This document shows positions 1 through 64,000 of a stretch of 64,000 bases of DNA, piece by piece. Numbering within the stretch: position 1 is the stretch's first letter; every line of letters starts with the position of its first letter. Source of the DNA: Parietaria judaica (Eukaryota; Streptophyta; Magnoliopsida; Rosales; Urticaceae); contig OX940868.1 in NCBI GenBank assembly GCA_954871525.1, positions 12,266,056-12,330,055 of the forward strand. The letters run 5' to 3'. The notes under the pieces were generated by a model, which had not been told where the DNA came from, ran no database searches, and saw only the letters and a program-made list of their open reading frames with translations. Both the position numbers and the translations under genes were made by a program.

Positions 1-212
1 TTGTTCCTCAAAATTCCATAAAAAAGTTTGCGAGATGTGAATATTTTGATGTATTAGATGTGTAAAGGGAGTTGTTGAACCGAAAAATGCGTGCAATGAA
101 TAAAAATCAACCGAAACAATAAAATCAACGCAATGAATCCAACACAGAGGACGATCGTGAAAGTCCATATGGGAAAAATAGCGGAGGCTACGGTCACAAA
201 ATGATTTACGTG

Positions 213-636
213 AGGCGGCCCTGGATTTTGCACGGTGGGAAGCAGCGTTCAATGTCAATTTCACAAAGTACGACGATTTTGTTGACGGTGAGGCGGAATA
301 CGCCGATATCGCTCGCAATGGACCCGTGGACGACGAGTATGACGAAGATGTTTATGATGAGCTTGTGTATGACGGGTTAGAGTACACCGAAGCCACCTAA
401 GACGAGGCTATGAACGGTGACGACGTGTCGGCAGAAACTGTATACGAGGAAGTCGTGTCTGATAACGAGGAAAGTGATGCAACCGGGTATGAAGAGGACG
501 AGTGTGATGAAGCTGGGTATGATGAGGCCTAAGATGACGAGAAGCGACTCAAAAGTGGAACAACTATATATCGTATTGTTCACGAGTCGTGTTTGACCAC
601 AACGGAGAAGGGAGATATGTTGTGGAGTCCAAGTAA
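213..636 (+). pseudogene. Degraded acidic coding relic, part 1 (unrecognised)
   Basis: One frame on the plus strand reads as protein-like sequence of about 140 codons, with only two TAA stops (about 399 and 530). It is rich in Asp, Glu and Tyr, with repeated blocks such as VDDEYDEDVYDELVYDG and DEAGYDEA. The base composition is higher in G+C than the flanks. I do not recognise the family. A short inverted-terminal element (698-1621) lies immediately downstream, and a further protein-like stretch follows it, so the relic may be one broken gene. Alternatively it is a fragment of an unknown transposon protein. No start codon can be assigned. Confidence 0.35.
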
Positions 637-697
637 CCATTTGCCGATATAATTTTTTTTGGTTTAATTCAAGAAAAATGTGAAAGAACCCGAAGTT

Positions 698-1621
698 AGG
701 GTGTGTTTGTTTACATTAAGATTCAGACGTCTAAATCTGAATACACATCTGAATGATAAGATGTGACATCTGAATCTGAATGACAAAATAATTCAATTTG
801 TTTGTTTTTTAAGATCTGAATGCATATCTGAATGAATTTTTTTTTAATCAAGTTGGTTGTATAGTATTACATAAAAATTAAATAGTTTTATTATAAGTTT
901 ATAAATACCTATCATAAAATAAAGATTTGAAATATTTATTAAATATTATGAAATAAATATATATTTGATATATTATTAATTTTTAACTAATCAAAATATT
1001 TAGGATTTTATTCATGACAAATATTATTTAATTTTAATTAATTTTAATATTATTTTACTAATGAATATATAAATAATTTTACATTATTTTACGAATATGC
1101 GTATTGGAATTTTTTATGAATAAATAAATGTGATAATTTAGTTAACTATTTAGTTAAAATATTTTTTTTTAATTTAGTTAATTTGTTTTATTAAAATATT
1201 TGAAATTCATATTTTTAAAAAATCATCAAAACTATATATTCCCACCTGCCATCGGATTCTTCTCGTCGCAAGCATTCCGATGATATATCATATGAGTCAA
1301 TCCAATGCTCGGGAAAAAAAGTTATGGAGTTTTGAAGTTTTGGGGAGGAGAGAGAAAATATATATTAATAGAAAAAAATGGGCCAAACAGTAGGTGAAGA
1401 ATGGAGATATATGAGATGACATGTAAACAATTAATGCAAGAGAGAGGAGAGTATAAAAAAAAAGGTCTTAATAAGATTAAGACTTGATTTCACATCTGAC
1501 CGAACAAGAGCTCATTCAGACCTATGAAGAACTTTTTTAAAATAAAAACAAATACACTTAATAGCTTTAAATCTGACTCATTAAGATTCAGTTGATTATT
1601 AAGTGCAAACAAATGCACCCT
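698..1621. mobile_element. MITE-like element with short inverted termini
   Basis: The left end reads AGGGTGTGTTTGTTT and the right end reads AAACAAATGCACCCT. These are imperfect inverted repeats, and both subterminal regions repeat ATTAAGATTCAG and CATCTGA-type motifs. The interior is very AT-rich with no ORF. This is typical of a non-autonomous DNA transposon, possibly hAT-like. I see no clear target-site duplication. Confidence 0.6.
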
Positions 1622-1625
1622 TATT

Positions 1626-1751
1626 GTCTTTGTCCCGGAGGATATACCCAAGAAATTGTTCAAGCACATTTTTTACGGGACACCTGAGAAGCCACAACAT
1701 GAATTTGCACAAAAGCAACTTGACAAACCACCCGACGATCAACCTTGGTGA
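1626..1751 (+). pseudogene. Degraded coding relic, part 2 (unrecognised)
   Basis: Directly after the MITE-like element the plus strand is open for about 40 codons with a protein-like composition (VPEDIPKKLFKHIFYGTPEK and on), ending in TGA at 1749-1751. It may be the continuation of the relic at 213-636. No family is recognised. Confidence 0.3.
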
Positions 1752-2479
1752 CCCACCCGATTTCACTATACCGATAACACGCCTACATATATTCGAGGAC
1801 TAATGTTCTCAACCATGAGAGAATGATGCTAAACAAAAAAGAAAATTAATAACCGAGATCACGACCAATCTTCGTGCGATTTCTCGCGGTTAATTGCGAT
1901 TTCCAGCTCATTAATTTTGATTATTCTCTCTTTATTTTTTATTTTTATATTTCCATTTCTAATTTATATACAGCTCTTAGTCTTTATCGTTTTGAACCCT
2001 CTATATAAAGAGTTGCATGGGTTGTAATTCGTTAATTGATTGTTGAATAAAAAGTCGAGTTTATGCTTGCAAAACTTAGAAAGTTCTCGTTTTTCGTTGG
2101 TCTTTAGATCATCAAGTACTCCTGTCCAAATATTTTAGATCATGATACATATACAATTATAAGTATACAAGTTACACGATAACTTTATGAGTTTCATAGA
2201 AAAGTAACAAATTCATTAGACTGCCTCTCAATACAGAATCCGACTGATAGTCCAACTTATTGAAAATAGAGTCAAGTCAACCTCATTGTCTTATTAACTT
2301 AACGTTTATATCGTCTGTGGTCGGAGTTCTCTTCTTACAAACTATCTTTGGCATAGATCGATCAATAAATTATTTTACAGCCAATGCTTGCCAGCTAGAT
2401 ATAGTGTGCTGTTTATTTTGTTTCTGGAAATGAGGTCGTCTTCTAAACCGTGATAAATAACTTGTTATTATTTTCGAAG
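1752..2479. other. Intergenic, nothing recognised
   Basis: AT-rich DNA. The stretch at 1975-2100 has a TATA-like string (CTATATAAAG) and C/T-rich text, but no coding sequence follows. Confidence 0.5.
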
Positions 2480-2830
2480 GGATAATCGCAGCCAAAGGAT
2501 TTAAATTTGACTAGTTGGGGCGGTAGTAGTTCAAAGTGAAAAAATAGCGACAAAAGTATAAAAAATTAACAAATAGGAGATGTTTCCGTCTATTTTTTTC
2601 GGCGAATTCAAATGATAGTTGGATGAACAAATAAATGTGTATATCTTAATTAGGTGTGATTTAATAGGAGTAAGCTAAAAAATTTACAAACGTTCGTTAA
2701 AAAATATTGAATGGAAAGATGCCTCGTTGCTTTATATTTGTTGACTTTGAGTAATGTATTATAATTTTTCTCTTTAAACCCCTGCCGCTTCAGTTAGTCA
2801 AAATCAAAATATTTTACGAATTATCCCTCT
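2480..2830. repeat. Dispersed repeat, copy 1
   Basis: Shared blocks include GGGATAATCG, AAAATAGCGACAAAAGT, ATATTTGTTGACTTTGAGTA and TGCCGCTTCAGTTAGTCAAAAT. They recur in the same order at about 50248-50610 inside an intron of the first TBL gene, as diverged copies. This is probably an old non-autonomous element. Confidence 0.5.
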
Positions 2831-4757
2831 TATCGAAATTGTGATCCTATAATTAATTGCCATTATTTCTGCAATTTACATATTTATGTTGAAATATCTC
2901 ATAAACCATGCTTATCATTCTAGTACAAATACTTTTATTAATTATGATTTATGTCAACATGTTACGTCACATTGACTGATGAGAAATTCTTTTGTGCGCA
3001 ACTTGACGAGGAAGGTGATTATTAAACTCCAATCAACAATATTAATTAAATGCCTACGGTTATTTTTAATTTTATCAGAGCAAGTTGGTCCTTATTTATT
3101 TATCACCCAACACCAACTTTCACGATCAACTCGTTCTATTTAATTCATTATTCAATTTTTGGCGACTTTGTACACATCTTATTTATAAGTTTAGTGTTAG
3201 GCTATTGCTCACATCAATTAAAGATTGTGTGAATTAAACATATAATCCAACGTGATGGGCTATTATAATATGTGAGAAATAATTATTACTTTATATTTGT
3301 TAATAAAAAAAAAATACAGATCTTGCTATCATATAGTTGGGTGAATTTTCTTTAAGCCCAATATAAATATTTATATTCATTTTTATCTTATTTTGGTAGT
3401 CCTGGTATATTTTTGTTTTCTACTACTATATTATATTCAAGTTGTAATCCGACGTTGAACCCTCAATGTCTCCCTCTTTCTCTATTTTATATCCATAAAA
3501 ACTTTCGAGTTCGATGATGGCCTTGGCTACAAACAATTAAGAATTAAAGTTCATCTTTATCTGAAAAACGCCTCTTCTTTACATTCAGATTGATATCATC
3601 CTACTATCCTACACAGTTAAATTAGTGAGGGATTATATATTTCCGAGGTTTTATGCAAGAAAAAACATTAAGCCATAAAATAAATTAAACTTGTTAGGCG
3701 CACAATTGAATTTACGTGAAGTTCTAACGTCGTTCTCGGGAGAAGCCTGTCGTCTGATCTCATCCCGCACTCCTATGACCTCGTCACGATGATACTAGAT
3801 AACATTGTTTCTGTATAGGTAGAAGACTCTACAATTATCTGAAATCATACAATTATGGGATTGTATGTCGAAGAGACTTAAAAGAATTGATTCGTACTAC
3901 ACATGTCAACAAGATGTATTATCTTCTTTTAGGTAGCTCATTCATAGGAACTTGAAAGTTAATCATGTTTAGCCTGGAGCAATCTTAGGATGAGTGACAT
4001 TCGGAGAACTGTCAATATCGATAAACAGTCGGGACGTTGCAAAAGATATCAGAGCCGAGCCAATTAAAAGTGTCGCCAAGGGAAGTCATGCAATGCGATA
4101 TTAAGAGTCATGATATATTAATTTTTGCACAATAACAATTTATCTTATGAATATTAATATCATGATATTGACAAAATACTCGGACTTTCTCAAGAATATA
4201 GTTTTTTTTTTTTTTTGAAAAATAAACCTAATCTATATACGCTGCTGCTATTGTGCTTAATTGAGTTAATTCTAAGTGTTTCATCCCTCAAAAAAAAAAG
4301 TGAAAATATTATGTACTTAGTCAGAATCAGAAGTCCTTGACTACTGTAAAATGTAAATCATATCACACTAAATGCACTCAATAATGATTGGACACGTTTA
4401 TGACCCTAATCAGAGTCATATTATCTTAAGATATGATTTATTAACATTAATGACTATAATAACAGTAATATTATAATCTTTTAATTAACTCACATTATTT
4501 AGTTTATTATTGCATTTAATGAATCTTACCACACAGTGACTCCATGTACTAATTAAATGCTTCCAATGAAATAAACTATGGATAACATTTATATCAAAGA
4601 AATTGCTAAAACAGATTTTGTAAAAATAAAATTAAAATCTTTATTTCAAGAAAACTGAGAATTTGCATAAACTCGTACAAGTAAAGAACAATTTATAGGG
4701 AGTCGAAGATCAGTCTCACTAAATCGACGTCGAGGAGTTGAGTCCCCCGCTTTAAGA

Positions 4758-4797
<40 letters not shown>

Positions 4798-5440
4798 AAG
4801 TAGAGAAAGAGAATAGTCAGACTTGGCGAGGATCTTGTTTGGCCATTGAGAGATTTCCTTCCTAATAAAGAGACTCTCCCAAAGAAGACAACCAAACGTC
4901 TTTCGGGCAGAGAAAATTCGCACAAATACACTCGTCTTCTCCCGTCTCGGGGCTAATTCATCTCTTTGCGAGCGATCCTTTCATATAGAGGTTGCATTGA
5001 TAGATCGAACCATCTAAAACACTACTCTTTTTTTTTTCTTTTCTTTTTTTTTTAATGTTCAGCTCGAACCTTATTTATCATTCCGACGTATGCTCTTCTC
5101 GCCCTAAGACATTCTACCAAAATTGAGAACAAATTATCTTATTAACTTTAGAAGTTGAGCTAACGTCTTGTTCATATTATAATGTCAACTTGTAATAAAT
5201 TAATAATAAGGTACATATTATTAAATATTGCAGCATAATAAACTCTCATAAAATTATATGCGGCCAAAACTTACCTATTCTTTTATTTGTAAAGACTATT
5301 ATTATGCATATGCATGTGAAAAGTAAACAAACAAATTATGCAATATTGCAGTCTCAGCTCTCAGGATCTATCTATCTATCCAGTACTATTACTATTTTTA
5401 CCCTCTCTTTTTTTTCTCCTTATTTTATTTCTTTCGGCGA
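2831..5440. other. Intergenic, AT-rich
   Basis: No gene is seen in 2.6 kb. There is an (AT)n microsatellite at 4761-4782 followed by a T-run. The segment at 4330-4540 contains motifs (AATGCACT, CATTAATGACT) also found near 34740-34830, so it may hold retrotransposon debris. Short ORFs here have no protein-like pattern. Confidence 0.5.
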
Positions 5441-5456
5441 AGAATCCTTCTCTCTC

Positions 5457-5465
5457 TATATATAA
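5457..5465 (+). promoter_or_regulatory. TATA box of PYL gene
   Basis: TATATATAA sits in a C/T-rich context and is followed by CTCTTCACTTTCTCTC pyrimidine tracts typical of a plant transcription start. It lies about 150 bp before the chosen ATG. There is no ATG in the predicted 5'UTR (about 5490-5614). Confidence 0.6.
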
Positions 5466-5614
5466 CTCCTCTTCACTTTCTCTCTCCCCCAACCAAACAC
5501 ATCTCCAATCTCTCTAAAACTTCAAACTTCAAGAGATTTCACAAAAGTTTTGTGACCCAACAACAAAATCAGAAGAAAGGAGGGAACTTGATCTTCGTAT
5601 CAACGTCACCGCAG

Positions 5615-6178
5615 ATGGTCCAGCGCGTGCACGCGCCGCGGGAGCCGCGCGCGCTGCCGGAGGCGGTGGCGCGCGTGCACGCGCACGAGGTGCGGCCCGA
5701 CCAGTCGTGCTCGGCGGTGATCCAGGAGATCGCGGCCCCGGCTTCGACGGTGTGGTCGGTGCTGCGGCGCTTCGACAACCCGCAGGCCTACAAGCACTTC
5801 GTCAAGAGCTGCGCGGTGATCGGCGGCGACGGCGCCGTGGGCACGCTGCGGCGCGTGCAGGTGGTGTCGGGGCTCCCCGCAAACACCTCCACGGAGCGGC
5901 TCGAGATCCTCGACGACGAGCGGCACGTGATCAGCTTCAGCGTGGTTGGCGGCGACCACCGGCTGTCCAACTACCGGTCCGTGACCACGCTCCACGCCTC
6001 GCCCGCCTCGCCCGGCGCCACCGTGGCCGTGGAGTCCTACGTGGTCGATGTCCCGCCCGGGAACACCACCGACGACACGCGCACCTTCGTGGACACCATC
6101 GTGCGCTGCAACCTCCAGTCCCTGGCCACCCTCGCGCAGAACCTCGCCGCCGACAAACCCCACGCGCAACGCACGTGA
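5615..6178 (+). CDS. PYL: Abscisic acid receptor, PYR/PYL/RCAR family (PYL4/5/6-like)
   Basis: A single-exon gene of 187 aa with a START/Bet v1 fold. Established role: a soluble cytosolic and nuclear receptor that binds ABA and then inhibits clade A PP2C phosphatases, releasing SnRK2 kinases. Seen in the sequence (numbering from this ATG): the ABA-carboxylate lysine in HFVKSC (K64), the gate loop SGLPA (85-89), the latch HRL in GGDHRLSNYRSV (115-117), and the C-terminal PP2C-contacting helix in DDTRTFVDTIVRCNLQSLA (about 153-171). The intronless structure and the N-terminal arm fit the monomeric PYL4-6 group. The frame is open upstream to 5552, but only from a GTG; the first in-frame ATG is at 5615. 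The CDS is strikingly GC-rich against an AT-rich surround. Assignment to PYL4, 5 or 6 needs a tree. Confidence 0.95.
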   Translation: MVQRVHAPREPRALPEAVARVHAHEVRPDQSCSAVIQEIAAPASTVWSVLRRFDNPQAYKHFVKSCAVIGGDGAVGTLRRVQVVSGLPANTSTERLEILDDERHVISFSVVGGDHRLSNYRSVTTLHASPASPGATVAVESYVVDVPPGNTTDDTRTFVDTIVRCNLQSLATLAQNLAADKPHAQRT

Positions 6179-8255
6179 TATCTCTCTCCACTCCTCATCA
6201 TTTTTGCGTCTCTTTTGTCCTTCGTTCAAACGTACGACCCGGCTGTTTCTTTCTTTCTTTCTTTCTATTCTCTTGTTTTTGTGTAACTAAAACGAATAGG
6301 CCAATTAATATTAATCTAATCACATCTCTTGTTAATCTTAATTGTCATTGTCATTTCACATGCGTAAATAGTCATCATACACACAGTTCGTCATGTTATT
6401 TCCCCAGCTCGTTCGCTTTGAGTTGAAAGAGTGTTATGATCATATGATTGTGTAAATAGATATAGTATTTGGTGAAGTTGTGAATGAGAAGTTAGATCGG
6501 CCACGTGAAATGGCCCGCTTTGCTTTGCTTTGCTTTGGCCTTTGAGTTTGATGAATGAATGCGCGCAAGTTAAGGAGCCTCTGACGAAGGCTATGGCGTC
6601 TCTCTCCATTATTTATTGTCACGCATTGCATTGCATTATTATTATATATATCATCCCGTCACGTTGTTTTCTGCATCACTACTCCATCAAAGTGAATCAA
6701 TAAGAAACGGTAATGCCCACTTTCATATAGTTTATTATTTCATCAGAGCAAGGACGGACCGGACATATATATTTAATACGCATTTTGCAGGCCTTCATGT
6801 TGATGTTATGCATTATTTCTCCCCTATCTAATTGGATGATCCAGGAATTTCTCATGCACTAATAGCTAGGATGACATTGTATTATGTATCATATATGAAC
6901 CATGGTTTTAAATATCGGGACATTTCGTCGATATATCCACGACATGCCACTAAAATGAGATCTGCGGTACGATATTCTAAATAAATCGCTGTCGTTTTTA
7001 GATTTATCGTAATATGTCCTTTGATTTTTAAAATAATATCTTTTTCGTTTAAGCCTACAAACGTCGATAAAGTGCTTAAAAGCGTTCTTATTGATGCTTA
7101 TCTCAAATTTTAGTTGCCTAAAATTAGTTTTTTATTTTCTTTAAATTATAAAATAAATACTCTAAATTACAATTATACATATATGATATATTATATATAC
7201 CACTGCACAATATAATATATTATTCTATGTGTAAAGTATATATAAATTTAGATTGGAGGAGAACGTGGGTTTGGTTATGGTAAGGGATGAGCACTTTGGT
7301 GCTGCAAGTTGCAGAGGGTAATAAATTTTGATAATTGAAAGTACTTGATGTCAAGCCATCATAATATTCCCATTTCATCTCTACAGTGTACACTGACCAA
7401 AGCCATGATCGTCCAATTAAATTGTTTATATCTTGTGCTTGGGATATTTATTTAATAATATTATAATAGGTAATTAGATGATTCTAGGCCTAGCATATGA
7501 TAGAAGAGTGGAGATTCCAATATAAATCAAGTACGGTATTATTTATAATATATTAATGGTATGTGATTTTGAAATCTTGGGGTACTCAAATTGAGACCTA
7601 ATCTATGGCAACTTGCATGGGGTATTGTTTGGTCTGCCCATAGGAAAAATAAAATAAAATTCATGTATTTATTTAATTTTTTATTTTTGTGAATAAATTG
7701 AAGAAAAAAAGAGTGAAGAACGTGATGGGAGAATATGGACAGCTGCTTCCAGCAACTTGACCTTTTTTGTTTCCGATGGGCTATCTATTCCATCATCAAT
7801 CTAGCTGTTATAAATTAAAATGAATGAATAAAATAAATTAAGAATTAATGAAAGAGATAAATACACCATGCAACTTGTTGATTGTTTGTTTCTTAAACTT
7901 TCCCAATGTGTGTATTTTTTGGTCGTAAAGAATGGGATTTTTAATGCAAGTTGCTATTCTTTTCTTTCTGTCAATGGCTGAATCTGATTGCTGATTAGTG
8001 ATTGGCTGTTTGTTTTTTCCTCTTTTAAAATAAATAAAATATAAATAGTTTTTTTTCTTCTTCTATATTTGCAACTTGCAAGTTGGTGTGCAAGTGGGTG
8101 TGTGCGTATGACTGAGAAGGGCTGCTTTTAATGATCCCTCGTGTTTCTGTTTTGTCTACTTTTGAACGCCTTCACGCCACCCAATTTTTTAATTTGTGAT
8201 TATACATATATCATATATCTATCTATATAATATATAAGTATATCTGTATATATAT
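6179..8255. other. 3' flank and intergenic
   Basis: The PYL 3'UTR probably covers the first 200-400 bp, with a (CTTT)n tract near 6250. Beyond it I see AT-rich DNA with no gene. The reading frames in 6390-6830 are short and lack protein-like patterns. Confidence 0.5.
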
Positions 8256-9403
8256 GGGTTAATTGCGGCAAAAGTACTTAATCTTTGATCAAATTCTATG
8301 CTATCTATACAACCTCCGTAAATGGCGGCAAAAGTACCCAAACTTGACATTTGGGAGTTGACCAAGAAAATCCACCTATGTGGCAATCAGCTTTTGCCAC
8401 GTGGCATGCCACATGGCACTTGACCGCCACATGGCATGCCACATGGCATGCCATGTAATTAATATTTTTAATAGATTTTTTCAAAAAATATTTTCATTTT
8501 TTTAAACACACTTATTTTTTATTTTTAATAAAAAATATTTTTTTCCAATAATAACAAATAATGAATATTTAAATTTAAATATTCATTATTGGTTATAATT
8601 ATTTATTTTTTTAAAAGTGGGTAGAACGAAATAAAAATCACCGCTCACGGTTCACTTGAACTCCGTTTTCGATCCGGTTCACGTGTCGAATAAAACTGTT
8701 TAATACGTTTAATAATAATAACTAATAAACACATACAAATTGTTTAAAAAGTCAACACATAATTAAATACACACCACTTATTCAAAAACAAAAAATAGTA
8801 GTCATATTTATATTTAACAAAAAAAATATTTTTATTTGTTTGCATGATTTTTTTTTGTGTTTGCATTTTACATAATAATAATTATTTAATATGTTTTTTT
8901 ATTTATATATTATCTTTTTTGAAAATTGTTGTTAAATAATCATATGATTATTATTGGTTATTATTATTAAACATATTAAGCGATTTCGTATCACCCGTGA
9001 ACCGGATCGGAAGTGGAGCTTGAGTGAACCGTGAACGGTGATTTTTTTTCTTTATTTATTTCATTTGATCAACTTTTCTAAAATGAATAATTATATTTAA
9101 TAATAAAATTAATACTGAATATTTAAGTTTAAATATTCATTATTGGTTATTATGAAAAAATAATTTTATTAAAAAAATAATTTAATTTAAAAAAAATATT
9201 TTTAAATCATTTAATAAAATAATAATTATGTGGCATGCCACGTGGCAGCCAAGTGCCATGTGGCAAAGGCTGATTGCAACATAAGTAGATTTTCTCGGTC
9301 AACTCCCAAATCCAAGTTTGGGTACTTTTATCGCCATTTACGGAGGTTTTATATACAGTAGAGAATTGGACCAAAGGTTGGGTATTTTTGCCGCAATTAA
9401 CCC
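8256..9403. mobile_element. Foldback / long-TIR DNA element
   Basis: The element is nearly palindromic over its whole 1.15 kb. The left end GGGTTAATTGCGGCAAAAGT matches the reverse complement of the right end (TTTTTGCCGCAATTAACCC). Inverted similarity continues through GGCATGCCAC blocks, the 'facing' TATTCATTATTGGTTAT blocks, and an inner pair around GGTTCACTTGAACTCC (8650) and GAACCGTGAACGG (9030). The flanks are TATATATAT on the left and TATATACAA on the right, a possible partial TSD. There is no coding capacity. The long TIRs suggest a MULE-derived or foldback class. Confidence 0.8.
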
Positions 9404-9463
9404 TATATACAATGTTCGAATTCACACATTGTGTATGGCCCAGTCCCAAAGGAAGGTTGTTTT

Positions 9464-10470
9464 TGTTGGTAAATCGGTTACCGTTTTTGAGGATTATCGA
9501 CGGATTTTAAGGATTATCAATCAAAAAAATTTAAAATTGTGGCTTATCGTTAAGACGATTATTGGTATTTAAATCGAACATTGTTGGTATTCGAAAATTA
9601 TAGACTGATAAATATTGGTATTTATAACGGAATATTTAAAGAGAGAAATCAAGTAAATAAATTCGAAATATATTTATATAATTCGAATTTAATATTTGAA
9701 AATATAAAGATTCAATTTATTAAATCTTTTAGGGTATTTTCAGAAAGATTTTTTTTGGATTTATTTTTTATTTGATTTAATTAATTAAATCAAAACAATT
9801 GAGTAAATCTCTCACAAGTGGTCGAGAGATTTTTCTCAAAAGCGGTTGGGCCATTCCCTATAAATAGGGATTACCTGAAACCGAAAACACACACACACAC
9901 ACTTCATTCTCAGATTTCTCTCTCTTTCTCTCAAGGAGGTTTCTGCTAATTTCTCTCAGCCTATCTCAGGGTTTTTCGAGTTTTAGGGTTTAGGGTTTTA
10001 TTCTGTGGGAGCCCACACCTCCTGGCGACGTACTCTTGGAGAATACATCGGAAGACTTCTGGAAGCATCTTCTTCTCATAAATCGCAAAAAGGATTGAAG
10101 ATCGGAGTCAGAAAATTCTTCGGAGAATCAAGGTCCGTGTCAGAGACTACAAGAATAAGGTACACGATCTTGTGGTTATTGATTAAGAATTATTTACTGA
10201 TACTCATGGTTCAGAATCAAAACTAGCAACGAATTAATTAAAATAATTAATCTATCACAATCCTGGGAAATTAGTTGTATATTTATTTTGTTACAGGCGG
10301 TTTGACAGGGTTATTGGTATGGGACTCTAGCCCCGCAAAATATTTTTTAAAGGTCAAACCGTGTGACTTAATCATAAATAACAATTTCTTATTAGATCGG
10401 CGGTGACTATTTTAGTCTAGATCTGCAGATACGACCAGGAATCGAGAGAAAGAGAAAATCGATCCCAACA
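9464..10470 (+). repeat. Putative LTR-like block with promoter and leader
   Basis: The block runs from TGTTGG (9464, or 9582 as an alternative) to CCAACA (10470). It contains a TATA box CCCTATAAATAGGG (about 9858), a CT-rich leader and a plausible intron (donor AAG/GTACACG near 10160, acceptor TTACAG/GC near 10301). This is the layout of a copia-type solo LTR. No matching TSD is visible (AACAT or GTTTT on the left against TCATA on the right), so the ends are uncertain. It could also be the promoter and 5'UTR of a lost gene. Confidence 0.4.
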
Positions 10471-11873
10471 TCATAAACCGCCGCGTAACCAAATGTTGGG
10501 TACTTTTGTAGTCAAGTGGCATTTTTGTTAATTTTTTTATCCGTCGGCCTATATATTTTTATTTTCTTACATATATAAAAAATAATCAAATAATTTTATA
10601 AACATGTATTTATAAAAAGAATATGTTTTTTTTAAATAATCAAATAATTCCTTAAGAATTATGTTTTAATTTAGTTTTAGAAGATATTTTTCTTTCCGGT
10701 GGCACATATTTTAATTTTTTAATATTTCAAATATAATAAAATAATTTTATAAAATATGTATTTATAAAAAAAAAACTATGTATCTTAGAAGAGTAATTTA
10801 GAATTTTTAATACACGATATTATTTAATATACACACATGTATCGTAAACCTTGTTTGATATTATAAAAAATTATTTAATATACACATATACCGTAAACCT
10901 TGTTTGGTATTGTAAAAATAAGTAATAAAATATTATAAGAACAAATAATTAACATATATTGTGTGTATATATATATATATGTGTGTGTGTGTATGTGTGT
11001 GTGTTTTTTATAGAACAATTGGGTTTGTGATTTCGAATTTAGATAGTACCAAAAACGCATATTTTGGTTTTTTCACTTTTAAAACAAAAAATAACGCTAT
11101 TAAGGGTTAAACATAATTTTACCAATTACCAAACTTTCGGTTTAAATTTAGTTTTGAACCACATTTGATACAAAAGAAAAATATAATCATGCCTTAGCTT
11201 TATATATTTAATATGTCTTCAAAAATCATATCATGCCTTAATTTTAATATTAAAATTGATATCATATACATTAATATTTTAGTTTCAAAATTTTAATATA
11301 ATGTATTTAAAAATTATAAATCCCTCCTATAAGGAAAAAAAATATTTCTTTATAAATACATATTTTATAAAAGTGTTTGATTTTATTTAACATATGTAAG
11401 AAACATAAAATATGGGCCACAGGTAAGGAAAAAAATAATTTTTTAAAAATAAATTAAAACTGATAATTTGATTATTTAAAAAATACATATTTTATAAATT
11501 TATTTGATTATGTTAGATATATGTAGAAAAAATAAAAATGTGGACAACACGAAAGAAAAAGATTAAAAAAATTAAAAAGAAAAAAACATATGGCGGCGAA
11601 AGTACCCAAGCTTTGGTTCATATTAAAAAAAATAAAAAAAAATGACGGTTCAAATCTCCGCCATGAGTAGAGCCGGATCAACTTTTGGTCTATATATATT
11701 TAAATAAAATTCCATATGTCGGCGGCATCTTCTGGCAACGAACAAATCTCCGCCATGAGTAGAGCCGGTTCATCGTCTTCCTCTGGCTCGGCGCACGCAG
11801 GATTGGCTTGCTCTTGACGTTCTCAGTTTCGCTTTGCAACATTCTTTAGCCCAATGGTCAGGGATGCCACAAT
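10471..11873. other. Intergenic, AT-rich
   Basis: No gene. The sequence is low in complexity, with a (TATG/TG)n stretch at 10970-11005. Fragments of the GGCGGCAAAAGTACCCAA motif of the foldback family occur near 10490 and 11590. A transposon-like terminus, CAGTGGCGTAGCCAGG, starts at 11874. Confidence 0.5.
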
Positions 11874-12251
11874 CAGTGGCGTAGCCAGGATTTCAGTTCA
11901 GGTGAAGCCTTTAGTAAATTTTTGATGAAAAAATCTTTTTCTTCAAGCACATAAATAATAACAATAATATAATTTTAAGTATACGTAGGACTTATATGCG
12001 TTCATGAACTGATGAACTAGTAGTGTCATATCGCACAGTGTATAAATAACAATATATGTATCAATTAAGCACTACAATATACTTCTTAAATAAATAAATA
12101 AATAAATAAATAAGAAAATCAAGATTTTCATACCTCTAAATGAGAAAAATAAAAAATAATGAGCTATGTTGATATCAATCTTCAATGCGAAGTTTTTTAT
12201 ATGAAAAGAAAATACGTCACTTGAAAAAAATACATTAATTAAAATCACGTT

Positions 12252-13786
12252 TATTGATGTCGTTTTTTGGATCAAACACTGTTGAGGCCCAAGTTGTGGA
12301 TTTTAGGGCCTGGCCTAATAGTCGTTGATGACGTGGCGGGCTTCTGTTGATGCTTGTATGGGCTTTGGATGGCTTTTATTGTCAATGATCGTTCTCCTTG
12401 ATTATGTTGACTTCGGGGTGGTCAGCGTAGACTTCGAGGTGAGGTTTTGGTTGACCGATTCGGGGACTCTGAGTCGGTGTCTCTGGATCGAAGGTCTCGT
12501 GGCCGCTCAGGGTCCGGGCGATCGGGATGGCTCACTACCTGTTACCGCAGAGCCTGGAGATGACCAGGCCAGGTTTTGTACAGGTTCGGAGTCCACGCGG
12601 ATCGGGGGTACCAATGAGCGGGGGAGTGCATTCGTCCGATAAATTAAGCCAGAGGCCTCCCTCAGGGTGATCCCTTGGTCGTCCGGATCTTAGAGGAATT
12701 TCTTCAGGCCTGACCCTGCGGCCCAAATAGTGGGCCCTGTCACTTGTCCCAAGACTATCCCAGCAATCGCGTAATGTATTGGAGATAGGCTGGACACAAC
12801 GTGAAACAGAGCCTATTAGGCGGGTCTTGGCCTTATGAAAATTCCTCCAAGGCTTCCGCTTTTATGAATTATCTCACTTTCTGAGCCTGAAAAAATGTAA
12901 CACCCGAGGTCAAGGGAAACAGGGGGGGGGGGGGTAGGGGGGGGTACCCCCTGATTCACCTCCGACGCTCAAAATTAGTATAATATTTGAGGGGAGACGA
13001 GTATATCGGGGGTAGAGAGAGAGAGAACTCGAGTTGAGTGAGTTTGAATGAGTTACCGTTTCAACTGTACTGAGCTTCTATTTATAGTTGGGCCCAGGGG
13101 CCTAAATGCAGTAAAATATTGTTTCGGGGGGGCCCGGACAATAATTTAATTGTATTTTAGTCCCTGGGAAAAGATGGTCCGATCCCGGCCGTCCGCGCGA
13201 GATCAGACGGCCACCAAGCCCCCGAGGGGGGCCCGCTTTGTGCGAGATCGATGGGCAGGGGTAATCCCTGCCCTACACGTACCCGTGAGGGCCCGCCCCA
13301 GCAAGTGGGCTGGCGCGGCATCCCGTGCGCCCCGATCAGGCCCATCAGGGCCTTACACGCGTCCCGCGCGGGGACCAAGGCCCGCAAGTGGTCGTGTTCC
13401 GCTGAGGGGACACAGGCGCTCATGATCGCGCCATGTGGCGCGATCGGAAGTAGGCTGCCCCCAAGTAGGGGGCTGAGGCGACCCCGGGTGGGGCCCGCGG
13501 GCGAGTGGCGGCGCAGGAAGCCGCCACGTGGCGTGGCCCTGACAGCCCTTTTTTTCGTAAATTTTATGTCGTTTTCGGGGTTCTTCATATTTTTGCGAAC
13601 ATCGGGACACTTTGTTTTTCAAAAACGGGCATCCGGAGGGAAATTTGGGTTTGAAATTGATTAATTTGATTAATAACCTTAATTAAAAGATTAATCAAAT
13701 TATATAATTAATTAACGGAAATCATTTTAATAATTTCCGTTTAGGTAATTTATTTGGTAAATCAATTCCGAGAATTACCCATAACA
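12252..13786 (-). repeat. 3' LTR of Tat-type element (left LTR)
   Basis: 1535 bp. It starts TATTGATG (the right LTR has TGTTGATG, so one base has mutated) and ends CATAACA. It differs from the right LTR by about 73 bp missing near 13546 and by a shorter poly-G tract at 12923-12946. Otherwise it is visually near-identical. Confidence 0.92.
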
Positions 13787-13802
13787 TTAACCCCCCAGTT
13801 TT
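13787..13802 (-). other. Polypurine tract of Tat-type element
   Basis: Read on the minus strand, AAAACTGGGGGGTTAA directly abuts the 3' LTR. This is the expected place for the plus-strand primer. The 14-nt core recurs internally at 18214-18227. Confidence 0.75.
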
Positions 13803-13831
13803 ACGGAAGTTCGTGATTTCCGTGAAACTTC

Positions 13832-13838
13832 TATAAAT
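13832..13838 (+). promoter_or_regulatory. TATA box for the antisense gene of the element
   Basis: TATAAAT stands 46 bp inside the left LTR boundary, pointing away from the LTR. It is followed by a C/T-rich leader and a possible small intron (GAAGTAAGTC near 13900). It is suitably placed to drive the plus-strand spliced ORF at 15339-17167. This is an inference from position and motif only. Confidence 0.4.
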
Positions 13839-15338
13839 TCGAGGTGGGCCCTTTCATTTTCTCATTTCCGAGGCGAGACGAGATCTGCGGTTTTACTCGA
13901 AGTAAGTCTTTCAGACCTGAGTAAATTTTTATTCTGTTACCCTTTTCACGCACCGTTTTTTCCGGAGTGTTGCGCTTTTAGTGGTCTTCATCGCAGCTCG
14001 GTTTTTGTAATACGACTTTCGGGTTGATTTTTGTGAAAATCGAGTAGAAGCCGGAGAGGACCCTCGCCGGGGTCGCCCGGATCTGGCGAGGCCAGTGGAA
14101 GAGGAGAGCAGCGCTGGTGGCTGCGAGGTGAGGCAGTGAGCCGCGGGCTCGCCCGCGCGGGCTTTTGGCGAGGTCGGCCAAGCCCTAGGCGGCGCCGCGC
14201 GGCTCGCCGTCGACGGAGGAGGGCCTCGCGAGGTCCGGGAGGCCGCTGCGAGTCCGTCGGTGCAGGCGGCGCTCGGTGGCGAGGCCGGTGGAGAGTGGGC
14301 GGATCCGTGCCTCCCGCGGGTTTCAGGCGAGGTCGGGCTCGCTCTCGCCGGCGCGGGAGGGCTCGCCGCTGCCGGAGGCGGACCGTACGAGGTCCGAGAA
14401 GACCAGACGGTCTTGTCGGTGGGGCCGTCGGGTGCCGAGGTGGCCGGTTGTGGCCCGGCTGCGCTGAGCTCGCCTTCGCCGGGGAAGATCTCGCCGCCGT
14501 GGCCGGAGCGGGGTCCCTCGAGGACCGGGGGGACCCGGCGATCCCGTCTGTGGGCTCGCCTCCATCGGGCGTAGCCGGGGGAGATCGGACGGTGTCGGCC
14601 CCTTTGCGGGGTTTCGACGAGGCCTGCGATGGCGCGGTGGGTCCTCTCGTCGCCGGTGTCGGTTCCGTCGTGACACGGGAGGCCCGGGCGATCCCGTCGG
14701 GGGCGGTGAGGAGCCGCCCAGGGGTCGGAGGTGGTGAGTGGGCCCGTGGGATCCCGAGCGGGTCCGACGAGGGCGGGGTCGTCCGTGGTGGGGCCCAGCG
14801 ACCCATTTCCGCCGGCGCCCACCTCCCCGAGGTCCAGGGAGGAGGCGCGACTTGGTCCATGGAGGGGCCGCCTTCTGGGAGGGTGGCGGGTGGTCGTGGT
14901 GCCGAGGCTCCCTCTTCGGGAGCCATCGGTCCGGTCGGGTTCTCCGTGGGCCCAGGCTTCTTCAGCCTGGGTTCCGGGCAAGTTTCCGTTAGTGGGGGCG
15001 CGTTGATTCTTTTACCTCTTTTTTCAGGTGGGGTCCGCGCTCTAATTCTTGGTCCGGGTGCAGGATTTGAATTTCCTGCTCCGGATATACCCCGAGGTTT
15101 TTCTTCTTCTGGGTGGGACAGGTCTTCGATGCCAGCCTCTTCGGCTGGTGCTGACAGGCCATCTTCTTTACCTCTCGGCGGGGTTCCGAGAGGGTATTCT
15201 TCTTCATTGCCCCTGGCGGTGGGGCTGACGTCGACCGGTGGGACCCCTCTTCGGGGTTCGCCTCCTGTCTCCGAGTTAGACCAGAGGTCCCTCGGGGCAG
15301 GTCCGGATACCCGTTTGGTTGTTGCAGGTACTCGCTCC
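13839..15338 (+). other. GC-rich leader region of the antisense gene
   Basis: Very GC-rich DNA that is open in several frames on both strands because stop codons are rare there. An acceptor-like CTCTTTTTTCAG ends at about 15028. I do not regard any of the long frames here as a proven protein. The region could be a spliced 5'UTR or an N-terminal extension. Confidence 0.35.
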
Positions 15339-17167
15339 ATGGCTATTGACGTGAGTGGATCGCGTCATAGAGCCGTCATAGCAGGCGGGTCATGTCCGAT
15401 TTTTCATCGGAACGTGAGGAGGCGGGTTGATCCTGATCATGAGGCTCCCACCAGGTTTTGGTTTGATCCGCCTTTGTATTGTTCTGATATTGACGTTCCG
15501 AGCGTCGTTTCTTCTGATGACCTGAGGGGCTGGTCCCTGTCGAGGGCGTATGCGTGCCGGCGGAGGGATCCTTGCCTAGCTGTCCTCCTGATGGGATGGT
15601 GGCGGTGCCTTTGGAGAGCATTCGGCTTGGATTTACTCTCCCGATCCCTCCATTGCTGGAGGAGATTTTGGCCTGCACCGGCTTGCATCCGATCCAGCTT
15701 AGCCCGGATGCTTGTCGGTTTATCGCCGGGTGTTACTCGATGTGGCGGGAGGAACGTGGTCGCGCCCTTTCGGCCGATCAGCTTTTTCAGTTCTTCATGC
15801 TCCGCCTCTATTGGGGTACGCAGGGTCTTGAAAACTGGTGCGTCCTTGATTCCAATCAGGGCGTCAGTGTTGCTCACCTCCACCAGTATTCGGATCCTGA
15901 CTGGCATAGTCGCTGGGTTTGGGTCCCATGTGGTTATTTGGGATCCGTTCCCCGGCGTCTGGTTCCGCCTCCACCCCGCTCTCGTCCGACTTTCGGGAGT
16001 TTTGACTTTGGCAGCCTTTTTATGGCAAGGTCGGTAACCCCCGAGTTTTTTGCTCCGTTTCTGGAGCGGTCGGCGTGGGTTTCGTCAGGGTGGATTCCGG
16101 CTGATCGTTTGTTGGTACCGCGTTGGGCTTCTCTGGAAGGGCCCCAGTCTTTTCACGGTTTCTTTTTTCACTTTGCTGGTTGTCTCGTAGCATGATTTGC
16201 TTCGCCTTCTAACTCTGTTTTTTACTTTTTGCAGGTATGGCTGGGGAAGACACCACTGGCGATTCTGGGAGGACTACTTCGGGGGTTTTGTTGAGCCGGC
16301 CCCGTCGACCTGCGCAGGCTGCCGGAGACGACGGGGAGCGTCGTCAGTCGAGGGGGTCCCTCTCACGGGGGAGGGCCCCTTATACCACTGTGGGAGCGTC
16401 GTCGTCACATGTGGCGGCGCCGGGCGGTAGATCTACGCGGGTGGTTCACAAACCGTTCGTCTTTGACTATGCTCCCCCGTTGGAGGAGCTGGGCGCGGCC
16501 GGGCAGACCCTGCCCCAGGTATTTTCTGTCTTTAGAACAATTTGTTCAGCTGTTTTTGTCTTTCTGCTTCGTGGTTCATTCTCTGTTTGACTTTTTGCAG
16601 GTTCCTTCGGTGTTTCCCCCTAGCAGATCTGACTTCTTGGTTCCACCTCGGGATCTCCGGGTGGATGCCGTATATATGCAGGAGATAGCCTCCCTTTGCG
16701 CCCGGAATGCTTCGCTAGAGCGCGAGAATCAGGAGTATCGGTCCCGGGCCGAGATTTCGCAGGGAGGGATGTCGTCCGCCCTTCGTGTGCTCCACGAGGC
16801 TCAGGAGACCCGAGAGCGACTGGCGGGCCAGATAGCCCGGGGGTCCGTGGAGTATCATAGAACAGCTTCCGCGCTTGTTTCAACGCGGAACTGCATTGCT
16901 GCGTTGGAGGCCGATCTTTGGGATATGCGGAGTAGCATGTCGGAGACTGAGGACACCCACTTCTGGGAGGGTTTTATTGCCGTCTTCGTCTCCTTGGTGA
17001 TGTCCAACCAAGGAGTTCCGTTGTCTGTCTCATTCCTGACGGAGCAGTACCAGCTCCCGGCTCATGTCAGGGCGACACTCGAGCCCTATGTGGCGGCGAT
17101 TCCGGCTCCTCCTCCGGCGGTTCAGCGATCCCACAGACTACATAGGTGCTTACGACGCTACCGGTAG
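15339..17167 (+). pseudogene. Antisense spliced ORF of the Tat element (putative gypsy-type transposon domain)
   Basis: A gene on the strand opposite gag-pol. Exon A begins at ATG 15339 in a good context (TCCATGG). It shifts frame near 15555, then carries a block (GMVAVPLESIRLGFTLPIPP, then LHPIQLSPDACRFIAG) resembling the plant 'putative gypsy type transposon' family (PF04195-like). Exon B (16237-16518) is low in complexity and ends FDYAPPLEELGAAGQ. An 82-bp intron (16519-16600, GT...TTTTTGCAG) joins in phase to exon C (16601-17167, stop TAG). Exon C has a heptad-rich coiled coil around ERENQEYRSRAE. An intron with donor near 16190 and acceptor TTTGCAG at 16235 probably joins A to B. Such antisense ORFs between pol and the 3' LTR are described for Tat elements, and their function is unknown. 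Confidence 0.65.
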
Positions 17168-17621
17168 CAGCACAGGCGACCTCTCGCGATTCCGAGGCCA
17201 CGGGGTGGAGTAGCACAGCGTCTCTTCTTGTACTTTTCTTCGCACTCTTTTTTCAGAGTTTTGTAGCACCCACCGCCTGTGGTGAGGTTTTGACTGATGC
17301 CTTCTGGGCATGGCTTGTATATATTTGACTCAGTTTCCGCTTTTTATGTCATGTCTCTACATGCCTCGATTGAGGTTGCGCCGGTTTTTATTTTGCTGCT
17401 TCCGTTGGTTTCCGCTTTTCTCGGTTTTACCCCTTCTTTCTTTTGTTGCAGGCGATTCGGTTCGGTTTCCGATTCTTTCACCGGCGGTTATCCTGATGTA
17501 CCTGTCGTACTCTACGCCTTTCGAAATAGGTTTTCGACCCCCCGAGCTTTGTTGAGCTTTTTTTGGGGTGGCCTCCTTCTGCTTTTAGCCAAAGTCTGGT
17601 TTCTGGCTTCGTTCTCGGGTG

Positions 17622-18152
17622 CCTGAGCAGGCGGGATCGGGGTCCGGGCCTTGCTAGAACTTTTGTGTTGGGAGGACGCTTCTGAGGCGTTTGGCTTCCC
17701 AAAGTTGGCGCCTGGGAGGGCGGCTTACTGTCTCGGGTGCCGAGGTCAGCGCATGGGAGGGCGGCTTACAGTTTCGGTCTTGGTTGCCTGAGCAGGCGGG
17801 ATCGAGGTTCGGGCCTTGATAGAACTTTACGCTTGGAGGACGCTTGTGAGGTGTTTGGCTTCCCGAAGTTGGCGCCTGGGAAGGCGGGTTTTTGTCTCGG
17901 GTGCCGAGGTCGGCACCTGGGAGGGCGGCTTACAGTTTCAGACTTTGTCGCCTGAGCAAGCGAGATCGAGGTCCGGGCCTTGCTAATACTTAATGCCTGG
18001 AGGACGCTTGTGAGGCGTTTGGCTTCCCGAAGTTGGCGCCTGGGAGGGCGGCTTACCGTCTCGGGTGCCGAGGTCGGCGCCTGGGAGGGCGGATTACAGT
18101 TTCGGACTTTGTTGCCTGAGCAGGCGGGATCGAGGTCCGGGCTTTGCTAGGA

Positions 18153-18155
<3 letters not shown>
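17622..18155. repeat. Tandem repeat, about 164 bp period, 3.2 copies
   Basis: Units start with CCTGAGCAGG/CAAGC at 17622, 17787, 17951 and 18115, a spacing of 165, 164 and 164 bp. Inside each unit a GCCTGGGAGGGCGGCTTAC block appears twice. It lies in the 3' spacer of the Tat element, and the copies differ at several bases. Confidence 0.85.

Positions 18156-18156
<1 letters not shown>

Positions 18157-18193
<37 letters not shown>
18157..18193. repeat. (TA)n microsatellite
   Basis: A pure TA tract at the end of the last tandem unit. Confidence 0.95.
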
Positions 18194-18196
<3 letters not shown>

Positions 18197-18213
18197 TCTT
18201 TGCCTATTCCGGT

Positions 18214-18227
18214 AACCCCCCAGTTTT
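18214..18227 (-). other. Internal second polypurine-tract-like motif
   Basis: AACCCCCCAGTTTT on the plus strand is identical over 14 nt to the sequence abutting the 3' LTR (13789-13802). A third, weaker version (AACCCCCGAGTTTTT) is at 16036-16050. It lies between the end of pol and the antisense-gene block. Confidence 0.5.
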
Positions 18228-18818
18228 TGAGTAATCTGTTGGGGTTAGGAAAAAACTATACAAGTAGAGACATATGTGATAGTAGAAATAACAATTTTCT
18301 ATTGATTTGGCACTTCTTGTGGTGCCTTCTTTACATAGATTGGTCCATCGGAGCTATTTCCGGACCATTTGGGGTGCTTTGTGGCGGGGACGATGATTTC
18401 GGGCGTGTTCCCTGCGAGTTTTCCTTCCTGTGTTGGAGCTTTTTGTTTTTGTTTTTTCTTAGCTTCAACCTGGATCGGAACATTCCAGGGAAGATTTTCC
18501 GTAGACTGGCCGGGCTCTCGGTCGTTGCTCAGCTCGTTCGGCTCCGTACTTCACAGGTTTCTCGCTCCGGGTGCGCGGCCCGTTTCTCGCCGCGTGCCAC
18601 TTACTAGTAGTATTGCTTCAAATGTTCGACGTTCCAGGGACGGGGAATCTCCTTACCCCCCATCTCTTCCAGTCGATAAGTTCCATCTCTGATGACTTCG
18701 TTGACGCGGTAGGAACCTTCCCAGGTAGGTCCCAGGACGCCGGCTCCCTGGACTTGCGTGTTCTGCCCACCTTTCTGAGAACAAGGCTGCCTTCGAGGAA
18801 GCGTCTTGCCTTGACTTC

Positions 18819-21800
18819 TTAATTGTAGTATCGCTCTACAATCCGCTTCTGGGCCGCCAGGTGGGTATAGGCGTCGTTTCTTCTTTCTTCAAGGAGGTCG
18901 AGCTCGGCTCTTAGTGCCTTGGAGTTTTGTTCCGGGTCGTAGAGTTCAATCCGGGGCGATGGCACTGTGATCTCCGCAGGGATGACCGCCTCGACGCCAT
19001 ATGTTAGAGCGGATGGAGTTTCGCCCGTTGCGTTTCTGGCGGTGGTGCGGTACGCCCAGAGCACTGCTGGCAATTCTTCGGCCCATTTCCCTTTCTTCTC
19101 GTCAAGTTTCTTTTTTAGGATCGCCTTGATATCCTTGTTGACTGACTCCACTTGGCCGTTGGCTTGTGGGTAGACCGGGGAGGAATAAGTGTTGCTTATT
19201 CCGAGGTCTTGGCAGAACGACCGGAGGTCCGGGTTGTTAAACTGTTTAGCGTTGTCGGTGATGATGGACTCGGGGATTCCGTGCCGGCACACTATGTTGC
19301 GCCAGATGAAATTTGTTGTGTTCGTCTGAGTGATCTTTGCCATGGGCTCTGCTTCGACCCACTTGGTGAAGTAGTCGATAGCGACTATGGCGTATTCCAC
19401 CCCTCCTGGTGCCTTTGGGAGTTTTCCGATCAGGTCGATCCCCCATTTCGCGAAGTGACGGGGGATCATCACAGGGCAGAGTGGGACCGCCAGCTGTCGC
19501 GGGATTTGCGCAAACTGTTGGCATTTGTCACATCTTCGCGCCATTTCGGCGGAGTCTTTCTTGAGAGTGGGCCAGAAGTACCCTTGTTTCAGAGTTTTCA
19601 GCGCCAGGGATCGTCCTGTGTAGTGGTTTCCACAAATTCCTTCGTGGATCTCGCGGAGGACTAGGTTGGCGTCTTCTTCATCGAGGCATTTCAGGAGAGG
19701 TTGAATGAAACCTCGTTTATAGAGTTCTCTATTGTGTAGCACATATCTTGTTGCACGGAACTTGAGCTGTCTGGCTTTTTTGCGATCGGTCGGGAGAGTA
19801 CCATGTTTCAGGTACTTTGTCACCGGGGTGGTCCATCTTTCGCCGGGTTCGCTTGCCAGGGAGAGGATTCCCTCGTCATGAGTTGGGATTGTTCCTTTTT
19901 TTATTTCTGTCGTCGCTTCGTTTCTGGCGGCGGCGTCAGGGATTTCGAGCTTCCTTATCGAAGGTTCGCTGAGGGCTTCGATCGGGACATTTTCCCGTCC
20001 TTCGTTGCCTGCCCCGGAAGCTTCCCTTGCTAGGGCGTCGGCCTCCGAGTTTTCGTTTCGTGGGATCTGTGTGATCTCGTACCAGGATAGTGGCTCCAGG
20101 CGTCGTCTCGTTTCCGCAAGGTACGCCACCATGTGAGCTTCCTTTGCTTGGTACTCACCATCCACTTGCTTCACAATCAGTTGAGAGTCGCAGTGGATTC
20201 GTAGGTTTTCCACCGAGAGCTTGTGTGCGATTCGCAGTCCGGCTAGCAGCGCCTCGTATTCAGCTTCGTTATTTGAAGTCTTGAACCCGAAGCGCAGGGC
20301 GTAGCGGACCTTTTCACCATCGAGGTTGGTGAGTACTATCCCGGCCCCGGACCCGTCCATGTTTGAGGCGCCGTCGACGTGCAGGCACCAGGTTGGGCCG
20401 TCGGGGGGATTTTTTCTCTTTGGGGGTTTGGGTGCTTCGTCCATTTCTTCCTTGGTTTCGTCCTCGGTGTCGTATGTGAACTCAGCGATGAAATCGGCTA
20501 GAGCTTGGCCTTTGATGGCTACCCCAGCCTGATACTCGACGCCGTATTCTCCTAGCTCTTGCGACCAGATAGCCATTCGTGAGGAGGTGCCTTTGAGCAG
20601 CGCCTTCCGGACCGGGTGCTCAGTTCTCACGACTACTTGGTGAGCCTGAAAATATGGGCGGAGTTTCTTTGCGGCGGTGACCAGGGCTAGTGCCAATTTC
20701 TCGATTTGCGTGTAACGCATTTAAGCGTCTAGAAGGGCTTTGCTGATGTAATAGATCGGTAATTGCCTCCTGTCTTCTTCCCGGACCACCACGGCGCTCA
20801 CCGCTCGAGTCGAAACCGAGAGGTAGAGGTAAAGTGATTCCTCCTCTTTTGGTTTTGACAACAAGGGTGGTGATCCAAGGTAGGTTTTCAGCTCCTGGAA
20901 GGCTGCTTCTTACTTCTCGTTCCAGACGAAGTTCTTTCCACCTTTGAGGGCCTAAAAGAATGGTTGGCAGCGGTCCGTGGCTTTTGAGATGAACCTTCCT
21001 AGAGCGTTGATCCTACCGTTCAGGATTTGCACTTCCTTGATCCGTTGTGGGCTCCTCATTTCGAGGAGGGCTTTGATCTTTTCGGGGTTAGCTTCGATAC
21101 CTCGTCTGTTGACGATGTATCCCAAGAACTTTCCGGATTCGACTCCGAAGGCGCACTTGGCTGGGTTTAGCTTCATCTGATACTTTCTCAGTAACAGGAA
21201 TGTCTTTCGCAGATCGTCGACGTGATCTTCTTCCCGGAGACTCTTTCCGATCATGTCGTCCACGTATACCTCCATAGTCTTTCCGATTAGCAGAGCGAAA
21301 ATCTTGTTGACCAGGCGTTGGTACGTGGCTCCGGCGTTCTTGAGTCCAAATGGCATGACTTTGTAGCAATAGAGACCTCGATCGGTCACGAATGTCGTGT
21401 GTATCTGATCGGGCTCGTGCATCCGGATCTGGTTGTATCCTGAGTAGGTGTCCATCATGCTCATGAGCTGGTGGCCGGCGGCAGCGTCCACCAATTGATC
21501 GATTCCTGGTAGCGGGAAACAATCTTTGGGACATGCCGCATTGAGATCGGAATAATCTATGCAGATTCTCCATTTCCCATTTGGTTTTTTCACCATCACT
21601 ACGTTGGATACCCAGTCAGGATACGTCACCTCTTTGATGAAGTTGGCGGCAATGAGCTTGTTGACTTCTTCTCTGATCGCCTGGTATCGTTCGGGGTTGA
21701 AGGCGCGCCGGCGTTGGATCTTCGGCGTTCTCCCCGCTTCGATGTTTAATCGGTGAACGGCGATTTCGGGGTCAATGCCGCGCATGTCGGCATGTGACCA

Positions 21801-21986
21801 GGCGAACACATCCTTGAATTCTCTTAAGAATGCGATCAACCTGGTTTTGATCATGACCGGGAGTTGGGCCCCGATCGTGACCGTCCTTTCGGGCCGGTCT
21901 TCCGCGATCGGTATCTGTGTTACTTCCGACGAGTGTTCCATGGTGGGCTTGCGTCTGTCATCTCGAGGGTCCAGCTCGCCAAACAT
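18819..21986 (-). pseudogene. Tat-type pol: reverse transcriptase, RNase H, second RNase H, integrase
   Basis: The RT part (21986-20952) has WRICIDYSDLN, FPLPGID, the catalytic YVDDM and FLGYIVNRRGIEANPEKI. The next frame (20720-18819, 633 aa) has the end of the first RNase H, then a second RNase H (LHVDGASN near residue 114, NNEAEYEALLAGL, DSQLIVKQVDGEYQ). The integrase follows, with an HHCC finger (EIHEGICGNHY ... CDKCQQF) and the DDE residues in WGIDLIGKLP, IITDNAKQF and GQVESVNK. Between the two frames the reading frame is unbroken except for three stops (near 20953, 20910 and 20719). The enzyme therefore was one polyprotein and is now dead. The dual RNase H places it in the Tat clade. 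Confidence 0.93.
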
Positions 21987-22490
21987 CCTTGCGTCCCTGG
22001 GGTAATCGGGAAGTTCTTCCTCGAGTTGCTAATCGTATTGATAACCGACTCGTTCTTCCCGGGTTTTCTTCCCTGGGCGTAGCAATTTCTGGATTCCTGC
22101 TGACTACCTTTCATAACTCCTATCCCGTTTTCAGTCGGGAATTTGACGAGTAGATGAAAGGTAGATGCGATGGCTTGCAATTTGTTGAGGCTGGGTTGTC
22201 CCAAGATGACATTGTAGGCCAAAGGTTGGTCCACCACGAGGTATCTGATCATTTTGGTAATCAGGGCTCCGTCCTCGGATCCGAACGTCGTGGGAAGGGT
22301 GATGGCGCCCTCGGTGTAGACAGGCTTTCCGTTGAAGCCATAAAGGGGTGTCTTCATCGGCGTGGGGATCAGACCTCCGAGGTTCATTTGGACCAAGGCG
22401 GATTTGAAGATAACATCGGCTGAGATTCCGTTATCGATCAGAACTCGCCGAACTCGGCTATGGCAACTAAGATATCAGTTACGATGGCGT
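21920..22490 (-). pseudogene. Tat-type retropepsin (protease) region, frameshifted
   Basis: The minus strand shows the protease active-site block LIDNGISADVIFKSAL, followed by PLYGFNGKPVYTEGAITLP and LAYNVILGQPSLNKLQAI. The upstream frame (DAIVTDILVAIAEF) connects only through a frameshift near 22445. DNG with Ile in place of the usual Ser or Ala after the glycine is noted. It sits between gag and RT as expected. Confidence 0.85.
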
Positions 22491-22758
22491 CGTTGTGAAG
22501 GTGAGAAATTCTTCGAGCCTCCTGCTCGGTGAAGGTGATCGCTTGGCTGGGGAGCATGTGGGGTGCTCCCCCGAGGTGAGTGACGTTGACTTGATGGACG
22601 TCAAAGTCTTCCCCGAGGGACCTGGCGTATCGTTTTCGTTGATTGTTTGAATCTCCGGTCTCGGGTCCGCCCATGATGGTCGATATGATGTGGAATTGGG
22701 AAGGCCTGCCCTCTTCCGGCGCTTTTCCAGTACATGATAGATTGGGGCTGCCTTCGCG

Positions 22759-24480
22759 TTATGGTCTGGTGTCTTGCTGGCTCAGGTTGCGGGTGTTCTC
22801 GCTTCCCGAGACTAACTTCTTGACGAACTCTTTGAGTTGTCCGTCCTGAATTAGTTGCTCAATCTGCCTTTTCAGCTGATAGCATTCTGACGTCGTGTGG
22901 CCGTGATCCTGGTGGTATTTGCAGTATCGGCTCATGTCCTTTTTGGCGTTTTTCTTGAGCGGCGGCGGTCTCCCGAATTTATCTCCATGTAGGCTGAAGA
23001 TCACTGCGGGCGAGATTGTCAGGGGGGTGAAGTTCGCGTCTTTTCGGAATTTCTCTGCCCGTTTGTGCAACGGTGGTCTGTTTCCGGAATGGGGCTGTTG
23101 GTGTTGCTTCCTACTCTGTGGTCCGCTGCTACCACCTTTTCGGTCGTCGCGATTCCGATCGTCAGAGCTGAATTGGTTTCTGCCGCCGAAGTATTCGTCG
23201 ACAGCAATGTCTTTCGCCGCCCTCGCCATCAATTCGGCCATTGAGACTGGCCTATCTTTGACAAGGGAGCGAGAAAAATCGCATAGTGGCAGGCCGTCGA
23301 TTACGGCGGTAATGGCGTCGTCGTCCGTGTAACTGGCGACTTTGTTGGATTCCTCAACGAACCTTTTCAGGTACGTCTGTAAAGTGTCGTCTTTGCGCTG
23401 CTTGAGAGTCCACAGGTAGAACTTTGGCTTGCGCTGTGAAATCGAGCTGGCGAAACGCGAGGTGAATCGTTCTGCGAGTTCGTCGAAAGACCCGATGGAC
23501 CCCTTCGGAAGGCGTTGGTACCATTCGAAGGAGGGTCCCGTGAGGGTGAGGCAAAAAGCTTGACACATCGTGGCGGGTGAGCATTTCTTCACTCGCATGT
23601 TGAACTGGTATTGCACCAGGTGGTATGTTGGGTCAGCAGTGCCGTCGTAGATGAGGTTTAGTGGGAACCTCAGATCTCCGTCGAGATCCTCGGCGAGCAG
23701 GTGGTCCGCCAGAGGGGAAATGTTCCCTTCAGGTAAACTCCGTGTCACTGGGTTAGCACTCTGGGGCGCGGTGAGCTTCTGCATTTCTCGCTTGAGGGTT
23801 TGGAGCTCGCTTTTGAGGCCCTCGTATGGCGGGGTTGTCACTTGAGTACCTATTGCGGGGATGATATATTCTCCCTCCTAGTGCCGGGGGCGCCGCGAGT
23901 TGTCGGACCTCCTTGAACTCTCGTCACTACCAGACTCTTCTGGCTGGCGAGGTCTTTCCCTTTTTCGGCTTTGGTGTTGCTGCCGATTTCTTTGTTGTCC
24001 GGTGCGATCTAGGCGGTGTGGGAGGTCTTCCTCGTCGTTCGGGTGAGTCGGGATATGCCTCTGCCGCCGACGCTTTCTTCGCCGACTTCTAGCATTGTTT
24101 GTGGCTCCTTCATACCCCCCGAGTCGATCGAAGGCTGACCGTCGGGTGGTTTGTGATTGCGCCGAATCCTGAGAGTTTTAAGGAACGGGGCGTTCTTCGT
24201 TTGCCTCTTTCTGGGTGAGTTCAAGGGCTTCTTCAGGGCTTTCCTCCTCTCCTTCGTTGGCGTGCTTACCTTCGAAGTGTTTGGAGATGAGTCATGTTAG
24301 TCGGAAAATACTTTCTTCGACTCGGACCAATCTTTCCTCGTTGTGAGCTGACTCACGACGGGTGCTTGTTTCCGACAGGATACGGACCTGCTTTCGACGA
24401 GCTTGGGTCTTGGCCCGAGTGTTTAGGGCGATGCTCTCTGTGGGTTGAGAGGGCGTGCCTTCCGTCGATTTGGATGACAT
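22759..24480 (-). pseudogene. Tat-type gag, interrupted by stops
   Basis: The N-terminus begins at ATG 24480 (MSSKSTEGTPSQ) and stops at 24292. The C-terminal part is open for 360 codons (23841-22759). It contains the retrotransposon capsid core (FEWYQRLPKGSIGSFDELAE, RKDDTLQTYLKRFVEE) and a zinc knuckle CKYHQDHGHTTSEC. Between them the frame continues with stops that include CGA-to-TGA and CAA-to-TAA types and a TAG near 23880, as expected from deamination of methylated cytosine. Confidence 0.88.
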
Positions 24481-24547
24481 TCTCTGATTTATGGGATCAG
24501 AGCGTCGTTCTGCTGGTGGGGTTATTCACAGGACTGAATTCGTGCCC

Positions 24548-24565
24548 CCCCTCCTTCTAGCGCCA
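24548..24565 (-). other. Primer binding site of Tat-type element
   Basis: On the minus strand TGGCGCTAGAAGGAGGGG starts 3 nt after the 5' LTR end, the correct position for tRNA priming. I do not assign the tRNA. Confidence 0.75.
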
Positions 24566-24568
24566 AAA

Positions 24569-26176
24569 TGTTGATGCCGTTTTTTGGATCAAACACTGTT
24601 GAGGCCCAAGTTGTAGATTTTTGGGCCTGGCCCAATAGTCGTTGATGACGTGGCGGGCTTCTGTTGATGCTTGTATGGGCTTTGGATGGATTTTATTGTC
24701 AATGATCGTTCTCCCTGATTATGTTGACTTCGGGGTGGTCAGCGTAGACTTCGAGGTGAGGTTTCGGTTGACCGATTTGGGGACTCTGAGTCGGTGTCTC
24801 TGGGATTTCTTGGATCGAAGGTCTCGTGGCCGCTCAGGGTCCGGGCGATCGGGATGGCTCACTACCTGTTACCGCAGAGCCTGAAGATGACCAGGACGGG
24901 TTTTGTACAGGTTCAGAGTCCACGCAGATCGTGGGTACCAATGAGCGGGGGAGGGCATTCGTCCGATAAATTAACCCAGAGGCCTCCCTCAGGGTGATCC
25001 CTTGGTCGTCCGGATCTTAGAGGAATTTCTTCACGCCTGACCCTGCGGCCTAAATAGTGGGCCCTGTCACTTGTCCCCAGACTATCCCAACAATCGCGTA
25101 ATGTATTGGAGATAGGCTGGACACAACGTGAAACAGAGCCTATTAGGCGGGTCTTGGCCTTATGAAAATTCCTCCAGGGCTTCCGCTTTTATGAATTATT
25201 TCACTTTCTGAGCCTGAAAAAATGTAACACCCGAGGTCAAGGGAAACAGGGGGGGGGGGGGGGGGGGGGGTACCCCCTGATTCACCTCCGACACTCAACA
25301 TTAGTATAATATTTGAGGGGAGGCGAGTATATTGGGGGTAGAGAGAGAGAGAACTCGAGTCGAGTGAGTTTGAAAGAGTTACCGTTTCAACTAAACTGAG
25401 CTTCTATTTATAGTTGGGCCCAGGGGGCCTAAATGCAGTAAAATATTGTTTCGGGGGGGCCCGGACAATAATTTAATTGTATTTTAGTCCATGGGAAAAG
25501 ATGGTCCGATCCCGGCCGTCCGCGCGAGATCGGACGGCCACCAAGCCCCCGAGGGGGGCCCGCTTTGTGCGAGATCGATGGGCAAGGGTAATCCCTGCCC
25601 TACACGTGCCCGTGAGGGCCCGCCCCAGCAAGTGGGCAGGCGCGGCATCCCATGCGCCCCGTTCAGGCCCATCGGGGCCTTACACGCGTACCGCGCGGGG
25701 ACCGAGGCCCGCAAGTGGGCGTGTCCCGCTGAGGGGACACGGGCGCTCGTGATCGCGCCATGTGGCGCGATCGGGTGTAGGCTGCCCACAAGTGGGGGGC
25801 TGAGGCGACCCCGGGTGGGGCCCGCGGGCGAGTGGCGGCGCAGGAAGCCGCCACGTGGCGTGGCCCTGACAGCTGCCGCCCCTGTGGTCCCCGCGGGTGT
25901 TTCCTCGGCCATTTTTGCTCCCGGGCGCGTCCCGGGTTCGTTTTTCGTAAATTTTATGTCGTTTTTGGGGTTCTTCATATTTTTGCGAACACCGGGACAC
26001 TTTGTTTATCGAAAACGGGCCTCCGGAGGGAAATTTGGGTTTGAAATTGATTAATTTGATTAATAACCTTTATTAAAAGATTAATCAAATTATATAATTA
26101 ATTAACGGAAATCATTTTAATAATTTCCGTTTAATTAATTTATTTCGTAAATCAATTCCGAGAATTACCCATAACA
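24569..26176 (-). repeat. 5' LTR of Tat-type element (right LTR)
   Basis: 1608 bp, ending TGTTGATG/CATAACA on the plus strand, flanked by TSD ACGTT at 26177-26181. In the element sense the promoter TATA (TATAAATAG) lies near 25410. A G-homopolymer of about 20 nt at 25250-25270 differs in length from the left LTR. Confidence 0.93.
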
Positions 26177-26340
26177 ACGTTTATTGTGTTAATTTATTGA
26201 TGATGTAAAAAAATAGTTATAAGAAAGTCAAGTAGAACTTGAACCTATTTAGTTAGCACTACAACACTGCTTTTACAAATATTCTTTTCATATATCAGTT
26301 AAAGCTGGAAAAAAAATGAATAAAAAAAGTATACACTCAA

Positions 26341-26400
26341 GGACTTGAACTCAGAACAAGAGGATATGAGTGACTTAAAAAACAAAACTCCAACCATCTG
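26341..26400 (-). other. tRNA-like block
   Basis: GGACTTGAACTC and CCAACCATCTGGCC resemble a T-arm and D-arm pair on the minus strand, as in the block at 33761-33835. It probably belongs to a DNA element whose left end is CAGTGGCG at 11874 and which was split by the Tat insertion. Confidence 0.3.
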
Positions 26401-26459
26401 GCCTGCTTTCATTTAATTAGCATTATTGTGACTCATAAATTACATAATATGTACCACTG

Positions 26460-27002
26460 TTTTCAAGGTCGCCTATCACCTCGAGGTCGTTGACGCTCGC
26501 CGTGAGTCGTATTCCGAAAGATTCCACCCCCTCGCCATCTTTGTTTTCAAATTCCGTCCGTGCGTGTTTGCGGCTTTGCTTCTTGGACACGCTCGACCCC
26601 GACGCACATTATTTTTAGCGCGTCCCAAGCTTCTTTAGCGATCCCTTTGCTACCGAGTGTACGGATAAATTCCGGCAGCACTGCTCGGAGCAATACCGAC
26701 ATGGCTCGTCGTTCTTCAAGAAGATCACCCGGACAGTCTTCGACGACGTCCCACAAGCGCAGATTGTAGTTGAACCTTCATGAGAATCGCTCAATCCGCG
26801 TAGTTTTGAACGCGTAAGGGCCGGGAAGTACGCTGCACCGTCGCTCTCCTTGGCGACTCGTTCCATGATGTGTTCCAATACCACCGCGGCTCAGTCATGC
26901 TTTTGGTGAAGACGAGGTTGACTCGTCATTCTTGTTGAGCACGCCTTCTCTTTTTCCTGCCATTGCTGAGCCAGATCGAACACCAACCCCGCTCTGATAC
27001 CA
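26460..27002 (-). pseudogene. Copia fragment: PBS and 5' part of gag
   Basis: On the minus strand TGGTATCAGAGC (27002 to 26991) is the initiator-Met-tRNA primer binding site used by copia elements. A gag-like frame follows from ATG 26963 (MAGKREGVLNKN), broken by stops. It is recognisable again in LWDVVEDCPGDLLEERR and IAKEAWDALKIMCVGVERV, the UBN2-type gag pattern. No pol follows. The LTR side is cut by the element starting at 27179. Confidence 0.8.
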
Positions 27003-27419
27003 CTTCTTGGTACATGGTCTGAAAAATGACAGTGCCACTGCCACGCTCAAACAAACTCACGAACTCACTGTAGGCAAAGATAATTTTGAGAGAGAGAAAG
27101 CACGAGATTTTTGGTGCTGCATTCCAACGTACAACTTTTCATGATTTTCAATAATAAAAAATGAATTACAAAAAAGGATTATTAGGGAAATGCCCATAGA
27201 AAACAAACCTTTTAAATAATTTTCCTTGAGGTGAGATTTTGCCCATATATAATAATTATGTTCTCAAAATAACCTTGATTTTTTGTTTCTAATTTTAATC
27301 GTATTAAATTAGATATTTCATATTACGAATAATTGACTAATTATTACTCCTCCATTTATTTCAAATTTATTTTCTTTATTTTCTTTGATTAAATTTCTTT
27401 TTTTATTTTTCTCACTCTC

Positions 27420-27900
27420 GACCTCCGTTTCTCCAAAATCTCGATCTCTCTCTTGGCCGAGATAACGTAAGTCTATCTCTTGCTCACTCTGCGGCCGAAA
27501 TAGTCGATTGTGGTTGCAATCAAGTTCAGGTCGTCACCATCACAGGTAGGAGATTCTCGCTTTCGGTTCAGTGGCAAATTGTACGTTGGCGAGGGAGTTG
27601 CAGAAATTGAACCGCTCGATCCACTCGAAAGATGGACGGGAGCAGACTTTTCGAGTCCTTCGGGAGCGAAGCCGTGTTGCCCGAGGACGAAATTCTGGGC
27701 CAGCCTTACGACGAGAAGCTTCTGGAAGGATAGGCGACAAGGGCTTTTGTCAACGGCTGCGAACAACAAGATGGTCGGCCTTCCAAGCAGTGGCTTCTAG
27801 TCGTGGCCAAGAGGCTGTCGTTTTTCGCCGTCAGAATAGATGGGTTTCGGGATTAGCAATGCTATCTTTTATATCTGCAATATTTGTATTGAAGAGCTAA
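27420..27900 (+). other. Exon-like GC-richer fragment, unrecognised
   Basis: A protein-like stretch (MDGSRLFESFGSEAVLPEDE, in the frame around 27632) and splice-like signals (AACGTAAGTC at 27467, TTCAGGTCGTC near 27530) stand out from AT-rich surroundings. Two frames on the plus strand and one on the minus are open, so the coding strand is unsure. I recognise no family. It may be a captured host-gene fragment. Confidence 0.3.
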
Positions 27901-28316
27901 TTTACTGTATTACTTTTGTATTAAACGCAGATTCAACTTGAAGAATGAGCTTTTATTTTGTTACCCAATATACCTCCAACGCGGGCACGCGGCGGCCGAT
28001 AAGGACGAGGAGTGATCTTGTTACGAGTATTTATTTTGTTAGCAAGGATGATGAGCTTTTTCCTTAAAAAGGATGATAAGCTTTTGTATGAGCATAGTTG
28101 GTTGTTACATTTATAAAGTTATAGTTACTTTACGTTTATAAAGTTACTTATTATAATTTTTTACCCGTAGTTCAAGTTATATACGTAACTATAGTTACGT
28201 ACACGTAATTGTAGGTACATTTACATAATTATAGTTACTAGAAGTATATTGAGTTACTTATTTGTAATTTCGTACCCGTAATTCGAATATTGTTACATTT
28301 ACATAATTATAGTTAC

Positions 28317-29538
28317 TGTTATGGGTAATTCTTGGAATTGATTTTCGAAATGAGTTAATTAAACGGGAATTATTAACATAATTTCCGTTAATTAATTATA
28401 TAATTTGATTAATATTTATTAATCAAATTAATCAATTTCAAACCCAAATTTCCCTCCAGATGCCCGTTTTTGAAAAACAAAGTGTCCCGGTGTTCACAAA
28501 AGTATGAAGAACCCCGAAAACGACATAAAATTTACAAAAAACGGACCCGGGACGCACCCGGGAGCAAAAATGGCCGAGGAAACACCCGTAGGGCCCACAG
28601 GGGCGGCGGCTGTCAGGGCCACGCCACGAGGCGGCTTCCTGTGCCGCCACTCTCCCGCGGGTCCCACCCGGGGTCGCTTCAGCCCCCCCCACTTGGGCCC
28701 CTGGACCCTATTATAAATAGAAGCTCAGTACAGTTGAAACAGTAACTCATTCGAACTCACTCGACTCGAGTTATCTCTCTCTCTCTACCCCCGATATACT
28801 CGCCTCCCCTCAAATATTATACTAATGTTGAGCGTCGGAGGTGAATCAGGGGGTACCCCCCCTGTTTCCCTTGACCTCGGGTGTTACATTTTTCAGGCTC
28901 AGAAAGTGAGATAGTTCACAAAAGCGGAAGCCCTGGAGGAATTTTCATAAAAGCACGACCCGCCTGATAGGCTCCGTTCCACATTGTGTCCATCCTATCT
29001 CCAGTCCACCATACGACTGTTAGGATAGTCTGGGACAAGTGACGGGGCCCACTAGTTAGGTCGTAGGGTCAGGTCTGAGAAAATCCCTCTAAGATCCGGA
29101 CGACCGAGGGATCACCCTCAGAGAGGTCTCTGGATCAATATATTTGATGAATGCACTCCCCCGTTCATTGGTACCCCCGATCCGCGTGGACTCCGAACCT
29201 GTACAAAACCCGGCCTGGTCATCTCCAGGCTCTGCGGTAACAGGTAGTGAGCCACCCCTATCGCCCGGACCCTGAACGGCCACGAGACCTTCGATCCAAG
29301 AATTTCCAGAAACACCAACTCAGAGTCCCCGAATCGGTCAATTAAAATCTCGCCTCGAAGTCAACGGGATCGGAAGGAGCAACCACCGACAGCAAAATCT
29401 GTCATCCCCGTAACCAAGGCCAGTCAAGGCCCACCAAAAAATCAACGAAAAGCCCGCCACGTCAACAAGCGACATTGGGCCAGGCCCAAAATCTTCAGCT
29501 TGGGCCTCAACAGTGTTATCCAAAAAACGGCATCAACA
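28317..29538 (+). repeat. Solo LTR of the same Tat family
   Basis: 1222 bp, TGTTATGGGTAATTC ... CGGCATCAACA, flanked by a perfect TSD GTTAC (28312-28316 and 29539-29543). It is the reverse complement of the LTRs at 12252 and 24569, minus an internal block of roughly 370 bp between CCCCCCCACTTG and the promoter. The LTR promoter CCCTATTATAAATAG is near 28708. A solo LTR arises by recombination between two LTRs of one element. Confidence 0.93.
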
Positions 29539-30854
29539 GTTACTATACCTATTGAGTTACTTATTTGTAATTACAATGATGCGCTACAATTATACTTGTA
29601 TGTAATCTCGTAAATGTAATTCTAATTATAGAACATTGTAACTATAAGTACCATACAGTAAAATGTTACAAATTTAAATACTATTTAATCTCGTAACTAT
29701 CAGTACAATCAAAATTTAAAAACTATTTAATCTCGTAACTATTAGTACGATTGTATAAATATACAAATGAAACTCCTATCCGTAACTATAAATACGATTA
29801 TGCAGCTATATAATTGAAACTGTAACAATATATTTCGTAACTATAATTCTAATTTATTAGATTAGATAAATTATTTATTAATACTTTATTAATATAGTAC
29901 ATACTTACTGAATCGTAGTTAGAGTTCTGGTTAATTACATTAAGTATTTACAAAATCTTAATTATAATTCCGGTTTATACATTACATACTTACAAATTCG
30001 TAATTATAATTATAATTTGTTATATTAGATTATTTATTTACAAAATCGTAATTATAATAATGGTTTATATATTACACGCTTACAAATTCGTAATTATAAT
30101 TCTAATTTATTAGAATTCTGGTAAATTACAGTATATAACTACCATCACGTAATTGTAATTATAATCTATTAAATTTCTGGTTAATTAGGAAAAAAATTGT
30201 AATTATAATTCTAATTTATTAGATCTCTGGTTAATTACTATACTTACGAATTCGTAATTATATATGGTTATATGTATAATACGTACTTACATATTCGTAA
30301 TTATAATTCAAAATCTCAGGTTTAATAAAGATGCATCATTTTGAAAGAAATTGTGTTTTTCAAGACGTGGTGTTACCATTTTTTTCAAATTTATTTTCAG
30401 AAATTATAATTTACATATATAAATTTACCATACTAATTTGATATTGATGTTGTAATTTAGTTTCAGCGTATACTATGTATAAACATAACCACTTACCACT
30501 TTTTTTTGCTACAATTATGGTTGACTAGTTATTTTAAAATAAATTGACGATAAAAGAAATATTTGAAATTAACGTTGCTGGTTGATATTTGTAAATTTTA
30601 GGATAGTTATAATTACGAATTTTTTCCCTATTAAATAGGATTAGTCAAGGAAATTATCTACTTAATTAACACTAATATTTATTTGAGAAAAAGTTACCGA
30701 AATATAAAGTGGGGGTATTTTTGTGAGCAAATCACTAAAAGGGCAGTTTTTAATCGTAGCAAAATTCTTGGGCATTTCTTAAAAATGTTTGTACTCACAT
30801 GGGCATTTCCCTAATAAACCCGTCAATTCCAAAAAACTAATTCATCCTAAAGAC

Positions 30855-31714
30855 TAGGGCCGACCCTGACCCAGCTGGGCCCTAGACGAAATATTTTTTG
30901 GGGCCCCTAATATAAAATAGTAAATATATTTAGGCGATTTTTTTAGGCTCTTAATACAAATATAATAAATACATTTCATTAAAATAAAATAAAACACAAT
31001 GATATACTTCATTTTATTTATCCAGTAATATTGACAAAATTAATAAATTATTTTTGTTATATGTTAAGCTTAAGATCTAACCCAAATTTTTAGACTTCAA
31101 TAATGTGACTATTTTTATATAGAAAAGATAATATGAATAAATAATAAAAATGAAATTAAGACAGATGAAATTTGTGGTAATTATTATTATTATTTTTTAA
31201 TTATAAAATATAGGTATACATTTATTCTTCAAATTTATTTAAATAAAAAAGTTTCTATTTGTTATATAAATTTGATATTAATTAATGGCTGATTGCACTA
31301 GACGTATATAATTAGTTATGAATAGGTAGTGACAGATGTTGAAAATAGAAAAGAAAATACAAGAATGAAAATTAGGCCCACAAATTGTTTCTTATACGGT
31401 TGCATTATATTGATTTATTCAACATTAAAAGTTAAAATAAATGACAATAAAAATAATACATTGGAAACTAAAAAGAAGTACAGGATTAGTGGGCCCTAAC
31501 AATTTTACACCAATTATTTAAAACTTTCCACTTCCACCTTCTCTTTCTTTCACTCTTCTGGGACGGACTGGGATAGAGTAGCAGAGCTTCAAAGTCCATT
31601 TTTATGGCTTTCAGTTTACATGATCTTCAAACAGTCGAACGGAGGAGATGGGGCCGTTTAAAGACGGGGGCCCTAGGCGGCCGCCTCGTCCGCCTTGCCT
31701 CAAGGCCGGCGATG
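30855..31714. mobile_element. hAT-like non-autonomous element (GGCCGGCC-type ends)
   Basis: The left end is TAGGGCCGACCCTGA and the right end is CTCAAGGCCGGCGATG, imperfect inverted repeats. Subterminal GGGGCCCCTAA (30900) and GGGGGCCCTAGGCGGCCGCC (31666) are typical of plant hAT-type elements with these ends. There is no ORF. The flanking 8-mers CTAAAGAC and CAAACAAC match at 5 of 8. A short relative is at 53377. Confidence 0.6.
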
Positions 31715-32284
31715 CAAACAACCATTACACTTGTATTATTTAAATTAAAAAAATAAAAATAAAAACCATGCAAACCATGCAGAGGGTATATGACATGTGA
31801 TTAATTGAACACAACATACTTCACCGAAGCTGTAGATGTCGATCTTCTCGTTCACTCTCGTCGTGTGAGCGTACTCTGCAAACAAGATATTGTTAGGGTT
31901 CGAAATCTGATTTCTTAACCGTTTCTTGATGGCCCTAAAATTAGGAATTATTTACCTGGAGCCAGTGACGAAGCCAACCTTTCACGTAAGAAGGGGCACT
32001 AATATTTTCATTGAAAAAATTACTATTGTTATTATTTTAAATTAAATTTAAAAAAATTTGTATTGCAATTAAAGCATAAAAAAAATAAATTAGGAATAGA
32101 ATATTTACGTGGAATATAGATTATTATTTTATAATATGTAGTATTGAATCATTCATAGTGTATATGCTTTATATTTTCACTATATTTAATAGTTACAGTT
32201 CACACTATTGTAATACATATGCACACATCGAGTTATACACTAAATAATGTAAGACTTATCCACTATTTTAATATTTATTTTTTA

Positions 32285-33724
32285 GGAAAATTACGACAAA
32301 AATACGCAATCTTTGGTCAAACTTCCTCCCGTGTACCCAACCTTTAAAACTGGCGGCAAAAATACCCAACGTGCGTTGACCGTGACTTTGGCGTAAAAAC
32401 GTTAATTTTTCCGTTAACATCCCTCATGTGGCAGTTAGCGGCAAAAATACCCAACCTTTTAAAAATATATATTTTTTAATTTTTTAATTTTTTTTACTGG
32501 GTTAGTGTAATTACTTGAATTCTTAATACATGGAACAACACAAAAGTTAGTCAAAAACATCAATTGATTTCTTAATGTGCTTGTATAAGCTACATTTGTT
32601 GATAAAAATCTTATTATTATGAGAAATTTTAAGCATAATGTTACGGGTATTTTAAGTAATTAATTTTTAATAAATTAATAAAAGGAAAGTTATATAATTA
32701 ATGTTTCTTTTTATGAAATAAAGTCAATTATAGCCTGAGATATTCACCGAAAGTCCATTTTCGCGAAATAAAGTTTCCAGATGTTTCCTGAAATATCAAG
32801 ATACTCAAAATGTCATAAAATTTGCAAGAAATGGTCACGAAACGCTCCCGGAACCCTTAAAGTGGGTCGGGAGCACATCGGGCGGCTCCGCAGGCCCCAC
32901 ACGAGCCACCACGCGTTTCCTGCCCTCCTCACGTGCCCTCATGAAGGCTTACGTCAGCCTGATGACGTAACCAGAGGCGCGCGCGTGAGCTTTCATTGTG
33001 TTTCATAGCTTCTTTCGGCACTATTCATATTTCTTAGCAGGGGTATTTAAGGGTACGAATTTAAATGGCATCCCAATGAGGTCTTTTAGCCAATTATTAC
33101 TAATCAAGCCCTATTGATTATTGACAATTTTTTTTTTTACTAGCACATGTTCTTAAGCCATTATTTTTAAATACGGAGACATTAATTGATTGTATTAATT
33201 CGATCTAAAATAGTTAATTACCAATGAAAAGGGTAGGGCTGTAACCGGAGCGGGTATCTGATATTTTTGAACTACCCCTATCCGGATCTAGTTTTCCATG
33301 TATCCGAAAATCACTACCTGTATCCGGATATCCAGAAATCCGGATACCTATTTTCAAAACCCTGTTTTATTACTTAAAATACCTTTAACATTATGTTTAA
33401 AATTTCTTATAACACCAAATGTAGCTTAAAAAAATTTGATGTTTTGACTCACTTTTGTGTTATTCCATGTATTTAGAATTTAAGTATTTATCACTAATCG
33501 AGAAAAGAATAAAATATAAATTAAATAAAAAATTATTTTTTTCAAAAATAAAGGTTGGGTATTTTTGCCGCTAACGGCCACATGAAAGATTTTAACATAA
33601 AAATTAACGTTTTCATGTCAAAGTCACGGTCAACGCATGTTGGGTATTTTTGCCGCTAATATTAAAGATTAGGTACACAGGAGATAGCTTGACCAACGAT
33701 GAAGTATTTTTGCCGTAATTTTCC
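32285..33724. mobile_element. Foldback element nested in the hAT-like element
   Basis: The left arm (32285-32460: GGAAAATTACGACAAAAATAC, ACCCAACGTGCGTTGACCGTG, TTAGCGGCAAAAATACCCAA) is the inverted match of the right arm (33550-33724). The arms are about 175 bp and belong to the family at 8256-9403. The interior holds an LTR fragment and a stretch (33230-33370) rich in ATCCGGATA that may be a further small insertion. Confidence 0.8.
32639..33010 (+). repeat. Diverged LTR fragment related to the Tat family
   Basis: It starts TGTTACGGGTATTTTAAGT and includes AAAATGTCATAAAATTTGCA and CGCTCCCGGAACC blocks. These match, in the same order, the solo LTR (TGTTATGGGTAATTC, CGACATAAAATTTAC, ACGCACCCGGGA). 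The right end is not defined. Confidence 0.5.
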
Positions 33725-33760
33725 CTTTTTTCAATATTAAGAAAAAAAAAAGCATATCCA

Positions 33761-33835
33761 ATATTGGATAGGATTCGAACACTCGCCACATGCATCAGGA
33801 TTACCAAAACAGATATCCTAACCAATTGAGCTATA
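33761..33835 (-). other. tRNA-like block (pol III A and B boxes)
   Basis: On the minus strand TAGCTCAATTGGTTAGGA (33833-33816) matches a D-arm/A-box and GTTCGAATCC (33780-33771) matches a T-arm/B-box, at tRNA-like spacing. The acceptor stem does not pair well, so it is a tRNA relic inside a transposon and not a gene. Confidence 0.5.
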
Positions 33836-33952
33836 CATATTCAAGTTATTTTCAACAAATATATAGTTAATTATAATGTGTCAGAGGGGGCACGTGTCCT
33901 CCCTAGGACCCACATACTTTCGCCTTTGCCTGGAGCCATGTAGCCAAAAGCA

Positions 33953-35100
33953 AGGTTTAAAATGTCGCTTGTATATTAATTGTATATGTATGTAAGGCGA
34001 AGTTAATATGTATGCTAAGTGTATAATATTATTTGAAGTGTATCTAACGTCTGCCACAGACCTTTCATTTTTATAAGTCTAGCCAAATGATTAAACATTA
34101 TCCAGAATGTATTTTAATCACGTACGTATCATCCGTTACGGAGCTATCCTGGGACCATGGACCCGTATCACTTAAGCTACAATGAACTGCTAGTTGTTCG
34201 TCAAACCTCGAAGTGATTCCACTATAGACCCGATGTTGCACTCTTTAGTGATATGGTATATTTTATTCCCTTTATACAGCAGGGTGTCCATTGATACAAT
34301 CAAATTCGGGTTATTGTCCTTTCACTTGATGATTCACACATGAGCAGGCAATTTTTACCGTAATGCCCCTCATTGCATTTTCCTCCTTGACTCAGTCAGT
34401 AATATTATGAGTAAACCAATTATGGTTTCGATTCATAAGTTGCGCACGGGTACCTCTCACTTTTCACCACCGACAATAAAGGGAATCATCATGACTCTGA
34501 AGAGAGGTGCGTGATGCCCATGTTTATGATCAAGCTACCCTTACTACTGACTGTCATGTTCTCAAAATAATAAGGTTGGGAACAACGGTAATATCTTGTG
34601 TTCTTTAACGGATAAATCAAAGAACAATCAAGCCAGCAGTTCGGACTCAAGACCACTCAGGACTTAAAACGAATATCCATTTCATCATCATTTTGTGACT
34701 CAACTACAAAATATCAGTGACGGTCTTATATGTAACTTCTTGAGTTTAAGTCACACTTAATGCACTTCTAGTGAGTGTGACACACACATAATCTATAATA
34801 GAATTTTCACTTAGTCACATTAATGACTTTATACGATTAATGGGCTCTCACCCAATTAATCAGGTCACGGACATTTTAAGTTCATTTATTATGATTATTA
34901 ATTATTCCTCACATTGAATCTGTTGTGATAATAATAACATAATTGCATCCTTTATGAACTAAGGAAACAAACATTTTGTTTTACTCTACCAGAAACTATA
35001 ATAAGATTAAAATAATAAGTACCATATTTATTCAATGACTTGTCATAATCTATTACAAATGGATAAATATCTTGTTTAAGGACAAACATGTCCAACAATT
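33953..35100. other. Retrotransposon-like debris
   Basis: No ORF. On the minus strand it begins TGTTGGACATGTTTGTCC (35097), a typical LTR start. It could end near CCGTAACG (34134), a 0.96-kb LTR-like block without a visible TSD. The boundaries are guesses. Confidence 0.3.
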
Positions 35101-35332
35101 GTATTTCTCAGATTTTGATGAATAGAAAATTGAAGCGTTTGCTTTGAAGAAGCCGAGTTTTTACTGCTCGCATAGACACGCTTTTTAATCTTTGTAGTCC
35201 GCTCTACATCACTCGCCCAACCATAAGCGACGGGGCACGGGCCCATTTTACCCTTTTTTGCAGGTCCTCCCTCGCGTAGGACCACACCAAGGAAGGAAAA
35301 TCACGAAGAATCATCAAGACTAGCTCGGAGCT

Positions 35333-35472
35333 TCATCAAGACCGGAGTTCGCCCAGACGAGGATATCGCCAAGACAAGGACTCCGCCCGAACGTGGAGCT
35401 TCGCCAAGACAAGAACTCCGCCCCGACGAGGAGTTTCGCCAAGACAAGGACCCCGCCCAGACGAGGAGCTTC
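35333..35472. repeat. 35-bp tandem repeat, four copies
   Basis: GCCAAGACAAGGACTCCGCC-type units start at 35368, 35403 and 35438, exactly 35 bp apart, preceded by a diverged unit at 35333. Related GGAGCTTCGCC fragments continue to about 35550. It is GC-rich and open on both strands, but a non-multiple-of-three period argues against a protein repeat. Confidence 0.8.
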
Positions 35473-35731
35473 GCCGTGCTACATAATTCGCCACTAGGAG
35501 GGGAGTTCGGCGGGGAGCTTCGCCGTGAACCCGACTTCGCCCCCACAAGGAAAGTTCGCCGAGGATCGTCAACAACAGCCTAAAGACTCATCCAAGGCGA
35601 CGGAATCGCCTCCACCTTTGACGATTATTAGTCAACCCGCGTTGGCTAAGCATTTTATCATCCTTGTGTTAATCGGGTCAATCTCGGGACCCGAACCTTG
35701 GATCCGACTCTAATTTAAAGCCATTTTTACG

Positions 35732-35736
<5 letters not shown>

Positions 35737-35769
<33 letters not shown>
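35737..35769. repeat. (TA)n microsatellite
   Basis: A pure TA run in otherwise unremarkable intergenic DNA (35550-36070), where I see no gene. Confidence 0.95.
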
Positions 35770-35770
<1 letters not shown>

Positions 35771-36089
35771 CAGTCAAAGCATCCTTGAAGTGGGTGCCAG
35801 ACTATTTGTACGCGCGAATTGGCTATGCAAACTTTTACATAATTGCAACATAAGTATCTAATGTTTAGGTTGTTGAGAAAAACCTTAAATTGATTCAATT
35901 AATTGGATCTGTTTAGATCGTTATATAACATTGGATTGAAAAATTAACTAATTCTGTATTTATTAATAAATGAGATTTCAAGAAATTAGTCTAAGCATTC
36001 GGAAAGAAAGAGAGAAATAAATGCATACATACTTTTTACTGGCCTTAATAAAGTTGAATCGTTCTAAGTCTAACATAGCTATACCACGC

Positions 36090-36303
36090 AAATCAAGCTT
36101 GCTTGGCATAGTGATAAACCCACTACAATAAGACTCTTCCATGAGGTCTTGGGTTCGATCTCTTGAGACGCAGAAATTGCGTAATATATGTAATCTTGGT
36201 CGATAGTGCCTGCGTCTAATAGTGTCGATTGTTCTTAACGTGACAAATATTTTGTAATGTGAGTACATATAATCCTGACCAACAATGCCACCCAATTAAA
36301 AAA
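36090..36303 (+). mobile_element. tRNA-derived SINE with 18-bp target-site duplication
   Basis: Internal pol III promoter: A box TGGCATAGTGAT (36104-36115) and B box GGGTTCGATCTC (36151-36162). The 3' end is an A-tract (AATTAAAAAAA). The flanks AACATAGCTATACCACGC (36072-36089) and AACATAGCTATAGCACGC (36304-36321) differ at one base. Length of about 214 bp, A-tail and long TSD are diagnostic of a SINE mobilised by a LINE. Confidence 0.88.
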
Positions 36304-36504
36304 AACATAGCTATAGCACGCCACTAATTATTATTTATAGAGTGAGAGACTCAAATTCAAATCGTTCAATGCAGTGCCCATCTTTCTTGCAGAAACAATA
36401 AATTATGTTGTATTGCATGCTATTTTCGTATATCTAATCCTTTCACCCACCAATACATATTAATTTTTAAATAAAAAACCCACCAAATACCCAAAAACCA
36501 CCTA

Positions 36505-36735
36505 AGGTTTAAGAGAATTGCCCATACTTTGAAATAATTATTTTGTACCCATTAATATTTTTTTATGGACCATATTAACCTTAATACTAATTATATTTTT
36601 TAATTTTTGTTTATAATTCTTTATTAATATTTTAATTTCAAAATTAATTTCAATAGTTTACAATTTACATTAATTACGATTTTTACTTAATAGATTAATG
36701 GATGATTAATTGCAAAATTTATTTAAAGTTTCTTC

Positions 36736-36778
<43 letters not shown>

Positions 36779-37378
36779 CAGTTTTTAGAATTATATAAAC
36801 ATATTTACAGTACAACATTTAATAAAAGTTCATAAATATATTTACAGTTTTTTAAATATGCATAAATATACGCACCAACAATTACTTTTCGTGTGAGATC
36901 CTTAGTTTATTGTGTGTTTAATTACTTTTAAGCCTTTGATTTCTGTACATGGTAACGATGAATAGTAAATATAGTTACGTAAAAATACAGAATTGTAAAT
37001 ATAGAATCGTAAATATAGTTACGTAAATATATAATTGTAAATATGGTTATGTAAAAATACAAAACCGTAAATATAGTGACGTAAGTATAAAAATTATAGA
37101 AAATTGATTCGAAATTTTGTTTTTAAAATATTGATTCGTAGGGGAGAAAAAAAATAAAAAATACTAATTCATAAGGGAGATTTGTTTTTAATTTATTTAG
37201 TTTGTTACAGGACTTTTTTAATTTAAAAAATGAAATTAATATTAAATGTGGTTTAAAAAAAATGGAAGGGCATATTAATTCATATATCAATTTGTTGGTG
37301 GTCATGATTACTATAATTATAAATGAACATCTTTTTGAAACCTTGAGTCATAAATGGGCATTTACTTCATTTACCCAT
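36505..37378. mobile_element. Inverted-terminal element related to 27179-30817
   Basis: Left AAGAGAATTGCCCATAC and right AAATGGGCATTTACTTCATT form an inverted pair like the GGAAATGCCCAT ends of the element at 27179. The interior contains repeated TAAATATAGTTACGTAAA units (36960-37090) and a (TA)n tract at 36738-36773. There is no ORF of note. Confidence 0.5.
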
Positions 37379-37440
37379 TTTTAAAGTACTACTGCCCCGT
37401 CTCTTTAAAGAGATTGAGAAAAGACTTTTTTTTTTTTTTG

Positions 37441-38723
37441 AGCAAGTAATGTATCCAAAAGAGCCAGCGACGGTTGACATGGTGGCGAGCTTGCCTTGCT
37501 TGACCAACATCTTTGCCAGACCAAAATCTACAATCTTGGCGCTGAAATCGGAATCCAATAAGATGTTACCGGACTTATGTCGCGGTGGATGATGGGTGGC
37601 ACGCAGTCGTGATGCATGTAGCAGAGGCCCTGCGAAGAATCCGCAGCAATTTGTAGCCTCTTGGGCGAGTCAAGAATGCCGTGATGGACCGACCGCGAAG
37701 CTTGGCCAGCGGTCGGCTCATTCTTTCCGCGAAGCCACCGGTCCAGGCCCTAGTTCTGGAGGAACTCATAGACCAGGAGCTTGGAACTCTCGCTCGACAC
37801 GCAACACAAGAGCTTCACGATATTTGCGTGTCAGATTGAGCTCAGGATCTTGACCTCTACAAGGAAATCTTGCTCGAGCTTGTGCTCCACCCACGGATCA
37901 TCGAAGATCCGCTCCACCGCGACGACATCCCTATTGCGGTTCACGGGGACGCGGTACACCTTCCCAGAACCGCCGCTCCCGATGAGGTTGTGATCGACCA
38001 ATCCCGCTCGAACATAGGACTCTGTGAAGTCGAATTTTCAGAAGGACGTGAGCTTCCAAGTAGTGTCTCGTCCGTGCTTGGACCAATAGCAGCGGGTCAC
38101 GTAAAAAGAAAACGACACCGCCAGCATAAGCGTGACCAAACTCATTGCTATTATAAGGATTAGATACTGTGTCTCAATCTTATCCCTCCCTTTGGGCCCC
38201 AAACAGCAGAGTCTGAGCTTCAAAACATCCTTGCTCATGCAAAAGCCAGGGTTGCTGGAGAAGCTGTCGGCGTAAGCGTGGATCGCTAAATTCATGGGTA
38301 TCGTCCCCGTAAGCTCGTTTTTCTAGAGGTCAAGATAGTTCAGGATCAGGTTGTCGAGAGGACGAGATGTCTGGAGGCCGGTCAGCTTGTCAATATCATC
38401 CGGCAGACTTCCGACGAAGTAGTTGTTGGAGAGGTCTAAATCTTGGAGTAGAGCCAAATTCTCCAGGAACATTGTTGTTTCCCAGGTTTAGGACAGTGAA
38501 GATTGTTGAGCTCACAAATTAATGGAGGTACCGAGGCTGTGATGTTTGTGTTGTTGAGTCGGAGCTCGGTGACGGAGTTGGATTGGCGGGTGCTCCCGGG
38601 CCAAGAGCAGTGAGAATTGGAATCAGTAGTCCAGTTATTCATGTGAGTTAAATCTCCCCACTGCTGTTTCAGCTTCAAGAGGAGGAAGACGAGGAGGAGA
38701 GAGACGAGTATTACTCGAGCCAT
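37441..38723 (-). pseudogene. LRR receptor-like kinase (subfamily XI type), truncated and decayed
   Basis: From ATG 38723: signal peptide (MARVILVSLLLVFLLL), LRR N-cap with the CSW motif, and two or three LRRs (LNNTNITASVPPLICELNNL; a shifted frame reads NLGNNNVPG and DLSNNYFVGSLPDDI). Most of the LRR array is missing. A last LRR, a transmembrane helix (LILIIAMSLVTLMLAVSFSF, about 38155-38090) and the kinase glycine loop GSGGSGKVYRVPV follow. The VAVK lysine is Glu (codon at 37914-37912). HRDIS has a base lost after it, and [13 protein letters not shown] and GSFGYI end the homology at an A-tract (plus-strand T-run at about 37425-37440). Stops include CGA-to-TGA and CAG-to-TAG. Function would have been a plasma-membrane receptor kinase; it is dead. 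Confidence 0.9.
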
Positions 38724-38914
38724 TTCTGGTGTGATATTGTCTCTGTCAGGTCCAGATGAAGGCTTTTAAGGTCCACGGAGTGCGGAAAAATCAGAAAAGA
38801 GGTTTGAATGCTATTTGAAAATTGTGAATGTCATGACTCATGACTGAATGTAAAAAAAGACTAGTCATATGATTGAATGGTCAACGGTTGACTTTAGGAC
38901 CATATATTAAGCTC

Positions 38915-39118
38915 TATTAAGCACCAGACTTTTACATTTATTTTTTTGTACTTGGTTCATGTAGTGATAGGCAACCGTATGCCTCCTTTTTGTAATCATG
39001 CCGGTAATCACGCCAGCAATCACGCTAGTATTCTATAAGTATCAAATTGTTCTCTGCATCAAAAAATGAATGAGAAAATTTTTCTTCTTCTTCCAAGCTC
39101 TCGTTCATTTTCCGAAAA
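38915..39118 (+). repeat. 5' LTR of copia element
   Basis: 204 bp, starting TATTAAGCACCAGAC. About ten differences from the 3' LTR (roughly 95% identity by eye), including C/T changes at CpG/CpNpG-type sites. Confidence 0.93.
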
Positions 39119-39119
39119 A

Positions 39120-39131
39120 TGGTATCAGAGC
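39120..39131 (+). other. Copia primer binding site
   Basis: TGGTATCAGAGC, complementary to the 3' end of initiator methionine tRNA, directly after the 5' LTR. Confidence 0.9.
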
Positions 39132-39271
39132 GTATATCTCCATTTGCTTTCTGATTTTTTCTTGGCCTCTATTTCTTTTTCTCCTTAATCCTCTCTTATG
39201 GCTTGAGGCGGGCAAAATCAGCAACAAAACCCCAATTTTTTCTCCTTTTAAATCCCCCGACCCCTTCAAAT

Positions 39272-42200
39272 ATGGATTCTACCTCCAACCCCTACTTCTT
39301 GCACAGTGCGGATCATCCCGGCATGATCCTCGTCTCCAACCAGCTCACTAGACCAAACTACAACACCTGGAGTCGTTCCATTCTCATGGCGTTGAATGCG
39401 AAGAACAAAATCGGACTCGTTGATGGCTCCATTCAGATCCCATCTCTCGATGATGCCTGCGCCGGCGATTGGTCTCGTTGTAACAGCATGGTAACTTCCT
39501 GGCTTCTTAACTCCGTCTCTAAAGACATTGCAGACTCTCTTCTTTTCAATGATTCTACTCGGGCTGTTTGGGAAGATCTACATACTCGTTTTCGACACAG
39601 CAATGCTCCTCGAATTTTCCAAATCAAACAACAGTTGCTTCATTTACCTCAAGGAGACATGGATGTTAATCCATATTACACCAAACTGAAGATATTATGG
39701 GATGAATTGAAAAATTACCAACCCGCTCTTGTTTGCTCTTGTGGGGGTATGAAATCTAGGACAGAATACCAGGATCAGGAATCTGTAATGCAATTTCTAA
39801 TGGGATTGAACGATTCTTACTCCAACATCCGTGGGCAAATCCTTATGATGGAACCATACCATCTGTTGCTAAGATCTTTATCCTTGTCGTTCAAGAAGAG
39901 AGACAACGAGGTCTCGGCACAAGTGTCTTTGGTCCTTCTCCGGCTTCGACTGCCTTCCACGTCGTTACTCCACCTATTCCGACGGCTCTTGCTGCTTAGT
40001 TCTCTCGCTTTAAGCGACCGATTTACTCTCATTGTGGCATCTCTAGCCATGTCGCTGACAAATGCTTCAAGTTGCACGGTTTCCCTCCGGGTTACAAGGT
40101 GAAACCAAAGGCGCCAGCAGCACCGCAAACTCATTTTATGGCTTCTTCAAATATGGTGAACTCTTTTCCATCTACATTAGCCATCGGTGCAAGGGGTGCG
40201 TCTACTGCACCGCCATTGAATTCTCTTTCGACGGATCAGGTTCAACAACTCATTGCTCACCTCAGCTCCCAGCTCCAGAACCAGCCACCACAGACAGAGA
40301 CAACTCTTAATGATGTCAATCCTACTGTTTTGGACGGTAATATATCCTCATTTTCTCTTAGTAACCCTCCTACAAATGTCTTGGGTTGGATTCTTGATTC
40401 TGGTGCAACACACCATATATGCTCAGATCTGAATTTTTTTTCTGAATCCAAACCTGTTTCTAATACTATTGTGAGCCTCCCCGATGGGCATTATGCTTAT
40501 GTCACTCATATTGGTTCTGTCCATTTAACATCATGTATCATTTTGTATAATGTCCTTCATGTACCTTCATTCTCATTCAACCTCTTAAGTATTCGCGAGC
40601 TCACTCGAACTCTTCCTTGTCATGTTGACTTTTTCATGGATTTCTGTGTCATTCAGGACCTTACTCGGGGCTTGACGATTGGGAGGGGTACACAAGAGAA
40701 CAAACTTTACATTTTAGAAACCACAGAAAGCTTATGTAATTCAATTTCTGTTTCTAGTTTTTCAATTTCTAAATCAGACATTTGGCATTGTCGCCTTGGA
40801 CACCCGTCTCATGTAAAACTACGTATTTTATGCAATGAATTACATATTCCTTGCTCTACTTCTGTTTTAGATTCACATTGCAAAATTTGTTATCTATCTA
40901 AACAACGACGACTCCCTTTTATTTATAATAACAATATGTCTGCTGTCCCTTTTGATCTCATCCACATTGATACATGGGGACCTTTTCATGTTGCTACACC
41001 ACAAAGTCACAAATATTTCCTTTCGATTGTTGATGATTGCACCCGTGCAACTTGGGTCTATCTCTTGAAAGCCAAATCAGACTTTCTGTCCTTGTTTCCA
41101 CAATTTTATTCTATGATTTCAACATAATTCAAAGAAAAAATTAAATTGGTGCGATCTGATAACGCTCCTGAATTCGCATTCACTGATTTTTTTCAACAGC
41201 AAAGGAATTATTTCTAATCACTCGTGTGTTGAGCAACCAGAAAAAAACTCCTTTGTTGAGCGTAAACACCAACACCTGCTTAACGTTGCACGAGCCCTTT
41301 ACTTCCTGTCACATCTTCCTCTTTGTTATTGGGGAGATTGTGTACTCTCGGCAGTTTATCTTATTAACTGAACTCTTCACTTATTTCTAAGAAAACTCCA
41401 TTTGAACTTCTCTGCAAAACAAAACCGTCGTTTGCTCATCTTCGTGCTTTTGGTTGTTTATGTTATGGTTCCACACTTATTAGTCAACATCATAAATTCT
41501 CTCCTCGCGCCCGGGCATCTTTTTTTCTTGGATATCCTCCTGGAGTAAAGGCTTATAAACTTCTTGATATTGAAAGTCGCCGTGTTTACATTAGTCGCAA
41601 TGTCGTTTTCCATGAGAACATTTTTCCTTTTGCTCACTCTCCATCTTCATCTCTATCGACTTGTTTATTCGATGATCGTGTTCTACCACGTAATTCCTTT
41701 CCTCTTCCTGAGCCTACACCAATTACAGCCCATAATTCCCAACCTCCCTCCATTCAAACTCCACCGGATGTCTGCTCTCCAAATATTCGTCCTACTGGAA
41801 CCACTAAACACCCTTCTTACTTATCTGAGTACCATTGCTCTCTCACACGTTCTAAAAGTCCTACACTCTCATCAACCCCTGCCACATATCCTATCTCATC
41901 TCCTCTCAGTTACAGTAAACTATCCCCACCTTACCGTGCCTTCACCTTTTCTATTAGTTCCCATCATGAGCCTTCAAATTTCACCACTGCCCTAAAAAGT
42001 GAGATTTGGAGAGAGGCCATGGCCCTTGAGTTACAAGCTTTGGAATCAAATCGAACTTGGTCTCTTTGTTCTCTACCAGTTTGAAAGCAACCTATTGGTT
42101 GCAAATGGGTATACAAGAGCAAATTCAAAGCCGATGGTACTGTCGATCGCTATAAGGTCCGTCTCGTTGCAAAAGGTTACACGCAACAAGAGGGCATAGA

Positions 42201-43527
42201 TTTTCTAGACACATTTTCTCCCGTAGCCAAGCTTGTTACTGTTAAGACTCTTTTTTCTATTGGTGCGGTGAAAGGATGGTCCCTTAGTCAACTTGACGTC
42301 ACCAATGCTTTCTTGCAAGGTGACCTTGACGAAGAAGTTTACATGAAATTACCACCAGGGTACTCTCTCGGCAATGGGGAGCAAATTTTTGACCTTCCTC
42401 CTAATACTATTTGCCGCTTACACAAATCCATATATGGATTAAAACAGGCTTCACGACAATGGTTCCACAAATTCTCCTCTGTTTTAATTTCTGAAGGCTT
42501 TTCTCAGTCTTCTTGCGATCATTCACTATTTACCATGACCATTGGCACCTATTTTCTTATTTTATTGGTGTATGTTGATGATATAATCATTGCTAGCAAT
42601 GACACTCCGTCAGTCGATGCTCTCAAAGTTTCTCTCCACCGGCAGTTCAAACTTAAAGACCTTGGTTCTCTTTGATACTTCTTGGGTCTTGAAATTGCTC
42701 GATCTTCCACTGGGATTTATGTTAGCCAAAGAAAATATGCACTTGAACTCCTTTTTTATTCAGGTTACTTAGGATGCAAGCCACTGAATATACCAATGGT
42801 CCCTAACCTTAAACTTTCTCAATCTGAAGGGGATTTATTGGCTGATCAAACTAGCTATCGTCGTTTGATCGGTAAGTTGTTGTATCTCACAATCACACGA
42901 CCAGACCTTAGCTATGCCGTGAACCGTCTAAGTCACTTTCTTGCAGTCCCTCGCACTCCTCATCTTCAGGCCGTTTTTCGTATTCTACAATACGTAAAAT
43001 GAACACCGGGACAAGGGTTATTTTTTTCTTCCAAGTCGACGTTACAACTCAAGGCATTCGCATATTCTGACTGGGCCCAATGTCCAGGTTCTCGTTGGTC
43101 TATTTTGGGTTTTTGCATCTTTCTTGGCTCTTCTCTTATTTCTTGGAAATCCAAGAAGCAACACACCGTTTCACGCTCTTCGGCAGAGGCCGAGTATCGA
43201 TGTATGGCAAATACTAGTTGTGTAATAACTTGGCTCATTGCTCTTCTCCAAGATCTTCGAATTTCTCATCGTACACCTGCGCTTTTATATTGCGACAATC
43301 AAGTTGCCCTACACATTGCTGCTAATCTGGTTTATCACGAGCGGACGAAACACATTGACATAGATTGTCATCTCATTCGAGAAAAGATTCAATCTGGCAT
43401 CATCAAAACCTTTCATGTCTCTTCCGACAACCAACTTGCCGATCTGTTGACTAAGGCGTTCTATCCGTCTCAGTTTCATCATCTTTTACGCAAGATGGGA
43501 GTAATCAACATATACTCTCCATCTTGA
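39272..43527 (+). pseudogene. Copia gag-pol polyprotein, multiply interrupted
   Basis: In order: gag/UBN2 region from ATG 39272 (MDSTSNPYFLHS, NYNTWSRSILMALNAKNKIG); frame change near 39870; zinc knuckle near 40020-40090 with its first Cys replaced (TGC to TAC); protease LDSGATHHIC (about 40390); GAG-pre-integrase HCRLGHPSHVKL ... CKICYLSKQ; integrase HIDTWGP ... stop at 41125-41127; RT region 42000-42990 with catalytic YVDDI; RNase [55 protein letters not shown]. Stops at 41125, 42082, 42674 and 43000 interrupt it; two are CAA-to-TAA and CGA-to-TGA. It ends with TGA 43525-43527, next to the PPT. Confidence 0.92.
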
Positions 43528-43533
43528 GGGGGA
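43526..43533 (+). other. Copia polypurine tract
   Basis: GAGGGGGA, overlapping the stop codon and one base before the 3' LTR. Confidence 0.8.
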
Positions 43534-43534
43534 C

Positions 43535-43738
43535 TATTAAGCACCAGACCTTTACATTTATTTTTTTGTACTTGGTTCATGTAGTGAGTAGGCAACCCTA
43601 TGCCTCCTTTTTGTAATCACGCCAGTAATCACGCCAGCAATCACGCTAGTATTCTATGAGTATCAAATTGTTCTCTGCATCAGAAAATGAATGAGAAAAT
43701 TCTTCTTCTTCTTCCAAGCTCTCGTTCATTTTCTAAAA
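43535..43738 (+). repeat. 3' LTR of copia element
   Basis: 204 bp, TATTAAGCACC ... TTCTAAAA, followed by TSD AGCTC. Confidence 0.93.
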
Positions 43739-43743
43739 AGCTC

Positions 43744-45940
43744 TGTTGGTTTATCAAATTTGAGATTCTTTTTTTATTATAGAGGAACAATACCGATTTG
43801 ACCGCAAACCCAATATATCAAAAAATAATTAAATACCCGGATTAGATTAAAAAATAATTTTATGTTTTGATATGAAGACTGCAACTCATTCCCGGTGTAT
43901 ACTGCTTTGTCACTAAATTTTATATTATATTTTCTAATTAGTAATAGTTATATCTATCGCGTTATTGAAATTAATTTTTTTTATCTACTCCTTTTTCCAA
44001 CGATTATTATGTGGCAATACATGTTTAATGAAGTAGTTATGGATAGTAAAAACAATTTGATGTAGTTGTAGATGATAAAAACTTGGAACTTAGAACAAAG
44101 AAATAAGAAGTTATAATTTATTTTTATTAGTCATCTCTTGAGTTATCACTTTCTGCTTCAATGTTGTACGGATTTGTAAGAAATTTATTAGTTTTATTTA
44201 TGTTCTATGAGATTTTGTTACTTTTTTGTATAATAATTATTTGGAGTAGATCGTAGAATGGGTAAATGTATTAGATGAAGCTTCCCAGTAGGAACACCAC
44301 GTTGGATAACTGAGACGCACCTGTTGAACCTCTTGGGATTAATATTCCTTGGCATTTTTACCGTAAGATCAATAATCAATACTTAACTTAAGACTATCTT
44401 GTTTATTTTTTTTTATTCTCCTATAGAGAGAAATTGTATTTTCATAAACATAATGAGCAGTTATTTATAAGCAAACGTATAAATAAGGGGTAATAATTAC
44501 AAAAATTGTTTTGGTAGATATATTAAGGAGTTTAGCTCTAATACTATTGTTTTGGTCGAGTTCTCTCGGGAGGGGATTTGACTAGATTATGGTTTAATGG
44601 GCTCTTTAGCTCCCTTTATATACACAAGTCTAAATGACGTAATGAGCTTTAACTATTTAATATCTCATTACGTCATATTAACTATATGATTAATAATTTT
44701 AATCGTTTATTAATCATTTAATCTCTCAGCGGACCCATGTGGGCCCGATGCCTATTTATAACCGATCAGTTGGGCCCCGAAGGCCCATAGGAATGATAAG
44801 CTCATTAAAGCCCAGGGCATTATTCCCTTCAACTTTATTTAAATTGATAAAAGCCTAAGCTGCGGTACCATTATAGGAATCTTCCCACCTTTCAGATTAA
44901 TTAATTGTGGAAATATTAATTATTAATCCTACTATCCTAGTCAAAATTCGAATAATCACAGAGTAGGATTGATAATTACTTCGTGTTGTGTGCTTGACGG
45001 TTTTCTCAGTAAAGACTTCATGATTTCTTCTTTGAGCACGTGAGTTCCAATCACATAGTGAAGCCACTATCGATATACACCGCGTAAACCGAACACCTTC
45101 AATCGTCAAGCATCAGAGACCGGAGTATGACCGGATCGATGTTAGTTGAACAAAAGCGGTGACTATCCGAGCTATGAAATCAACTACACAAATCCCGAGG
45201 AAGCAGGGGTCGCCAGCGCATAGAGAGAGAGATGGAGGCTACTAATGGTATTTAGTTTAATTACGATCTCATCATAAGCCTAGCCTGTATATAAATAATT
45301 ACTCACATTAACATCATATATTTTTCTGAAACTTAAAGATAATTAGCCATATCAATGTTTTGAAATTATTAAAATAGCCATTGTTTGGTTAATTTGTGTC
45401 ATAGCAAATAGGCCACATTAACTGATATAAAATGACTTATCTACCCTTATTATTATTAATAATTAATATTAAAATTCAAATTAACAAAATTATTTTTGAA
45501 ATTTATTTTAATAATTAATACGAATTTATTTTTAATTTTTTAATAATTAATAAAATAAAATATTAGGAAACAAATATTTGAATTCCAAATTTAAAAATAA
45601 ATTTCAAATTTAATATGAAAAACGTTTTTCACTTTTTGATATAGAAATTCAAATTTGTTAACTAACGATAATTCAAATTAACCATAAACAATTTGAGTTA
45701 AAAAAACATTAACCAAATTAACAATTCGAATTAACATATATTTACATAAATTAATATAAATAAATAAAAATACAAAAATAAATGTGAAAAATACATCTCT
45801 ATTATCGTAGAAAAATACATTTCTACATGAATTAACAAATAATTACACGAATTAATAGACATAAACACGTCACGTCAAAAAGATAGTAAAAAACAAAACA
45901 AAAAACTGAATAAACACGAATAAACAAAAATAAACCCTAA
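43744..45940. other. Intergenic, possible LTR debris
   Basis: AT-rich. On the minus strand 45230-44570 contains TTATAAATAGG (about 44760) and a leader-like GC-richer stretch, which may be a degenerate LTR. No coding sequence is recognised. 45250-45860 is almost pure A/T. Confidence 0.35.
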
Positions 45941-46427
45941 GCCAAACACCAGATTATCACAGTCGCCATTGGAATCGAAGAAGAAGTCCTTCGAGTGCTT
46001 AGCTTCGATCGCCGAAAAACCCAAGGCGGTCAGATTCGACCTCCTCCGAGAACCGAGATCGTCTCTCTCTATCGTCGGACTTCTCCCTCCTCCGCATTTT
46101 CTTCTTCTTCCTCTCTCTCCGCCGCCGAGCATCCTCGTCGGAGTCCGACGATTCGACTAGTCAGTAAGTCGGTACCGACGGCAGGGAAGAGGTCTTCGTA
46201 TGTTCATCGTCGTCGTCTTCTTCTTCGTCGTCGTCGTCGGAGTGGGGTTTGGCGAAAGCGGCGTGGTTGATTAGGGAAGCATCGGCGTTGAAGCTGGAGT
46301 TGCAGAGCCACTGCGAGTGAGGCTGAAGAGAGTGTTGAGCAGAGGAAGAAGAGAGAGGGAACAACAGAGACGAGGAGCGAGGCTCGCCATTGTCGTCTTC
46401 CACGGAGAGAGAGAAGAGAGAGAGCAT
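45941..46427 (-). pseudogene. NRDE2-like gene start, truncated
   Basis: From ATG 46427 the minus strand reads MLSLFSLSV, then SLLFPLSSSSAQ, then QWLCNSSFNADASLINHAA. This is the conserved start of plant NRDE-2 (nuclear RNAi and RNA-surveillance) proteins, followed by a DDDDEEEDDDD tract. A TGA at 46163-46161 interrupts the frame after VPTY, where CGA is likely ancestral. The same frame continues through a Ser/Asp- and Arg/Lys-rich stretch (VESSDSDEDARRRRERK). A frame change near 46000 leads to SKDFFFDSNGDCDNLVFG, another NRDE-2 block, and homology then ends at about 45941. The rest of the gene is absent from the window. Confidence 0.7.
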
Positions 46428-46873
46428 ATCGAATAAATTTGGCACAAAATTTTGGGGTATTATTTCAAAATCTGGTACAAATTTATCCCTAAAATCATGC
46501 ATAATTAATAATAAATTAAAATTAAAATTTATTTAAAAAATAAAAAACGTTTTTAATTAATTAAGGGGTAATTTCGGTATGAAAAAATTGGTTTTTAATG
46601 CCACATCATCCTGATTGGCTATTTTTTAAATTAAAACCATACGTTTGATAAAACGCAATTTAAACTTAGTAATGTGGCTATTAGCTATGATTTCTCGTAT
46701 ATTTCTCATTTATTTATAAATAGATATTCATTGCCCTCAAATATAATGGGAAATCTACTCATCATGTAGGTCTCTAGTGTTCAGAACACTTTACTTCAAC
46801 AACAATTTACTTCTTGCCATCCTCAACCCACACAGAACAAATATATACATATATATATAATATATATAACGAT

Positions 46874-46881
46874 TATAAAAG
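46874..46881 (+). promoter_or_regulatory. TATA box candidate for the first TBL gene
   Basis: TATAAAAG about 165 bp before the ATG at 47039. A short uORF (ATG 46889, 25 codons, stop TAA 46964-46966) lies in the leader and ends in AG/GTAAGC, a good splice donor, so a leader intron is possible. Confidence 0.4.
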
Positions 46882-47038
46882 AACAGGCATGTCCCACTCC
46901 CAGCTTGTTGTTGCTTTCAGTAAACGACTCCAAAATATCCAAACCAACTCCAGTTATTCCAGGTAAGCTACCAACCCTAGACAAGGACGCTCAACAAAAG
47001 CACCTCATATATCAAGCTTCCAAACACAGGAAAAATAT

Positions 47039-50000
47039 ATGATCCAAATGGCTCCAAAGGGAAGTTTCCAAGTTGTCCCTCCAACGCTGAGCATCCGAGG
47101 CAGCCTGTGCTCCCTTATCGCCGTGATCCTCGTCGGGGTTTTGGTCGTTTCGGTAAACTACTACTTAGGGCAAAACGTAGGGAAAACAGTGCTGTCGTCG
47201 GAGAATTGCAGCAGCGAGTCGAGAAGTAACGGTGATAGTGCGAACAACGGGGCGAATTCGCAGTGCAATATGTCGGAGGGAAGATGGGTCTTCGACAACG
47301 TTTCGTATCCTCTATACGGCGAGAGGCAGTGCTCTTTCATGTCCGATCAGTTGGCATGCGAGAAGTTTGGCCGTAAAGATTTGGCCTTTCGAAATTGGAG
47401 GTGGCAACCTCACCATTGTGACATCCCTAGGTATTACGTATTTATATATATGTATATCTCAAAATATTACAAATATAGTTAGTCGTTCGGGCAGGTTACA
47501 AATATGAGACCCTGACTTATATATATATGCCAGATTAATGTGCTATTTTACATTTCCTTTTATATTTTTCAGGTCGTATTTATTTTCAATATTCCAAAGT
47601 TACGCTATGTTCATCATAATTTTAGTTCGATTGGGTTTCAATGTAATTTCTTGTTAAATTAGAGGCCAGGCATTTTGTTATAAAGTATGTAAACTGTTAA
47701 ATTTATATTTAGACTGTTCAATAGAAACTACATATTTTTCTACTCAAACAAGTACAGGTATGTATATAACATGTAAGGAGGTATGTATATAACATGTAAG
47801 GGTAAATGGCGACATATGTTCTTGTTTTTATTCAAACATCATAGTTATGTTTCTATATTTTTTTGGTGCATATTCTCAAAGTCTTAATAAAAAGTTAGCC
47901 TTGGTCAACATCCGTCAATTTTCATTAGATTTGTATGGGTAAATGGCGGCATTTGTTCCCATTCTTATTCAAATATCATCATCATTTTCTCAATCTTTTT
48001 TTTTTCCCGGCACATATTCCCAAAGAAATTGAACTATTAACCTCGGTCAACTTTGGTCAATTTTAAAATATTGCTTTTATATTTTTGAAGCTGTCATTTT
48101 AACCTCAAACATCACGAGGTTTCATATTAAAACTAATTAATTATCCATATAGGATTCTCAACGAAACTAATGAAATTATATATAGGAGGGTATTCTGAGC
48201 TGGTTTGGGGCGTGTGTTGGTACAAGGCAGGTTCAACGGCACGGCGTTGTTAGAGAAACTGAGGAACAAGAGGCTCGTCTTTGTCGGAGACTCGCTCAAC
48301 AGAGGGATGTGGGTCTCCATGGTTTGCCTAGTTGACGCCGTTGTCCCTGCGCCCTTTAAAACCATGCATTCCAATGCCTCTCTCACCATCTTCAGGGCCA
48401 CCGTGCGTGAGAAACATTTGTATATCTCAATAAAATCATTTTTCTCCAAGTAACACTACATTTGTTAAAGATATATAATTTATTTTCGAACTCATAGAAC
48501 TTCAAATTATCACTTTGGTACATTTTACCTAAACATTTTACTCCGATTTTTTTTATTATTAGTATAGTACATGAATGTCATCCATGTGTTTTTCTTAGAA
48601 GGATATTTGTGGCGAAAATATTCAAAGTATAACTAAAACTGAAAAAATAATTCACTTCTTTTAATGTCACATATTCTAAATATTATCAAAAGTGTATAAA
48701 TATATACACATGCCCGTAAAAAGAAAAGAAAAGAAAAGAAAAAAAGTCGAATATGCTTCATTTTCACTTGATTTATAGGGTATTTGAGACGCACGTGTCT
48801 CTTTTTCATATGTCAAGTATTTCTTATTATGTCATTTTATCAACTTTATATGATGAGTAGCTAATTATGAATGAAAAGGAAGCTATATGAAATGTGAATG
48901 TGAATGAATGAAGGAATATAATGCGACGATAGAGTTCTACTGGGCGCCAATGCTGGTTGAGTCGAATTCGGATGATCCAGTGAGCCACAGAGTGCCCGAA
49001 AGGATCGTCAGAGTCCAATCCATCGAAAGCCACGCCAAGCATTGGACGAACTCTGATTTCCTTGTCTTCAACACCTACCTTTGGTGGAGAAGACCCAAAA
49101 TGAAAGTCTTGTGAGTTCGCATTCTTAATTAACATACATATGTTTTGAATGTCAATTTAGTAATTTGGAATGGAATCCCATTAATAATTTGAAGTAAAAA
49201 TATAATATAGGACCAGGAAAAAAAACAGAAAATAGAAATGGAAACTCTAGTTCTGGTAAAAACAGAAATATTGGAAATTGCACTTCCTATAGTTTGTTTT
49301 TAATTTTTATAGGCTAATGAATATGGATAGTCGGAGGGAGCTTCATCCGAGCTGAAAATTAGTACTCGATTATCGGTTTCCTTCCAAACCCCAACCCGGT
49401 TGGATTCCAACTCAAAACCGTGAAAAAAATAATATTTAGAGTAGTAACCAGGCTGGTACAAAACCAAAAATTCCTGAATTGAGTTCCAATCCTTGGTTTA
49501 CTATTTTTGTCATTAAGATTCTAAATTATCACTCCTATATTTTTGTCCAATCTTCTTTTTTTCTTTCCTTACTCCACCTCGTCTTCTCAACATTTTGGTC
49601 CAAAAATAGATATCCCAATTAAACGTAGGATAGGACCATAGTCCACATATATTTGTTTAAGTTTTTTACTATGGAAAGACGACAACCACTATGTGCTCCA
49701 TTTTTCGATTGTTTCGTGAACTATAAATTTATCTATCTACATCTCAAATTAGTTCAAGAATAATGATAGGTTTGTTAGGGATTAGTAGACAAAGCATCAA
49801 CAATCTATTTTAAATTGTTAAATCATAAAATTAATACTATGAAGAGAGCAAAAGCTTCATGCAGGTCATTAATTCGTAGTAGTAGTTAGAACAACCATTT
49901 GGAGTAATATATGCTGCATTATTGATTAAGGTTTGTTTGTTGAAGGTGGGGATCGTTCGAGAGGTCAGATGGGATTTACAAAGACGTAGAGATGGTGAGA

Positions 50001-51858
50001 GTGTATGAGATGGCTCTCAAGACTTGGTCTGATTGGTTGGAATTTCATGTCAACACAAACAAAACCCAATTGTACTTCGTTACCATGTCCCCCATACATG
50101 AAAGGTATTTCCCACCTTATCTTCTTCATATATATATACAAAACAATAAGACAAATAGTAATTTCACATAATGATCTCATATAGAATATACTTCTCTGTC
50201 ATCTTAATATATATATATATATATATGACTCGAGTATCACCATTATTTAGGGATAATCGTGACAAAAATACCCAAATTTTGATCCACTGATGAGAAAGAA
50301 GTTCATAGTGAAAAATAGTGACAAAAGTTTTCAAAATCACAAATGTGAGGCGATACGTTTTTCTGTCCAATTATTTTGATGGACATTGGCCATTTTTTAA
50401 GTGATATTAATAATACATGAGATATATATTTATATGTTCATTCAGTTATGTTGCATCTTCCCTTACTGAATTCGACTAGAAAAAATTTCATAGAATAATG
50501 TCGCCTGATATTTGTTGACTTTGAGTACTTTAGTCACTTATTTTTTTCTTCATTTTAGAGCCCTCCCGCCTCAATTGATCAAAATTTAAATATTATCCCT
50601 TACATTTATTTATATGGAACTTTTATTACATATATGTATATATTATTCCCATTACTTGATCACAATAATTAATAAATTTGAACGCTCCCTTGTTATCTAC
50701 AGATCTATAGCCATTAATAATCTAAGCTAAGATTACAATTGTTCATCGTGTAATATATTGGGCTTGTAAGTATGTGTATAAATATATTTATAGATATATG
50801 ACTTAAATAAATCTTTTTTTTCGCAGTTGATGACACGCTGTCAACTACATTAATCTGCTAATAATTAAATAAGAACGCTTTGTCTCCATTTATAAAAATA
50901 TAATCAGAGTGAGGCGAAGCAGCATTTTTGTTATCCCTTCAGTGAGTGACGGAACCAGGGTTTACATCCGGGGAGCTAGATTTAATTTTTTGTTAAAAAT
51001 TATAGGGTCATACTTAATTTTAATAAAAATTAGGGGGTTGAGTCGATATTTTTTAATTACATGAAGAAAAAAAAAAGAAACTTGAGCATATATGTACAAA
51101 CAAAAAAAATTGAACGGCGTGGTTTAAACCCGACCCGCTGTCCTCTTGCATCAGCCCATGCCCTTAGTTCAATTTTCTTGACTTCGCCCCTTAAACTTTT
51201 ATTCCGGGAAAAATATATCTTCAATAGTATAAAACTGATAAAAACAATAATGTATTTCTGATTTTAGAACGTCAACAAACTCATTATTAGCGTAAAGTGA
51301 AGAATTTTTTTTTTTTTTTTCTAGAAAGATCACAAAAATAATAATATTTATCAATTTCTAATATAGAATAATAAATTTGGCATCAAAACAAGAGTTGAAG
51401 AGAGGTATACTAAAATTAAGTTAAGCAAAGTTTGAAGTGAATATAAAGAATATAAATATGTTGGTGTGACAAATAATCTATCTCACTAATATACAATATC
51501 ATCTAGGGCCGAGGAATGGGGCGGAGATGAAGGTAAAAGTTGCTTCGGCGAGGCTGACCAGATATTGACGGAGGGATTCCGTGGGAGTGGGACCGATCCG
51601 GCGATGATGAAAGTGGCTGAGAACGCCGTGGGCGACCTGAGGAGGAGAGGTGTTGATGTGCAGATGATAAACGTTACTCAGCTGTCGGAGTACCGGAAAG
51701 ACGGACATCCTTCCATTTACCGGAAGCAGTGGGAGGCGCTGAGTCAGCGGCAAATATCTGATCCGCACAGCTATGCTGACTGCGTCCACTGGTGCCTCCC
51801 CGGCGTCCCTGACGTCTGGAACGAGCTCCTGTACGCTCACATCATTTCCCGCCGATGA
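47039..51858 (+). CDS. TBL: TRICHOME BIREFRINGENCE-LIKE protein, probable wall polysaccharide O-acetyltransferase (copy A)
   Basis: Five exons: 47039-47430, 48231-48402, 48914-49110, 49946-50104, 51507-51858; all introns GT-AG; 423 aa. A second in-frame ATG at 47048 would give 420 aa. Seen: short cytosolic tail, one membrane anchor (about 22-42), variable stem, the PMR5-N/DUF231 domain ([31 protein letters not shown]), the GDS motif ([12 protein letters not shown] at 150-152) and the DxxH motif (DCVHW, 398-401) of the esterase-like catalytic pair. Family knowledge: Golgi type II proteins that acetylate xylan and other wall polymers; the VESNSDDP signature fits the TBL3/28-35 clade. Intron 1 and intron 4 hold repeats. 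It is a tandem paralogue of the gene at 54795. The exact orthologue is not assigned. Confidence 0.92.
47757..48073. repeat. Direct repeats in intron 1 of TBL copy A
   Basis: A 22-bp unit GGTATGTATATAACATGTAA.. is duplicated in tandem at 47757-47800. Two diverged direct copies of about 137 bp (47798-47935 and 47937-48073) both start GGGTAAATGGCG and contain CTTGGTCAACATCC/CTCGGTCAACTTTGG. They resemble single arms of the GGCGGCAAAA foldback family. Confidence 0.6.
50248..50610. repeat. Dispersed repeat, copy 2, in intron 4 of TBL copy A
   Basis: Matches 2480-2830 in block order: GGGATAATCG, AATAGTGACAAAAGT, ATATTTGTTGACTTTGAGTA, CCCGCCTCAATTGATCAAAAT. The intron also holds a transposon-like stretch at 50943-51190 (GTGACGGAACCAGGG to TTGACTTCGCCCC). 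Confidence 0.5.
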
Positions 51859-52679
51859 CACCGTTTGAAGAGTCTCTTAATTTGAGGCTCACTTTGTCAA
51901 GTTTTTGACATTAAGATTAACAATATCTTCTCATGTCTCTAATTTTTATGATCCTTGTTACAAAACGGAAATTAAGAAGATATTTTCCGTGAAAAATATT
52001 TTGGCAATCTTAACAATGTTGTCAAAGTATGAATTTAAGATCGTGTATTGCATTTTTATACATGGTTGATTTAATATGACTTGCGTTTCGAATTTAAGAT
52101 TGTATTAATTTTTCTTTAAATTTAAAAATAACGTTCAATCATGATGTAGAAAAAATATAAAGAACACGTATTTATGAGATAAAATTCAACTGTCTCAAGC
52201 AAAAGCTCAATTTTTTGTTCATTATCAACTAACTCTCTCATAAATGTTGAAATGCAATATATAGGAAAATAGAAAGCAATAAAATTTGATCTAATCTTCC
52301 TAAAATAAAAGCATTCAAATAATAAGAGCATAAATGAACAAGAATAATTGCAAAATACCTAATAAAAGAAAATAAATTGTAGCATGAATTAAAGAGATTG
52401 AGTTGCATGTGACCCTTATATGTTCTAGCAGGTTCTTCATCGTTCTCCGGATAAGGAGAAAATTCATCCTCAAAATTCGACCGTCAGTCAGTGTCGCAAC
52501 TCTACCGCCATCGTCGTGCTTGTGTCGGTACCAAAATCGTCGTCGTCAAACAACTTCCTTTGATATACATTTCACTTGCACTTTCACAAAGTATTTGACG
52601 CTTCTCTTTTGTTTGTCATGGTTATGTGTGCGCCTCTTTGTTTCACAACTCTTGGTACCTTTGTTATTGACACCCATCT
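51859..52679. other. 3' flank of TBL copy A
   Basis: AT-rich, probably including the 3'UTR. No further gene is seen up to the LTR at 52680. Confidence 0.5.
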
Positions 52680-53294
52680 TGTTGATGTGGGACTTCGTCC
52701 CCTCAACAAAACGACAATCATATGATTGCAAGATGGCATATGACATCAAGCTCAGCCAACGAACCAAAACGACACCATGGGTAAATGACAGCAAGAACCA
52801 GCTTCCACGAAGCACGACGTGGGTTTCAGCACGAAGATGGCCCATTAAACCAAGAAAAGCCCATTCAATACCAAGCTTCCCAGTCTCCATGGGTCAGTCC
52901 ATGAAGACGAAGCAGCCCACGTCGATGAAGACCAATACCACGAGATTAGCTTTACACGTGGCATCCAAAGCAGAGCACGAGGAAAGGAGCTCGGTCTCAT
53001 AGCCGTTGCACAAAAATAGGAATATATACTTTGTAATCTAGACTACAAATAGACTTACGATGCAATTAATGGGGGACGAAATTCTTTACACAATTCTCTT
53101 GATAGCTACACTTTGTATTCACTTCATGATCGAGCAATTAATATTCTTTTCATTCTTACTATTCAATTAACTTGTTGTTCACCGCCTTTGATATTTTCAC
53201 CAAAGTGGATTCACTACGAATCATTGAGATCCACCATCTTCTACATTGTACCGAGGTGCTTCATGACAGTTGATCGTGATTATTCACATCAACA
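52680..53294 (+). repeat. Gypsy-type LTR (single, 5' side)
   Basis: 615 bp with perfect 10-bp terminal inverted repeats, TGTTGATGTG ... CACATCAACA. A PBS and a gag start follow directly, so it is the 5' LTR of an element whose remaining part is missing. Confidence 0.9.
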
Positions 53295-53297
53295 GTT

Positions 53298-53315
53298 TGG
53301 CGCCGTCTGTGGGAA
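53298..53315 (+). other. Primer binding site of the truncated gypsy element
   Basis: TGGCGCCGTCTGTGGGAA, 3 nt after the LTR end; a PBS sequence common in plant gypsy elements. Confidence 0.88.
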
Positions 53316-53360
53316 AAGCAAATTCATTCCTACACTAAGCGAAGCTACTCTTCAAGCTAA

Positions 53361-53660
53361 AAATGACAGGCACAGGCAGTGCCGACCCTGTCAACCGAAG
53401 GGCCAGAGGCGAAGTAAACAGTATACCTTATTTGGGTTAATATTTAGGCCCTTAAAATCATATTTTGGGCCCTTTTGCGTAGTGTTAAAAAACGTAAAAA
53501 AAATTGGGCCTAAGGCGATCGCCTTAGGTCAAGGCCGGCAGTGGGCACGGGATCTCGAAAAACATCTGACACCGTTGGAGCAACTCTAGCAAATCAGCCT
53601 GAAGTCAATCCGGCTCCCCAGCCACATTTTTCGAAAGATCATGGAGAAATTAGGAGTTAT
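53361..53660 (+). pseudogene. Gag start, interrupted by a MITE
   Basis: About 45 nt after the PBS an ATG (53363) opens a short gag-like N-terminus. The hAT-type MITE 53377-53543 splits it, and the frame resumes after the MITE for about 35 codons (NQPEVNPAPQPHFSKDHGEI) before homology ends near 53660. No pol follows. Confidence 0.5.
53377..53543. mobile_element. Short hAT-type MITE (167 bp)
   Basis: Ends CAGTGCCGACC and GGCCGGCAGTG (inverted, near-perfect). The 8-bp flanks GGCACAGG (53369-53376) and GGCACGGG (53544-53551) match at 7 of 8. The interior GGGCCTAAGGCGATCGCCTTAG is typical of the family. It is related to the larger element at 30855-31714. Confidence 0.82.
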
Positions 53661-54794
53661 ATAAATACTTTATTCATATTTTATCCATCGATAATTTGAA
53701 CGACCCATATGCTTGCACCAATAACACCGAAACTGGACTACTAAATAAGAGCCATACTAATAATATACAAATCGACCGACACATGCAAGATATCTTTTGC
53801 TAATCTGCTTGCAGATCTCCGTCATTCATGAGGTTCCTCTATAACTTATTTGAAGCCCAACCCAATTATTCATGAGGAAAGTAAGTAGGATACGATACTA
53901 AAACCGTGGCTTTCACTCTTCTTAATACACAAAATTATTTGGTCGTTATTTATTTCTGCGGAGACTTTTTTATTTTTGTGGGTGACATGCACAATAATGT
54001 TCCAACATTATTTTTAAAAAGGCCACTTTTTCATTATTTCAACATATTTTCACAATAAATGTTTTTTTAATTTTATTTGTTGGTGCACTTTGTCTTATAA
54101 ACTCGTATTTCTTCAAAAATTAATCTATAATAACAAGTATTATAATTTGATTAAATTTTTTTAACTCGTACTCAACACAATTATTTGATTTTTATTTTTT
54201 AAATCTTTAACATTGTATTGTAATTTGTAACACCTCATCTCGTGCTATACAATTTGAATTACTCAATAACGTTTGCATAATTATAATATTAAACTTATTC
54301 GAAAATTATGAACTGATGAAAAAATATCATAAAGTTAATACTTACTGAAATCTCGTAATAATTAGATGAAAATGCACTAACATATCAAGCTTAGAAGCTA
54401 TTTAATTATACTCTACGTTTGTATTCGCCCTCATTAATTAAGAGGTCAATCTATTGTTGACCAATTACATTTTAGCCATTTGTCTCCACATTGTCGCCAC
54501 TCTAAAATGACTCGAGGTACCTTCCAAGAAAGCAACGCCAATCAATAATCATCAAACAAAGTTGTACCAAAAAAAAAAAAAGTTCAACACCAAATTACAT
54601 TAAAAAAAACCAATTAAAGTTACACCCCAACCATCACGACAGCATAATAATAAGCTTCCATTTTTATTTTTATTTTTATTTTTAGCATAAGCTTCAATAC
54701 ATTCGTCAAAATATGTGTCTCGAAAGCAAAAGCAAAGTGAGTAGTAATAGTATAACTTGCTCTGATTCTGCCATTTTAGTGTTGAGCTTCGACA
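53661..54794. other. Intergenic between the TBL copies
   Basis: AT-rich; probably includes the promoter and leader of the second TBL gene. An upstream ATG at 54713 opens an overlapping out-of-frame ORF. No clear TATA box is chosen. Confidence 0.4.
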
Positions 54795-57700
54795 ATGCAA
54801 AAGTGGAACAGGAAGAGAACCCAGTTTCCGATTCTGGCCCTGCTCTTCCTCGCCTTCGTCATCCTCTCCATCCTCCACAGCGAGCGCAGCATTCTTCAAA
54901 TCCACCCCCATCAAACCCAGATTCACCAAGAACCTCCGACTCTTCAACCCCCTCACCAACAGACCGATTCCTTCACTTACGTCGACCCCAATCGCGCAAC
55001 TCCTCGGAGTAATCAACTCTCTCTTTCTCCGATCTCGCCGTTTCATGAAATTGCTTATCTGACTTGCTTTTTTTTTTTGCAGAGGGCATCGACAGATTCA
55101 GCAGATGCAACTCGACGAGAGAGTACAGTCGCCGGCGAATCCGGGTCTCCGGCGACGGGGGTCGCCGGAGGGAGAGGTCGATGGAGGCGACGTGCGACGT
55201 GTTCGACGGGAAGTGGGTCTGGGACAACGAGTCGCGGCCTTTGTACAGCGAGGGTGGGTGTCCGTACATGTCGGACCAGCTCGCGTGCCACAAGCATGGC
55301 AGACAGGATTTGGGGTATCAGTATTGGAGGTGGCAACCCCATGCCTGCAATTTGAAAAGGTACCTCCTTGAGAACCCCAAAAAACCGAATTGATGAACCC
55401 AAAACCTTGATATTGAAGACCATGAGGACCGAATAGTAGGGTTAAAGTTCATAAAACAAGGTCTTCGGTCCAAACTCTGTGTGTCTGTTTTTTTCTTTTT
55501 TTCTTTTTTTTTTTGTGTGTGTTTGCTTGTGCTTGTAAAGTGCGGATTAGAGAGTTTTGATAATCGTGGTATCCGGGTACACCCGACTAGTAATCACAGG
55601 GCTCCGGCATTATCGATCGGGAGACTATCCCAGTTATCGAGTCTAGGAGGAATTGAACTTTGGATGTGCAAGATCATGAGTATCGATCTAACGATTAGAC
55701 CAACCCTCGGGGTTGCAATTTGAAAAGGTGCTTGTGTTCTTACGCGGTTAGAGAATTTTGATGATGCGTTTTTTTGTTGGTGATTGTGGGAATCGGGATT
55801 CACTTCAAATCAGGTTGGCATGATCTGTTTTGGTTGACTTGAGAAGGGATTTTAGGGAACCATTAAAGAATAAGATATGTATAGCTTAAGAAGATATGTT
55901 TCATGTTCTGATAGTAGCACTTAAAATGCACAATTCTTTTGGGTTCACTTGCAAAAGTTACAGATTTGTTCTGATTTCGGAAATTGGGTAAATTAAGTGA
56001 CATAACATGAATAGTTGGTGCCAAGCAATTATTTGAGATCCCGTGATCACGTGGGCCCGATCTTGGCGATTGTCAGTTTTAGTTCTTGTCTTTACTTTCT
56101 TATTTAATATCGATTTTTGTCGCCTTTTCAATTTAGTAGTCTTTTCTCTCACTTAGGCTTGTTTCTCATTTCATTTCGGGAAATTTAGACGATTAACTTG
56201 GCTGCTCTAGTTGTAATTTTTAGTTTACGATGAATGATAAAAATGGTCATTTGAAGGTTTATTGTGTTTTTCCGTCTTTCCTATATCACAAGTCTACATC
56301 TACAGTCCATATCTAGATTTTTGAGCACCAAAGTATTAAATTATTTTCATTGACTTGAAAAAAGGGTCAGATTATACAATGAGGGAATTTGAGCTCATTC
56401 AATCATGTTTGATGAATGTGACTCAAGGATTAGAGCAACTGCTACCTATGCTGAAGATTATACAATTTATATATAAATTTATTACATTTGCTAACTGCTG
56501 TAATTTTAAAGATATTTCCTTTAAAAAAAAAAAAAAGAGGCTCTCGGTACACTGCGATTTGAACTAAAATAAAAATAAAATTGTGCATGAATGAAATTTG
56601 TTTGTGTCAAATTTATATATATTGTGATCAATGATTTTTGTAATATTATTTGGTTGTTGAGTTTCATTTTGAGTGATTTTGTATTTGATTGAGATTGTTC
56701 CTTTTCCGGGTTTAGGTGGAACGTGAAGGAAATCTGGGAGAAATTGAGAGACAAAAGGCTTATGTTCGTGGGAGATTCATTAAATAGAGGTCAATGGATA
56801 GCAATGGTGTGTCTGTTACAGTCAGTCATCCCCGCTAATAAGAAATCCATAACTCCGAATGCCCCTCTCACCATATTCCGAGCAGAGGTTTGTCATTCTG
56901 CCCCTAGCAACGGTCCCGAGTATATTTGGCTTTACTTTCAGCAACAAGTTTCTTGTATGAATCCCAAATCTGTGATAATTGAGTGAAAATTATATTTCGG
57001 GTGAGCAGGAATACAATGCAACAATTGAATTTCTCTGGGCCCCGCTTCTCGTGGAATCGAATTCCGACGACCCCGTGAATCACAGATTGGACGAACGGAT
57101 TATCCGTCCTGATTCGGTTCTCAAGCACTCATCGCAATGGGAGAAGGCGGACATTTTAATTTTCAACACGTATTTGTGGTGGAGACAAGGACCCGTGAAG
57201 CTATCGTAAGTAAAATGATACATAGATTTTAATATTGCTTTTTTCTTCTTTTATTCTCGGAAATACAGCGCCGGAAACTGAATCAGGCTATGAATTTATG
57301 ATGTAGATGGAGTAGGGAAGAGAATGGAGTTTGTGAAGAGTTAGATGGTTATGGAGCCATGGAATTGGCAATGAGATCTTGGGCGGATTGGGTTGCGACG
57401 AAAGTGGATCCTCTCAAGAAGCAAGTCTTTTTTGTTACAATGTCTCCTACGCATCTCTGGTACGTCAACGCTCTCTTCTCTTTCTCTTCTCTTTTGCAAT
57501 ATAATCCTAATTCTACAGTTATAAAATTAGGGAAAAAAACCTTGCAACTGTTTTTCACCGGTACCAGTTACGGAAAACGGATACCAATTTTATTAAGCTG
57601 TTTTTAGATTTTTCTTACAGATTGTAGGGATATCTTTCTGTATAGATTATAATTGACTCGACACCAGTTAAAGTTAAACACCGGTTATAGTATTTATCAA

Positions 57701-58402
57701 GGCTTACGCCTCGAACGCCTCGAGGCTTAAATACGTTATTCACAACATTGTTAATTCTAAAAAGCTGGAAAACTAGTTCGGGTCTTAGTTCGGTGCCCAG
57801 TTTGACAAAGTTTTGACATTATATGCTTCGAACTAAAAAACACTACTCACCTAATCTTGCCCACAGTAAAGTAAGCCTTTTTTTTTTAATCAATAATTTA
57901 TTAACCGAGTTCTCGGTTTTGAACTGGAAGATGCCAAGTTGTGCATTTGCTTTTATAGAAGCTAGATCTTTGGCTATTAATAAACTATAAATGAATACTC
58001 AGTGCAAGAGTTGTGTGCCGTAAACAAACTATTCATTTAAGCTTGTAAATAAGCGGAATCCAAAATTTCAGGAACCGAGAATGGAATCCGGGAAGCGAAG
58101 GTAATTGCTACGGCGAGAAAACGCCGATCAATACGGACGGATATTGGGGAAGCGGGTCGGATTTGCCCACAATGCGCATGGTGGAGAAGATCCTCGACAA
58201 GTTAGGTCCGAAAGTCTCGGTTCTGAACATTACCCAGCTGTCAGAATATCGAAAAGACGGCCATCCTTCCATCTTCCGCAAGTTCTGGGAGCCATTGAAG
58301 CCCGAACAGCTGGCGAACCCCGCCGGTTACTCTGACTGCATACATTGGTGCTTGCCTGGTGTCCCTGACGTGTGGAACGAGTTGCTCTTCCATTTTTTGT
58401 AA
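54795..58402 (+). CDS. TBL: TRICHOME BIREFRINGENCE-LIKE protein, probable wall polysaccharide O-acetyltransferase (copy B)
   Basis: Six exons: 54795-55008, 55083-55359, 56716-56887, 57009-57205, 57307-57459, 58072-58402; introns GT-AG with phases that restore one frame; 447 aa. It has a membrane anchor (about 11-27), a stem of His/Pro/Gln-rich sequence, the PMR5-N domain ([31 protein letters not shown]), GDS (FVGDSLNRG, 183-185) and DxxH (DCIHW, 426-429), ending FHFL. Exons of 172 and 197 bp match copy A exactly; copy B has one extra intron in the region of copy A exon 1. This shows tandem duplication followed by intron gain or loss. Predicted Golgi type II O-acetyltransferase of the TBL3/28-35 group. 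The exon 1/2 junction (A/GTAATC to TTGCAG) is the least certain. Confidence 0.93.
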
Positions 58403-58619
58403 ATCAAAGAAAGAAAGAATAAAAGAAAGTAGAGACATTCTCTGATAGGCAAGTAATTTTATTTATATATTATGTTTAAAATATTTAATATAGCTTTGAA
58501 TAACGTATGGCTAAATTTTTCCTAATGTAAATCTCACGCAAAGGCATTGTCACAAAACTAGATTAAACAAATATCACATCTTATACATATTTTCACAAAT
58601 ATCACATCCTATATTTATC

Positions 58620-60330
58620 CCCGAATTTGTGTCGTCGTTGTCGAGTTGTCGCCGGTGTACGAAAGGAGATTTTTTAAGCGAAAAACACCGGCATTCTGGA
58701 TATGACTCGACGGGGCCAATGGTCTTCGTCTTGAGCTTATTCGTGGACGTGCACGCGTTCTGTAGTCATTTTGGCCCACACAAAATCACCCACTTTGAAC
58801 TCGACGGGGCGGTATTTCTTGTTTGTGGATTGCTCGTTTTGTTGTGTAGACTCTTTGATATCACCTCCGTTGTGCGGTAAGTGGCTTTGAGCTGCTTGAC
58901 GAAGGACGCGGCGTCGTTGTGGACATGATTGGGGGCTGGAACAGGAGCAAGGTCCAACTGTCACCACGGCAAGACGCTCGTACACAATGAAGACCAGACT
59001 GAAACCCATGCCCCGATTAATTGCATGGCTATGCGCGGACCTCGCTTAACAAAGCTTAAGATTCGTTTTGATAGACTCGTTGACCAAGCAACGGAGTAAG
59101 TTCCTGAGTGAGCGGTAGACCACCGCCGTTTGGCTGTCCGTCTGGGGATGACTTGTGCAACTAAAACCAAGCCGAGTCCTGACGAGCCGCCAAACCCTCT
59201 TCCCGAAAGTGGCCAAGGAAGTGAGTGTTGCGGTCGGAGACGATAGAAGTCAAAATTCGTGTAAGCGATAACCTCCCCGAAATATGACCTAAGCCCAAGC
59301 AGTCTATGCTAACGTTAGTCCAGGGCTGTGTCGGGGTTGAGAATGGCAAGTAGAGACCGGCTTGGGTTGCCTTCCTTTTCGAAAGGTGGCAAGTCCAGCA
59401 AACGGTCTACGAATCTGAAAATGTCTTTGCACATGGACGGCAAAAAATACGATGAGCTGATAAGTCCGGCAGGGACCAATGTGGCCTCCTTGTAAAGATC
59501 ATGGATAATCATGGGCATAGACTTCCATCGAGAATGCACAACTTGCCTTGGTGAAAAAGGAACGCTTCTTACCAAGAGATATCCATAGTGGCATTCGCGT
59601 GCACCACACGAAAAAAAAAAAAAGTCCCCAGCGTAGAGTTTCGGGCGTGAATCGAACCCTAATAATATGATCCAGAGTTATGTCATTTGGGTATGGCGGC
59701 AGACAAGGGCATTGCGACGTGATTAAAGACTTCGGCTTTGTGTTGGATAGAGAAACGTGAATTGTTGAAGCCAAACGATCCAAAAAGTGTGCCAAGCCAA
59801 GAACTTGTCTTGGGTGCCGAGATGCTTCAGGGCGTTGTGCTTCGTGTAGAGGACGAACTAGTAGTGGAAAAATTAATGACGCCAATGGTGGATGGCAGAA
59901 CGATACGTAAAACTCGACGTCGTAACTGCTGAACCTGGTTTTCGGACCGGTGAGTCTCTCGCTAAGTATGCGACAGGTTGACCATTTTGGCCTCAATACG
60001 TCATCGATGCCGATCTTGGAAGCGTCACAATGGTGAAGAAAAAGTCAGTCGAAATCAGAAAGGACAAGGATCGGGGCGGTCGTCAATTTCTCCTTGATTA
60101 ACGCAGACGAAGCAGCGCCTTCCAGGTTCCAATGAGAACGCCCAATCTTCAAATACTCAAATAAGTTGAGGATCCCGACAATAACCTTCATATACTCGAT
60201 TGGCGGAATTCACAGGTGGCATAGGTTTTGAACGCCTTTATAAAAGTTGGGAGAGACTACGACCTCCGGGCTCAACATAGGTCCGCTATAAACAGTCAGT
60301 CGCTACCGCGCGCTCATCGCTTCTTCTCGT
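58620..60330 (-). pseudogene. Gypsy pol remnant (RT end, RNase H, integrase)
   Basis: Many frames in pieces: near 60090 KEKLTTAPILVLSDFD; near 59960 an RNase H stretch with KTRFSSYDVEFY; near 59270-59210 an integrase core piece (IVSDRNTHFLGHF); near 58960-58780 FVKQLKAT and YRPVEFKVGDFVWA, the integrase C-terminal domain. No LTRs are seen. It is heavily decayed and downstream of TBL copy B. Confidence 0.75.
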
Positions 60331-60719
60331 TGATGGCTCGTGCTATCTTTTAAAATCTCAGTTTCGGCAGTGTCTTTCGTATCTTGTTTCACCTTACTTA
60401 TCATTATAACCAAACACGGTAGAGGCACGAACAAGGAAGAAACGGCGTCAAATTAGAAGTATATTTCAGCGCGTATTTGGAACCACCTACTTTTATCCAA
60501 ATGAGTGACTTAACATTTCCAGTCTTTTTTGGATCTTTAGTGTATAACATTGCATCATATTTTGTCACTTTAAACTTCACATGTTTACACACACAAAAAC
60601 AAAAACAAAATCAAAAACAAAAAACCACCTTTCATTTTTAAGCTTATTCTAAACTATTTGTATCTCTACTAAATTAATAAGGACATATACATAATCAAAC
60701 ACCAAAGTACTAAAAAGGA

Positions 60720-61330
60720 TTCACGGTCCTAGAATCTGTAGTTGATGGCCCGGGGCACGGATATCCACGATTATCGAGAAATGGGGTGACTGATTGGCCT
60801 CCGCTCACCTGTTTCCTTGCACCAATTCATTGTGCACCATACAAGTAATGTCGTCAAATTTAAAGAGCAAATAATCTGTCAATTCAAGGTTGTGTGTGGG
60901 GTAATTTTTTCTCATCCTCTTTTAGCTGACGAGAGGTGTAAGCATTGCCTTTTCCTTCCTACATGAGTACTGCACCTAGTCCAACCTCTGATGCATCACA
61001 ATACACATCAAATGTCTTGTCATTAGTAGGAATGACGAGGACCGATGCACTCGTTAATCTTATTTTTGATTCCCGAAAACTCACATCGCACTGTACAGAT
61101 CATTTGTTTTTCTTTCCCTTACGAGTCGAATTCGTAAGAGGTGCGGCTAACTTCGAGAATCCTTCCACAAATCGTCTATAGTACCCGACTAGTCCTATGA
61201 AGCTACGTATCTTTGATATGCTCTTATGTGCCTCAATTCCAATTACTTACGGCTTCTATCTTTGCTAGATCAACAGAGATCCTTTCGACGGAAACAATGT
61301 GTTTAAGAACATAAAAATTAAGTGGAAGGG
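60720..61330 (-). pseudogene. Second gypsy remnant (RT/RNase H junction)
   Basis: On the minus strand: SFIGLVGYYRRFVEGFSKLA (about 61200-61140), then ASVLVIPTNDKTFDVYCDAS and GLGAVLMQEGKG (about 61050-60940), the connection and start of RNase H of a different gypsy lineage from the remnant to its left. It is frameshifted and truncated. Confidence 0.75.
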
Positions 61331-62039
61331 ATTTAACTCAGAACTACCAATTTCTTGGAAGCTTGATATGTCTCTTAACAGTTGTACATTTGTTAAATTG
61401 ATGTTTTGGTCCTTGTATTTGTAACAGGAAAAAACAGCATAACACTTTTTTTTTCATGCATAAAAAGATCATTGTAAAACATTTTTCAGAAGACCCCCTT
61501 GAAAGGTAAGCTACTACAGTTAAGAACTTCCTAATCCTAATTATTAATTAAGAAAAGGACAAATTGAAACAATTACTAACCTTGAAATCTTTTTTTATTC
61601 CCTTTGTTAGAAAAAAAAAAAAAACTAAAAAAAAAAAAACGAGATTATGAATAATATTGTTGCAACTATATTAGGAATATATTGGGACTATATTTTAAGT
61701 GCAATTGTGACCTAACAACATTTTAAGATAAAGACATAAGTATTCATAAATTAACGTTTTGTGCAGCATAATCGGGTAGTCTCTTTATCAAATATTACAA
61801 TAAACGGAAACTAATGAAACTTCATTAAGAGTACTTAACGTACGATACACAAACAACGAGATTATGACACATCAAAATACTATTTGATGGGTACTTATGC
61901 CGCACTTTTTCTTTCCGCTGCAGTACAATATAATAAACCCCAAAGACAAAATGTATATGAGACACTGAAGTTACCTTTCCTTGTAAGAAGTGGTCAAACG
62001 AACTGTTTAATTGCTCCTTTTACTATACATGCCGAAACA
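61331..62039. other. Intergenic
   Basis: AT-rich with A-runs (61612-61640). It may contain the 3' part of the MIR390 primary transcript. The plus-strand frame at 61884-62069 runs into the hairpin and is not believed to be a gene. Confidence 0.45.
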
Positions 62040-62066
62040 ATGGAGACTATAAGCAGGAAGAAGCCA

Positions 62067-62087
62067 TGAAACTCAAGATGGATAGCG
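62067..62087 (-). ncRNA. MIR390: miR390 star (3' arm)
   Basis: 21 nt, CGCTATCCATCTTGAGTTT then CA. It has T where the familiar star has C at position 12, changing a G:C pair into G:U. Confidence 0.9.
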
Positions 62088-62118
62088 CTAGATCAGCATA
62101 ATATGGTTATTATAGTCT

Positions 62119-62139
62119 GGTGCTATCCCTCCTGAGCTT
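62119..62139 (-). ncRNA. MIR390: Mature miR390 (5' arm)
   Basis: 21 nt beginning with the 5' A preferred by AGO7 for miR390. It ends GCACC where most species have GCGCC. Confidence 0.92.
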
Positions 62140-62203
62140 CACAGATTCTTTGCTTCTTCTTCGAACAGAGCAAGAACAAGAAGATGACGAAGAAGAAGAC
62201 CAT
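62123..62203 (-). other. Short ORF overlapping miR390 (miPEP-like candidate)
   Basis: The first ATG downstream of the predicted start (62203) opens 26 codons (MVFFFVIFLFLLCSKKKQ and on). The stop TAG lies inside the mature miRNA. The peptide has a hydrophobic N-terminus then a Lys cluster. It could be a miRNA-encoded peptide or chance. Confidence 0.3.
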
Positions 62204-62266
62204 CACTGTGTTAGAGAGAAGAGAAGAGAAGATAAACCATGTTTATTTTGGGTGTTCAGTTGCGCA

Positions 62267-62274
62267 AGTATTTA
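62267..62274 (-). promoter_or_regulatory. TATA box of MIR390
   Basis: On the minus strand CCTCTATAAATACTTG contains a canonical TATAAATA. Transcription would start at about 62240, roughly 100 nt before the mature miRNA. Confidence 0.65.
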
Positions 62275-62399
62275 TAGAGGAAAAACAAATGAACAGAGCT
62301 TATCCCATTGCCAGGAGGAGCCATGGAATAATAGAATAATTAATAAAGAAATAAACATTGACTATAGGAAATACTCGTAGTGTTTTGACCCCAAATGTG

Positions 62400-63540
62400 A
62401 CACTTTTGTGAGTTGTATTATTATTAAGAGAGTATTTTATTTAATAAATGAATGAATGAATGGATGGACACAATTTCCAAATCTTGATTTGGTGTTGACA
62501 AATGCATGTGATGTCGAGCTGATATCTTTATCAATTCCTCTGCCGACTACGAATTTGTATTCCCTAATTTCCACTTTTAATACGTATGTATAATGCAACA
62601 TTAATCAATCCTATCAAGCACAAACTAATTATAAATAAAAAATGTTTTGAAACTACTGATAAATTAGAAAATATATAAATAAATATAAAGCCCATAGTGT
62701 CATATATTAATTATTTTGAAACTATAAAATATAATTATAGTATAAATGTTTTTTTTTTCTGAAACCTTATATCAAGTTTGAATTTATCTTTCATTTTTCT
62801 CATTTCATAAAATTCGAATTTTTTAAAATTCTCTTGAAAAATTCATTGTTTTTAGTAGCTTAATATAACTTATTCAGTTCATGTGATTGAAATTAAATTT
62901 TACAAAATTTAAGAACCCTCTTAAATTTAATAAATATTAATTAATAACAAATCCAAATGTGATAAACCTCTAAATGTGATAACAAATCCAGTAAACAGTA
63001 TTAGATTTATTTTTTAATAAAACCATAACTATAAATCCGATACTGATTTTTAAATTTTTTTATATTCTTATTTTTAAAATTGATCAATCAAAACCGTCGG
63101 ATTAAAAATATCAAAGTTCGGATAGAACAAAAAAAAAAAAAAAATTCAAAAAAAAAAATCTTTTTAAATTTTACCCAAAAATTCAAATTTTCAGGTACTG
63201 CATTACAACATTACTAGAAAAATAGTTATCTATTACTATAAATATCTGATAAATTATTATGCAATTGATCACACCATGAAAACTAGGATACTATATTATG
63301 TTAATGAATATATGAAAATTAGATATTTATATAAGATAATATTATTATTAACCTAGAAAAATGCACCGTCACAGTAAAAAAAAAAGTTTAATTAATTGTA
63401 AAATTTACCCTCTCAAGTCAATAATGACTTTTCAGGGATGATAGTGATTTGTGGGCACCCTAACATACTGAAATCTGTCGTTTGCATGTTCAGAACGGTA
63501 AAGAGCATTAAAATCACATTGCCATTGTAATGATTAGAGC
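62400..63540. other. Intergenic / MIR390 upstream region
   Basis: AT-rich with A- and T-runs. Some of the first few hundred bases should be MIR390 promoter. No gene is seen. Confidence 0.45.
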
Positions 63541-63553
63541 TGCACAACACTAA

Positions 63554-63652
63554 GTCGCGATCAATCGCGACTTAATCGGCAAAAGTCGCCAAGTTGCGCA
63601 TCGCGACGCATCGCGGGGAAGGAGATCGCGACGCATCGCGGCGCATCGCGAT
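63554..63652. repeat. GCGACGCATCGCG palindromic repeat cluster
   Basis: TCGCGATCAATCGCGA, GCATCGCGACGCATCGCGG, ATCGCGACGCATCGCGG and CGCATCGCGAT follow one another in an otherwise AT-rich background. GCATCGCG or its close variants appear about five times. Confidence 0.7.
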
Positions 63653-64000
63653 TTCAAAGGGTGTTCAAATGCTTTGTTTGCGGCAAAAGTTCTAATATAT
63701 TTCCAATGTTTAATTTTATTAGTTTTTACCCGAATTTAATTATTTAAAAATATTATTTAAGTATGTTATTTAATTTAAAATTAATAAATATGATAAAACA
63801 AATAAATAAATATGATAAAACAAGATATTAAAAAAAAAAGTTGTGAGGAAATGAGGGAGGAAGGGGTGGTATTTATAGGGTTTGATGAGAGAGTTGGGTG
63901 GGTGAATAATTATTGTGGTGGGTGAATAATTATGAGGAGATAGTGGGTAAAAAAAAAAATTGAAATTTTAGGGTTGAATTCGAATAAAGTAGGTAAAAAT
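63653..64000. other. Intergenic, nothing recognised
   Basis: AT-rich. A tandem duplicate GGTGGGTGAATAATTAT occurs near 63897-63932. Confidence 0.5.

What the first reader, a model, noticed from the sequence alone, without database searches (positions are those of the whole stretch)
62040..62280. A MIR390 locus with its own TATA box
Mature and star sequences, 2-nt overhangs, internal mismatch and a TATA box are all in place on the minus strand. It is invisible to ORF-based annotation and is the only RNA gene in the window. The A at position 19 and U at star position 12 are uncommon variants that leave A:C and G:U pairs in the duplex.
Basis: partly seen in the sequence, partly recalled or inferred. 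Interest (0 to 1): 0.88.

Follow-up and report, generated by a model that had tools for sequence, protein, structure and literature searches.

The report
An ordinary plant MIR390 microRNA gene
This looks like a normal copy of a very old plant microRNA gene that helps set leaf and root growth through auxin signalling; its one-letter spelling variant is already known from several other plants.

Summary
The minus strand holds a MIR390 precursor: miR390-5p at 62139-62119, star at 62087-62067, a 21/21-nt duplex with 2-nt 3' overhangs and the G11:A9* mismatch. The hairpin folds better than all 200 shuffles (z -5.98). Rfam's MIR390 model gives 76.1 bits, E 5e-15 over the window, 0.9 bit under the curated cut-off. 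A TATAAATA motif lies at 62276-62269. PYL4-like and TBL34-like genes in the window suggest the position of Arabidopsis MIR390a (At2g38325), next by locus number to TBL34 (At2g38320) and PYL4 (At2g38310). The A at position 19 is published from soybean, bean, tomato, pepper, wild tobacco and tree peony; tomato miR390a shares the A:C end mismatch. The star with U12 was in no paper of the library. Most likely function, from the literature: DCL1 processing, AGO7 loading, TAS3 cleavage, tasiARFs, repression of ARF2/3/4. No expression data were available and the plant's own genome could not be searched. New member of a known kind; low interest.

The parts
62119..62139 (-). mature miR390-5p, 21 nt, A at position 19
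   Evidence: letters identical to gma-MIR390b, sly-miR390a-5p and can-miR390c
62067..62087 (-). miR390 star (3p), 21 nt, U at position 12
   Evidence: first 20 letters in no paper of the library, U or T spelling
62088..62118 (-). terminal region between the two strands, 31 nt, with a short distal stem
62055..62153 (-). MIR390 precursor hairpin as delimited by Rfam RF00689
   Evidence: 76.1 bits, E 4e-17 in 501 nt, 5.1e-15 in the whole window; gathering cut-off 77
62140..62155 (-). 5' arm of the lower stem below the mature strand (pairs with 62051-62068)
   Evidence: predicted fold
62269..62276 (-). TATAAATA, probable TATA box; transcription start expected about 62240-62250 (inference)
62123..62203 (-). 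26-aa open reading frame upstream of and running into the mature sequence; coding not shown
5639..6148 (+). PYL4-like ABA receptor gene, possible syntenic neighbour
   Evidence: 85% identical to Ficus carica PYL4; PF10604
47066..51855 (+). TBL34-like gene in five tblastn blocks, possible syntenic neighbour
   Evidence: PF14416 and PF13839
55175..58399 (+). second TRICHOME BIREFRINGENCE-LIKE gene; nearest to MIR390 of the reading frames with a Pfam match among those tested

Best explanation
A MIR390 gene of a eudicot whose neighbouring genes resemble those of fig and elm, probably the positional counterpart of Arabidopsis MIR390a. Pol II transcribes it from the TATA motif on the minus strand (inferred). 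DCL1 cuts the hairpin into the miR390/miR390* duplex (inferred from geometry). The 5' A and the kept duplex centre route the guide to AGO7 (inferred from the literature). miR390-AGO7 binds and cuts TAS3 transcripts, giving tasiARFs that lower ARF2, ARF3 and ARF4 (known for the family, not tested here). Shown here: the sequence, duplex, predicted fold, family match and neighbouring genes. The A19 variant probably changes little: it faces a U in two of the three published TAS3 primer sites examined, turning a G:U into an A:U.
For: Exact duplex anatomy; only match in the window; Rfam MIR390 E 5.1e-15; fold z -5.98. The same mature letters were sequenced in other plants: common bean 388 reads in total, pepper ten counts from 42 to 1,241, tree peony up to 3,466 reads. 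Neighbours: PYL4-like and TBL34-like proteins of Ficus carica (TIFTF001_009640, _009638) share one longest-contig length, as do those of Ulmus minor (UlMin_000919, _000918); Arabidopsis MIR390a is At2g38325, TBL34 At2g38320, At2g38310 is listed with PYL4. 5' A and duplex centre as AGO7 determinants: passage of PMC5902766. Computed pairing to three TAS3 primer sites is 0.4, 0.7 and 0.6 kcal/mol better with A19 than G19.
Against: The Rfam score is 0.9 bit below the curated cut-off. The duplex is weaker than the canonical one: -25.1 against -29.1 kcal/mol, tomato miR390a -27.8. No high-affinity AuxRE (TGTCGG/CCGACA), needed in Arabidopsis MIR390a, in the 1,731 bases upstream; only TGTCAC and TGTCAT of six hexamers sought. 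In mulberry the miR390 row seen is the G19 form, so another copy may supply most miR390 here. A passage of PMC3516803 says no 5' nucleotide preference of AGO7 had been identified. The neighbourhood in Arabidopsis, fig and elm was inferred from locus numbers and contig lengths, not seen. No reads or transcripts were available, and the plant's own genome could not be searched.
Confidence: 0.93

Rival explanations
1. A decaying MIR390 copy: the A19:C1* and G8:U12* changes mark relaxed selection, and canonical copies elsewhere in the genome supply the miR390.
For: Duplex 4 kcal/mol weaker than canonical; Rfam below cut-off; no high-affinity AuxRE upstream; the mulberry row seen is the G19 form.
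Against: The mature strand differs from the canonical sequence at one base and the star from the aly-miR390a star at one base, and the A19 form is sequenced from bean, tree peony and pepper and listed for tomato. Other copies could not be sought.
Confidence: 0.05
2. A chance or transposon-derived inverted repeat that happens to resemble MIR390.
For: The window holds retrotransposons and other strong hairpins (3 of 2556 scanned stretches with z at least as low).
Against: 21 of 21 letters of a published miR390, no match in 100 shuffles, E 5.1e-15; 61950-62400 has no second copy in the window.
Confidence: 0.005

Closest known systems
Arabidopsis MIR390a (At2g38325)
   Same: Gene neighbours PYL4 and TBL34 by locus number; mature strand as the form called ath-miR390a except position 19
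   Different: A19 in place of G19; no TGTCGG/CCGACA AuxRE in 1.73 kb upstream; retrotransposons between the PYL4-like and TBL34-like genes. The Arabidopsis precursor itself was not compared
Tomato sly-miR390a
   Same: Identical mature strand and the same A19:C1* end mismatch
   Different: Star has C at position 12 and ends UUUUA where this has U12 and UUUCA
Soybean gma-MIR390b (also sequenced in bean), pepper can-miR390c, Nat-miR390a/b, PsmiR390b-5p
   Same: Identical 21-nt mature strand
   Different: Precursors not compared
Rfam RF00689 MIR390
   Same: Full-length match, model 1-121
   Different: 76.1 bits against a cut-off of 77; 99 nt against a 121-position model, the missing part lying in the loop

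Membership tests
plant MIR390 family | 21-nt 5p strand of the miR390 sequence with 5' A | tested here: met
   20 of 21 letters canonical, all 21 as published A19 forms
plant MIR390 family | Guide on the 5' arm of a stable hairpin, star on the 3' arm, 2-nt 3' overhangs | tested here: met
   by predicted fold and pairing
plant MIR390 family | Central duplex mismatch G11:A9* | tested here: met
   role of the duplex centre in AGO7 choice from a passage of PMC5902766; that it is this very mismatch is recalled
plant MIR390 family | Precise 21-nt reads and AGO7 association in this plant | not testable with these tools
   no small-RNA data at hand
plant MIR390 family | Cleaves TAS3 | not testable with these tools
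   only pairing energies to three published dicot primer sites
Rfam RF00689, automatic assignment | Score at or above the gathering cut-off of 77 bits | tested here: not met
   76.1 bits; a curation cut-off, not a biological trait, so I file the locus under MIR390 on the rows above and not by the automatic call
MIR390a position | Shared gene neighbourhood with Arabidopsis MIR390a | tested here: met
   PYL4-like and TBL34-like genes in the window; Arabidopsis order inferred from locus numbers, not seen
MIR390a position | High-affinity AuxRE in the proximal promoter | tested here: not met
   I saw it reported for Arabidopsis only, so it is not known to define the group
plant microRNA annotation rules (recalled) | At most 5 duplex mismatches, no large asymmetric bulge | tested here: met
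   2 mismatches, no bulge; the rule itself is from memory

The most novel reading that the evidence does not exclude
The changes A19 and star U12 make a distinct miR390 isoform: the open star 5' end shifts strand choice, and A19 pairs Watson-Crick with the U opposite it in TAS3, so this copy loads or acts differently from the canonical one; or the 26-aa frame running into the mature sequence is a translated regulatory peptide.
Probability: 0.05. Interest if true: 0.35.

Novelty: new member of a known kind. Interest (0 to 1): 0.1.

Why it matters
It adds one MIR390 copy, probably in the MIR390a position, with a natural position-19 variant. It also shows that a clear MIR390 can fall just under Rfam's automatic cut-off, so default scans can miss such copies. 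Otherwise it is textbook biology.

Tried and rejected
Default Rfam scan: nothing at the gathering cut-off, resolved with the E-value mode. The antisense match (53.3 bits) is the mirror of the same hairpin and was not treated as a gene. The bacterial promoter and terminator scan does not apply to plants and was set aside. A link to auxin feedback through an AuxRE was looked for and not found. A published miR390 micropeptide was sought: 22 papers hold both words, 12 were listed, and one, PMC11819897, has the word miPEP390 zero times in its main text; the other 21 were not opened. The first 20 letters of the star gave 0 papers in U and in T spelling; the A19 mature strand was searched in U spelling only; supplementary files were not searched. 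The search for two of three Arabidopsis locus numbers in one paper gave 0 papers, so the neighbourhood rests on separate papers. Other MIR390 copies and TAS3 genes of this genome could not be sought. The third protein search and the structure prediction tools were not used.

Full report
Observation. The minus strand of 61700-62700 was read directly. miR390-5p lies at 62139-62119 and the star at 62087-62067, with 31 nt between them. Paired with 2-nt 3' overhangs, 17 of 19 positions pair, two of them as G:U (G3:U17*, G8:U12*), and two are mismatches, G11:A9* and A19:C1*. The miR390 pattern with up to 3 mismatches has this one match in 64,000 bases and none in 100 shuffles. Against over-reading this: in a scan of 2556 stretches of 107 nt, 76 had equal or lower raw energy. 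With 20 shuffles each, the exact hairpin stretch gave z -7.1 and 3 of 2556 were equal or lower, but the grid stretch one base away gave -4.9 and ranked 23rd, so this z-score is noisy.

Family. Rfam finds MIR390 at 62055-62153 (-), 76.1 bits, E 5.1e-15 for the window, just under the gathering score of 77, so the default scan lists nothing. At E <= 0.1 the only other match in the window is the mirror of the same hairpin on the plus strand, and ARAGORN, run with bacterial settings, finds no tRNA.

How uncommon is it? A passage of PMC9907050 says that 306 of 374 miR390 members from 163 species share the standard G19 sequence; how many of the other 68 have A19 is not said there. The A19 sequence, in U spelling, was found in 11 papers of the held library. 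I read passages of six of these 11: soybean gma-MIR390b (PMC2335117), Nicotiana attenuata Nat-miR390a and b (PMC3502350), common bean, 388 reads in total (PMC3359237), tree peony PsmiR390b-5p (PMC5852092), pepper can-miR390c (PMC3667847) and tomato sly-miR390a-5p (PMC4936241). The tomato star printed there begins with C, so it has the same A19:C1* end mismatch. The first 20 letters of this locus's star were in 0 papers in U or T spelling. In mulberry the miR390 row seen is the G19 form, 4,275, 489 and 1,153 reads (passage of PMC4131894).

Neighbourhood. The window holds a PYL4-like receptor at 5639-6148, best hit Ficus carica at 85%; two TBL genes at about 47.07-51.86 and 55.18-58.40 kb, the first matching proteins many of which are named TBL34 (120 of 3969 hits listed); and Gypsy-like and Copia-like retrotransposon genes between PYL4 and TBL34. 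The PYL4-like and TBL34-like proteins of Ficus have locus tags two apart, those of Ulmus one apart, and each pair shows the same longest-contig length, which suggests that the pair is old. In Arabidopsis, MIR390a is At2g38325 (passage of PMC6508847), TBL34 is At2g38320 (passage of PMC3677987) and At2g38310 occurs with PYL4 in 33 papers, 4 of them listed. That these numbers follow chromosome order is general knowledge. I conclude that this is probably the MIR390a position.

Promoter. TATAAATA lies at 62276-62269, which puts a start near 62240-62250 and the hairpin about 100 nt further (inference). The octamer is common in the window, 45 matches against 6.9 expected; the 11-mer CTCTATAAATA has two, 0.09 expected. 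The AuxRE CCGACA that PMC6508847 reports as necessary in Arabidopsis (passages) is absent from 62270-64000; of six TGTC-type hexamers searched on both strands there are only TGTCAC at 62402 and TGTCAT at 62703.

Mechanism. Standard pathway: DCL1 processing (general knowledge), AGO7 loading through the 5' A and the centre of the duplex, then TAS3 and tasiARFs (passages of PMC5902766). An older passage says no 5' nucleotide preference of AGO7 had been identified (PMC3516803). The 5' A and the G11:A9* mismatch are present here. The dicot TAS3 primer sites printed in PMC3835848 (passages) have a U opposite position 19 in two of three cases, by my alignment; computed pairing is -33.0 to -33.4, -36.2 to -36.9 and -32.3 to -32.9 kcal/mol from G19 to A19. 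These are primers, not TAS3 genes of this plant. So A19 is probably neutral for targets. The miR390/star duplex itself is weaker: -25.1 here, -29.1 canonical, -27.8 tomato miR390a. Expression was not examined, and the plant's own genome was not searched, as the tool did not complete.

Verdict. The observation and the interpretation hold; the finding is an ordinary new member of a known family. Whether it is already annotated in its own genome I could not see.

Noticed in passing
62123-62203 (-): A 26-aa frame starts upstream of the hairpin and ends inside the mature miR390; a 9-aa frame lies further upstream at 62211-62240. Either could be translated from the primary transcript.
   Followed up: partly
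63551-63657 (-): A second very stable hairpin made of repeated TCGCGATGCG-type units (-54.1 kcal/mol; fold); a weak similarity of its flank to 9161-9215. No Rfam match at E <= 0.1.
   Followed up: partly
13000-26090: Direct repeats, 95.6% alike, at 13000-13546 and 25326-25873 flank Gypsy-like polymerase genes on the minus strand: probably a large LTR retrotransposon; inverted pieces within 28416-28800.
   Followed up: partly
39155-43527 (+): Copia-like retrotransposon reading frames; reverse transcriptase RVT_2 at 42085-42672.
   Followed up: partly
55175-58399 (+): A second, diverged TBL gene between the TBL34-like gene and MIR390, with its own PMR5N and PC-Esterase domains.
   Followed up: partly
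28351-28457 (+): Double hairpin with the lowest z-score of the scan, perhaps a small inverted-repeat element.
   Followed up: no
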